Below, one piece after another: positions 1 to 64,000 of a stretch of 64,000 nt of DNA (positions within the stretch are counted from its first letter, which is position 1; each line of letters begins with the position of its first letter). The stretch is taken from contig OX388344.1 in the NCBI GenBank assembly GCA_947579665.1, positions 14,378,346-14,442,345 of the forward strand. The letters run 5' to 3'. Made by a program: the position numbers and the translations under genes. Below the pieces are notes generated by a model. It was given only the letters and a program-made list of their open reading frames with translations, had not been told where the DNA came from and ran no database searches. This DNA is from Sympetrum striolatum. Its lineage: Eukaryota; Arthropoda; Insecta; Odonata; Libellulidae.

Positions 1-949
1 TCTTTACTGTTGAACGTACTATGCAGCACAAAAGAATATCGCCATCTCTAACTATGTGTGAAAATTCAAGCAGAAATATTGGCTACAACTGCCTCAAAAG
101 ACGTACTTATTTTCACGAATTTAAATGGCTCTCTGGATTCGAACCAAGGACGATCTTGGAAACCAAAAAAATGTTTCTGAAAATTATTTATGATTTTTAT
201 CTACACGCCGAATTTCAAGTTTCTATATTGTTGGGAAAGGGTTCAAAATAATTATTGAAAATCGGATCAGTTACCGATATTAGAGAGGCCTGGTGTCGAA
301 CCAAGGACACATTGACAGCCGGGAATGCACAGTTTGATTTGTATACACTGAATCTTTCATAATGCAAAGTTTGAAGTCTTTATCGCGCCGGGAAGTACCT
401 ATAATTTGTTTCCGTTATCTCCGTAAGAAATGCATTGAGGAATTTAAATGTCCCTCTGGGATCGAACCAAGGACCATCAGCGAATATCTAAAATTTGATC
501 CTGAAATTTATTATTGATCTCCAACTCCATGCCGAATTTCAAGTTTCCATTCCATCGGGAAAGGGTCCAAAATAAATCTTAAAAATCTCCACAATGCAAT
601 TTAAACGGCCGATTTTTGCCCCGACCTAGCATCGAACCCAGGATGTTTTCCGTTAAAACCCATTTATGTTTTCGATAGATCATGACTATATATATAGGCT
701 CCTTGAGTTTTAATTTTCTACCTATACGGGAAGTATTTTTTTTTAATTCCCGAAAATCAGAGCAATGCATTTAAACGGGAAAAATCGGGACTTTGGGGCC
801 CTCTGGAATCGAACCCATGACACCGAGGTTCAAAATCGCAATTTTCCTGGAGGTTATACGTTATGGCCAATATGTGGTAAAAATTTCAAGCCATTGAGGC
901 TAGTGGTTTAGCCTGTGACTTCGTATCCTCTCTATATATATATATATAT
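1..949 (+). repeat. Satellite monomer, type A, 5'-partial
   Basis: Cut by the window start. Five B-box-like cores remain near 139, 297, 463, 632 and 810. It ends in an AT-rich spacer at ~930-949. Confidence 0.85.
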
Positions 950-2085
950 AGGAGTAAAATGTAGCTTGCATACTGCAAGCAGATCGACAACACTAATTTC
1001 ATAACGGCATTATATCGGGACTGTCCCGGAAAGGAAAAAAAGGATTGAAAATATTCTGAAAATTCGCTGCAATTAAATCGTCTGGTATCGAACCCGGGTC
1101 TTTTTGGTGAAATTTCTATGCAGCACATCAGAAGATCATCTTCTCTAAATACGTGTGATAATTCAAGCAGAAATATTGGCTGCAACTGCCTCAAACGAAG
1201 ACCTACTTTTCACGAATGTTAATAGCTCTCTGGATACGAACCAAGGACGATCTAGGAAATATAAAATATGTTTCCGCATTGTATCTATAAGTTCTATATA
1301 TATGCCGAATTTCAAGTTTTAATATTATTGGGAAGGGGTTCAAAATAATTCTTAAATATCGGATCAGTGACTGATTGTAGAGACGCCTGGTGTCGAACCC
1401 TGGACGTATTGGAAGCTGTAAATGCAAAAAATGACTTGCTAGGACTTGATCTAATTTCATACAAGGTTTGAAGTTGATAGCATGCCGGGAAATACCTAAA
1501 TTTTGTTTCCGTTATCTCCGTAAGAAATGCATTGAGAAGTGCAAATGACCCTCTGGGATCGAACCAAGGACCATCAGCGAACATGTAAAATTTGATTATG
1601 AAATATATTCGCGATATCTATCCACGTGCCGAGTTTTATGTTTCCATGTTATCAGGAAAGGATCCAAAAAAAATCTTCAAAATCGCCGCAATGCATTTTA
1701 AACGGCCTATTTTTGCCCCGACCTAGCATCGAACCAAGGATAATATTCGTAGATGTCTTTATGCTTTTCTTTAGATATCTTTGGCATCTAGCGATCCCTC
1801 CAATTTCAACTCTCTACTTTCCCGGGAAGTGCACCAAAAAAATTTTCGAAAATCCCCGCTATGTATCCTTAGGGAGAAAATCGTGACTTTGGGGCCTTCT
1901 GGAATCGAACCCATGACACCGAGGTTCAATGTCGGCTTTTTCCTGGAGGTTACACGTTATGGCCAGTACGTCGTAAAAATTTCAAGTCAATGACGCTTTT
2001 GGTTTAGCCTGTGAATTTGTATCCTATCTGGGTATCTGGGTATATATATGAATGAATCCGGAGAAGCATCTATATCTATTATCTA
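950..2085 (+). repeat. Satellite monomer, type A
   Basis: A full unit with the hairpin near 964 and cores near 1089, 1237, 1393, 1559, 1729 and 1904. The 1237 core is mutated (ACGAACC). Its end forms one arm of a long palindrome with the next, inverted monomer. Confidence 0.9.
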
Positions 2086-2135
2086 TTATATATAGATGCT
2101 TCTCCGGATTCATTCATATATATACCTATATAGAT
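2041..2135. repeat. Long perfect palindrome at an array inversion point
   Basis: Two ~36-bp arms containing GAATGAATCCGGAGAAGC and its reverse complement, around a short AT-rich loop. The inverted similarity continues outward through both flanking monomers, so the whole junction could form a large cruciform. Confidence 0.9.
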
Positions 2136-3242
2136 AGATAGGATACAAATTCACAGCCTAAACTACAAGCGTCATTGATCTGAAATTTTTATGACATATT
2201 GGCCATAACGTGAAACCCCCAGGAAAAAAGAGACTTTGATCCTCAGTGTCATAGGTTCGATTCCAGAGGGCCCCAAAGTCCCGATTTTTCCCGTTTGAAT
2301 GCATTGCCGTGATTTTCGGGAATTAAAAAAAAATACTTTCCGGATAGGTAGAGAAGTAAAACTCAAGGTGCCTATATTTATGGTCTTGGACTTTCGAAAA
2401 CATCAATGACTTTTACAAAAGTTATCCTGGGTTCGATGCTAGGACGATGCAAAGATCTGCCCTTTAAAATACATGGGAGCCGTTTTTCATTATTTTTTTA
2501 GATGCACTTATCGAAATGATAGGATGTTCGTGCTTGGCTGGAAGATGTATGGTACGAATAAGTTTTAGAAAAAAATTTTCATAAGACCGTACTGTTCCTG
2601 GGTTCGAAGCCAGAGCACAATAACGTTTCTCTCATAAGGAATATAAAGGAAAAGTAGGACGTCATTTGAGGCAGTTGTAACCAATATTTCTGCTTGAATT
2701 TGCATACGCGGTTAGAGATGGTGTTTTTCTTTTGTGCTGCATAGAAAGTATTGCCTGAAAGACCCGGGTTCGATGCCGGGCGGTAAAAATATCACCCATA
2801 TATAATACTATGGGGTATCTTTTCATAATTTTTTTATGCATTTATCGATATGTAAGGGAGCTCTTGCTTAGATGGAAGATGTATATTAACACTTTGTTTA
2901 AGAAAAGAAATAGATAAGACCATGCTGTTCCTGGGTTCGATGCCAGAGCACATTATAATTTCTCAAATAAGGAGTGTATGTGAATAGTAGGACGTCGTTT
3001 GAGGTAGTTGCACCTAATAGTTTTGCTTGAATGTTCACACATAGTTTGATATGGTAATTTTCTATTTTGCTGCATAGTAAGTACACCAGGAAGACCGGGG
3101 TTCGCTGCCAGGTGATTAAATTGCAGCGAATTCTACGAATATTTTGAATTTTTTTTTTCTTTTGATGTCCGTCCCGATATGATGCCGATATGAAATTAGT
3201 GTTGTCGATCTGCTTGCAGTAAGCAAGCTACATTTTACTCGT
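2086..3242 (-). repeat. Satellite monomer, type B, inverted
   Basis: A full type B unit on the minus strand with cores near 2252, 2431, 2603, 2768, 2935 and 3099. It is nearly identical, in inverted orientation, to large parts of 9060-9930 and 12528-13440. The hairpin copy near 3220 has a base change. Confidence 0.9.
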
Positions 3243-4375
3243 ATATATATATAGATGCTTCTCCGGATTCATTCATATATATACCTATATAGATAGATAG
3301 GATACAAATTCACAGCCTAAACCACAACCGTGATTGAGTTGAAATTTTTATGACATATTGGCCATAACGTGAAACTCCCAGGAAAAAAGCGACTTTGATC
3401 CTCAGTGTCATGGGTTCGATTCCAGAGGGCCCCAAAGTCTCGATTTTTCCCGTTTAAATGCATTGCTTTGATTTTCGGGAATTTTTAAAAAATACTTCCC
3501 GGATAGGTAGAGAATCGAAAATCTAGGAGCCTCTATATGTGGTCATGATCTAACGAAAACATAAATGAGTTCTATGGAAAATATCCTGGGTTCGATGCTA
3601 GGTCGAGGCAAAAATCGGCCGTTTAAAATGTATTGTGGCGATTTTTAAGATTTTTTTTGGACCCCTTCCCGATGGCATGGAAACTTGAAATTCGGCATGG
3701 AGTTGGAGATTATAAATATATTTCATAATCAAATTTAACATATTCGCTGATGGTCCTTGGTTCGATCCCAGGGCGCCATTTACATTTCTCAATGCATTTC
3801 TTACGGAGATAACGGAAACAAATTTTAGGTACTTCCCGGCATGCTATCGACTTAAAACTTAGCGTGATAGAAGAACCAGTCTTAACAAATCAAACTATGC
3901 ATTCATAGCTATCAATGTGTCCTGGGTTCGACACCAGGTGTCTCTGCAATCAGAGGTTGATCCGATTTTTAGGAATTATTTTGAAACCTTTCCCAACAAT
4001 ATAGAAACTTGAAATTTTCTATATGGATTGAGATCATTAATAAATTTCAGAAACATTTTTTAAATTTCCAAGATCGTCCTTGGTTCGAGCCCCGAGAGCC
4101 ATTTACATTCGTGAACATTAGAGCGTCTTTTGAGGCAGTTGTAGCCATTATTCCTGCTTGAATTTTCACACATAGTTACAGATGGTGATCTTCTATTGTG
4201 TTTCATAGTAGGTTTACCAGTAAGACCTGGGTTCGATGCCAGACGATGAAATTTCAGCGAATTTAAAGAAAAAATTAAATCCTTTTTTTTTCTTTTGAGG
4301 ACCGTCCCGATATAATGCCGATATGAAATTAGTGTTGTCGATCTGCTTGCAGTATGCAAGCTACATTTTACTCGT
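3243..4375 (-). repeat. Satellite monomer, type A, inverted
   Basis: A full type A unit on the minus strand with cores near 3415, 3590, 3760, 3926, 4083 and 4231. It ends in the hairpin block at ~4345-4375, which faces the hairpin of the next plus-strand unit. Confidence 0.9.
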
Positions 4376-4423
4376 ATAATAGATAGATATATGAATGAAT
4401 CCGGAGAAGCATCTATATCTATT

Positions 4424-5030
4424 ACGAGTAAAATGTAGCTTGCCTACTGCAAGCAGATCGGCAATACTAATTTCATATCGGCATAATATCGGGACGGTCC
4501 TCAAAATAAAAAAAAAATGATTGATATTTTTCTTAAAATTCGCTGACAATTCATCGTCTGGCATCGAACCCGGGTCTTTACTGTGAGCTTCTCTGCAGAA
4601 AAAAAGAAGATCACCATCTCTAGCTATGTGTGAAAATTAAAGCAGAAATATTGGCTACAACTGCCTCAAATGACGTTCTAATTTTCACGAATGTAAAGTG
4701 CTCTCTGGATTCGAACCAAGGACGATCATGGAAATATAAAGCATGTATCTGAAAATTTTTTATGATCTCTATCTATTTGCCGAATTTCAAGTTTCTATAT
4801 TATTGGGAAAGGTTTCAAAATAATTCCTAAAAATCGGATTAACTTCTGATTGCAGAGACACCTGGTGTCGAACTCAGGACGTATTGTAAGCTGTGAATAC
4901 ACAGTTTGATTTGTAAATACTTGCTCTTGTATCATGCAAAGTTTGAAGTCTATAGCATGCCGGGAAGTACCTTAATTTTGTTACCGTTATCTCCGTAAGA
5001 AATGCATTGAGAAGGGCGAATGGCCCTCTG
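4424..5030 (+). repeat. Satellite monomer, type A, truncated
   Basis: Only the first ~600 bp of the unit are present, with cores near 4565, 4711 and 4867. It breaks at ~5031 inside the fourth sub-repeat, where an inverted copy begins. Confidence 0.85.
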
Positions 5031-5588
5031 AACAAAATTTAGGTACTTCCCGTTATGCTATCGACTTCAAACTCTGCATGTAGAAAGATCAAGTCCATAC
5101 AAATCAAACAGTGCATTCACAGCTATCAAAGTGTCCTGGGTTCGACACCAGGTGTCTCTGCAATCAGAAGTTGATCCGGTTTTTAGGAATTATTTTGAAA
5201 CCTTTGCCAATAATATAGAAACTTGAAATTCGGCATATAGATAGAGATTATAAATAACTTTCAGAAATATTTTTTAGATTTCAAAGATCGTCCTTGGTTC
5301 GAATCCAGAGAGCCATATAAATTCGTGAAAATTAGAACGTCTTTTGAGGCAGTTGTAGCCCATATATCTGCTTGAATTTTCACACATCGTTAGAGATGGT
5401 GATGTTCTATTGTGCTGCATAGTAAGTTCACAGTAAAGACCCGGGTTCGATGCCAGACGATGGAATTTAGGCATATTTTAAGAAAAATTTAAATCCATTT
5501 TTTTCTTTTGATGGCCGTCCGGATATGATGCCGACATGAAAATAGTGTTGTCGATCTGCTTGCAGTATGCAAGCAACATTTTACTCGT
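5031..5588 (-). repeat. Satellite monomer, type A, truncated and inverted
   Basis: The counterpart of the preceding truncated unit: minus strand, cores near 5139, 5297 and 5446, ending in the hairpin block. Together the two halves form a tail-to-tail inverted pair that lacks the distal sub-repeats. Confidence 0.85.
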
Positions 5589-5635
5589 AATAGATATAGA
5601 CGCTTCTCCGGATATACTTATATATATATATATAT

Positions 5636-6757
5636 ACGAGTAAAATGTTGCTTGCATACTGCAAGCAGATCGACTACACTATTTTCATGTCGGCATCATA
5701 TCGGGACGGCCATCAAAAGAAAAAAATTGAATTGAAATTTTTCATAAAATTCGCTGAAATTCCATCGTCTGGTATCGAACCCGGGTCTTTACTGTGAACT
5801 TACTATGCAGCCCAATAGAACATCACAATCTCTAACTATGTGTGAAAATTCAAGCAGAAATAAGGGCTACAACTGCCTCAAAAGACGTTCTAATTTTCAC
5901 GAATTTAAATGGCTCTCTGGATTCGAACCAAGGACGATCTTGGAAATCTAAAAAATGTTTCTGAAAGTTATTTATGTTATCTATCTATATGCCAAATTTG
6001 AAGTTTCTATATTATTGGCAAAGGTTTCAAAATAATTCCTAAAAATCGGATCAACTTCTGATTGCAGAGACACCTGGTGTCGAACCCAGGACACTTTGAT
6101 AGCTGTGAATGCACTGTTTGATTTGTATGGACTTGATCTTTCTACTTGCAAAGTTTGAAGTCGATATCGTGCCGGGAAGTACCTAAAATTTGTTTCCGTT
6201 ATCTCCGTAAGAAATGCATTGAGGAATTTAAATGTCCCTTTGGGATCGAACCAAGAACCATCAGCGAATATGTAAAATTTGATTATGATATATTTTTATG
6301 GTATCCAACCTCATACCGAATTTCAAGTTTCAATGGCATCGGAAAAGGGTCCAAAAAAAATCTTAAAAATCGCCACAATGCATTTTAAACGGCCGATTTT
6401 TGCCCCGACCTAGCATCGAACCAAGGATAATTTTCGCAGACGTCTTTATGGTTTATTTTAGATATACACGGCATCTAGCGATCCCTTGAATTTCAAATCT
6501 CTCCTTTTCCGGGAAGTGCCTCAAAAAAATTTCGAAAATCACCGCCATGTATTCTTATGGGGAAAATCGCGACTATGGGGCATTCTGGAATCGAAACCAT
6601 GACACCGAGGTTCAATGTCGGCTTTTTCCTGGAGGTTAAACGTCATGGCCATAACGTCGTAAAAATTTCAAGTCGGTGGCACTTGTGGAACATGGTTAGA
6701 CTTTTGATCCCCTATCTATTATATATAGATGCTTCTCCGGATTCATTCATATATATA
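5636..6757 (+). repeat. Satellite monomer, type A
   Basis: A full unit with cores near 5777, 5924, 6080, 6247, 6416 and 6590, spaced 147-174 bp apart. The next core, in the following monomer, is ~309 bp on because the AT-rich spacer and hairpin intervene. Confidence 0.9.
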
Positions 6758-6758
6758 T

Positions 6759-7919
6759 ACGAGTAAAATGTTGCTTGCATACTGCAAGCACATCGATAAG
6801 ACAAATTTTTTGTCGACATCACACAGAGTGAGTCCTTAATAGAAAAAAAAATGGATGGAAAATATTCTTAAATTTCGCTGCAATTTATTCGTCTGGCATC
6901 GAACCCGGGTCTTCCCGGTAATACATACTATGCAGCACCATAGAAGATCACCGTCTCTAACCATGTGTGAAAATTCAAGCAGAAATATTAACTGCAACTG
7001 CCTCAAACGACGTCCTACTTTTCCCTTATATTCCTTATGAGAGAAATGTTAATGTGCTCTGGCATCGAACCCAGGAATAGTACGGGCTTCTGAATTTTTT
7101 TTCCTCAAACCTATTCTTTTCATACATCTTCCAGTCGAGCACGAACTTCCTATCATTTCGATAATTGCGTCAAAAAATAATGAAATACTAACCCAATGTA
7201 TTTTAAACGGGAGACATATATGCCGCCCGGCATCGAACCCGGATCTTTCTGGTAATACTTCCTATGCAACATAATAGAAGAATACTCTCTCTAACTATGT
7301 GTGAAAATTCAGGCAGAAATATTGGCTGCAACTGCCTCAAACGACGACTTACTTTTCCCTTATATTCCTTATGAGAGAAATGTTAATGTGCTCTGGCATC
7401 GAACTCAGGAACAGTACGGGCTTATGAAATTTTTTTTCTGAAACCAATTCTTAATATATATCTTCTGGCTGAGCGAAAAGTTCCTTACATTCCGGTAGAT
7501 GCATCAAAAAAATTAATGAAAATCTATCCCCATGCATTTTAAATGCGGGATATTTGCATCGTCCTAGCATCGAACCCAGGACGTTCTCATTAGTAGTCAT
7601 TAATGTTTTTAATAGTTCTTGAATATATCTGTAAGCTCCTTGAATTTCAATTCTCTACCTGTCCGGGAAGTATTATTTAAAAAAATTTGAAAATCGCCAC
7701 CATGTATCCTTATGGAGAAAATCAGGACTTTGGGGCCTTCTGGAATCGAACCCATGGCACCGAGGTTCAAAATCGGCTTTTTCCTGGAGGTTACACGTCA
7801 TGGCCATAACGTCGTAAAAATTTAAAGTCGGTGGCACTTGTGGAACATGGTTAGACTTTTGATCCCCAGTGTATATATCTATTATATATAGATGCTTCTC
7901 CGGATTCATTCATATATCA
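6759..7919 (+). repeat. Satellite monomer, type B
   Basis: Cores near 6899, 7055, 7223, 7399, 7570 and 7748. More diverged than the other type B units. The spacer module at ~7880-7915 is in the flipped orientation. Confidence 0.9.
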
Positions 7920-7920
7920 T

Positions 7921-9058
7921 ACGAGTAAAATGTAGCTTGCATACTGCAAGCAGATCGGCATATTAATTTCATATCGGTATCATTTTGGGAGGGTCCTCAA
8001 AAGAAAATAAAAGGGTTGTAAATTTTCTTAAAATTCGCTGAAATTTCATCGTCTGGCATCGAACCCGGGTCTTCCTGGTAAAATTACTATGCAGCGCAAC
8101 AAAAGATAACCATCTCTAACTATGTGTGAAAACTCAATCAGAAATATTGGCTACAACTGCCTCAAAAGACGTTCTAATGTTCACGAATGTAAATGGCTCT
8201 CTGGATTCGAACCAAGGACGATCTTGGAAATCTAAAATTTGTTTCTGAAACCTATAAATGATACTTATATATATACCGAATTTCAAGTATCTATACTATT
8301 GGAAAGGTTTCAAAATAATTCCTAAATATCGGATCAATTTCTGATTGCAGAGACACCTGGTGTCGAACCCAGGAAATATTGTAATCTGAGAATGCAAAGT
8401 TTGATTTGTAAGGGCTGGCTTTTTTATCCTGCAAAGTTTGAAGTCGATAGCATGCCGGGAAGTACCTTAATTTTGTTACCGTTATCTCCGTAAGAAATGC
8501 ATTGAGAAGTGCAAATGGCCCTCTGGGATCGAACCAAGGACCATCAGCGAATATGTAAAATTTGATTATGAAATGTATTCATGATCTCCAACTCCATGCC
8601 GAGTTTCAAGTTTCCATGCCATCGGGAAAGGGTCCAAAGAAAATCTTAAAAATCGCCACAATGCATTTTAAACGGCCGATTTTTGCCTCGACCTAGCATC
8701 GAACCCAATATATTTTTAGTAAAACTCATTTATGTTTTCGATAGATCATGAACATATATAAAGGCTCCTAGATTTTCGATTCTCTACCTATCCCGGAAGT
8801 ATTTTTTAAAAATTCCCGAAAATCAAAGCAATGCATTTAAACGGGAAAAATCGAGACTTTGGGGCCCTCTGGAATCGAACCCATGACACTGAGGTGCAAA
8901 ATCGCAATTTTTCTGGCGGTTACACTCTATGGCCAATATGTCGTAAAAATTTCAAGTCAATGACGTTGTGGTTTGTTCTGTGAGTTTGTATCCTCTCTAT
9001 ATATCTATTATATATAGATGCTTCTCCGGATTCATTCATGTATCCATATATATATCTA
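7921..9058 (+). repeat. Satellite monomer, type A
   Basis: Cores near 8060, 8206, 8364, 8528, 8699 and 8877. The spacer module is flipped. Confidence 0.9.
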
Positions 9059-9059
9059 T

Positions 9060-10229
9060 ACGAGTAAAATGTAGCTTGCATACTGCAAGCAGATCGACAA
9101 CACTAATTTCATATCGGCATCATATCGGGACGGACATCAAAAGAAAAAAAAAATTCAAAATATTCGTAGAATTCGCTGCAATTTAATCACCTGGCAGCGA
9201 ACCCCGGTCTTCCTGGTGTACTTACTATGCAGCAAAATAGAAAATTACCATATCAAACTATGTGTGAAAATTCAAGCAAAACTATTAGGTGCAACTACCT
9301 CAAACGACGTCCTACTATTCACATACACTCCTTATTTGAGAAATTATAATGTGCTCTGGCATCGAACCCAGGAACAGCATGGTCTTAACTATTTTTTTTC
9401 TTAAACAAAGTGTTAATATACATCTTCCATCTAAGCAAGAGCTCCCTTACATATCGATAAATGCATAAAAAAATTATGAAAAGATACCCCATAGTATTAT
9501 ATATGGGTGATATTTTTACCGCCCGGCATCGAACCCGGGTCTTTCAGGCAATACTTTCTATGCAGCACAAAAGAAAAACACCATCTCTAACCGCGTATGC
9601 AAATTCAAGCAGAAATATTGGTTACAACTGCCTCAAATGACGTCCTACTTTTCCTTTATATTCCTTATGAGAGAAACGTTATTGTGCTCTGGCTTCGAAC
9701 CCAGGAACAGTACGGTCTTATGAAAATTTTTTTCTAAAACTTATTCGTACCATACATCTTCCAGCCAAGCACGAACATCCTATCATTTCGATAAGTGCAT
9801 CTAAAAAAATAATGAAAAACGGCTCCCATGTATTTTAAAGGGCAGATCTTTGCATCGTCCTAGCATCGAACCCAGGATAACTTTTGTAAAAGTCATTGAT
9901 GTTTTCGAAAGTCCAAGACCATAAATATAGGCACCTTGAGTTTTACTTCTCTACCTATCCGGAAAGTATTTTTTTTTAAATCCCGAAAATCACGGCAATG
10001 CATTCAAACGGGAAAAATCGGGACTTTGGGGCCCTCTGGAATTGAACCCATGACACTGAGGTGCAAAATCGCAATTTTTCTGGCGGTTACACTCTATGGC
10101 CAATATGTCGTAAAAATTTCAAGTCAATGACGCTTGTGGTTTGTTCTGTGAGTTTGTATCCTCTCTATATATCTATTATATATAGATGCTTCTCCGGATT
10201 CATTCATGTATCCATATATATATCTATAT
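9060..10229 (+). repeat. Satellite monomer, type B
   Basis: Cores near 9198 (AGCGAACC variant), 9362, 9529, 9695, 9867 and 10045 (ATTGAACC variant). Nearly identical to the inverted monomer at 2086-3242 over several hundred bp. Confidence 0.9.
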
Positions 10230-11373
10230 ACGAGTAAAATGTTGCTTGCATACTGCAAGCAGATCGACAACACTATTTTTATGTCGGCATCATATCGGGA
10301 CGGCCATCAAAAGAAAAAAATGGATTGAAATTTTTCTTAAATTCGCTGAAATTCCATCGTCTGGCATCGAACCCGGGTCTTTACTGTGAACTTACTATGC
10401 AGCACAATAGAAAATCACCATCTCTAACTATGTGTGAAAATTCAAGCAGAAATATGGGCTACAACTGCCTAAAAAGACGTTCTAATTTTCACGTATTTAA
10501 TGGCTCCCTGGATTCCAACCAAGGACGATTTTGGAAATCTAAAAAATGTTTCTGAAAGTTATTTATAATTTTTATCTATATGCTGAATTTGAAGTTTCTA
10601 TATTATTGGCAAAGGTTTCAAAATAATTCCTAAAAATCGGAACAACTTCTGATTGCAGAGACACCTGGTGTCGAACCCAGGAAATACTGGTAGCTGTGAA
10701 TGAGCAATATAATTAATTAGGATTTAATCTTGTTTTTTACAAAGTTTGAAGTCGATATCATGCAGGGAAGTACCTAAAACCTTTTTCTGTTATCTCCGTA
10801 AGAAATGCATTGAGGAATGTAAATGGCTCTCTGGGATCGAACCAAGGACCATCAGCGAATATGTAAAATTTGATTATGAAATATATTTATGATCTACAAC
10901 TCCTTGCCGAATTTCAAGTTTCCATGCCATCGGGAAAGGGTCGAAAAAAAATCTTAAAAATCGCCACAATGCATTTTAAACGGCCGATTTTTGCCTCGAC
11001 CTAGCATCGAACCCAGGATATTTTCCGTAAAACTCATTTATGTTTTCGATAGATCATGACCATATATATAGGCTCCTTGAGTTTTGATTCTCTACCTATC
11101 CGGAAAGTATTTTTTTAAAATTCCCGAAAATCAAAGCAATGTATTTAAACGGGAAAAATCGGGACTTTGGGTCCCTCTGGAATCGAACCCATGACACTGA
11201 GGCTCAAAATCGCAATTTTTCTGGAGGTTACACGCTATGGCCAATATGTCGTAAAAATTTCAAGCCAATGACGCTTGGGGTTTAGCCTGTGAGTTTGTAT
11301 CCTCTCTATATATATATATATATGATATATGAATGAATCCGGAGAAGCATCTATATATAATAGATATATATAT
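10230..11373 (+). repeat. Satellite monomer, type A
   Basis: Cores near 10369, 10516 (mutated, TTCCAACC), 10673, 10838, 11008 and 11186. Confidence 0.9.
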
Positions 11374-12527
11374 ACGAGTAAAATGTTGCTTGCATACTGC
11401 AAGCAGATCAACAACACTAATTTTATGTTGGAATTATATAGGAACGGTCCTCAAAAGAAAAACAAATGAATAAAAAATTCCTTAAATTCGCTGAAATTTC
11501 ATCGTCTGGCATCGAACCCTGGTCTTTAATGTGAACTTACTATGCAGCACAATAGAAGATCACCATCTCTAACTATGTGTGAAAATTCAAGCAGAAATAT
11601 TGGCTGCAACTGCCTCAAAAGACGTTCTAATTTTCACGAATGTAAATGGCTCTCTGGATTCGAACCAAGGATAATCTTGGAAATCTTAAACATGCTTCTA
11701 AAATTTATTTATGAACTCTATCTATATGCCGAATTTAAAGTTTCTATATTATTGGGAAAGCTTTCAAAATAATTTCTAAAAATCGGATCAACTTCTGATT
11801 TCAGAGACACCTGGTGTCGAACCCAGGACATATTGTAAGCTGTGAATGAAAAGTTTGATTTGTAAAGACTTGTTCTTGTATCATGCAAGGTTTGAAGTCG
11901 ATAGCATGCCGGGAAGTACCTAAATTTTGTTTCCGTTTTCTCCGTAAGAAAGGCATTGAGGAATTTAAATGACCCTCTGGGATCGAACCAAGGACGATCA
12001 GCAAATATGTAAAATTTTATTATGAGATATATTTATGATATCTAACCTCATGTTGAATTTCAAGTTTCTATGCCATCGGGAAGGGGTCCAAAAAAAATTA
12101 TCAAAACCGCCGCAATGCATTTTAAACGGCCGATTTTTGCCCCGGCCTAGCATCGAACCAAGGACAATATTCGATGATGTCTTTTTATTTTCGTTGGCTA
12201 TGCACGGCCACTAGCGATTCCTCGAGTTTCAATTCTCTGCTTTTCCTGGAAGTGCCTCAAAAAAATTTTCGAAAATCCCCGCCATGTAATCTTATGGGAA
12301 AAATCGGGACTTTGGGGCCCTCTGGAATCGAACCCATGACACTGAGGATCAAAATCACAATTTTTCTGGCGGTTAATTGTTATGGCCAATACGCAATTAA
12401 AATTTGAACTCAATCACGCTTGTGGTTTAGGCTGTGAATTTGTATCCTATCTATCTATATACCTATCTATATACCTATCTATATATATGAATGAATCCGG
12501 AGAAGCATCTATATATAATAGATATAT
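11374..12527 (+). repeat. Satellite monomer, type A
   Basis: Cores near 11514, 11660, 11818, 11983, 12153 and 12328. The spacer module is in the direct orientation. Confidence 0.9.
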
Positions 12528-13440
12528 ACGAGTAAAATGTTGCTTGCATACTGCAAGCAGATCGACAACACTAATTTCATATCGGCATCATATCGGGACG
12601 GACATCAAAAGAAAGAAAAATTTCAAAATATTCGTAGAATTCGCTTCAATTTAATCGCCTCGCAGCGAACCCCGGTCTTCCTGGTGTACTTACTATGCAG
12701 CAAAATAGAAGATTACCATATCAAACTATGTGTGAAAATTCAAACTAAACTATTAGGTGCAACTACCTCAAACGACGTCCTACTATTCACATACACTCCT
12801 TATTTGAGAAATTATAATGTGCTCTGGCATCGAACCCAGGAACAGCATGGTCTTATCTATTTTTTTTCTTAAACAAAGTGTTAATATACATCTTCCATCT
12901 AAGCAAGAGCTCCCTTACATATCGATAAATGCATAAAAAAAATTATGAAAAGATACCCCATAGTATTATGTATGGGGGATATTTTTACCGCCCGGCATCG
13001 AACCCGGGTCTTTAAGGCAATACTTTCTATGCAGCACAACAGAAAAACACCATCTCTAACCGCGTATGCAAATTCAAGCAGAAATATTGGTTGCAACTGC
13101 CTCAAATGACGACCTCCTTTTCCTTTATATTTCTTATGAGAGAAACGTTATTGTGCTCTGGCTTCGAACCCAGGAACAGTACGGTCTTATGAAAATTTTT
13201 TTCTAAAACTTATTCCTACCATACATCTTCCAGCCAAGCACGAACATCCTATCATTTCGATAAGTGCATCTAAAAAAATAATGAAAAACGGCTCCCATGT
13301 ATTTTAAAGGGCAGATCTTTGCATCGTCCTAGCATCGAACCCAGGATAACTTTTGTAAAAGTCATTGATGTTTTCGAAAGTCCAAGACCATAAATATTGG
13401 GTTTTACTTCTCTACCTATCCGGAAAGAATTTTTTTTTAA
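12528..13440 (+). repeat. Satellite monomer, type B, 3'-truncated
   Basis: Cores near 12666, 12831, 12997, 13164 and 13337; the sixth sub-repeat and the spacer are missing. This is the right edge of the array. Positions 13441-13510 are unique AT-rich sequence before the piggyBac element. Confidence 0.9.
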
Positions 13441-13510
13441 TATATGAATTCGCCTGAATTCCTTTTTTTCCATTAAATATTCAAATTTGAAGTCTTGTAA
13501 AATGTAAAGT

Positions 13511-13981
13511 AGAAATTGCACAAAAAAACAAGTGACATCAAAGTTTAGTATGTTCTATTGCGCGTGTAACCATATAAGCTAATCATTTCTGTTTTTATAA
13601 CATTTGGTATTTATCATAGATGGAACGGAAAAGTGCCCATTTTTACGAGCTGTTTCACGGAGTGCTCTTTTTGAACGTTTGTTCCTCAAAAACTATTTCT
13701 TCAATCACAAAGATATTTTGATAGAATATTAATACGCTTATTGGTAATTAAAATACGAAGTTTCAGAATATTTGTATGAAACGATAAAAAGTTGTTGTCG
13801 ATTTTGTAAAACAACTTTTTCTTGGAAGTGGATAGTCGTAGAAATACAAAATTGGCTTCGTTAGAAAGATTTCGAAATGAGTTTTCACGGTTAATAATTA
13901 TTTTTCACTACAAGTTAGCGGATTTTTTTATACGAATTTATATTTAACGCCGGGATTCGCAGTTGTGCAGCAGTGTTGCCG
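13511..13981 (+). repeat. Left terminal inverted repeat of decayed piggyBac
   Basis: Matches the reverse complement of 15719-16182. It includes an ACAAGTGACATCAA segment near the outer end and GCAGTGTTGCCG at the inner end. Confidence 0.85.
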
Positions 13982-14971
13982 AATTATTGGTCTTGCATCT
14001 CGAGCTTTTGAACACTCCGCCCCTCTTAGAGGATTCTTTCTATCGCCATGGACTGCGAAGCTACGCCTAATCATATCAATTACGTTTCGTATTTTTCCTT
14101 ATTATCTTATCTTATTGATCATCTTTCTTACCCTTATTTTTCGTAGAAACTGAACATCTGTGCTTCAGTGCTACTCCTGGCATTCTTCTGGTCGATACAT
14201 TACCGAGTGAGCCGAACGCTTCACAGGTTTATGTAGAATACATAAAACATAGTGTCACTTTCTTTTTTCTTAGAATTTTTTCGTGCAAAGGCTATTTGAA
14301 GAACAATAATTAATTTCCACTAAAGAGTATTTATTTGCTCCTATGTCCCAAAGAAGGGGAAAGCAGTTATTTTAATTTCAACGATGCATTCTGATATAAA
14401 TATTTGTGAAAGTGGTAAGAAGAAGCCCCACATAATTTTGTATTACAATAAGTTTAAATCTGGAGGTGATACAATGGACAAGATGATTACTAGGTATACA
14501 ACAAAACGCCGCACTTTGAGATGGCCGCTAGCTATGTTTTTCAATATAATCGACGTAGCTACTTTTGCATCCTATCGGATATACTATGAAAACAACGAAA
14601 TGCTGACGTCAAAAACCAACCAACGACGTAGATTTATGCGAAAATTAAGTGAAGAACTAGCGAAGCCAGTAATTTAGCAAAGATCACAAAATTTGCAAGT
14701 TATGCGCAATATTACAACAAAGATAGCGATTGAAAGTGTTATCGGGCAGCCAATTATTGCGGAGGATTCTACTCTTAGTGCATCTACATCGGACAGCTCC
14801 GGGAGAAAGAAGATCACTGGGAGCTGTCACCTGTGCTTTAACCTCCTCAGTCCCAACAGTTGAGTGAACAATTTTATTTATTTTTTTTTCGATTATTGAG
14901 TAGTTGTTGGTTTAAATTATGCAAAATATTGCAAAATAAAATTATGAATAATCCCATTTACATTTTACAGC

Positions 14972-14991
14972 ATGTAGCATATATGCTACAT
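14972..14991. repeat. 20-bp perfect palindrome, copy 1
   Basis: ATGTAGCATATATGCTACAT, followed by CAGGACT. A second copy in the same context lies 353 bp on. Confidence 0.9.
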
Positions 14992-15324
14992 CAGGACTCA
15001 AGCAGGACATTTATTTGCGTATGTACGATCTTAGGTCAATAATAGGTAGGTTTTTAAGAGGAAAATAACAAAGAGGTACAAAATACTTTGTAATTATTAA
15101 TATATTTTTTGTATTTATTATAATAATCACAATAATTAAAATCCATTCTTCTTGCCATGGCGAGATGTAAAAACACGTGTCTCTTATAATTAGTGCTGAT
15201 ACCTGTCAATTGCAGCGTGGAAAAAAATGAGGCAAAATCACGAAACGCACACTGTAGAGCAGATAATACACCCGGTCACCTCGCGCTACAAACGATGATA
15301 GCGCCAGAAATAAATAAAGACCGC

Positions 15325-15344
15325 ATGTAGCATATATGCTACAT
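15325..15344. repeat. 20-bp perfect palindrome, copy 2
   Basis: Same palindrome as at 14972, next to the right end of the nested MITE. It could be a transposase-binding or fold-back site. Confidence 0.9.
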
Positions 15345-15718
15345 CAGGACTGAGGAGGATAAGCAATTGATTAGAAGGAGAAGAAAAACTAGAAAAGTGT
15401 GCGAAAACCTGTCTGTAATGAACATTCGAAAACGTATGTCAAATGTAACGATTGTTGTGAATAAAAATTCTCCGTGAAAATTATCATTGATGCACTTATT
15501 ATGCAGCATATATTGCCTTATAGAAGCTAACGAAAAACTACCACACAGTCAGTACAGCAATATTACTAAAGCTCAACTGAAGGCGCTTGGGTGAATTTGA
15601 GGTGTTAGTACTTTAATTTTGATTTTTTCAGATAAAACGATGTTATCGCAGCTGAAAAATAAGACAAAGAAAGAGCAGGGCGAGATAGGGAGGTTAGGAA
15701 CTCCCGAAGACATCAACA

Positions 15719-16182
15719 CGGCAACACTGCTCAAAAGTTTCAAATCTCGGCGTTAAATATTAATTCGTATAAAAAAACTTGTAGTGAAAAATAATTATTT
15801 ACCGTGAAAACTCATTTCGAAATCTTTCTAACGAACCCAATTTTGTATTTCTACGGCTATGCATTTCCGAGAAAAAGTTGTTTCACAAAATCGACAACAA
15901 CTTTTTATCGTTTCATACAAATATTCTGAAACTTCGTATTTTAATTACAAATAAGCGTATTAATATTCTATCAAAATATCTTTGTGATTGAAGTAATAGC
16001 GTTTGAGGAAGAAACGTTTAAAAAGAGCACTCCGTGAAACAGCTCGTAAAAATGGGCACTTTTCCGTTCCATCTATGATAAATACCAAATGTTATAAAAA
16101 CAGAAATGATTGGCTTATATGGTTACACGCGCAATAGAACGTACTAAACGTTGATGTCACTTGTTTTTTTGTGCAATTTCTA
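15719..16182 (-). repeat. Right terminal inverted repeat of decayed piggyBac
   Basis: The inverse of 13511-13981, with only scattered base changes. It is followed directly by TTAA. Confidence 0.85.
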
Positions 16183-16435
16183 CTTAAACTTCTATATGAC
16201 TCCAAAGTTGAGCCTCCGTAACAAAAAAGCCGATATTTCGCGTGACTGAGGCTGGCCGTTTTACGGAAGTAAGAAACATACCTTTCTATTTTTATTCATA
16301 GTAAAAGTTCTAACCGTTCAATTGATATAGAAATTGCTTTAATATCTTCAGAAAATGTCTATTTATTGAATAAATTTTTCAAGGAACGAATTCCAACGCA
16401 TATTTGTCAGAAAATGAGAAGGAAATTTCAGGTGG

Positions 16436-16658
16436 GTACCCGGGTAACCCGGGTGCCCCCAAGACGTATGTGAACTTTTAATGCTTTTATTTAACCTTTA
16501 AATATAGTTAACGTATTTATAATGGTAGTGTTTACTAGGGATTCAGATAGATAACGACGATCTGAAGCAACAAAGCGATATCTTTCTTTATAATCAACCT
16601 ACAAGCAAAAATATACCTTAGTGGGTACCCGGGTACCCGGGTGCCTACACAAGGGTTA
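16436..16658. mobile_element. piggyBac-like end with GGGTACCCGGGT motifs
   Basis: Two direct copies of a GC-rich palindromic block (GGGTACCCGGGT followed by ACCCGGGTGCC) lie ~186 bp apart at ~16436 and ~16622. The right one leads into AAGGGTTAA; read inversely this is TTAACCCTT, a typical piggyBac terminus at TTAA (16655-16658). I found no matching left end, so this is a truncated or solo element. Confidence 0.5.
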
Positions 16659-16659
16659 A

Positions 16660-17730
16660 ATTACTTAGAACTTCGAAATAAATTCTAATACACTTCGGAG
16701 TTGATTGGTGGATCAGTAAATAGCTAAAAATACGAGAGGAGTAACTTTTGAGAAATAATGTTTCGAGAATTTTACCAAAAGGACGTCTACCGCTGGCCAT
16801 TTACTACAGTATTTACTGGAAGCCATTACTTTGAAACAATAAGGAATCCATGGATCCTATTTTAAGGACAGTGGTTTCATCAAGTGATTTATGATTATTT
16901 TCTTTCAATCCACATCAGATAAACAGTGAGATCTCGTAAGTTATAGGCTGAAGAACATACAAAATATCAAATCTGATGCTCTGCAGTCCCACTTTATGAG
17001 AGATTTAATTCTTCGAGTCATTCTTTTAATTGCGAGCTAAAAAGTATACATATATCAGAGAAGGATAGCGGACATATTATTTTAGATAACATCAAAATGA
17101 ATCAAGCAAATTGCAACTCAAATCCTCTTCTCCCAACGAGAAAGTTTTTCCTTTCCATTCCCCTTTGGCAACGGAAGGAAATCTTGCCCTTCTCCCCCAC
17201 CTATTTCGTTTTGTCCTGTTTAACAGTTTTCCAGGAATTCTACCCTTTCACCTGCAGGTCACACTTTTGTTCCCTCTTATTCTTTCTTCTTTTTCCAGGC
17301 ACACGCCATATGGAGGATCGCGTATTTATGTGAATGTTGAAGATGGTGCTAGTAAGCGTCGAAGCTAATTGTGTAAATTTTCTACGGTGTTGTTATAAGG
17401 ATAATTTAATTTTACAAAGTCATGGAATACACAGTCTATAGGAGTCATGAGAGTAACGGGATACAGTAATCTAGAAAAAAATATTCCTTATTTAAATCAA
17501 TCGGATGAGCTTTAACTGTGAGGAACTTCATAGGTAACTAAACATAAGGAAATAAACAACTTCGTCAAAGTTACACGACTTTTTGTGTGGAAGTTGTGGA
17601 ACTTATATTTCCCTGAGTTTATTCCTTAGTTATTTCTCTTGATAATAGAACGCTTTTCAATTGGGAAAGTTAAACGAAAGGTTTGTAAAAGCAATCAAAT
17701 TATAGTAATCCACCGAATTATGCACATATC
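16660..17730. other. No recognised gene
   Basis: AT-rich sequence. Open frames at 17097-17368 overlap in two phases, lack recognisable domains and are probably chance. Confidence 0.6.
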
Positions 17731-17970
17731 TTATATATAAAAATTGCGCCTGCGTGTGTCTGTGGCCGCAAAACTCAAAAACCACTCGGTCGATTGCCTT
17801 GAAATTTTTACAGAACGTTGCATTCAAATATATTTACGAAATATGAAATACGAAAGTGTATCTATTATAAAAATGGTGACACTTCGTCCTTGCTTCGATC
17901 CCAGACGAGTCAAAGCATTTCCGTAAGAAATGCACGTAAAGTTCATTTTTATCGCAGCAGGCTTTATTTC
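17731..17970 (+). repeat. Dispersed repeat carrying one stray B-box sub-repeat
   Basis: It starts TATATAAAAATTGCGCCTG and continues with AAAACTCAAAAACCACTCGG. This resembles a kind of dispersed repeat common in insect genomes that I cannot name with certainty. At ~17887-17935 a GCTTCGATCCC core is followed by TTTCCGTAAGAAATGCA, the same order as in the type A satellite sub-repeat, which has CTCCGTAAGAAATGCATTG. Confidence 0.6.
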
Positions 17971-18711
17971 TTTTGCAAAATTAAATTAAAAACAATGGTC
18001 ACATGACATTGAGGCAAGAACCAATAGCAAAGAAAATGAATAAAAAACCTTATTCTGGTCGTATATTATTATTGTTTTCGAATTGAATTTTCGAGATTTT
18101 ACACGAAATACACGAAAATCTTCGTAAATTTTGTGAGTATAAACAACCGGTCCCCCTGACGAAAAATGCCGTAGTTGAGTCCAAGATCCTGCGTTTTGGC
18201 CTATTTGAAATTAAGAAGAAGAGAAAAGTTGCTGGTTTTGTTCACATTGATGAGCATAATCAATATTTGAAAGTGATTTAAATGATCAATTTTCGAAAAA
18301 CGAAATGTGAGTTAATTTGATGCCGAATGTTGTATTCAGTTAAATTCATTTGTATTGTTTTGGAAATGTGTTATCGAAAAGCAAAGTGAGAGTTACTTTG
18401 ATTGCTGCATTCAATTCAATTAATTTCTTTAGTTATTTTCCAGTTGATCATCGTCAAATACAACAGTACGCGTTAACACATCAAATGCTGTGGCAGATAA
18501 TGGATACTAATAAATGATATTTATATAAATAACGAAAATTCTCCATCCAAACGCGAGAGCAGAGCTAGCGTAACGGACTATGTCCTTTCTTTTCTCTCCC
18601 TCTCTTCTCGAGAGAAACGCTCGCCGGCCCGAAATTTGGACTTAGTTTTTCTTGGTGGGTCAGGGGTGGTAACTTTTTTTTGCTGTTAGCTGTACAAACA
18701 GTGAGCTCGAT
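17971..18711. other. No recognised gene
   Basis: AT-rich DNA with a short pyrimidine-rich CpG-containing patch at ~18550-18640. Nothing further identified. Confidence 0.5.
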
Positions 18712-19335
18712 AAGGAATATCGAAGGTAACATTACCTGTGATTCGAAGAGGAAAGCGAACATTCTAAACGAATTTTACCACAGCGTATTCACGTCAGATT
18801 TTAACATAGAAATCCTCCCTAAGGTTAATATACTGGATTCCATGCCAAATATAAGTTTGACGACAGATGGTATAGTTAAAATCTTACGCAAATTTGAGCC
18901 CAATAAGTCGACAGGGCCAGAAGGCATTCCGGCAAGAGTGCTTAAAGAACTGGCAGAAAGCGTCGCCCCTTATCTCAAAATTATATTTTTAAAATCTATA
19001 AATGAAGGTAGGGTCCCATCCGATTGGAAATTAGCTAATATTACTCCTGTTTACAAAAGCGGATTAAAGGAGGACACAGGAAATTATAGACCCATATCAT
19101 TAACTTCGCTTTCCGAAGGTAATGGAACATATCGTCGTAAGCTCACTCATGGGATTTTTTTAGATAGATATCAATTCCTCGACGTGAACCAGCATGATTT
19201 TCGAAAGTCTAGATCACGTGAAACCCAATTTGCTCTATTTGTACACGATATCTTAAAGTCTGCCGAGAGTAAAAAGGAAGTGGACGCTATTTTCCTCGAT
19301 TTCAAAAAAGCATTCGATAGAGGAGATTGCGGATG
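18712..19335 (+). pseudogene. LINE reverse transcriptase, N-terminal half
   Basis: It encodes the fingers/palm segments NKSTGPEGIPARVLKE, ANITPVYKSG, NYRPISLTS and palm motif A (DAIFLDFKKAFD), in the family's order. Directly after KKAFDR the sequence jumps to EEIADDSVIF in another frame: the catalytic ADD motif normally ~100 residues downstream. The segment between motifs A and C (QHGFR is present upstream in altered form, VPQGSVLGP is absent) has therefore been deleted. The frame continues recognisably to about 19590 and then acquires stops. No function is expected. Confidence 0.85.
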
Positions 19336-20143
19336 ACTCGGTTATATTTAGGGAAATAACAAACGAGGAAGACCGGACATCTCTCTCAAACGATTTAGTC
19401 CTCATCCAAAGGTGGTGCAAAAAATGGGAATTAGATATTAACGTGGGTAAATGCTCCGTAGTTAATTTCTTCGAAAAGAAAATATTGCGTTCAAATCACC
19501 CATACAAAATTAATGGAATTAATCTAAAAGTAGTATATTCAGTTGAATATCTCGGAATCAACATTACTAATAACTTAAATTGGAGCACGCATAATTGAAA
19601 AATCTGAGGCAAAGCAAGTAAAAGGCTTGGCTTATTAAGCGTATTGTCGGTAAATGCGATGAAAATGTGAGAGAGCGATGTTATTTTACCTTGGTCAGAC
19701 CCCAAATGGAATATGCGGCAAGTATATGGGATTCGGCGGATGAAACTTGTACGTGCGAACTCGAGAAAGTGCAGCGTAAAGCGGTTCGTTTTGTTAAGGA
19801 ATGCTACGATAAAAAAGCACAAAAATGCTCTCAGACGTAGGTTGGGAATCCTTGAAAGAAAGGAGATTGGAAGCTAGGCTGCGTTTGCTTAATAAATTCA
19901 GGGAAACTACATTTTCGGAAGATACAATCGGTATCATGCAACCCCCCTGCTACCTTGGTTGATCCGATAATGACCGTAAGTTAAGAGGAATAGATGCTAG
20001 GACGAATCGTTTAAAAAATCATTCTTTCCGCGAACGATACGCGACAATAACCGAATAAGGAAGTAGTTTAGATACAAACAGGTGTTTACACCCGCTGCCA
20101 CACGCCAAAAGGCGGCTTGTAGGGTATTAATGTAGATGTAGAT
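18712..20143 (+). mobile_element. Non-LTR retrotransposon (Jockey/CR1-like), 5'-truncated, internally deleted
   Basis: A reverse transcriptase remnant is followed by a degenerate C-terminal region and a 3' end reading GGCGGCTTGTAGGGTATTAA, then repeated TGTAGA units typical of a LINE tail. Similar 3' ends lie at 28608-28668 and 39236-39385, so the family has several copies here. Multiple stops in the second half show it is dead. Confidence 0.85.
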
Positions 20144-23100
20144 GTGAACTTTACAGAAGGTATCAGCCCTACTTCAATGGTTGGTTTATTTTCCTTCAGT
20201 ACGTTGCAAAACCTTGTTTCAACTCCCTGAAGCAACGCTCTTGCCAGTGGCCTACAGTACACAAGGGCATTGTCTTATCGAGTTCATGTAATAATCCTTT
20301 GATGGTTGGCTGAAGAAACCGAATAAACATATTCTTCTCTGCTTGCAAAATTGTTAGGGAAACAACTAATGGCTTCATTACCTGGGTACGATAATCTTTT
20401 CAGCCAGCTTAGCCTGGAGACCGCTCAAATATGTACATCTGTAGTTATTCTTCCGGAGAGGACCTACCGCGTTCAGTCCTCGTAGGAAATTCATTTATAC
20501 CTCCAGCGCAGCACAAATATTTCAGCAATACTTTGTAGCAGAGTCAACAGCCATATCCCTCCTTTCCTTCGCCCCTTTCCTTCCAAGAGAAGAAAAGTCC
20601 GGTTTCAGGGTGAACAATGTAGTTGGAACTGCCTCTCGATGCGACTAGCGCGCGAGGAATTCAAATGCTCACTTTCGATTACTCAAATTTAACGATTACT
20701 CAGATGTAACGATTACTCGCACGGCCTTTGCAGTAGATTACAAGTAAAAATTCCTTTTTTAATGTAACGATTACAAGTAAAAATGGCCAAAAATGTAATT
20801 GTTACAAGTACTCCGATTACCTTTAATTCGTTACATCCCATCATGAAGGTATATTTGAAGAATAGGATTGTATAAATCAGAATGATTATGTATTCTAAAA
20901 CCAAAATCTTTTCCCCCTCCACTCAAAAAGCCTCCCAGCAATTGTGATACCGAATGTTATAAGGATAAGGTATCACTCAATATGAATTCGAATATTCCGC
21001 TGCCTCATTTAAGCTGCCGCCCATTCTACGCGGCGACGTTTTGCACGCGTAAAGAACACGGGAGAAGGCGTTTGAGAGCGACAATTCAATTTCGGGAGAG
21101 AAACGAAAAAGACCAGGCGTCGGTTTAACAGCGTGCTTATTAACTCACGCTGTTCAAAATATTGCAGCAGGCAGTGATGAGGACCTCACTGGAAGGCATG
21201 ATTTAAAAATAAATTTCTCGGATACGATAAGGTTTTATTCATGTTACGATTCTCCTGCACAAATTAATTCGATTAGCCTCGAATTTCTAAAAGCTAAGCG
21301 TCAATAAAGGCGTATTACATTAAAAGTAGAACCCCTCCGATTCTTACACGGCTATGACGAAAGCAACCGCAGCTCCAATTCTCAATTCCAAAGAAAGGCA
21401 TCGGTAGCCACCATTCACACCGTGGAATCCCAAACCTCATAGAATTAATTCTCCGATCAGACTCTTGGCTGCATCAATATCTTTTCCTCTTCCGTTAAGA
21501 AGAAATGACGTTATTCGAGAATTCCAGAAAAATTCGACACAATTACATCCCAAATATTGTCACTAAATATTCGTTCGAGTTTTCCTATTTTTCGAGTTAA
21601 AATTTCATGATTATTTCTATGATTACCGCTTATTGTGGTCAGAAGTTGCCTCGCTTTAGTCGTAATGATTTTAGTCTGAGATATTAATCAATTTACATCA
21701 TAATTCTCGTGTTAAAGAAAATGCCGTTGCCTCTCGTTTATGGGATCGGTGATAATAAATGTTAGTGGAACGAAGCACTGGTACGTGATTGATCGCAGTC
21801 CCTGTAGTCGAATCGTATCACATGAATGTTTTCCGAAGCAAGAAAGAGACAATTCGTGAGAGGAAAGGTGCTTTGAAGTAATTGGGTATAGCAATGCTTT
21901 ATTTGCGACCAATCGCTTGTTGAAAATTCAAATTGGCGTAGTGACACATAAAGGAAAGGGAATGTAATGAACCTTTAAAATCCATTCGAACAAATTCGCA
22001 AGGAGAACCTTCTTCAACTTTTTCTCATCTATCGCTCCTTCCCCCTAACGCCCCTCCATCCCCTTACAATATAAGGCCTGACAATTCTCCCCTCGGCGCA
22101 TTGCCTCTCCAGAGTTCGCCTCGAAAGCCTCGACCCGACACAACAGTTCCGACAGTTGAAGTCTCCGACGTCACCGCACAGTCTCGACGAATGGCAAACA
22201 AAAGAGGCGGCTTATCTGCCATACGGATTCACTTCCATGAAATTTCAAAGATGTGAATATTTAACAGACGATGGAGAAATTTCTTTTTATTTGTTACAGC
22301 AGCTAAGCAGTAGCACGCCGTGCTTCCAGGAATTCTTTCCAGAACCAAGACGACTCTCCCAGAGACCTCTTGCTGCGTCGCTGTTTCCAGGCTGTCGTTT
22401 CAGAGCAGCTAAGACCCCTGCCGGTGAGAATACGGTACATCTCGGTGTCTGGGACGCAGCCAAGTTTTTCTAGGAAAATTTTGGAAAAAATGTTTTTTAC
22501 ATTTAATAGCAAGAACAATTTTTAGGTGATTCATGTCTGTAACATCTGAACCAAAAATAGATTTTTTCTCTCTGCTTTCCACCGCATTAAAATGACGCGA
22601 ATTTGGCTGTTATAACACCTTCATAAGGTAGTTTATTAATTGCGTTGATTCTTAAGCAAATTTATTCTACATTTAGATGTAAGTATGGAGCTTCATTTCC
22701 CGTACATACCCATGTAAGGAGCATGGCTCAGTGATGCCAAATGCAGCAAAAGCTGAATTTGTTGATTGAAAAATAATTTCTGATGTACATATGAACGAAA
22801 TGTCGAATGTTTCAATTCATTTATCCTTACATTTTTAAATAAATTCCATAAATATTATTTTCTTGCATTTTCGCGTGGAGAGACTATTCTCAGATTTTAT
22901 CAAATCATTCTGTTTTTATCAAAGCGATAATATATTCGCTACAAAATGTATACAGAATTTTTATAAATTACTTTCCGTTAAAGATGCATTTAATTTTTTT
23001 GAATTTTTACGTTTCTATAACACGAATAAGATAATTTGAACCAAAATTTTCGAATTATGCATTCCAAAAAGCGGTTGCCTGCTAAATCTCGTGCCCTAAG

Positions 23101-24080
23101 AGATACCTCCAAACATGCAGCGTAAGAAATTTAAAGAAAAGTAAAAAGATATATTTGATAAAGAAATGAAGACTTCATCTTGATAACAAAGGCACTTATG
23201 AATTTTTCAATTGACGTTTTATCGCACGGCAAAATTCTGCAGTCTCCCATCCTCCTCCTTCGCTGTGGTAACCGTAAAAGAGCAATTTATTTGTTTCTAT
23301 TTCACGAAATCAAAGAAATAATCCCACTCTTTTATTTTTAAAAATAAAGAACCGTTACTGGAGATGTTGCAACCGGGAAACTATTTCCGTAGCCGGGTTA
23401 TTAATTTTCAGACTTGCGGAATTTGCACAAAATTCGGCGAACTGAATGATACAACGTTTTAACAGAATAAGGATCACATTAGTTTATTTAAGTTATTAAG
23501 AAAATCTGAATGCATAATGAAAACTATATGAATTTAGATTCCAAACATTCTTTAGAAATATGTTGAAAGTTTAGTTTTTTTGTTTAACTTATTAACCCTG
23601 ACGAACCCGCTAAGTTTGACCTTCGATAATAATTGCACTTTTCGTCATAGGATAGTAAAATTAGAGGGAATGTGTAGCCACGCCTTTTCTTATTCCTTCA
23701 ATGCCCTTTTCTTTAAAAAAAACATCTCAAAAAGTTTGATTCACGGCGTAGGAGGCGCATCTAATCAAGTAATCTCTATCGAAGTGTTTTTGGCAGTGAA
23801 GCTTTGAGCTACAATTTGGGTTTTTCTTTACTCAACAGGAGTCTTAACAAATATGAACGAGTATAGCGATTCAGCTACAATATCTTTTTCGTCTTGGGTA
23901 TCGAGATATTTCACATTACTGTCACGAACCTTTGACTATTAATTATCTTCCCTTCCAAACATTTTCTCATGAATGCGCTTTTTCTAGAATGAACAGCGGT
24001 TTTTCGAAAATTAGTGCCCTTTTTTCTTTTGTCCGATTACGAAGTCTTTTATTTCTTTACGAACGAAGTGGCAGGCAGAC
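20144..24080. other. No recognised host gene
   Basis: Mostly unique AT-rich DNA. The open frames at 22156-22473 (plus) and 22303-22518 (minus) overlap each other and show no domain I recognise. A CpG-containing patch at ~22080-22200 could be regulatory, but nothing decides this. Confidence 0.5.
20675..20836. repeat. Cluster of diverged GTAACGATTAC repeats
   Basis: TAACGATTAC or close variants in both orientations (AACGATTACT, GTAACGATTAC, GTAATTGTTAC, CGATTACC, TTCGTTACA) occur at least six times in 160 bp. They are interleaved with ACAAGTAAAAA. This is probably part of a MITE or a protein-binding repeat; its ends are not defined. Confidence 0.6.
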
Positions 24081-24092
24081 ATTGCCTATCGA

Positions 24093-24230
24093 AAAAGGCG
24101 ACATGATCTTTAGGCGTCAAAATTACTTGAAACAACAAAAGAAATACCGTAGGGATTGTAGAACAAGTATACATACATACGAACGAGACATGGATCAATC
24201 GTGGTCAAACACTGAACATGGGTTTCCGTG
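24093..24230 (+). pseudogene. mariner/IS630-like transposase fragment
   Basis: A short frame reads RRQNYLKQQKKYRRDCRTS, then IHTYERDMDQSWSN. The spacing resembles the region before and through the DETW catalytic motif of IS630/Tc1-mariner transposases, but the catalytic Asp-Glu is not conserved and both sides are degenerate. Identification rests on one motif only. Confidence 0.4.
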
Positions 24231-24299
24231 ATCAAAAAATTAAACACAAAATGAAAAATATTTCATTAAATGACATTCGGTTATACTTCAGCCCATATT

Positions 24300-25400
24300 A
24301 AAAGTAATTTCATGAAAAATTGTCAGTATACTGACAATTCCGTACACGGTCGGTACTTTCATTGTTCCCCTTAGTAAATACTGACGAAAAATGTGTTGCA
24401 AATAGATTAGCTATGTCAATGTCATTATGAGCAACGGCATTATCCAGATACATGTAATTAGGTAGGTGTTTACATTTCCTAACTGAATTCACATAAGACC
24501 AGAAGTTATTTACATTATCACAGACTGAGTCTTCAACTTATAAATTTCTTGTAGCATTGGGTAGAAAGAGACTTTGACTGGCTTCTTGAATTCTTGGTAA
24601 TCAAAATAATTATGAGAATATTTATTATGAGAGATTCTCCTTCTTCTTATAAGAGATCTCAGCTCTGGGGTTAACCACTTAGGAAATCTCGATGAGAAGA
24701 TTTGTACTTAACGTGTGAAATGTTTGATAGTATCTATTAACATATTATGGTAGGTATTGAATGCATCGTTCACTGGGAGATTAAGCAAAACCCCAGCCTA
24801 GTCAACTGATAAGAGGAACTCATTTATGCTAAAAAAGTCACTATTATTATAATCTTAATAAGACATAGAGAAGTCTTCCACCATGGTACCTTTTGGAAGG
24901 GAGACTAGAATGCCAAGTCTAGGATGGTAAACTTCACATTCCACTAATGGCAATTCTTCCAGAGACACCACAACTGTTTGCAATTCAGATCTGTAGAAGA
25001 ACAAGTTCAACATTTTCACATGTCTATTGAACACATTGTGGACTGGAACTAGTTGATATGAGAAGGTCTCAAGTAGTGAGCAAACTTTGGGTGAGAAGGA
25101 AATGTTATTAACAAAACTATCATCTTGTAAGAGTTCCCAATCATTAAAATTAGGCAAGTTGTAATCACCTAGCATCATAACATTAGAGTAGGTTTGATAC
25201 TTTGAGGCCCCTGAGTTTGGAGGTGTGTACACTACACCAATCAACACTTTAGATGATCGAAAGTAGTCTCAAAGTAAACTCCTTGTCATGCAAATCTCCG
25301 TTCTCATTAGAATCCCGTTGAAGTTGTGGTGCTCCAAAGATATTTAAGTTCCTGGAGCATTGATACTCTTCCCCTTTGCAGTCCAGATTAAAGATGAAAA
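24300..25400 (-). mobile_element. Non-LTR retrotransposon fragment: endonuclease and pre-RT region
   Basis: On the minus strand, 25247-24855 encodes GVVYTPPNS and later MMLGDYNLPNFNDW, the substrate-binding and catalytic (GDFN-like) signatures of an AP-type LINE endonuclease. Further downstream come FPKWLTPELRSLIRRRR and, at 24492-24310, a SVRKCKHLP...LFATHFSSVF segment that precedes the reverse transcriptase in Jockey/CR1-type elements. Several stops and frameshifts separate these blocks. The reverse transcriptase itself is not present here. Confidence 0.8.
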
Positions 25401-27169
25401 AACTGCTGAAAGAGTACCTTACAATGACTAAAGTACATTTGGTGTCCTAAAGAAATATTTTAATTTTCTGTCATCAAAATTTTATGATTTCTTTAATTTT
25501 CAAGAGTGAATTTTTCTCGGTATCAAATGTAACATAGTATTTTTTCTACTTCTAAGCCTACTTTTGAATGTAATCTTCATGCAAATTTTATGATTGCAAA
25601 CTATTTGCTTTGTTACCAAAAGTAAGTATTGAAAATGAAGTTATAAAGTCTTGACAACAAACCTCTTTTAAATATGGATTCTGTCTCATATTAAATATGA
25701 GAGTAAAGCTATGATCCTTAAATATTAGCCATTGTCAGATTGTAAATAGTTCAATATGCATGCTTCAATTTTATTTTTAGAAATTTAATCGTATCCAAAT
25801 AATATGAAAATATAACTAAATGGAAAAATGTAATTCTCAAATCTATTTAAGTTTTCCTAAAACAGGCTAAGGATAGTCAAAAAAATAGTAGAAATCTACT
25901 TCATAAAGTTTTTCAATGTTGTAATTGAATATAGTTTACTCTAAATAATAACTTCAAACCTGCAATACAAATTTTGGATAGATTTATTTCAACCAATGTG
26001 CCCTTGAAAAGATCTTAGCAGCTGTAGGACAATTTTGGAATGAAACCCCAGTGGTGAAAGAAACAGATTTGATGAAATATTGTTGATATTTGCTATATGA
26101 GATAATCACAGTAAATTGAACAATATAAGAGATATTTCAAATGTATATCCATGCATTAATTAGTGAGGGATTTTCTAAAGTATCCCTTTGATAGATACTT
26201 AATCTGCATATGTAAATTGGCATTGAAGAAATATTAACTGTCTTATTTGATAACTTGGTTTTTATTTATTAAATGATGATGTACAATTTTTTTCCGGACT
26301 ATTATACAATTGTTCAATGCACCCACAATATAATATTTACCTATCATTTATTTCTGTAAATTTAATTTGAGTAGTGGCAAATTAGCATTAAATGTACACT
26401 AAAGAGGATTTCTAAAAACTTTAAGTCAATGGAAACTCTTGCAAAAAAATCTGAAAGACTTGACTCTATGGTATTTATTGATAGCTCCAAGACTCTTGCA
26501 TTTCATTCAGTGGTATATATGGTACAAACCCCCACAAAAATTGAACGGCATAGTTGTAGCTGCATAAGATTGAGGGCTTTGAAATACTGGACGTGGCAAC
26601 ACCGTATGGCTGAGAGATAAGGTTGGCTCTTATCGTGAGGTCCCAGGGAATGCTATATCAGCGATTTCTGGAATTTTTTTGGTATATAGTAAGGTTTTAT
26701 ATTTTGAAAAGGGCAGTGTCTGTAAGGTAGAAACAGATTCCTCTTTATTCGTTACGAGGAGACCCAACATTTTCCACCTTCATATAATTACTGGCTCCCT
26801 CAAATATTGATGACTACAACACATATATATCATAACATTTATTGTTAAATTGAAGTATAAATTACATTGAATAAGTAAGAATTTAAAAAAGTTAGGAAGG
26901 TTAATTTTGTAGGAAACCATCAATTTTAAAACGTAGTTTGTCGCTTTAGTTAAATATTATTAGTTAAAAGAATATGTCAAATTTTAAAATGCATGAGGGT
27001 TGTTGTTGCGGATTTGCTCAAACCATATTCCATAAATAGACTAATGAAATAAAATAATTACGCCATGATTATCTAAAGAAAATTACAATCACGCAAGGCA
27101 TATCGAAGAAAGAAACTAAACTATGCACAGGAAGTGTGCGCCTTGCACCCAAAGTTGAACGAGAAGTGA
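25401..27169. other. No recognised gene
   Basis: Strongly AT-rich. The open frame at 26429-26620 has no recognisable domain. This may be intron of the hydrolase gene whose exon lies at 27280, but no further exon was found. Confidence 0.5.
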
Positions 27170-27240
27170 AAAATAGTGAAATAACTGGGACTCAAACCCA
27201 GGTCTCCCTCATTCTGGGCAGAGCACCTGACCTGGGTCCC
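27170..27240 (-). repeat. tRNA-like 3' half, probable SINE fragment
   Basis: The minus strand reads AGAATGAGGGAGACCTGGG then TTTGAGTCCC, a T-arm/B-box-like end (GGTTTGAGTCC). No D-arm or A box precedes it. Confidence 0.45.
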
Positions 27241-27279
27241 AGGCATATTTTCACTTCTAATTGAACGTTGGTATCGTAC

Positions 27280-27475
27280 CTTAGAAAATCTGACTTTCCT
27301 CCTCCAATAAAAAGCGTTGGACCTTCAAAGGGGTTTGGTGGTGCAGGTGGAAACTCAATCATATGAGAAAAGAAATTCTGGGAAATTGCATCCAAGTTAA
27401 CTCTCCATCTATAGTTGCCATTATCCTCGACCAAATTTGTGGTCAGAAACAGGCGCAGCATACTATCCTGTACCA
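27280..27475 (-). CDS. ABHD11-like alpha/beta hydrolase, single internal exon
   Basis: The translated exon contains LRLFLTTNLVEDNGNYRWR, then VNLDAISQNF and GPTLFIGGGKSDFLR. This matches the C-terminal part of protein ABHD11, a mitochondrial alpha/beta hydrolase linked to lipoate and 2-oxoglutarate dehydrogenase maintenance. Family members have the counterpart LTNLVE...WRVNLDAL...GPTLFL.GG.S. The exon ends at a good donor (CTAAG|GTACGA on the minus strand). The upstream limit is uncertain; several AG acceptors lie between ~27,455 and ~27,540. The next exon, expected to carry the GHW catalytic-His motif, and all upstream exons were not found, so the gene is partial here or an orphan exon. The open frame continues upstream into hAT-like sequence. 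Confidence 0.72.
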
Positions 27476-27489
27476 AACCCTTTCCTTGT

Positions 27490-27660
27490 GTAATAACATC
27501 AAAGCTGGAAACTTGTAAGTTAACTGCAAATGCTTCAATTAAAGCAGTCATAACAATAACTGTCTTATTAAAACATTGCAACTTAACATTTAATCTGTTC
27601 AAATGTGAGCATAAGTCTGTGGAAAACATTCTTTTGCAAAGCAGTTTAACAGCAAGTGAC
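27490..27660 (-). pseudogene. hAT (ZBED5/Buster-like) transposase fragment
   Basis: The frame reads LCSHLNRLNVKLQCFNKTV, then ALIEAFAVNLQ. It resembles the hAT-family segment HLN.LN..LQG.......IKAF..KL seen in ZBED-type domesticated and active transposases. No catalytic residues are covered. It is directly upstream of, and in frame with, the hydrolase exon. Confidence 0.6.
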
Positions 27661-27869
27661 TTGTTCTTTTACATATTCTTTTACATTGTGGAAAACTTCT
27701 AATTTCATCTAAACAGTATTATAGGTTTAAAATCTCCAAAAGCCATCTTTTTCAGCGTTACTTCTCTTACATTCCGATAGAGGGGAATTTCCTGTGTCGT
27801 ATGCAAGGGTCTGAAAAGAATTTGGATATCCCAAAGTGACGTTGATGGTCATCTGGTTTTTCCTACCTT

Positions 27870-28235
27870 CCTCTCGGTAGAGGTCCCAAAAGGGAAGAGT
27901 GGGGGATAGGGCCCATATCGCTGTTCATGATTTTTCCCATGTTCTGATGTATGATAATGGAATTTATCATCGAGGATTTTTGTATTGATTTTTTGAGTTT
28001 TAAATTTTTCAATGCAATCCTGTGATTGTGTTGTTGTATGTGCTGAGCCACACTGGATTTGTCCAATCAGTTCTTTGAAATGAGAGATTTATTTTTGGAA
28101 ATGTTTATGTAGTTTTAGTTTCGTCATTCCGATATATATCATTTCACAATCTTGGCATGAAATTTCATTTTTTGTGTTGATGGGATGATGTCTTTGAGAT
28201 TGTGGAGGAGATTTGACAGTTTGTATATATATAAG
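27870..28235 (-). mobile_element. Penelope-like element fragment (GIY-YIG endonuclease)
   Basis: The minus strand encodes NEISCQDCEMIYIGMTKLKL, which matches the start of the GIY-YIG endonuclease of Penelope-like retroelements (C..C...YIG.T). In another phase SSVAQHIQQHNHRIA, then NLKLKKS follows, as in that domain. At least two frameshifts and one stop show it is a fossil; the reverse transcriptase part is absent. Confidence 0.6.
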
Positions 28236-28607
28236 CCCTTATACTCGCTCACGTATCAGCACTCATTTAGACAATTACCCAAAGATGTCAACTCCTTGAC
28301 AAAACTAGCGGTATAACAAACCTGCTGTGGAAATTATAATGTTTTTCTTAAAACATGTTTGTTGAGTTCCACAAAGTTACACTTAACCATATTAATTCTA
28401 TTTTATTTAATCATATTATATGTAAAAATCACATTTTCCATACCTTATAGTTAATAAACCACATTTTTACTTTGTCATTACTCATCCGTAACATGAAGTT
28501 ATCAGAAAGTCAGATTCAGAGCGTAAGTTTCCTGTGGATATTGATGGTTAATTCTGATTGATCTTTCCACTATTAGAGAAGCTAATATGGTAGATGAGAA
28601 ATGGTGA

Positions 28608-28668
28608 TGATACTGTACCCCCTGCCATATACCACTGGTGGCTTGTGGGATATATATCTAAATCTAAA
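28608..28668 (+). repeat. Solo LINE 3' end
   Basis: CCCCCTGCCATATACCACTG, then GGTGGCTTGTGGGATAT and TCTAAATCTAAATG. It matches the 3' end of the LINE at 20085-20143, including the hexamer-like tail. Confidence 0.6.
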
Positions 28669-30401
28669 TGACTGGCTGTTATTTTATTAGATGCTACGAT
28701 ACCACATTTATATCAAAAACATTTCAGTTTTTCCTAGTTGCAACAATAATTCCCATTTTCTTCATTACAAACCAATTATTACCTTTCAAGATGCAAATGA
28801 TGTTTATATATTATAAATGTTATAAAAATTCTTGCTATTCATAATTTTTTCATAAAAATGTTGGAAAATACTGTGATTCACATAATGCACTGTGTTATTA
28901 TTAGTATGTTGTGAAGAACATTTTATTTATAAAGGTGTCATTTTCACTTCCCATGGAGGAAAATGATTATTATTTATTAGTAGAATGAAGATAAAATGAT
29001 AATTCCTGGTGGTTTGGATAAAAAAAGAAAAAATGGATGCAATAAACAGATGTAAACTTACAAAAAATTTAAATTTGCTGTGTGGGACAAATTTGACCTC
29101 AATTGGCGGTTTAAAGTTAAAATCAACGTATGAAATGTAAAGCAGTCATACTTAAGTAAAAACAAAAGTTTTGTGAAAAGTGTTAAATAAAGCTTTGCAA
29201 GAAAAGGAATCCAAGTATGAAAAGTCATATTCAAGAAACCCACATTTAGTAATTGATTTGACACAAATATGGTTGAATATTTCAATGATTGGAGCAACCA
29301 AGCAGTAATTGGATGGTTTTGATTTATTCTTGCATCAGACAACAATTGTAAGCCTACAAAGTTTTGATATGCAATAACATAATGCCTCTTTAATCAAATT
29401 GTATTTTTCCATTATATCCTTTGTTAATCTAATTCATTTCCCTTTGATAAAAATGGCAGTTTGGGTACTTCTTTGCACGTATTTAAATAAATGAGATGTT
29501 AGATGACTGCCATGTTATTTAATCATGGTAATTTTTATGGGTTATGCAAAAATTATATATTCCAAGATGTTTCAGAACTAAGTTAGGGAATGAAAATTTT
29601 CTATTTTCTAATGAGAGTTTTAAAAATGGTCATCTGTGCTCTAGTACATAAATTAATTTCCAAGTGTTTGTCACAGAGGATGGTGAGAGATCAGTCAGCC
29701 TTCGATGAGACTTATGGGTTTGAAAAATGCGTTGAAATACCAAAACATAAAAGATAAAATTGATGTTTGTTTTTTTAATTATAAAAGTAGCTAGTTCCTA
29801 GTTCCAGTAGCTTTCAAATATTTTCATAATGATTTTAAGTAAATTGTTTTACATACTTTTCTTCAGAAATCCATCTGCCAGTCATCTGAAAACTCATCAC
29901 TGAAATTTTTTGTATAAAGTATTTCACTTTAATAGACAGATTAATTAGAATATATTCTTACTTACACTTGCTGGAATAATGAAAAACTATCATAGTGTTT
30001 GATGAACTTCCAAATAGGCTTAGGATTTACTTACAATCATTATCAATCTATTTGGCAATTTAAGTGATTTGGATGATTCAATGGATATATCTAGATGATG
30101 GATGGTCTAGATGGTAAATTTTATAAAACCAAAAGCTGTTTTCAAGGTAAAATTTTGTAAATTCTGTTCCCCAAAAATAATTATTTTCAGTAACAGCGAT
30201 ATTATTAAGCATAACAATTAGTTAGAGGAAGAATTTATTATCTAACTTTCATACATATTATTTTATGAATTCAGATGCTTAGTTTGTTCTGCTCTGTTAG
30301 AAACATCTCCTTTCTTGTCCAATATTGCTTCACTAAATTCCTATCAGTAATTTTTTAAAACTAGGTAATTCAGTGCAGCTGTTTTATTAATGTGTTGTAT
30401 A
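28669..30401. other. No recognised gene
   Basis: AT-rich unique sequence; no domain, repeat or RNA gene recognised. Confidence 0.5.
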
Positions 30402-30405
30402 TTAA
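30402..30405. repeat. TTAA target duplication, left
   Basis: The canonical piggyBac target site, identical to 33252-33255. Confidence 0.95.
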
Positions 30406-30598
30406 CCCATTAATGCCCGTATGCATCTTAAGTTGCGCCGGTATGAAAAAAATATTTACTCGGATCTTATACATAGCAAAGGCTTCTTATTGTTGGTATG
30501 CGTGCCAGATGTCTTCTTTCACATTCCTGCAAAATAGAAACTCGCCCGGAGAAGAACTAATGGTACTAGGGTCCCTTTTATGACCCTGTGTCACAGCC

Positions 30599-31158
30599 CT
30601 TCAGTCAAGCGGTGAACGTCGAAGTGCTCGGATGTAAGTTTCCTCTACATTTTCTTACAATGTTTAGCTTTTATGCATGCATTAGTTTATAGAAATATGT
30701 ATTACTATACTGTAAAAATATTACTTCCATAGAGAATCACCAAACATTTTAATTGACTGGAATGTTTTGCATGCAACTTAAGTTGCTAAGTAAGGCACTT
30801 ACGGGGTCTAATTCATGATTTATTTGATTTTTCAGATTTTTTGTTTATTATTGAGAATTAACTACTGGTACATCTCATCATATTTTTCAATTGGAAAGGT
30901 AAGTAATTTCTTTTGAATCCTCTGTCTGTCATAGCCTTACAGTTCAAATTCTGATATTATTTTGCCAAAAGATTTATATTTTAATAATTTTCGACTTCTA
31001 TTATAGATAATTTAATGTTTTCCTGAGTCTCACTGAGAATCAACTATACATTAAACTTCGAAATGTAAGTCATTTTTTATTATCCTGTATTTATGATCAT
31101 TATTTCATAATATTACAATACTAGAAATAATCATATTTATGTTATGGCATTCTTCTAG
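30599..31158 (+). other. 5' leader of the piggyBac gene with candidate introns
   Basis: Three good donors (GAT|GTAAGT after 30633, AAAG|GTAAGT after 30898, AAAT|GTAAGT after 31064) precede the acceptor TTCTAG|G at 31158/31159. Exons ending at 30633 or 31064 end in AT and the acceptor exon begins with G. Splicing either one would create ATG followed by TCGCGGAGAGGG (Ser-Arg-Arg-Gly), the usual N-terminus of this family. Confidence 0.55.
30770..30791. promoter_or_regulatory. Subterminal palindrome of piggyBac
   Basis: GCAACTTAAGTTGC is a perfect 14-bp palindrome. Partial copies occur near the left end (CTTAAGTTGC at ~30428) and right end (GCAACTCAAGTTGC at ~33104). Their placement near both termini suggests transposase-binding sites; this is inference. 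Confidence 0.5.
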
Positions 31159-32905
31159 GTCGCGGAGAGGGTTTTCAGTAAACCAACTGATTAGCGAGTT
31201 AGAGGAAGCAGATCGTGAGTTTGGTACCCAAACAATTATAATTACTGGCCCTGAGGAAGGACCTGAGGCCATTACTGACGAAGATTCTGATGCTTCAGAT
31301 CTGGAGGTTGCAGGCAATCCTACTCATCTTCCAAGAAGGATATTAGATGCTGAAGGAGAGTTGGATACTCAAGTAGAAGCGGATGGAGAATTTACTGAGG
31401 AAATGCATCAAACTTCTAGATCTAAAGGACCTTGAAGATCTAAAGTAGCTCAAAAAACATCAGGTACTCCCAGAAAGTGGTTTAGAGGCATGAAAAAATG
31501 TAATTTCAAAATTCCGGATTTTGTCTCGCATGTTTTGCCTGCAGCTTTTTCCAAAGATCAGTATCCATTCCAATCTTTTCAAGTTTTCTTCTGCATTGAG
31601 TTATGCAATTTAATTATGCATCAAACAAACCTGTACGCACGCTCAAGGGGGAATCATGGGTTTAAGGTAACTTTTGAAGAGATATATGCCACTATAGGGA
31701 TATTTCTCTTCTCTGGCTATCATGTTTTGCCTAGGAGGCGAATTTATTGGAATACCGACGAAGACTGCGATGTCAAAATTGTTCGGAATACATGCAGAAG
31801 GAATAGATTTGACGAAATTCTTCGTTATCTCCATTTAGCGGACAACTCGAAAATGGATGTCAATGACAAGCTTTATAAAGTGCGACCTATGTTCGATCTT
31901 TTGAACGAAAAATTTAAACTTGTGTCACCCGGCAGGAATTGTTCTGTAGATGAGTCCATAATTCCCTATTATGGTAGACATGGTGCAAAGCAGTTTATCA
32001 GGGGCAAGCCAATACGGTTTGGGTTCAAACTGTGGTGTTTAGCAGAATCAAGTGGATACTTGATTCATGCAGAGCCTTATTCAGGATCTAGCACGGGACT
32101 GAAAAAAACTCCTCTGGGCCAAGGCGGTGACGTAGTTGTAGGGTTAGCAGAAAAAAGTAATCTACGAAAAGGTACAAGACTTTTTTTTGATAACCTTTTC
32201 ACATCCCAAACGTTATTAGATTACCTAAGAGAAAAAGGGTTGGGAGGATCAGGTACATTGAGAGAAAACCACGTCGACTATAAAACCTATCAGCTGACAG
32301 ATAAAAGTAAATTCAAAAAAAATCCAAGAGGAACCATAGACGAGAGAAACAACGGTAATCTGGGCATTGTTCGATGGAATGATAATGCAGTAGTTACAGT
32401 TATGACAAACTGCATTGCAGGAGAGAGAAAAGTTGCTTCTCGGTATTCTTCTCAAGAAAAATATCGCATAAATATTCCCATACCTCATGTTATCTCTGAG
32501 TATAATAAACACATGGGGGGAGAAGATCTTAGCGACCAATTTTTAGCAACTTATAGGACAAGCATAAGAACAAAGAATTGGTGGTGGCCACTCTTTGCGT
32601 GGGCAATCGATATTTCTTGTGTACAGGGTTGGTTACTCCATAAGCGACTGGGCAATAATATGGATTACCTGCAATATCGCAGAGAATGTGCCTTGTATCT
32701 GATGAAACATTATGGAAAACCACCAGTGGGACGTAGATTCGGGCATACGGGCAATATTAGGAAAGATCGTCTGGATCATCTAATTACAAAAGGATCCTCA
32801 AAATATAAAGTATGTCATCAATGCAAGAAAAGAACTGTGTACCTCTGTCGTAAGTGTGAGGTTTCCTTGCACCCTGAATGCTTCATCCCATATCATGAAA
32901 ACTGA
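31139..32905 (+). CDS. piggyBac transposase, one in-frame stop
   Basis: One frame runs 589 codons from the first ATG to the TGA or TAA at the end, apart from a TGA at 31433-31435. The usual family length is ~590 residues. The N-terminal part is acidic, as in relatives, and starts SRRGFSVNQL. The core carries the catalytic Asp triad in its known contexts: SVDESIIPYYGRHG, LFFDNLFTSQ and HMGGEDLSDQF. WWWPLFAWAID follows the third. The C-terminus is a Cys-rich RING/PHD-like zinc domain (CHQC...CRKCEVSLHPECF). The enzyme would cut and paste at TTAA without footprint. The start is probably created by splicing (see leader); the unspliced ATG would add seven residues. The single stop, possibly a CGA-to-TGA change, makes it a recent pseudogene unless it is polymorphic, read through or an assembly error; a 471-residue product from the ATG at 31490 would still hold the whole catalytic core. 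Confidence 0.93.
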
Positions 32906-33007
32906 AATTAATGTATTTGTATAATTGAGAAAATGTTAATGTTTTTAGTAAAAAGCAATAATTATAATTTCCATTCTTTGTAAAATGTGTTTAAATGATT
33001 TGATTAT

Positions 33008-33019
33008 AAAATAAATAAA
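33008..33019 (+). terminator. Polyadenylation signal region of piggyBac
   Basis: Overlapping AATAAATAAA ~100 bp after the transposase stop. Confidence 0.5.
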
Positions 33020-33251
33020 TTTTAAGCTGAATAATTAGTTCTATTTATCATTTAACAATCGAAAGAGGGAAATGCCCAACTTTTGACTACGCAAGTGCCC
33101 GTAAGCAACTCAAGTTGCACGTCAAAATTACATGGATATAAAAATTTTAAAAAAATAATTAAATATATTTGTGAGTCTTTAGTAACGCTGGAAAGATAGA
33201 AACATGAAAAAAATATAATTTATACAAAAAAATGTTCTGGGCACTAATGGG

Positions 33252-33255
33252 TTAA
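33252..33255. repeat. TTAA target duplication, right
   Basis: The partner of 30402-30405. Confidence 0.95.
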
Positions 33256-33860
33256 TGTACAGAAACAATACACATTACTTCCAGATCATTTTTCTACTAT
33301 GATAAGCATTGGAACTTTATTTACGTTCATTGAATTGGCAGTCAACTGTGGTCGCATTTTCAAATCAAAGAATTACTTATTTTGATTACATATCCCAAAT
33401 TTGGTTCAATTAATTGTTCATTCATTTATAAAACATAGGAAATTCTAAATACTAAGAAAGTGCGTCAGTTTTCATATTACTAATGCTCAAATGATGGCTA
33501 AAGCTATTTTGTTTAGCATTGTCGTAGAGACATTGAAATAAAACTTTACATACGGTTTGCTGAACGTATTTATTCGCAAAACATTACTTACAATAATTTT
33601 ACCCTAGAGATTAGGAGGCTGTTGACGGCGATCATGACTGACCGATTGAGGATCGGATGGCCACGGAGATATGGCATCAGTGGGCTGAAGGCCTCAAGCC
33701 AAATTCCTTCTAACTCTTTTGAAAGGTCCAGAGGGCACCACCAAAACATAGGAGGGAGGGAGATGCCAGAGCCAGTGCAAGCATCATAGATGATCTTAAT
33801 ACTCATCGGCCAATGACTCTGAATCATCCCTTGCTCTCTGTCCTTCCGACACCATGTGAC
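33256..33860. other. Unidentified; minus-strand open frame
   Basis: Positions 33887-33588 on the minus strand form a 99-codon frame that overlaps the Tigger end and has no recognisable domain. Its moderate GC content differs from the surroundings and could reflect another decayed element. Confidence 0.4.
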
Positions 33861-34505
33861 TACAGTGAAACCTGCCTCAACGGCCACCTCCCTTAAGCGG
33901 TCACCTCCTCAAGCAGCAATTTTTAGAACGGTAAAATAGCATGCATAAACAATGTAAATTTCCCCTCCTTTCAGCTGTCACTAAACAAGTAGTTTACGAG
34001 CAAAAGAGCGAAGAAGTTACCTGTGAGTGGACCGATGATCCAAGAGAAAGTTCGTGAAATAGCGAAGGAACTGGGGGTGAATAATCTTGTTGCCAGCAAT
34101 GGCTGGTTAGTGTGTTTCAGAAAACGTCATAATATTCCATTTTGTGCAGTGTGTGGAGAAGGGGGAGGTTTAAAGGATGTTGACGATTGGAAGAAGAGAT
34201 TACCATCCCTTTTAGATGGTTATGCCCCTCGTGACATATTTAATGCTGACGACAGTGGCCTTTTTTATCGGTCAATAGCTAAAAAACCCTCGGCAATGAG
34301 ATGTGCAAACGTGGAAATGTGTCAAGAGAAAGATTATCAGTGCTGCTGTGCTGCAACGCGGTGGGAGAGAAACTATTGGCAATAGGGAAATCTCTGAGAC
34401 CTCGTTGTTTTAAAAGAGTAATGCCCAACAGTTAGGAGTAATTTTCGAATCTTGGCTGAAGAACTTCAATGCTAAGATGGTCAATGAACAGCAGAAGGTT
34501 TACAT
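33861..34505 (+). mobile_element. Tigger/pogo DNA transposon, deleted and frameshifted
   Basis: The left terminus CAGTGAAACCTGCC begins at 33863 directly after TA, as in pogo/Tigger elements, and continues with CGGCCACCTCCCTTAAGCGG. An internal deletion joins this end to the transposase. VSGPMIQEKVREIAKELG and FRKRHNIPF belong to the CENP-B-type DNA-binding domain, and DIFNADDSGLFYR holds the first catalytic Asp of the DDE domain. After 34,320 the reading shifts frame to VSRERLSVLLCCNAVGEKLL and then to LGVIFESWLKNFNAKM. It stops without a right end. Confidence 0.85.
34023..34320 (+). pseudogene. Tigger/pogo transposase fragment
   Basis: About 100 codons cover the second half of the HTH_CENP-B domain and the start of the DDE_1 domain. 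The frame is also open a little upstream (RAKKLPVSGPM). The N-terminal HTH and the later catalytic residues are missing, and at least two frameshifts follow. Non-functional. Confidence 0.85.
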
Positions 34506-35418
34506 GGGTAGGATTGATTTCTAACCACATTCCAGTAAGAATAACACTCTTCAAAATATTTCTCTATAAATTTCAAAATTTGATAAATGGTGGCTAAGGA
34601 TAGAATTTAATTTAAAAATCCCTTTCTCACAAGGAGCAAAGATCTAGAAAGCAAAACTGAAATGCTTCTACAATTTAATGTAATTTAGATACATGAAGAT
34701 ATGAATGGTTGACATAAGGTATTAAAATATATCTAAATAATATTTGTTGAACAATGTGGACACAAAACCTTTCTTCACCATACCTTTTCTGGGTTGATAT
34801 CACAAAAATAAGTAGAATTCGTCCAACTAACTAATGAGGTATGTAAATTATTTTCACAGTTATTAAGATCTATCAAATTTATTATTACCATGAAAATGAC
34901 CACTATATATATTCCTTTACATTTTTCCTTTTTAAATGCCAATCTTGCAGGAGGAGGCTTCTCTCCTTATAGTATGCATTTGTAAGAAGATGAGGAGAAT
35001 ATTACTGAGAATTGTCATCATCATCAAGAAGGACCAAATCTGTCAGTAATCGCCATTCCACTGTCAACTTGCTTCATGTCCGTAATGCCGATGATATTGA
35101 ATCCATTACGAATTCCTCATAAACCTCTTCAATTCGCAGACAAATTTCATAACATAAAATGTAATGAACATGCTTCAAATATGTTCCATTTACTATAGAC
35201 CTACGTAAGATTCTGAATAAATAAATGCATAATCTTGGACTAATTCTACAGAATACACGCGTTTCCTTATCATACCTATTAATGTATATAATTATTATAT
35301 TAGTGAATGAATGTTTAAAATTGAATTACTTTTAAATGAAATATTAATGAACTTAATATATATTAAGTTCTATACTATATATTGTTCTTATCGTTATTGT
35401 AAGTTCTATAAATATCTA
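34506..35418. other. No recognised gene
   Basis: AT-rich; nothing identified. Confidence 0.5.
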
Positions 35419-35640
35419 TGTCACATCAGAAAGAATATATGGTAAAATTTCCGTAGGAAATATCTCGGAAATTGAAGCTCTTAGGAAGGATTGGAAATAA
35501 TATATATATTAGCCGCCATCCTTCATCTACAACATGGTGGAAGTTTTGTCTGGATATCTGCAGTATTAAGGGAGATATAGAATTAATCCCAAACAGTCCT
35601 AAACGGAAATTTTACCGAATATATTCTTTCTGATGTGACA
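35419..35640. mobile_element. Short MITE with ~37-bp terminal inverted repeats
   Basis: The left arm starts TGTCACATCAGAAAGAATAT; the right arm ends with the inverse ATATTCTTTCTGATGTGACA. The arms match over ~35 bp with a two-base length difference. A second inner pair (TTTCCG / CGGAAA) is included. There is no coding capacity and no clear target duplication, so the superfamily is undecided. Confidence 0.8.
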
Positions 35641-37086
35641 AAGACAAACCAATTGATTTCTTTGATAATTGAGGTAAACAGATTACAAACATTTTACTCT
35701 ATACTATTCTATAAAAATACTCTATTCTAACAATTATCTATAGGCTAACTTATAAATCTTTAGTATAAAAGTTTACTAAAACTATTTCGGCGAAAATTTA
35801 AAGCTTGATGGTATCATTTTTACGGTACTTCCCACACATTTTGTCTCTGCAAGACTCGATAAGGAAGAATCAATATTAACCCATCAATAGCCAGCTTAAA
35901 AATAGATTTATTAAAGTTAAGTAAAGTAGAAGATATAAATTACGTTTCTTTCCTGCCTCACATGTCACATTTCAACGTACCTTTGGGAAACGTTGCCAGA
36001 TCGAAAGTAAAATATGCACACTTTACAAGTGTGTGGCTAGGATCGATTGAATTTTCCTCTCTATAAAGTAATGAGACCTGTTAAGAGCCATGAGTTCGCT
36101 AGATTACTATAATACATATTAAAAGTAATAAGGTTGATATCTGATGTAAAATAGTAATACCATTACATATTTTTATAAAGTGACTCCCTAAGCATGAAGC
36201 GACAACTGAAAGTTTATAGTATTTATGAGGTTACTTTAGGTTGATATTTATGTAATATCGATGAATCAATCGGTAAACGAGTGAAAAACAACGTATTTTC
36301 TACAGCCGTGGGCGTACCTTATAGTTTTCTTCGTAAGAGTAAAAAAATTCAATTACGAAACTTTTCCGCAGTTACCAAAACAAAGATAGTTGAATTACGT
36401 TACCCCGTAATTGTCCAATCAAGAATTCTTATGTTCATCATACTAATTGTATGGCAAATAAATGTTTTCCACTTTAACTTAGCGCACAATAAATCATAAA
36501 AATAATATTAATAGGCTAATCATCAAATTTATTGTTCTTCTTCGATTTATTATGACGCTTCTCACTGTCTTTCCCCGCCGTCCTATGCTATGACGGCGCG
36601 AAGGTGAGAAAAAGCACTCTCATGGATAGATAATCGCTGCTATCACCCTCCGTCGTTTGTATGATGTTGCCCCTGTCAACGACGTCGCTCTCACCCTTCT
36701 CACAGTTACATAATCGTGGTGCTGGTTTTTGAGGGATTTTTTTAGGTTTCAAAGGTCGACTTATACGAGGACATATGCGTTAATATATTTTTCAGTGTTT
36801 AGTCAACCACTTTTCCTAAAGATGTCATACTATATCTTGTTGTATTTTTCTTGATGATTTATCAAATTATATTAGCGGTAGGATTATGGAAGGGATAAAA
36901 CAAGCATTATTCATTTTTTGTTCATATATGTTTTCATATTTCAGCAAAATTGAACATTTTTAGGAAATCTTAGGAAATGTACTTTTAATATATGAGCCCT
37001 TATCATCAGGCAGTCATCCTAGTACATCTTATCTCAGTCATCTAAACCTGAAAAAAGATTTATCCATTAAACATACAAACAAAGGT
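35641..37086. other. No recognised gene
   Basis: Mostly AT-rich. A CpG-containing patch at ~36550-36720 (around GACGGCGCGAAGG) and GGTCGACTTATACGAGGAC at ~36754 look repeat-like but could not be assigned. Confidence 0.45.
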
Positions 37087-37092
37087 TTTATT
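37087..37092 (-). terminator. Candidate polyadenylation signal for BicDR
   Basis: AATAAA on the minus strand, ~870 bp after the BicDR stop. It is the best signal I saw in this stretch, but 3' UTR length is unknown. Confidence 0.3.
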
Positions 37093-37959
37093 GGTAAGAA
37101 GAAGATGTGTTCCTTACAAATCGTGGTGATCTATTCAAAAGTATATACATTTGAAAAATTACATAAATCATAGCTATACTTTCTACAGAATGACAGCAAT
37201 TAATAATGAATTATATACAGACATTTGAAACAATTAAGAGCCAGTTATTGTATGAATGAGAGTTTTAACTCCAGGTTCATAAAATTATATTTATCTAAAA
37301 TTTAAAGAAAATTAACACAAACAATTATTTATCTTGATTCTCTTTATACCCTGACATATAATTCTTATATGAACGTAACTGAGATAACAAATTCACAAAA
37401 AGAGAGTTCTTGGAAAGAAAAGTAGTACATATACTGATAAATTCTGATGACAAACTAAGAATAATATATCAGAGAATTAGACTGGAATAAAAACTATTTT
37501 AAAACAGTTCACTCAAACTATTTTTCAAATTAACACTGTTTCTAATAAATTAATTAACATTTTTCAAATTTTGTTCTTCATGTTGTGATAAAATTTAATT
37601 GTGAACACATTTGGTTGGCTTCACAACATCGGAGAAGCTTTAGCTGCTTCAATTAATGTGCCCATAACCTGGATGCATTCTTTTAATCCTGCCAGCAGGA
37701 TAGATCAGTATGCAATCATATAAACTTCTCTGTGATAAAAAAGAGATCAACATTCATAATTCTGTTTACAAATAAGTTATGGTATAATTTTCCTTTGGTT
37801 AGGCTTCACAAAAGGTAATTTTAGTCCTTTACTACCCATTCCTTTTTTCACGAGTTCACCTTTCAGCATGCCTGTTATCACAATGTAGTCAAATATTTAC
37901 AAATATTTTTAAATTAATATTTCTGAAGATCATTGATAGCTTCTTCCAGAATGAGATGA

Positions 37960-38148
37960 TTATCTGTTAAAGAAACCAAACAATCGAGAATTTTGTCTCT
38001 TATCAGTGGCACAGCCATCATTTTCTTGGCCTCTCGATGACTTCCTTCTGTGGTTCTGTTGTGACTGTAGTTGCCGTTGTCGATGCCTCTGCTCCTGTGT
38101 CGTCAGCTTCTTTTTCATTTGTTCATCAAGTAAATGGTGCATGTCCAT
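37960..38148 (-). CDS. BicDR: BicDR terminal coding exon
   Basis: 62 codons plus stop: MDMHHLLDEQMKKKL, a Gln/Arg-rich basic stretch, then RLFGFFNR-stop. Acceptor CTTTGCAG|ATG. The family's C-terminal Leu-Phe-x-Phe-Phe is kept. Confidence 0.92.
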   Translation of the reverse strand: MDMHHLLDEQMKKKLTTQEQRHRQRQLQSQQNHRRKSSRGQENDGCATDKRQNSRLFGFFNR

Positions 38149-41100
38149 CTGCAAAGTTAATAAGGATACAATTCCTAAATATTTATGAATGTGCATAAAC
38201 AAAGTTAATTTCATGGGAGAAAATTGATTTTATGTTCAACAAATTCACTGATAATACATTAACACTACAAGATAGGTGGGCTTTATCTATAAGGTTGAGT
38301 TAGCGTCATTAATTTATTTAATCCAAAGGTGTATAAAATTTACAACTTTGTATCTTAGCTAAATTTTAATGAGATTTATAAAACCTATTTGATTTTAATG
38401 AAACCATTCAATGATCTTTTAGAAGGGATTTAGAGGAGTAATTGACTTATTTCTCAACAACAAGAGAAAAATATTTTTGGCAAATGATGCATAAGTGATA
38501 AGAGGATTTGATTGCACCTTGATTTGAATACTGTGTGGGTTTTTAATCTTCTTAGAAGAAGGTGAGTATGGAAGAAGAGTCTTGAAAATGGGTGGTACAA
38601 AATCCAGTTATCTCAATGGCAGAGACTGAATGACGTGAATCTCTTTATCGCTGTTGATATATCAGTCCAATAATTTTCCGCCAAATGGAAAGTTATGATA
38701 TTACGCCAGATAACTTACCTGCCACTGTTCCAACTGCTGACTAAGCTCAACCTTTTGCTGAACAGCCTCAATCAGCTGTGAATTGATCTGCAGAAGATCT
38801 ATTCTTGTTTTAGCTAGTTCCACTTCTGCAGCATTCTTTCTAGTGAGAGCTTTGTCTCTCATTTCCCATGCCTTAGCAACTGATTCTTCTTTTGCATGCT
38901 CACTACTATCTGCGTCTGATCTGGCCACATCTCGCTCTTCTTGAACAGCACGCAGCTGAGCTTCACACACACTTAACTGAAAATAGACATTAGGGAAACC
39001 ATATTAGGAAGAAAGATTTTAATTTTGAGGATTCACTCTTTATCAATGTTATCCACTACCACTAATTTTATACACTATCTTTTAGTTGTCTGAAATATTT
39101 AATCTATAACATGAGTAGAAATTCGACTATGAAGGAATCGAAACAATTCAATCTGGTGTCAAAGTTGGAAATAGTAGCTCATTCTTTGTGGAGAACCAAA
39201 GTAGAAAACAGAACTGTATTTTATACGCAGGTCAAGAATCCTTTAAAGAGATCAGATTAGGAGCAAGGTCGTGATTGCTTGATAAATTCGGAAAGAGTGA
39301 ACTTGAGGAAGATTCAATTTATATTATGCAACCCCACAGCTACTTTGGCCAATCTGAGAATGTTCATAAAATAAGAGAATTACATCCAGTACATTATCAC
39401 AAGGGAACCCTGTAAGATTAACATGACCATGATGAAACACTACCAATCCCATATTTTTCCCTTTAGGCTTTAGTTTTATATATGCTACATGTTGTTTTTC
39501 TGACAAGGGCCACTATGATATCAGTTTAAAAAGTTCTTTGACAGCAGAAGTCAATATGGGTCCTCACTAGGAATGAAACCTGGGACCACTATCACCAAAG
39601 GGAAATGCCCTACCCACTAAGCTATTCAGGAGCCCTCTATGCCCTACCAATGGATTAGCTCATGGTTCACCGGGTTCATCACTCAAAATAATAGAGTAAG
39701 TTTCCACTATATTATGGTCCACTTTTGGTGCTCCTTATTAGGGTGCCCCAAGACGTATTGGAAAAAAAATTGTTTGCAAATTCAATTACTCATAGCCTCT
39801 AATTATTTTCTATTTGGCCTCATAAAACTTACCCATTAAATATTATTGTGATTGGATTGTGGTAACCAGTGCCGACTTGATGCCAAACAATTTCGAGAAA
39901 TGAAAATTTGAACAGACAAGGGGGACACCAGGTTAATGGGTAATTAACTAATGGATTCTCACTAAGAATTTTGCAAAAAATCTATGAACGGCATTTTTCG
40001 GAAAATTAGGTCGACTTCAACCCCCTGTATAAATTTAATGTGCAGGAATCAAATTAATTTACTTAATAATAATAGTAATGGCTGCATATAGAATTTATTC
40101 AGCACTAACTAAGAGAAGTATCAAAATTTGCACAAACAAAAACCACTTTTGTATTTTTGGCCAGCTGTTTTTGATTCTATATAGCCCTCTGTATGAAGTT
40201 ACATATATTAGAATAAATATTAACTAAAATTAAAGAATGCTTGGAAGGTATCAAGATTATATTTAATCGCAAAAAGATATGTTATCAGAGAAAGAAATGG
40301 AAGAAAATAAATTCTTATTAACTCGAGATCTATTTAGCAATATAGGTGTATGTCGTGGTTGCCTAACTCCGATATTCAGTTGCTATTGTTTTATAAACAA
40401 AAGCCCATTGAGTTAAACGGCCAGACATGTGCCAACTTTTTCTACAACTAACAATAAAGATTCATGAGAATCCGTCAGTTAATTACCAATAAACCTGGTT
40501 AACCTTATAGGTACAAATTTTCATTTCTCGAAATTGTTTGGCATCAAGTCAGCATGGGTTACCACAATCCAATCTCAATAATATTTATTGGGTGAGTTTA
40601 TGAGGCCATATAGAAAAAAATTAGAGGGTATGCGTTCGAAAAAAAATACTTATTTTTTGGGACACCCTACTCCTTTTATCATGCAAGCCTGTGTATGGCA
40701 TTTTCCTAAATAATGTGTCTAATTTGCAGCTACTCTGTAATAAAGACATATTTCTGCACCTTATTCTAAACATGCTTGAAATAAATGCTGATTGGCAAAC
40801 ACATCACAATCAGTTACAATTTTTGTAACAGAGAGGCAATTCCTCCTTAACCCTCAAGCACTCACGCCCCATGGCGTAACATGATAAGTTGCGCTGGCGC
40901 ACTCCGTGCACCAGTGATTATTTTTTAAACATTTTCTTCAAAACAGATGATTTCCATAAATTTATAATTTATAGCCATTATACAATAGTTTAAGCCTTGA
41001 AAATTAATTGATTGCATTTATATTTTAATAGATTTTCAATGATAAGTGGAATAAACCACGCTTTAACATTTTTAAACACTTGAAACCTTCAAGGAAATAA

Positions 41101-44100
41101 CTTATATATAAAGTTGTGCACAAACCTTCACAGTTCACATTCATTTATTATTAAACAGTAATGGTCTTATTATCACGAAAGAATTACTCCTCTTTGCAGT
41201 AAAATATTCAGTTGAACCTGGGCACGGGGTCCACCAGCGCGACATGAGCTTCAAAAGAGTTTTTTGATGCCGTAAATTGAACCCAATTTCTGCAAAACTC
41301 GGGTGGTACATAGATAACATTATTGTAGGAAGACTTGAGGGACACAGAATGATTATAATGGAAGACAAAAAGTTACGAATGAAAATTATACACTGGCGCA
41401 CTCAGTGCACCAGCGCGAGTGCTCGAGGGTTAAAATTACCCTCTTCTACATTTGACAGTCTATGGAGTTCAACATGGGTAAGGAATCTGGATGTTATTGG
41501 GTCAACCATGTTTCTTCACATTTCCAATTAACGATCACATTTAAAAAATAGGCATAGGAATGTTTAATATAGTGGAATCCTTGCCCACATACTTCTTACA
41601 CAGGAAGTGGAGGATCAATATCCATAAACTAGTTATACTAAGAGTCTGTGACCACCCAAAATTCCTTTTATTCACTCTTTGCTTACTATGGGGGTAAACA
41701 AGGTTGAAACTCAAAAGAAACTTCACCCTATAACTACTATGTGTGAATGGCCACTCTGTATCACCCACTTTGATTAAAACTCATTTTGAGGGGTTTTCAA
41801 ATTAATTTGATCTCATTGAGAATATTTTGGTGATTTTTATCAAAACTAAAATTGACTGCCATTAGTGAGATCTTGGATTTGGAATCTTAAAATTAAAATC
41901 TGTAAGTTTTACCCATAATAATTACTTTAAATTTTTGTTTCTATCGTACCATAAAAACGTATACATATAAATTTAGAAAGTGATAGGATGATCATACTTT
42001 GCTAGTCAGATTCATGCATTCGTCTGTTTTTCTTTTCAGTTCATCCTGTACATCATGAAGCTGCCGTTGGGCCTTTTCTGCTGATTCCTTTGCTCTATGG
42101 AGTTCGGTTTCCAGCCTCTCAATCTGCTCTGGACCATGTCCACAGTTGGGACAGATGCCATTCTCCTCCCCAAGCCTCAACGTTTCTGAAAGTTGCTGCA
42201 CCACACTTCTCAAGAATCCAGGCTGCAAAATTATAAGGATTCACTTCATAAAAATTTTAAGGAGAGGAAAATGTATGAAATTGCAAACTATGGCCACTCT
42301 TTCAGTAAACGTTTGTTGACCCTGATTTTAGATAGTTCATGATTTCTACACAAAGAAACGAACAATAATAGATAAGTTGATGATGGAAATAATTTCATTC
42401 TAAAGAATAACACATTACTAATAAGACTTGAACTTACCAGTGCATAATGTGGAAATTTTGTGTTCAATTGACTATTTTTTTAAAGTCTTAAAACTTTTAA
42501 AATGAAGTTTTAAACCATACCAAGTTCCAAAATAAAGCTTGCCATGGACATAAATACCTATATGCAAAGAGTAACTAGTATAGTAACTAGAGTATAGTTA
42601 CTCTATGCCTATACGTATGTATGCATTTTTGACTTCCAGAATTTTGTTTATGAATATTTTATTATTATTATTATGTTAAATCACCACCAGGTGGCAGAGT
42701 TTGGTATTTTACAATGATGTTCATAAATTCAAGTCATGGATAGACATATTACAACAGAACAATTTAAGGTGATTAAAGGTTATAAAAGGTGATTCATTAA
42801 CATTTCATGATTTAAACTCAAAAATAATACTTTTACTATATCAAGTTGAAAGAAAAACAATACCCAATTATACACTCATTTTAAGAAGTAATTCCCTCAT
42901 ATCAGTTCAAATAACAAAAGAAAAGAATGTTTGGAATTAAATTGCTCTTATTAATCACAGGCGTGAAAGATTTTTCTATTACTGTAATTCTCCAAATAAT
43001 GGAAGGATAACATTCCTGAGTCCTAAACCCTTGGAAAATTTAAAGAACCCATAATTGAACTTTTAATCTTGAATTTACACTGGGTTAGTTATGCGATCTT
43101 ACTTTGTAATGCAAAGTAAATAATTTACCTTAATTTTTTCTGGACTCATCTGATCATCGTCATTTGAAGATGACATGGAGGTGCTAGACATTCCCGAATC
43201 CCACTGAACTCCTCTCCTAAGGTGATCATTTATGCATTTCAGCTGCTTACAGGATGTCACTATCTCTTCTTGTAGCTTGCAGAAGAATAAATCAAAAGAA
43301 TATAGAGTACCTTTTCAAATAGATTTATACATATTTTTTTAGAAATATGAAAGGGGCTGATATAATACACAAACTTTGCAGCATATTTTAATTATGGTAA
43401 AGTAGGATTAGGGCTTTCACTGTAGACATATTTCTTCTATTCATCCCAGCCAAACTTAAATAAACAACTTTTATTATAGTTAGCCGGATATTGAGGAAAC
43501 CCATGACAATAATAAAGAAAGGAAGAAAGAGGATGGGGAAGAAAAACATTTCTTGGTTAGATTAATGAGAGGGGAAGTGTTTAGGAAGTTGTAATGTATA
43601 AAAAGGCTAATTTACTTTTAAAATGTACAAAAAGATTGCTTTACTTAGTCCAAAAACAGCTGTGAAATAAAATAAATTGTGGAAGTTAGGAAGTACAGTG
43701 TGTTATTATGGCTTTCCATGGTATCTGGCTGACTTCATATTGCATACTGCAAGCATATCGATAAAATTAATTGTAAGTCAGAATCATATAGAGTGAGTCC
43801 TTAAAATAAAAAAAAATGGATTGAAAATATTCTTAATATTCGCTGCAATTTATTCATCTGGAGTCGAACCCGGGTCTTCCCGGTGATACTTTCTATGCAG
43901 CACAATCGAAGATCACCATCTCTAACTATGTGTGAAAATTCAAGCAGAAATATTAGCTGCAACTACCTCAAACGACGTCTTACTTTTCCCTTATATTCCT
44001 TATAAGAGAAATGTTAATGTGCTCTGGCATCGAACCCAGGAATAGTAAGGTCTTATGAAATTTTTTTTCTTAAACCAATTCTTACTATACATCTTCCAGC

Positions 44101-44843
44101 CAAGCAGGAACTTCCTATCATTTCGATAAGTGCATCAAAAAAATTGAAATACTAACCCAATGTATTTTATACGGGAGACATATTTTCCGCCCGGCATCGA
44201 ACCCGGGCCTTTCTGGCATTACTTTCTATGCAGCACAACAGAAATTCACCATCTCTAACTATGTATGCAAATTCACGCAGAAATATTGGTTGCAACTGCC
44301 TCAAACGACGTCCTATTTTTCCTTTATATTCCTTATGAGAGAAATTTTAATGTGCCCCGGCATCGAACCCAGCAACAGTTCCGTGTTATCTATATTTTTT
44401 TCTTATACCAATTCTTACCATACATCTTCCAGCCAAGAACAAACTTCCTATCATTTCGATAAGTGCATCAAAAAAATTAATGAAAAACTACTTCCATGTA
44501 TTTTAAAGGGCAGATATTTGCATCGTCCTAGCATCGAACCGAGGATATCTTCAGTGAAAATCATTTGTGTTTTCGATAGATCATGACCATATATATAGGC
44601 TCATAGAGTTTTGATTCTCTAGCTATCTGGAAAGTATTTTTTTTAATTAATAATAATAATAATTCCCGAAAATCGAAGCAATGCTTTTAAATGGCAAAAA
44701 TCGGGAATTTGGGGCCCTCTGGAATCGAACCCATGACACTGAGGATCAAAACCGAAATTTTTTTGGCGGTTTCACGTTCTGGCCAATACGTCGTAAAAAT
44801 TTCAAGTCAATGACGCTTGTGGTTTAGGCTGTGAATTAGTATC

Positions 44844-44903
<60 letters not shown>

Positions 44904-47900
44904 ATGAATGAATCCGGAGAAGCATCTATATATAATAGATATTCAAAATGCTAGTGAAGCAAATTTACCCAAATTATTCAGGAAATACAGCATTATATTT
45001 AGAGCATAGTCATTGAACATCTTCTTCATGAACCAGTGTCTGAAGTTGAAGGTTTTCCCGAAATTTGTCAGCAGGCATATCAACTAACACCACTGAAATT
45101 ATAAAGAGGCCTCTGTTCTGTATAATGTACCTGCATATGGCCATGCTTAGGCTGATAGTGGTACTGAAATAAAATAATTTATGGAAGCTACAAAGTGCAG
45201 CATGTTTCTTCATTATAAACAACTTTTCATTGGTGTCCTGCGGCACTTCTCTCTTCACTAACTCTCTTCAATACTAATTTTATAGGAATAAATATTAGTT
45301 CTCAGTTTCATTTTAGTTAAAAGTTACAGAGAATTATTTTTACTTCAAGCTCAGCTGCAATTCCAGCATATATATTCTCTTATTTCTTGTTTTTCCCATG
45401 GGTTTCAGTACAAATTGGATGCCATGTCTAAAGAGAAAATTTGTTATTTTTGCTGCATCATCTTAATTTTCATTTGCAGGTAAAACATAATTTTATTTTT
45501 GAGGAACCAAAAGAATCCAACAGGAAATCCGAAATACTGTTGACTTTTAATTACCTAGTTAAATTATCATATTTGAAATTCAATCACTTTGGCCTTCAGT
45601 TGGTGGAACATCTATCAACTGCATTCATTAATTAAACACCATATTTAATATATGAGGTTACCTAACATATTAAAAGATATAAAAGAATACTAATAACATT
45701 AAAAAATACAAAAGAAGTAATAAGTACACAATAGAACCATTTATCTGACTACCCTTTACATAAAAGATGACATATGCCAGAAATAAAGAAATTCACATAA
45801 TTAAACATTTTATTACCTTGACACTTAATTGTCTATGTAGTTGTAATGAAAATTAAGAGATGTGGATCGACTAATATGTGAATTATTGGATCTAAATTGA
45901 TTTTTCACATTACTTATATTTTTCTGATGTGTAAATGATTTAATTTTCATAGTTTTTCACTTACTGATCTCATTTCCGTTGAGTGTAAGCTTGAGGAATC
46001 CATTAGTATATCATCATCACATTCAATCTCAGATGAACTTTGTTGATGAAGTTGAGTCAAAGATGTGTCTGAAACCTCCATCTCATTCAGAAGCGATCTA
46101 TGTCCTGCTGATGACGATGTTGTTGATGATGCTGGAGTTAATGCTTCGAGCCTTTCACAAAGAGTGCCATTGGTTGTTCTAAGGTCATCCAGTTCCCTAG
46201 TGACATGACGGAGCTATAATAGAATGAATTTCAAATTTTCATTAACAGTTCTAGGTAATAAAAATGTCTGTCAATGTATCTTATACTGAATAACTCTTTT
46301 GAGTATAGTATTATTATTATTATTAGGGTCTTTATTAGGCGAGATTGAGACTAAAAGTCTCCTCTTCCATCTAACCTGTGTAGTATAAGTACTATAGTAT
46401 AATATATAAGAATAAGAAGGATCACAGGTAAAATTTAATGGATGAAAATTAAACTTTATTAAACCCAAAGTAAGGTTACTAAAATGAATGGAAAAATAGT
46501 TTGACTCACAAAACAGAGAGCAAAGGATCCTTCTAACAATATGTCACTTATAAAATACAAGCCAATATTCGTTTCACTCTAATCCCAATTAAACACTTCT
46601 CATACCAAATATTTTGGAATAAAAGAGCAATTTGTTTAAATTTGTCAATTGATTATTTACCTGAGAATCTTGCTCCTTCTGTTGCTTTTCAAGCATTACT
46701 ATTCGATCTGCAGATTCCTCCAAAGCAGAATTCAGGGATTCTCTTTCATCCAAAAGTTGTTGAACTCTTCTCTCCAAATCATTTTTTCTTTCAGTCATCA
46801 GAGTTATCTGGAAGATGATATTAATGCATTTCTTTTTATATATTTTATAAATTGATTGCAATAGTTTCATTTAGCTGCAGTTACCAATTTTATTCTGAGC
46901 TCCTTTAAGATAAAGAAGAAACATTTAGAAGCCAGAAAGTATTTTTTTCTATAATTAAAGTTTGCATTTATTAATTTATGATTAAGATTGACAGCAAAGA
47001 AAATATAAAAAACTGGTAGAATACATACATACTTATAAAATAGAAACTATAATATTGTTACAGTGAAATCTCATGGGAGAAAAAGAGATGGATTTTGCCA
47101 TTGTGGCATGAATAAAGACATAAAATTGTGATGTTTAATGCTTTTTGAATGCATCATTTATAGAGCTTCATCTATGATTTAGTTCACCAAGATCTTCCTA
47201 GCAGTATACCTGAGTGTAATGATCTGAACATTTTACTTCAATTATTTGGAAAAGGGCTCCCAGATAGTCATGTGGACAGCACGTTTGCCTTTGGTGGAAG
47301 CGGTCCCGGGTTCGATTCCCGGTGGGAGCCAATGTGCGAAATGACCTAAGCTGTCGAAGCACTTTTAACAATACTACTACTACTACTACTATTTGGAAAA
47401 GAAATAAAAACTACATCAGATTTTACTTGTTATCTCTGTATCTCATTCCTAATTTGTCTGTATTTCTTTATTAATATGAATAAATTTGACTTTATAATGG
47501 ATTTTTTTCCAATTAGGTATTGTTTTCTCCTTGATTTTTGAATGACATCACCTCGATTGAGTTGAAGGCTTTGAACCCTTTCCAGATTCCATACTCATTT
47601 TGCTACATGAATCAAATAACTTTGATTAAGTCATTGTTCTCTATCCTTTTCAAGAGTGTTCTCTCTCTAAATTAGGCGTAATTAACAGGCAGGCAGTTTT
47701 CATTCTCATTAATAAATCATTTATTATGGGAAGAGGCTTATATGAAGATAATCAATTGGATCTACATCCCCCATATTGAGTAGAGTGGATAATTTTATCC
47801 TTTTGGGGTATTTAAGTGTTCCAGCATGTTCTTTACAGTTAATTGATATCTTCCAAAAACCTGAATCCATGAGGGAGAAACTTTACCAAGCCCTTGCCTT

Positions 47901-50009
47901 ACTCACATGCAAGAGTATTCTTAGGGTATTCAAATTGCAGATAAGAAGTGGGCCTAATGTGTATTCTGTGCCTAACTTTTATTTCTCTCTTTGTTGTTAA
48001 CAAATACTTTTGCAAGGAGTTTGTCAATTTAAGGTTTAGTTGCTTTGAAAATTTGTACCCTGACTCCATCAGCTGCTGGATTTGACTTAGTTTGACCAGA
48101 ATTTTGAGACCTTGAAGTATTATGGTTTCTTTTATCTTATCACCTCTAATTCTACTTATTACTTCTTATCCATTTCTAATTACACCTATAATTCTTTGTT
48201 CAGCATGTTCGTTTATACCCATTTTTCCCTCTAGCACTTATTCCCATATTTTGTATGGCTGATGAATGATGGTTTGGGTGAGGATGAGGTTGGTTTTGGC
48301 GATGATTTGATTATTACGGCCGGATGTCCTTCCTGCCACCAACTCTGAACAGGAAAATCGGACAAAAACATACAGCCATTCCCTGAAAAATCAGCTGAAC
48401 CCAGGGCCTTGGGGTTGGAGTGACAGCGCTTAGCACAATAACCACTTGGCCACCAAGGCTGGTTATGTTCTTTAATACCCATATATTCTCTTGAAAATTA
48501 AAGGACCATTTACAGTTTCATATTTAGAAAATGTTTTTCATTTATCAGTATCAGCTTCAAATTTACTTGTACTAACTTAACTAATTTTCTCTTATTGGTC
48601 TCAAAATCAAATTGATTTTCTCAATTCTACCAATGCATCATAATGATCAAAGTAACATATAATGCAATATTTATAGAATAAATTGTTAATTTAATTTATC
48701 TTCTACTTCTCACCAACATTTACATGATCTTCCAATTGCTATTTATTACCATTTGAATTCCTACCATAAAAATGTTGCCTCACTATTACAAACTTGATAC
48801 AGTGCCTAAGGGTGCATGGAAATTGGAAACTCAGAGAAGAGGGAATAAATTCTTGAGAGGGAATATATATATATATCAAGATGATGTAGTGGTTAAATAG
48901 ATACTTATGATTTACCCACCTCATCCTTCAGCATTTCTAAATGCATAACATGGTCTTGTAAGCTGTTTTTCCTGAGATTAGATTGGTCTCTCAAGCCTTG
49001 TATTTGAGCACTTAATTGTTCTTCTGCCTTTGTTGCCTGAAATAATAAAATAACATTTCATTATTGAATACCATGATTTTCAACGAATAAAACAGAAATA
49101 ATTTACTTGCTTTGGAAAAAAGAAGACATTCCTTGGGCTTAAATTCTGTCATCTTAAAGAAGTGATATTTATTTTTGGGAGTACATTGACTCAAATTAAT
49201 CTTTGCTTACTTTTACTTTTTGGTGATGTAAATAGTTGATTTATTGCTAGTCTTAATAAGTTTATGAACGATAAATGAAAATTACTTCTTAGTAACAGCA
49301 ATTAAAGTAATTTAACACTATTGCTATCCTATATTTCAGATTACTCTTTGAAATAAGGGAACATTTGTTGCTTCATTTCATATAGATAAAACATTCCATC
49401 ATTTTCTAGAAAAGATTATTGTCATTCGATATAAATTAAGCAATGTCCTTTTTCTTGGAGGAAGATGAGCATCATTTTTGAAAGAAGCAAGTTTCCATGT
49501 TTACATGGCAATTCATTCTATTATGCTATTTATTCACAAGAATCAGATAACTAATGAAAATGTCGATATTAATGTTTATTTTCCTTGCATTGTCTGGCCC
49601 TTTGAATAATTGGCAATTTAAGGACATTGCTTGACTATATTTTTCCCTCATCAGATGTGATTTTCTTCCAACTAGAGGGAAAAATCAAGGAATGAAACCC
49701 GCGAATTTTTACTTTTAATATTTTTGAAGGAATTGTTTTTTTTATAGGACTGCAAGTTCTAGATTCGGAAGAGAGCAAAAAGTAAATTCTTACCTCTCTA
49801 AGGCGATCTGTGAGCCTAGTATTTTGTTCAGTGAGGTCTGATATAATGAGAGTCTTTTCTCTCTCTGCATTCTTCAATGAATTTTCCCGTTCATCGAGCA
49901 TCGCCCGCAACTCTCTGAGGTCCGTCTGCATCTCCAGCACCTTGATTTCATATTCGGACTCTGTACTCTCCAGCCGTCTCTTGAGAGAGTGCTTCTCCTG
50001 CTCCAGCAC
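37960..50009 (-). CDS. BicDR: Bicaudal D-related protein (dynein adaptor), eight 3' coding exons
   Basis: Eight exons with consensus splice sites give 515 continuous codons of a coiled-coil protein. It matches BICDL1/BICDR1 in order: LEQEKHSLKRRL near the first visible exon, TEQNTRLTDRL, a RSLLNEMEVSD segment, and the conserved C-terminal coil with ELAKTRIDLLQINSQL and VELSQQLEQWQ. It ends in RLFGFFNR, close to the vertebrate end RLFSFF. The family links cytoplasmic dynein-dynactin to Rab6/Rab13-type vesicles through these coils. Vertebrate BICDL1 is ~570 residues, so only the N-terminus (including the dynein-binding AAxxG/CC1 box) is missing; it should lie above 50,009. All seven visible introns are phase 0. 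The introns are crowded with transposons. Assignment is from remembered family features, not a search. Confidence 0.9.
38719..38976 (-). CDS. BicDR: BicDR exon, conserved C-terminal coil
   Basis: 86 codons, from LSVCEAQLRAVQEERD to SQQLEQWQ. This is the best-conserved block, corresponding to the cargo/Rab-binding end of BICDR proteins. Acceptor ATTTTCAG|T, donor CAG|GTAAGT. Confidence 0.93.
39236..39385 (+). repeat. LINE 3' fragment in BicDR intron
   Basis: TTGATAAATTCGGAAAGAG and TATTATGCAACCCCACAGCT, then TTTGGCCAATCTGAGAATG. These match the LINE at ~19880-19975 (AATAAATTCAGGGAAAC, ATCATGCAACCCCCCTGC, GTTGATCCGATAATG). Confidence 0.65.
39525..39635 (-). repeat. tRNA-derived SINE, old copy
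   Basis: The minus strand has a perfect A box (TAGCTTAGTGG), the segment CCCTTTGGTGATAGTGGTCC, a B-box-like GGTTTCATTCC and the tail GCTGTCAAAGAACTTTT. It is a diverged member of the same family as 47255-47390. Confidence 0.8.
39741..40667. mobile_element. Long-TIR MITE in BicDR intron
   Basis: The ends are GGGTGCCCC and the inverse GGGTGTCCC, flanked by TA on both sides. Inverted similarity continues for ~220-240 bp, including AACAATTTCGAGAAATGAAA and GATTGGATTGTGGTAACC in both arms. There is no open frame of note. TA flanks fit a Tc1/mariner-type non-autonomous element. Confidence 0.85.
40851..41429. mobile_element. piggyBac-type MITE in BicDR intron
   Basis: Flanked by TTAA at 40847-40850 and 41430-41433. 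The ends are CCCTCAAGCACTCACGC and, inverted, CCCTCGAGCACTCGCGC. A subterminal CTGGCGCACTC...GTGCACCAG palindrome occurs at both ends. The 579-bp element has no transposase. Its ends differ from the 30406 element, so it was probably moved by another piggyBac lineage. Confidence 0.88.
41998..42222 (-). CDS. BicDR: BicDR exon with CPNCG motif
   Basis: 75 codons. PGFLRSVVQQLSETLRL leads into GEENGICPNCGHGPEQ, then a strong coil. The C-x2-C pair is not a feature I recall from the vertebrate proteins. Acceptor TTTGCAG|C, donor CAAA|GTATGA. Confidence 0.88.
42655..42675. repeat. (ATT)n microsatellite
   Basis: About five ATT units in a BicDR intron; a similar run lies at ~46309-46325. Confidence 0.7.
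43129..43275 (-). CDS. BicDR: BicDR exon
   Basis: 49 codons: LQEEIVTSCKQLKCINDHL, then GVQWDSGMSSTSMSSSNDDD and MSPEKIK. The SGMSSTSMSSSNDDD stretch parallels the vertebrate DSAVSTDSSMDESS linker. Donor AAG|GTAAAT. The acceptor GCAAG|C has a weak pyrimidine tract. Confidence 0.82.
43735..44944 (+). repeat. Solitary type B satellite monomer in BicDR intron
   Basis: A complete unit from the TTGCATACTGCAAGC hairpin to the GAATGAATCCGGAGAAGC spacer, with B-box-like cores near 43862, 44030, 44197, 44362, 44537 and 44722. It lies 30 kb from the main array. No clear target duplication is visible. Confidence 0.92.
44845..44902. repeat. (TATC)n microsatellite
   Basis: About 14 TATC units inside the spacer of the solitary monomer; the array monomers have one to four units at this place. 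Confidence 0.95.
45965..46213 (-). CDS. BicDR: BicDR exon
   Basis: 83 codons, from LRHVTRELDDLRTTNG to SSLHSTEMRS. The coil breaks into a Ser/Thr- and Asp-rich linker (TPASSTTSSSAG, SSSEIECDDD) around RSLLNEMEVSD, the counterpart of the vertebrate SLLSEIEQS motif. Acceptor TTATAG|C, donor ATCA|GTAAGT. Confidence 0.85.
46661..46807 (-). CDS. BicDR: BicDR exon
   Basis: 49 codons (ITLMTERKNDLERRVQQLL...EKQQKEQDSQ). Acceptor CATCTTCCAG|A, donor CTCAG|GTAAAT. Coiled coil. Confidence 0.9.
47255..47390 (+). mobile_element. Complete tRNA-derived SINE with 12-bp target duplication
   Basis: The 76-bp head (47255-47330) has a perfect 7-bp acceptor-like stem (GGCTCCC/GGGAGCC), an A-box-like TAGTCATGTGG, and a T-arm CCGGG-TTCGATT-CCCGG holding a perfect B box. 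A 3' body (GACCTAAGCTGTCGAAGCAC) and a (CTA)n tail follow. The insert is flanked by perfect copies of TATTTGGAAAAG (47243-47254 and 47390-47401, sharing one tail base). The anticodon arm has an 11-nt loop, so it is not a working tRNA gene. It lies in a BicDR intron, opposite to the gene. Confidence 0.92.
48280..48465 (-). repeat. Second tRNA-derived SINE family
   Basis: The minus strand has a perfect A box TGGCCAAGTGG, then a B-box-like GGGTTCAGC ~50 bp on, then a body with GGCAGGAAGGACATCCGGCC. The head suggests origin from a Ser- or Leu-type tRNA. Different from the 47255 family. Confidence 0.75.
48920..49036 (-). CDS. BicDR: BicDR exon
   Basis: 39 codons (ATKAEEQLSAQIQGLRDQ...HLEMLKDE). 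Acceptor TTATTTCAG|G, donor GAG|GTGGGT. It matches the vertebrate segment SEVERQLSMQVHALRED. Confidence 0.9.
49794..50009 (-). CDS. BicDR: BicDR exon (first in window)
   Basis: 72 codons, starting VLEQEKHSLKRRLES and ending TDRLRE. Acceptor TTTGTCAG|GTG, donor GAGAG|GTAAGA. Heptad-rich coiled coil, following directly on the absent CC1-box exon. Confidence 0.9.
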
Positions 50010-53000
50010 CTGACAAAGACGAAAGCTCTTACTTCCTCGGCTTTGACGTAGAAATTAAATTAATTTCCAATTGTATAAAAGAGTCCCAGTCACAGTAAAC
50101 TATGAAAGTTAGGTAATTGGACTACTCGGATATCATAATATATGGATAATCATCAAAATAAGTATTATTAGAACATTTAACCTAAAATTACTTTTAGCCA
50201 TTCGAACAACAAAAATGAATGTAAATAAATAAAGAATTAAATCTTAACAAATGCTATTTATGAATAATCGTGTGTATCAAGACTTGCTATTTTAAACTAA
50301 AAGTATTTTCTTTATAAAAATATTGGACGTTCAGAAAAGGGAAGACGTATCCTTTCTATCTATTTCGTAAGGTCAAGAAGTTTAGAGATGAAAATCAAAA
50401 AAGTTTACATTCGGCCAAACAAGTTTTTTTTCATATTTAACGGACTTACTGGTGAATAAAATAAATTACTTTCTTTCTTTCCATAGATTTACAAAACTTA
50501 ATCAAGTATTTATGAAACTTTAGCTAAATATTTATAGCAATATTAAACTGGATCACTAGCAACTGGGAGAATTCGTTCCTTAAGTTCATCAAGTTTATTT
50601 ATAGAGATTTTACAATTGAAATATGGTTGAAAAACTACTTAAATCAAGATTTTTTAAAAATTTCAGTAGAAAATTGTATGAAGTTGGTAAAAGTGGGGGG
50701 AAAGTACGAAATATTTCTGAATGGTATATCTAGATATATTTTGATAGAAAGGGAAAGATAAAAAAAGAGTAGAGTAAAGATTGATTGATATCGAAATAAA
50801 TCTAGAAGGAAAAGTGAGACCACGGTGTCACGCACCTTGAGTCCTTCGCATCCTCGTCCTTGGAAAATGTCAGAAAAGAAACACCATGGATGTTATTGAT
50901 AAAGGAGTGTTCATAAATCTTCCGTAATGAGTCAGAGAAGAGATAAGTAGGGAAATAAGGTAGGTACCAAATAATCAGAATAATATCGCCGTTCTGACAA
51001 AAACAGATGAAACAGAAAAAAGTGCGAGTTTGACGAGAGCGTAATTTCACCTCTGAGAGCTCAATGATTAAAAGGTGAAATATAGCATTGAGGCGAAGCC
51101 ATAAATTCAACCTACTACTTACAAAGGAAAGTACGAAAGTCAAGGACAACGGAAAATTTCCCAGAAGCGGCATTTAATTCACGTTTAGAACAAAGGGGAC
51201 GATATAATTAGAACAAGGGTAAATAAAACATATTTTGATCTTATAAAAAGCTTATAAGGGAAATGGAAACCTCAAATAGAATATAATAACACAAAAATAA
51301 AATTTCATAAAGTTGAGATGTCACAGATTTGTAGAATTGTCCACAGTTACTTCTTTTTAGCTATGGAGATGAACGGATTACTCTATTCAGTAATTCACTT
51401 TTAGGAAATATCGATCACTATCGTTGTGTCTACTTTTGGCTCCTTTACTTATAGATCATCAAAATCCTCATACAGCAAGGAAGACACTCAAAAGAAATAT
51501 AAATATACATTCCTTAACTAGTGAACACATCCATAACAGCAATCATGTAATAACAATTAAATTATGTCATCATGATTGCAATCAGAGAAAAAACAGAAAA
51601 AAGCGCATGGACGAAAGACTGAATTCAGAAATGAGAGTGAAAAACTCTAAACTTTCTCAAAGATATTAATCAACAAAAATCTAAATCACGATGAAAATCG
51701 AAAGAGAAAAAGGGGGTGTTGAAAACCAAACTACCCTCATTTAGTCCGAATGACTAAATAAGGTAGTGTTGCAATAATTGTTAGTGGGAATAGCGAATTG
51801 CTATCTTAAACTTGTGGCGATGTTACGTGGGAAAGTTAGTCATCGTCGGAAAGATCAATATGGAGAAAAGTGGGCGGTCGCTGCGATTTGATGATTCCAG
51901 TTCCGCAAGGTGCCTAATAAGGATAGGGTCAACGGCAAAAGAGTGGTGCAGACCAAAGACGAGGGGAAAGGGTCTTTAAATGCGGAAGTCTCAAGGGCAG
52001 ATCATAAACTTAGGATTGACAATTTCCAGTGCATTTGCGTTTCTGGAGAACATCCGCGAGATTCGACCGAAAGATGAGCGCCAAAATGAAATAACAGACA
52101 AGAGTGTATTACGGCTGAGCCATTTTACTACCATTGAATTTGTATGACGAAGAATTTTAGATATAAGAAAAGGCTTATTAGTCTCAATATGGCCCAAATA
52201 AAAGCCGCTTTGCTACTATTATTAATGGAAACACGCAGCTCGACTTCACTTGCTCTCACTTCTTTTAATAAAATAAGAAAGAATTTAAGAAAGAAAATAA
52301 ATATCCTCCTCTATCCATATACCTTCACATGTTTGGTTGGGACTTTGTTCGAGATAAAATGGCATCGACAAGGATGATGATTATTTACAGTTAATTCAAC
52401 TTTTGCAATTTTATTGAACCAACCCTTTTGATAATTAATTCTGTAAAAAGTTTAATATTTGAAGAAATTAAATTGAATCGATACTTCAGAACCGGACCAT
52501 CATATGATTCATAGGTCCAAACGGCCCTCAAAAAACTTGTGTCCGACGATGAAATAACTCATCGAACACCTTAATCAGTCGCCTTTGAAAATCATTCTTA
52601 TTGCGACTAAAAGTTTATTTGCTTGCATTATGAACATTATGTCGATCTCTACACTTTTATAATTTTAGCTGCAAGTTTAATTAGGTGTTTAAGAGTGTAA
52701 TTAGAGCCGATAAAAATAATTATCGATTGATTGATGCAAAATAAAAGTAATCCAAATTAAGTTGACTTCTTAGTTGACGTTGTCAACTTCTTGTTGAACC
52801 TCGTTGTTTGAGTTAGTAATACTGCAGATTTTCTTCAGTCTTCAGACTGAAAGACAAACCTGGTTTGAAGAATCTGATTGACCAACCGCATTCGATAGAT
52901 GGCTACGCAGACATCTGTTTTAGTAGATGGTAATATTGCAGAATTTTTATAAATTGCGAAACGACTTTTCCAATGAGTCAGAGGGCAGTTGAGTTCATTC

Positions 53001-54539
53001 ATCTGCGTGGTCGTTCTTTAAACGGTTTTCGCCTACGGACAGTGTCCGAAGAGGGACTCCAATCGCCGCGCGACACCTACGCTTGATTTTTCAATGCTCC
53101 AGGTCCGTGTTCTAGGCCTGGGTTTTTTACTGGATTCCTACTCTCACAATTTTATGAGTATTATAACGTTCAATTAATGCTGATTGTTGTCTCTATATAT
53201 CGAGATGTGGAAATCATAAATTCCGTAATAAGGCTTCATCTTGGATAACCGACGTTAAATTAACATTTATCTCACAATGAAAGTGAGAGAGCCCAATTTA
53301 CGTGAAGGCAATTCTCCTTTTGAAGTTTTCATCAGTGAAAATGGATTGGAAAGAGCTAAGAACAGAAGAATAATTACAGTCCGGCTCAAATGCCCTAATT
53401 AATTCACGATAAGTACAACCCGATTCTCTATACTAATATAATTGGCAACATCTGGCTTATAGCGTAGAATTTTGTAAGGAATTTAACAATAAGAAGTACT
53501 TAATTCGTAATCGTGAATAAACTTTATTTGTGTACATGCTACATTTATGTCCGTAAACATAAAAGCCTACATCAATTTGTGTACGAATTAAGATTAAGAA
53601 AGGGTTATCTTTGAAGAAGACCACTGTGAGTTCGAGAAATAAAAATATTTTTTGGGATTTAAATGCCGAATTCTCGTTTTATTTGAAGCGACGTCTCAGG
53701 ATTTTTTCCGCATTTCCAATGATATTACAAAAAAATTAAATTAATTTAAACCTGGAACTAAACAAGAAATAGCATCTATTATAAGTTACCATATTATGCA
53801 TTTTTATAATAAAAGGCTTACATACAGAGAGGCTTACATACACATATTCAGTTCATATGGAGGATTGGTTAAAAACCTCTCCTCATTTACTTCCCACCTT
53901 TTAACTCTTAAATCTTCATTTCACGCAGAAAAGTTCTCTTCCTGAGTTCCTAATCAATAAATAATAAATACAGATCTTTACGCAGCGGCTCACAGCTGAA
54001 CGCGTTTACGTAGTAGCGAATAACATCAAGTTTATGATTTTTTATGGAGGAAAAATAAAAGAATACTAAAACGAGTTATGTGGACGATTACCATCGGCAC
54101 GGATCAGCAAGAGTAAGTATTTCGGTGCTTCTAATGCGAATCTAACCCACGTACAGCAGCTTTCGATCTGATACTGCTAATGTTATTAAAGAAGCCTTTT
54201 AGTTCATTCAGTTTCCCAGGGAACGTGATTCGGAGAACACAGAAAGTTTCGCAGATACGCGAACAAGCAGCGGCGCAAGGATCATACGAACACATTCGTG
54301 GAATGCATATTTCACTCTCACGTGTCGCACCAAACAGCATTAACGAATATTCCTAGACATTCCCATGCCGAACAAATAGATGAATATTTTTAGCAAAGCC
54401 TTCGTTGGAAACGGGAGTGTTATGAAGACAGAAACTACTTAAAAGGCTAAGGTAGTTTTGCATGTGTATAAGAAGATCTTCATAGGTTACTTTCTAGCTC
54501 ATTTTTGTAATTTTTTAACAAACGAATTTTAAAGATTCA
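50010..54539. other. Probable BicDR upstream intron or intergenic DNA
   Basis: AT-rich, without recognisable coding exons. Open frames at 50802-51173 and 54131-54340 (minus) show no domain. I looked for the expected exon encoding the dynein-binding AAxxG-type box and did not find it. Confidence 0.5.
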
Positions 54540-54620
54540 GACATCGCGGGTTCGATCCCAAAGAACTCAAAAATATTCCCATAAGTAATGCATTTAAGGT
54601 TATATTTTTACCGTTAACGG
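54540..54620 (+). repeat. Dispersed relative of the satellite sub-repeat
   Basis: GGGTTCGATCCC, then ATAAGTAATGCATTTAAGG and ATATTTTTACCG: the same order of blocks as in the array sub-repeats and in the copy at 17887. Confidence 0.55.
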
Positions 54621-55194
54621 TCCTTCCTTCTTGTTTAGAATTAAAATAGAAATAATGAGCCCAAGGAATCGAGACGAGTATCAAAAAAGGTAAACTAAAT
54701 AAATATTCTTATTTTGAAGATGGGATATCGGGTTGGATTCGAAATCGCGAGGAATCAGATAAATATACAAAAGGTTAGTGAAACTTGTCCGTCGTAAACA
54801 ACTCGTCTCCATGACGACAAGCGAGATCGCTGTATCGGAACTCACACATCTGTATCACACACGAGGAGCCAATATGGAATGGTAAGATGATCGTCGTTAC
54901 TTTGAAGCAATGTTTATGATTTTTGTTATGCGAAATATAACGCAGGGGCAGGTTTATGACTAAGATTGAGTCTTAATTAGCAGGATTTGCAAGAAGAGAC
55001 ATGTATTGCTTTGTCGCGATGAATAAGGGTGCAACAAGGTATTTAACAGTGCAAAGCAGGAAATTAAATTTTTTGCGATCTTCTAACATTGGAAAATTTT
55101 GATCAGAAGTAGGCGTTCAAAGGAAAGATGTTTTTAGTGATCAACAGACATTCATTAAGTTATTTCTTAAAGAGTTGGCAAATATTAACATCTG

Positions 55195-55228
55195 GTGCGA
55201 TATGACCTAAGCTGTCGAAGCACTTTTC
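55195..55228 (+). repeat. SINE 3' body, 5'-truncated
   Basis: GTGCGATATGACC, then TAAGCTGTCGAAGCACTTTT. It differs by a single base from the 3' body of the SINE at 47255. Confidence 0.8.
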
Positions 55229-55513
55229 ACTATATTTTTACAATAATCGATAGAGGAATTTTATCAAACGCCATGTTGATACCCGCATCTTTTATTTCGG
55301 TGATGCTTAGTATACTGTAATATTGTTATAAAATTATAAATTGTATTTGTAAAATAAATATCAAAAATTAATTTTTGGTTGGCTGTTATTACTTTCTCCA
55401 TTTACGAAGTATAGAGTAAGTATTATTTTCATGAAAAAATCGACTTCGAGATTTCAACGGAAATACATGTTTTGGGGTCCCTAGAACACATTTTGACCAT
55501 TTTCGGAATGATG

Positions 55514-55543
55514 TCTGTGTGTATGTGTGTGTGTGTGTGTGTG
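55514..55543. repeat. (GT)n microsatellite, copy 1
   Basis: About 14 GT units with one TA interruption. Confidence 0.95.
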
Positions 55544-55596
55544 ATAATGGGCGCTCTAACGTGAAAACTATCAGTCGTATCATTTTCGGAATGATG

Positions 55597-55628
55597 TCTG
55601 TGTGTATGTGTGTGTGTGTGTGTGTGTG
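55597..55628. repeat. (GT)n microsatellite, copy 2
   Basis: Same context as copy 1, within an ~85-bp duplication. Confidence 0.95.
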
Positions 55629-56290
55629 ATAATGGGCGCTCTAACGTGAAAACTATTAGTCGTATCAATACCAAACTTCATATATAGTACTGTGGTGTGT
55701 GCTGTCAGAGTTGATTATTTTTTGGAGTAAATCGGTCACCCGGAAGTCGAGCTTTATTCATTAAAGCTCATTTCCGGTTTTCATAATATCTCCATAAATA
55801 TGATATATACGTATATTGTATTACTTATAAAAGTTTTAGATAATGTAATTTACTATAACTTTTGTTTTTAACATATTTTTGTATCACCGTTTCATTAGGA
55901 GTTATTCGTGAAATACTGATAAACCGGAAGAAGATGATTATGTACTTTGTGGGCGCTCTAACATGAAAACTATTTGTCGGATCAACACTAAATTTCATAT
56001 ATAGTACTTTTTTACAGTCGTTAGAGTTGATTAGTTTTTGAAGTAAATCGGTTAACCGGAAGTCGAGCTTCATTCTTCAAAGCTCATTTCCGGTTTTCAA
56101 AATATCTCCATAAATATGATATTTAGGTATATACTATTATTTATAAATGTTTTAGAAAATTTAATATACTATAATTATTGTAGGAAATATATTTTTTATC
56201 ACTTATTATTAAGGAGTTATTCATGAAATACTGATAAACCGGAAGTTGCTGATTATGCACTTTGTGGGCGCTCTGGGCTCTAAGGGCGAA

Positions 56291-58480
56291 AGGCCAATTT
56301 CATCGTTTTTCATCGAGCATGTCCCGAATAACATTATTTATAATTTTTGTGACGTAAAAGATAATAATATATAAATTAATCACTCATCTTCCAAGTTTAG
56401 ATGGAATATAGAGTTCGAAATTACTGTCGTAGATAAATATTTTCATCTTATATATGGAGAAAGTCATGTGCTGGCCACATCAGATTTTTCTTATTATCGT
56501 GATTTTGGGGATCATTCTACGATTTCCTACCACGATATGTTATTAAATATGATAATTATGATTATACAATGATTTCCTGATCACTGACCCGCTCTATGTG
56601 ACTGTGATCAAAATTTTAAATTGTTCATAAGCATATTTAAAACGAGCAATTGACTATTATAAATTATGCGAAAATTTCTGCTTCTAATACTGTATATCTA
56701 ATCTAACATTTAAAGGCAATATCACGATTTTTCTGTTAAATTTGCGTGTAAATTGAAACGTCTTAGTTTAAAAGACAGGAAATGATAACCTGTGCAATTG
56801 AGTCGGGGAGACAAACCTTAAATTGAAACATCCACAAGGAAGTGATAAACCTAGAAGTCCCCAATGTTGTGAAATCTAAAGAATTCCAATTAAGAAACGA
56901 TGCGTAATCCGATATGGAGTTCTCCTTTCCAGTGGATATGGGGTGGAAAGTTCCGGAAAAGGAGAAAGCGCATGCTAGGTTGAAAGACTCTGGAGAGACA
57001 TAAAACTATTTCCTAGCAAAGATCCTTAATTAAGGAAATATATCACTCATGTTTATGAGTATTTTAATATTGTCTCCGGTAAAGGGAAAATGCATTCATT
57101 CCATTTCCTGGCGGACGCTGTTGTGTTATATTTCTTCGATAATAATCCAGATGTTTTTAAGAGAAGAGCCTTATCTCGTTGAGTCACTTCAATCAATCTG
57201 TCTCAGATAATCACAAATTTCACTTGAAGCAAATTTGATGATTAAATGTTCAGACGCGATGATTTCGCGTAATAGAGGATTCATTGATAAATGAAACGAA
57301 TCATAAACACAAACAAAAAGAGATTTACTTCCAAGTTATGAAATGTTTCTTCGTTGAATTAAGTTATCATCAGAAGGATTAAGAAAGTGATGTTTTGTTA
57401 TAATATCTTTTATAGAATATTACATATATATTCAGAATTTTTCGATAAAAGTTTCCGTTATATACTATTATTTATACTTGAGTGATTGATCAGCACAAAT
57501 GCACTGGGTTAACACCTAATAATATAAATATATTTTGTGCTAATGTTTTGTTTTTTGTTCGGTTTTGATTCCAATTCTTACTCCGATTGGTTCTTACATT
57601 TTCGTTCCAACGAATGTTTATATCTAAAGCATGAAATGGTAACTTAAGAATACACAGCTATCATAAAAAAGATTCGAGGAAAACGGTACTACAGCGTATT
57701 GCATGGATTGAGACAATAATTTTCATTGAGTTAGTGTTCTTTTTTAAGGGTTTAAAATGAAATATAGTACTCTCATAGAAAAGGATTTTGTTTAAAATCT
57801 AAAATCCAAAATCCCTAAAATAGAAAATAAATATTGAAAGTTTTTAACATAAAATTAAGAACATATTATTACAATTCAAAAATCTTATCGCTGAAGTAAG
57901 TAATTATCGCCAGAGACGCTTTGGAGGGTAACAATTTATCCCCGACAGGTAGGTTTAGGAGTATTTAGTATTTCTGGACATAATACTACATAATTCAGTT
58001 ATTAAGTTCTCCCAAACAATGTCATTATAGAAAATATTTCAATCAAATTTGAATACAAAATTTCGTCTCTCGAGGGAAATCCTAAAAATGCGTCCTTCAT
58101 GAGCTGTTAATCTGCATCTAAGAAAATGAAAACCCATTTTAGAAATCCCTCGCTAAGTACGGTTTCAAGTACGCATAGTGGAACTCTTCGAGAAAGAGAA
58201 AATTGTACTATGCGAATTATTACTGTACTTATCTTCACCGATATTTCTCTTCTACGTCTACGCTCTTTAACGCGAGTTTTCATTTCCGGCACATTTATTT
58301 CTATACGTCGCTTCTTCATTTCAGGTCACTTTCTTTACGTCTCTGCGGAATCTGCTCCTTAAAGTTTTGCGGAGGAAGACCCTGTGAATTCGGCAGACCT
58401 GAAGCGAAACAATTGGGCGAAGAAGTCACGGGAAATCAGCTCATCTCCAGATAAATCTCGTTGATACAGAAACAATTCCT
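56291..58480. other. No recognised gene
   Basis: AT-rich. Open frames at 58107-58454 overlap in three phases and show no domain. Confidence 0.5.
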
Positions 58481-59010
58481 AGAAATCGTCTGTTGGTTGG
58501 TAAGGAGGTCAAACGGACTGACTCATTCCAACGGGGGCGAGTCGAGGCCGATAATTCGCCCCCGCGTCGTTTTGCCGCCAATAGCGCGAGAAAGTGAGCG
58601 ATGACTCAATGCTATTTCGTGATCGGCGTTTTAGGCAAATCACATTTGCGAATTAAAATGCGATATCCGCCATCGCCAAAATGGAAATGTGGGCTGAGAC
58701 GGCGGGAAAAGTCGACCTCGCTCTCCTACTGACGAACTGGAATGATACGCAACAATGGGACTTTTAGAAGAGTTGTTTACGAAAAAAATGACGATCTCTT
58801 TCCGAAGTGGGCATGTGGGAACGTGCCTCGGGTGCAGGTGCGGCACAAATAATCGAACGTTCGTCACAGTGGGTGAGTCCCGAGTCAGGTGGTGGATGCA
58901 GAAGAGGGCGACCCTTGAGGAATAAAGGTGGTCGTTATATTCGTGCGGAATTGGTGCAATACCGCCTTTCGTGTCGAGGACGTTAAATAGGGACGCAGAT
59001 GCATGTTTCA
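58481..59010. promoter_or_regulatory. CpG-rich block, possible promoter
   Basis: Many CpG dinucleotides in otherwise AT-rich DNA (GGGGGCGAGTCGAGGCCG, CCCCCGCGTCGTTTTGCCGCC) and a GCCAATAG element at ~58576. A 123-codon minus-strand frame (59011-58640) has no known domain. It could be a transcription start of BicDR or a neighbouring gene; this is inference. Confidence 0.3.
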
Positions 59011-59324
59011 TGCAAACTTGTCATTATGCCTAAACTTAGCCTCGTGTCCAATCGGAAATCCTTTATTTGGGGCACTTGCACTTCACCAATTACGGAATCA
59101 GTCAATAAGCCTCAGCAATCAATGGGGATCATCTGAGTCAATTACTGGAGCGCAAATTACTGAAAATAGAAAAGAGATTTCCTCCAATAATGACAGTCGA
59201 TGGCTGTTTCTTGGACTGACACGCTGAATTAAGTTTATCCATTAATTTGGAGATGAAAAGGAAATACTCGAGCAATAATAGAATCCAATAACTAGGCCTT
59301 GACTTAGTGGTAGACTTTCATCAT

Positions 59325-59403
59325 GAAGATAGAAAAAAACTTTTACGCTGTACCACACAAAATGTGTATGGTATAGCGTAGAAGGTTTTTTCTATTTATC
59401 TTC
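59325..59403. repeat. 79-bp stem-loop, pre-miRNA-like
   Basis: Arms GAAGATAGAAAAAAAC.. and ..GGTTTTTTCTATTTATCTTC pair over ~35 bp with a 3-nt bulge, a few mismatches and a small loop. The size fits a microRNA precursor, but a MITE relic is equally possible. Confidence 0.6.
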
Positions 59404-60079
59404 ACTCGAGCAATATTTTAAATTAATCTATTACCAGTAAAAAAGCTTACAACTGTAATAAACACCGAAATAATGAAAATTTTAATTGAAAAATGAACAA
59501 ATGAAAGTTTAGAAGTGATTTAATGTCGCCTCTGGGCATTTGCATGACCACTGTACTTTAGAGCCGTAAATATCCATGGCTACGGCAAATTGAAGCACGA
59601 AATGTAAATACACGTCGTTGCTCGTGATGAAATCATACATAGACATATATACATAGAAATATAATAGACAACTACCGTATAAAATTACAAAAATAATCAA
59701 GAGACCTTCAAGTGAAGATATAAAGCAGAATTTTATATTACTTCATACTTCCGAAATTAAAAAAGGATTTCAGTAATCGTTTACCGAGCTACGCACAGTC
59801 CAACAGCATAGATAATTTATAATATATTCAAGGATATAACAGAGTGATTTTTTCACTCATTTTAGTTTAAAAGTAAAGCAATCTAGATGCTGAGAGTGAA
59901 GCTGTCGCCGTTTGTTTACCATAGAAATGATACTGATATAGTCATTTCATATTCTCTCAATTCAATTAAATAGCTGTCATATATGAGGTAATCACCGAAG
60001 GAATCCGCAATTTAAATAAACTCTTTTCACCTTTTTGGCCTATCTGTAATACTCGGAGACATTTACATTTAAACACTGC

Positions 60080-60430
60080 AATCCGCCACACACCAACACT
60101 GCAAACACACAACAGTATCATCAGCGAATAACCTAACCATGCCTTTAACTTTATCTACAACATCGTTAATATATATCAGGAACAAAATCGGTCCTAATAC
60201 ACTTCCCTGTGGAACACCGGATGTGACGCAAACGTCATCAGATAAAATTCCGTCCAACGCAACTCGCTGCGATCTGTCTCCGAGAAATGACTTTAATGCT
60301 ATACTCGATTGAAAGCTTTTCTGAAATCCAGAAATATGGCGTCTGTTCTTATACCCTTATCAGCTGCTCTAACTACATTGTTGAGAAAAAGGGCTAGCAG
60401 GGTATCACGTTAAGCTACTCCTACTGGATC
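60080..60430 (-). mobile_element. LINE reverse transcriptase fragment
   Basis: The minus strand encodes TSGVPQGSVLGPILFLIYIN, then VRLFADDTVV: palm motif B and the catalytic FADD of Jockey/CR1-like elements. Upstream, in other phases, ADKGIRTDAIFLDFRKAF gives motif A. This is the segment deleted from the 18712 copy. Confidence 0.85.
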
Positions 60431-63400
60431 AACACGCAATTTTCGAGAAATAAGATGGAATCTCAATATTTGAAACCCGAATCACACCACCGATAAGTCT
60501 AGCAGTAATTTTGGACAGTATTTTCGGCGTTTAGAATTTTTCATAAAAAGCCCAAGAACCCCAATTTATATTTGCCAATACATTTTTATGATTGTACACG
60601 ATCGCAAATACAGCGATGGTCTAGTCATGATGAACTACTTCACTTATAAAACTTGGATATTTTTGAAAGAACACCCAAGCGAAGATTTATAAGTTGAGCA
60701 CATACGATTTCGTAATGCAATTATAACGTCCTTCAGTTACGGGAGAGTTTGGTGCAGAAAATATCAATTTCATTGCGAAAAAAGAAACAGGATATGACTT
60801 ACCGGAAAAAAGAATTCAATATTTAAAATACCCCTTTCACTTTTTTGATGAATGAGAGTGCTACATGTCTAATTGTTTTATTTATTATTATTTTCTAACT
60901 TTATGCGTAGATCTAGTATAGTGATAGTGGAGAAAGGTGTTATTTTTTTTCATGCGGAAGGAACGGAAAGCTTCTTCTAAATTCTTATCTAAAAAACACG
61001 GAATCACCGAAGCTTGAAGAGTGAATCTCTAAGAAACTGTTTCGCTACGACTATTCATCATAATATACGGAATTAATACCGAGATTTAAGCTTCTTTCAA
61101 GAATTAAATGGCCAGTGAAGGAGGCGACTTCTTGAATATGAAAAGACGGTTGCAGTATTTAATTCTACTTAAAAGAGAAAACTCATTCATGTTGAGATGT
61201 CATTTAACAGAGAATCTTAGACCTCTAAGTAACGACTGTGAACAGACATATTCTTACGCTCGCCTTCAAAAATGAGCGGAAGCGAAACTTAGGCGTTTGA
61301 GGTGAAGAATTGAAGTCAGAGGAAATTGATTACATAGGAAGTACGCACGGAAGTAAAGCATGGTAGAGAGTCAGCAATTAATGAAGAACGCGTTCTGACA
61401 GAAAGCCAGCGTGACCTGTGCGAAAGGGGTGTTTTATGTCGGGAAAGGAAAGAATGGATGAGAACACAATGACAAAATAATGAATGGTGTTACACGATGA
61501 TGAGTGAGGGTTCCGAAAGAGAGAAAATATTACATGAATGTAGCGGATGACTTCTTGAAGACAAAGATACCAAGGAATGAAAGAGTGGGTATGAAAAGTT
61601 ACTTATGACCGAAGGTACTCCTATAAGTGCTTGCAGTATTACTATGTTCTGTATTGGGTTAGATTATTAGCTTACATCTCATTAACATTTCAAAATAGAA
61701 AATGTCGTTCGCAACTCAAATAATTTTATATTCCAACTGGCCAGAAGGCCAACTTGCAATGTAATTTCAAATAAGTAAATAAATCAATTATTCCAAGGAA
61801 ACAAATTGTAGTAACTTGATATCAAATAACAATGGACCTCAAAATTGATTCAGAACTTCTGTGCGTTCTAACAGACCTCGCAATGCTCATTTGGAGGTAT
61901 TTGAGGAACTCTATAGCATTATCACACTAAATTGCATTTCACTCATTTACAACCCTTTCATTTGCCCTTCTTCGTTACTGGAGGTCATAGACTTTTTTCC
62001 TTTGAGAGCGATAATGTGACGTGCGCTGTAATCTTTCTTCAACCACGCCCATCATTTAAATTCCATCCGCAATGTCTGCGTTAATTTCTAATCTACAATT
62101 CGAGCAATCACAAATGCTTAACATAAAATACAACGGACGTTAAGAAATAACGGAATCTCAATTCACATTTTTTGCGGCATTTCCGTAGAAGACTCCGTAA
62201 CAAGTATCCTCAGCACTTGTGTTGTACCAGTCGCGGTGAAAGGCTTGTTCTTGGGTAGTCACCCTCATAACGTCATGCGACTACCGCTGTAATTTACGCA
62301 GTGGTCGGATGAGTGGTACCCGGAACTCCCCGAGCACCTTCCAATGGCGTCATCTCGCGGATCTTCTTCACGGAAATGTCAATGTGCGAAAGTGCTTTCG
62401 TTCTGAAATGCACAATATCCATCATTTCATTAAGCATCCGTGAAGATATTGATAATTAATTTCGTAAATTCATTTCATCCTCCTTTTGACTGAGTAAGAT
62501 GAAAAACCGTACCGAAATATACATATAAAACGAATCGGTGTGAAGCTAAGTTGAGTCGGAGAAGGATTATAGCTGAGAAGAGATGTTGTCTGGGGCTCGT
62601 TCATTTTAGGGGAAGAGAATCTTTCTTCGTTCTCCGAAATCAACCGTTCTACTCGTATATTATACGCCAATATATTGCATTTTTATAATATTAGCTATGA
62701 TGGCTACATAAAAAGTTTCAGAATAAAAGGGAAATTTGGAACAATTAAATAATAATATTCACGCATTGCATTAGATATTTAAAACCAGGAAGCAGCGAAA
62801 ATTATTTTAATTAGTTAAACAAGTAATGATTTTCCGCACGTATTCACTAGGAAAGGAATGTTTTCATTTCGGGATTTATGTATTGCGGTGTATTATACAG
62901 AGATAATTCGACCCCACGCCGTCCTTCTCACACTGTTCATATAATATCAGAAATATCCACCTTCCCTTTTAGAGGCTCTTTCACTGGTCTTTCAATTGAC
63001 AATAATTCTACCACTCTACGTTGCACTCCTGGACACTCATTTTATGTCGATCAATTTAATGGACGAATGAAGAACTTACAATATCTATAAGATAAATATG
63101 CCTCATGCATGTAAAAATTTGAATTGGAGGATTGCACTTAAGCTAAGTTTCAAAACTGATGAATTATTGAATTTACAAAATTTATATGCAAATTTCCATT
63201 TACGTAATTTTTCTATTTTCAAAACCATTAAAACGCACCTCATGTCTTCATGTGGCAATCTCCAGAACTAAAATTCTTAGAAATATCATTGTCATGGCCA
63301 TTTGGTATGTTGCATATGACCACAACGGTATCAACAAGGAATTTCGATGGAGATTTTTAACAGTTTCTTTGTATTTGAGGAAAATGTACATTGGCAAGAA

Positions 63401-63590
63401 TGTAACAGGGCAGAGGTCTTCGGAAATCCTCCTCAAGTACTTATTGAACGACCTCAAGGGTAACGAGACCGCTGCGCTCTGAAGATCCGATCTTTCTCCA
63501 ACTGAGCAGCAATGGACACTCCTCGCGCCGAATAGAATATTTCTTGGGTTTATTTGGTCGTTCTTGGGTTACCAATATTCGACATTATCC
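60431..63590. other. No recognised gene
   Basis: AT-rich sequence with short open frames only (62470-62670 minus, 62878-63090 plus, 63186-63482 plus), none with a known domain. Confidence 0.5.
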
Positions 63591-63980
63591 TCTTGAGAAG
63601 GAATCGTATTACACCCTCCCTTAGGAGAAATGAACGCGGTACGCCCCCGCCTCGAGGAAACGGGCGTTTCCGGAGGGCAGCTGTTCAGGGACCACTCACC
63701 CATTTCGCATCCTCCCACAGACAGGCGGCGGTCGAACGGAATTTCTGCAGGAACGGTAGGCAAACACACTTCGGAGGGCCAACCTGCATGCCTCTCCCAT
63801 GGATTCGAACGTCGACATCTGGGAGCGATCCGGATGACGCCTTTTCGGGGATTACCATTCGGACGGAAAAGCGACGCCCCTTCACCCTTTTCCCTCCCGC
63901 TGCCGATGGCACGCCACTCTCCGGAGGGTTACGAAATGCTCTCGATGTCTCTCTCGCCACGTTGTCCCTTTCGAGGATAT
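63591..63980. promoter_or_regulatory. CpG-rich block at window end
   Basis: Dense CpG (TACGCCCCCGCCTCGAGG, CGGACGGAAAAGCGACGCCC) with open frames on both strands (63554-63982 plus, 63960-63685 minus). This is what unconstrained GC-rich DNA gives. No protein family recognised; a first exon or promoter is possible. Confidence 0.3.
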
Positions 63981-64000
63981 GATGTAACGCATTCCCATAG

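Follow-up and report, generated by a model that had tools for sequence, protein, structure and literature searches.

The DNA analyzed here (64,000 nucleotides, referred to as the window) opens within a tandem array of approximately 34 kb that extends leftward beyond the window, such that positions 1-13440 represent only part of it (Table 1). The array is built of ~1.15-kb units, each composed of six ~165-bp sub-repeats. A sequence-only reading of this locus had proposed six diverged sub-repeat classes; this holds for the slots, but we found nine classes in these six slots and two types of units, namely, type 1 (A-B-C1-D1-E1-F) and type 2 (A-B-C2-D2-E2-F). Each sub-repeat is marked by a core, and all cores within a unit lie on a single strand, as that reading had stated. 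The mean core spacing is 165 bp (range 147-191; 62 same-strand neighbors from the array and an isolated copy). A palindromic junction near 2044-2122 connects the second block of the array to the block on its left. Matches to Rfam miRNA/snoRNA models at 2011-2166 and 5550-5674 fall below gathering scores on palindromic junctions and were taken as chance. A coding reading was also rejected; different units repeat several of the longest frames at a matching position, and no relative was found for a 109-codon frame.

Table 1. Coordinates of the array blocks and of the isolated copy in the window.
Feature	Positions	Strand	Remark
Array part, ~1.15-kb units of six ~165-bp sub-repeats with B-box-like core	1..13440		
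Two type-2 units	1..2080 (limits approximate)	cores -	first truncated by window edge
Two units (types 1 and 2)	2087..4380 (limits approximate)	cores +	
Partial unit	4400..5030 (limits approximate)	cores -	
Partial unit	5031..5600 (limits approximate)	cores +	palindromic junction to following block
Mixed type 1 / type 2 units	5633..13440 (limits approximate)	cores -	array end falls within a unit
Isolated unit copy, six sub-repeats	43740..44942	-	among exons of bicaudal-D-related gene
(CTAT)15 microsatellite	44844..44903		5' module of isolated copy

The core is an 11-bp sequence that matches the TFIIIC B box and covers all nine of its fixed positions. Exact copies of GGTTCGANNCC occur 57 times in the window, and 50 of these are in positions 1-13440, compared with a maximum of one in 100 dinucleotide shuffles. 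The sub-repeat list was curated by hand (an off-register one-mismatch match at 6300 was excluded and a two-mismatch copy at 12661 was added) and contains 76 sub-repeats in the window, of which 70 are in the array part. Among the 70 array cores, 50 are exact, 19 have one mismatch, and one has two. A core-blind profile, in which the core and its edges were randomized but which was built from copies found through their core, gave 77 matches in the window; 76 cover the place of the core (70 in the array and six in the isolated copy), and the remaining one is truncated at the window edge. All 76 core-spanning sub-repeats have a core with at most two mismatches, as do 386 of the 388 core-spanning matches in all fetched loci (three mismatches in the other two). 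The claims that the core recurs about 70 times in 13.4 kb and that nearly every sub-repeat carries a B box are thus borne out, and no sub-repeat in the window lacks a B-box match. The last core base is T in 12 of 76 copies, which is a hallmark of class B. The two N positions hold nine different dinucleotides across the 76 sub-repeats, and the dyad is broken exactly there (complementary in 11/76 and 8/76). The core therefore resembles a B box rather than a palindromic site, and the latter reading was rejected.

The description of the repeat as a satellite is correct as regards its arrays, spacing, and density, but the repeat is also a dispersed element of ~1.2 kb with shared ends that has been amplified into arrays. 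In the 1.35-Gb assembly, we found 76,988 adjacent core pairs and none for the reversed pattern, and by extrapolation there are about 200,000 sub-repeats genome-wide. A search by exact pattern in viral contigs and prokaryote genomes gave no relatives. The isolated copy in the window has a microsatellite-bearing 5' end, and its 3' end is cut within a hairpin. The hallmarks of Helitrons are a 5'-TC, insertion between A and T, and a 3' CTRR that follows a hairpin. At all six 5' ends that, on visual inspection, border non-repeat DNA (the window copy, L003, L006, L031, L036, and L038), A is followed by TCTATT, although this A may be the element's own. At the 3' boundary, CGTA precedes T in L006, L013, L034, L036, and L038, and CATA precedes T in L035; L007 differs. 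The hairpin is present, but the end is CGTA instead of CTRR.

Cg_HINE elements of the oyster Crassostrea gigas, a kind of non-autonomous Helentron, have central repeats that resemble satellites (PMC7492417). As presented in the cited text, they share with our element dispersed copies, a satellite-like central array between two modules (the commonest HINE clusters being 140-180 bp), a left-module microsatellite (short in Cg_HINE; in our L036 and L038 reduced in length or decayed relative to the window copy), and a palindrome in the right module (PMC7492417). The palindrome here, GCTTGCAGTATGCAAGC, is found in L034 and L038, is one base off in L036, and occurs at most of the array 3' ends listed. 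Unlike Cg_HINE, for which the text gives subterminal inverted repeats of 11-12 bp, three of the four copies tested here (L006, L036, and L038; first 60 versus last 110 bases) have no inverted 11-mer with at most one mismatch, and the window copy has one that is A+T-rich with one mismatch. Also unlike Cg_HINE, the central repeats have a B-box core and whole units are arrayed over tens of kb (PMC7492417). The element thus resembles both Helitrons and HINEs, yet departs from each in one defining feature, and it is predicted to move by a Helitron-like route.

The contrast between a constant core and more diverged intervening sequence, as described by the sequence-only reading, was supported by within-class parsimony, with eight events at 81 core sites and 784 events at 1187 flank sites (approximately sevenfold less change in the core). 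CpG bases in the flanks (39 CpGs) have 0.88 events per base, and those in the core have two in 18. In a tree of 366 sub-repeats, the mean number of events per site is 4.9 in the core and 20.5 in the flanks, and the two N positions have 12 and 18. That reading had offered equal conservation of core and flanks as grounds for its dismissal; by both the within-class parsimony and the tree, the core is conserved well above the flanks. The bases contacted by human TFIIIC include G53, T55, C56, G57, C61, and C62 (PMC11811891). With these contacts mapped onto the core by us, variation was found in 4/456 cells at contacted bases and 14/380 at other positions (Fisher, 0.005); without the N positions, the latter becomes 6/228 (p = 0.075). 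The T at a contacted base that class B has in 12 of 76 copies counts against a TFIIIC reading.

Because the core changes far less than its surroundings, it likely aids the spread of the element through TFIIIC recruitment. We propose, with a probability of about one half, that the B-box-matching cores of the ~1.2-kb element recruit TFIIIC and that this recruitment aids amplification. In the manner of extra-TFIIIC sites, the high-affinity B-box module of TFIIIC would dock on the cores, and no pol III initiation complex would form. Dense binding may then keep the chromatin of the element open or gather its copies in the nucleus, and either effect could favor replication, transposition, or exchange. 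Copies with damaged cores would consequently leave fewer descendants.

The variant spectrum bears on this proposal and on its alternatives. Core mutants arise in single copies and are rarely common to several copies; the ratio of singleton to shared alleles is 24:5 in the core and 481:661 in the flanks (Fisher, 1.3e-5), or 29:7 and 566:750 with 366 sub-repeats (8.8e-6; 1.9e-5 without the overlapping locus L002). Host selection on each copy could also be a source of this singleton excess. A core without function of its own, kept uniform by recent spread of a few masters, gene conversion, or the picking of copies, is improbable; spread or conversion would level core and flanks alike, whereas shared differences among array copies amount to 10.7% in the flanks and 0.7% in the core, and the core-blind search gave no coreless core-spanning sub-repeat in the window. 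On its side are the derivation of the search profile from core-found copies and private changes that are not significantly rarer in the core than in the flanks, both in the array (0.0079 versus 0.0103, p = 0.25) and in isolated copies (0.0168 versus 0.0314, p = 0.15). Against the TFIIIC proposal, core change is not significantly in excess in isolated over array copies (0.022 versus 0.015, p = 0.26). The filter seems to act on propagation and not on single copies, which would fit a site recognized by mobilizing machinery. The core may be the site of another protein, such as a replication or transposition protein of a putative autonomous partner, that resembles a B box by convergence. Some conservation also extends to the positions bordering the core (minority share 0.072 versus 0.119 in the flanks), so the motif may exceed the B-box length, although this was not seen in isolated copies. 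In class D2, the N positions drift no faster than the core, since among the first 100 of 9748 copies, tallied by eye, 17 have a core change and none an N-position change. Given that all nine fixed B-box positions are matched, that class differences sit at the free positions of the B box, and that the dyad is broken, we regard such convergence as somewhat unlikely.

The sub-repeats may instead be pol III genes, which would make the element a pol III-transcribed satellite. PMC2220036 refers to a schistosome satellite whose pol III promoter is functional, every sub-repeat here has a B box, and TTTT occurs within 155 nt downstream of the core in 72 of 76 sub-repeats (AAAA, as a yardstick, in 59). 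However, these T runs start at a median of 42 nt past the core, no second block as conserved as the core was found in the sub-repeats, and an A-box score of at least 6 of 7 was reached in 19 of 76 sub-repeats versus 26 in mononucleotide shuffles. With no A-box excess, canonical pol III transcription, one of the options raised by the sequence-only reading, is unsupported, and we consider this alternative quite unlikely. That reading had also raised descent from a tRNA-like unit as one option, which was likewise not supported. ARAGORN called no tRNA in the array, and Rfam gave no tRNA match there, a weak negative since Rfam also missed a tRNA-like stretch at 47257 of the window. Among 76 sub-repeats, T-stem pairs 53-61 and 52-62 are formed in 75 and 73, respectively, and pair 50-64 in 71 (wobble counted), but pairs 51-63 and 49-65 in only 19 and 32, such that a full T stem is lacking and a T-arm hairpin or tRNA descent was rejected.

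The proposed TFIIIC recruitment has partial parallels in known repeats. In alpha satellite, a repeat of nucleosome size carries a conserved box to which a protein binds, the CENP-B box (NTTCGNNNNANNCGGGN). Our element likewise combines a nucleosome-sized repeat with a conserved box, predicted here to bind protein, but the box differs, and NTTCGNNNNANNCGGGN has no exact match on either strand of positions 1-13440. The motif of the Helitron-linked satellites of Caenorhabditis elegans resembles a heat-shock element. One family of these satellites has relatives built on AGAANNTTCT (PMC4595182). They are similar to our element in being Helitron-linked tandem repeats around a short motif, but the motif is another one, the repeats are much shorter, and the cited text contains no such conservation test (PMC4595182). 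The C. elegans extra-TFIIIC sites and CeRep3 likewise present many clustered TFIIIC sites (predicted ones in our case) from dispersed repeats (PMC6950938). CeRep3 repeats are suspected tRNA pseudogenes, and both an A box and a B box are present at the C. elegans sites, in contrast to the yeast and human ones (PMC6950938); the two-box design in C. elegans counts against our proposal. The sub-repeat cores have the B-box motif of extra-TFIIIC sites; in contrast to CeRep3, there is only a B box, no tRNA likeness, and a ~165-bp repetition (PMC6950938). Another insect satellite checked for A and B boxes is PRAT, from the beetle Palorus ratzeburgii, and its consensus is reported in the cited text to have no complete A or B box (PMC2220036). 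Among the literature matches listed, screened mainly by titles and abstract openings, there was no account of such a repeat. The host is likely an odonate, a dragonfly or damselfly. The cited account reports that CenH3 is likely missing from the odonates it covered and that, on modest evidence, the consensus is holocentricity (PMC4359364), so an ordinary centromere role is not expected.

More tentatively, we envisage a mobile element that co-opts host TFIIIC with six B boxes at nucleosome spacing, with arrays, and with some 200,000 putative docking sites. TFIIIC-driven chromatin opening and clustering may then be part of its spread and, hence, of the folding of a genome that likely has no ordinary centromeres. 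Explanations for the retention of a protein-binding box in a repeat are usually guesses; here, the variant spectrum offers a direct reading. If TFIIIC binds, the estimated number of sites would provide an outstanding natural test of extra-TFIIIC effects on chromatin folding, and also of the idea that general transcription factors serve mobile elements as aids in spreading.

The 11-bp core GGTTCGANNCC, which resembles a B box, occurs exactly 57 times in the window, 50 of them in 1-13440, compared with at most one occurrence in 100 shuffles. Among the 70 array sub-repeats in the full listing, from which an off-register near-match at 6300 was excluded and in which a two-mismatch copy at 12661 was included by hand, the core is exact in 50, has one mismatch in 19, and has two in one. 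To lessen selection by the core itself, we randomized the core and adjoining edge positions of the sub-repeats before building a profile from them, the source copies still having been found by their core. This profile gave 77 window matches, and all 76 that span the core position carry the core with two mismatches or fewer. The presence of the motif in nearly every sub-repeat, as proposed in the sequence-only reading, is borne out. Across all fetched loci, 386 of 388 core-spanning matches likewise show two mismatches or fewer, and the other two show three.

The sub-repeats, spaced 165 bp apart on average (same-strand neighbors, n = 62), fill six slots of a unit of ~1.15 kb. Two unit types were found (A-B-C1-D1-E1-F and A-B-C2-D2-E2-F), differing in the middle three slots. 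Array units lie in either orientation with palindromic junctions, the 3′ end of a unit meeting the 5′ end of another, which either follows directly or is inverted. Blocks centered on GATGCTTCTCCGGATTCATTC occur at unit ends in either orientation, between A+T-rich microsatellites, and look as though they flip. The array does fill 1-13440 as first described, but it is longer: sub-repeat matches cover 86-87% of bases in two adjoining 10-kb stretches to the left, and the left edge lies near position 14357612 of C9 (the contig carrying the window), for a total length of about 34 kb. In the window's own assembly (1.35 Gb, 544 contigs), we found 76,988 pairs of exact cores 146-176 bp apart and none in the reversed pattern. 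Fetched array loci hold 130 such pairs per 339 sub-repeats; extrapolation from these loci, mostly chosen for holding the repeat, would put the genome total near 200,000 sub-repeats (33 Mb). Among 20 spread 10-kb samples of C9, repeats were found in two (8.8 of 200 kb).

The unit also occurs outside arrays. A single copy sits among bicaudal-D-related exons and shows 81.7-82.9% similarity to array units in its longest matches. By a simple rule, 8 of 23 runs of sub-repeats are isolated, with three to eight sub-repeats each, some being incomplete. Where copies abut other DNA, their ends are alike apart from small differences: the 5′ end reads TCTATTATATATAGATGCTTCTCC, preceded by an A, and at the 3′ end a hairpin, GCTTGCAGTATGCAAGC, leads into TACATTTTACTCGTA and then T. 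This anatomy is like that of Helitron and HINE elements as described in PMC7492417. However, subterminal inverted repeats, a feature of HINE, were not found in three of four copies tested, and the element lacks the CTRR with which Helitrons end; therefore, we call it HINE-like and do not assign it to HINE. Other features are listed in the table. With an E-value limit of 1, the Rfam tRNA model does not match the tRNA-Gln call, which looks more like a tRNA-derived SINE than a tRNA gene.

Features of the window and of the region left of the array
Feature	Position	Strand	Remarks
GATGCTTCTCCGGATTCATTC-centered blocks at unit ends	2044-2122, 7840-7934, 8966-9060, 10134-10228, 44900-44942		
Reverse-transcriptase-like open frame	18680-19336		Judged by eye to belong to a LINE; unmatched in Pfam at E 0.001
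piggyBac-type transposase frame	31490-32905		Open, 471 residues; PF13843; closest named proteins from Ischnura elegans (65% across its length) and Ladona fulva (78% across 62%)
Fragment with Tc5-type transposase DNA-binding domain	34023-34385		PF03221
Bicaudal-D-related protein exons	41995-50054	minus	Picked by eye; 80% to Ladona fulva protein across whole query
Single copy of the element	43740-44942		
tRNA-Gln call (ARAGORN)	47257-47330		Followed by (ACT)n tract
85-bp tandem repeat, two copies	55498-55701		With (TG)n
G-rich minisatellite, GGGGTAGGG-like units	L039 (fetched locus on C9) 360-1500		Strong strand asymmetry; at most 3 kb left of array edge

Site by site, the core is more constant than its flanks, as the sequence-only reading had it. 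Within classes (the sub-repeat types filling the slots), parsimony gave 8 events at 81 core sites and 784 at 1187 flank sites (Poisson 1e-14, assuming independent sites), and none of 20,000 random nine-position sets outside the core reached its low rate. CpG bases show 0.88 events per base in flanks and 2 in 18 in the core. Minority letters within classes amount to 1.4% in the core, 5.7% at its two free (N) positions, 7.2% at the edges, and 11.9% in flanks. On a tree of 366 sub-repeats, mean events per site were 4.9 in the core and 20.5 in flanks, with 12 and 18 at the N positions; 22 of 185 flank sites did not exceed the 10 events of the most variable core site. No second block of comparable conservation was seen.

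Core variants are rarely shared. In 308 sub-repeats (329 before removal of identical ones), the ratio of singleton to shared alleles was 24:5 in the core and 481:661 in flanks (Fisher 1.3e-5); the corresponding ratios were 29:7 and 566:750 in 366 sub-repeats (8.8e-6), and 28:7 and 571:740 without the overlapping locus L002. Private changes were not significantly rarer in the core than in flanks, either in arrays (0.0079 vs. 0.0103) or in isolated copies (0.0168 vs. 0.0314), whereas shared changes were far rarer (0.0068 vs. 0.1073 and 0.0056 vs. 0.1041, respectively). Core mutants therefore arise but rarely have descendants. This is most simply read as a need for the core in amplification; weak host selection would look alike.

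The core fits the 11-bp B box as defined by the human TFIIIC structure, in which the contacts in tRNA numbering are G53, T55, C56, G57, C61, and C62 (PMC11811891). The same source gives yeast TFIIIC binding as 370-fold weaker with C56 to G and 56-fold weaker with G57 to C. With these contacts placed on the core letters by us rather than by that source, variants fill 4 of 456 cells at contacted positions and 14 of 380 at other core positions (Fisher 0.005), the latter falling to 6 of 228 without the N positions (p = 0.075). Two observations count against recognition by TFIIIC: 12 of 76 copies, the class B sub-repeats, have T at a contacted base, and among the first 100 listed of 9748 class D2 copies, the core is changed in 17 and the N positions in none. 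The A box is not enriched near cores (19 of 76 vs. 26 expected from shuffles).

The closest protein matches of the piggyBac-type frame and of the bicaudal-D-related exons suggest an odonate host. According to PMC4359364, the examined odonates probably lack CenH3, and the view that the order is holocentric has modest evidence behind it. In the account of PMC6950938, the majority of extra-TFIIIC sites in yeast and human are B-box-only, and one repeat class in Caenorhabditis elegans provides many extra-TFIIIC sites. The latter carry both A and B boxes, whereas the element here has a B-box match without A-box enrichment. The most likely role of the core is as a predicted docking site for TFIIIC alone, which would alter chromatin in a way that may favor the spread of the element.
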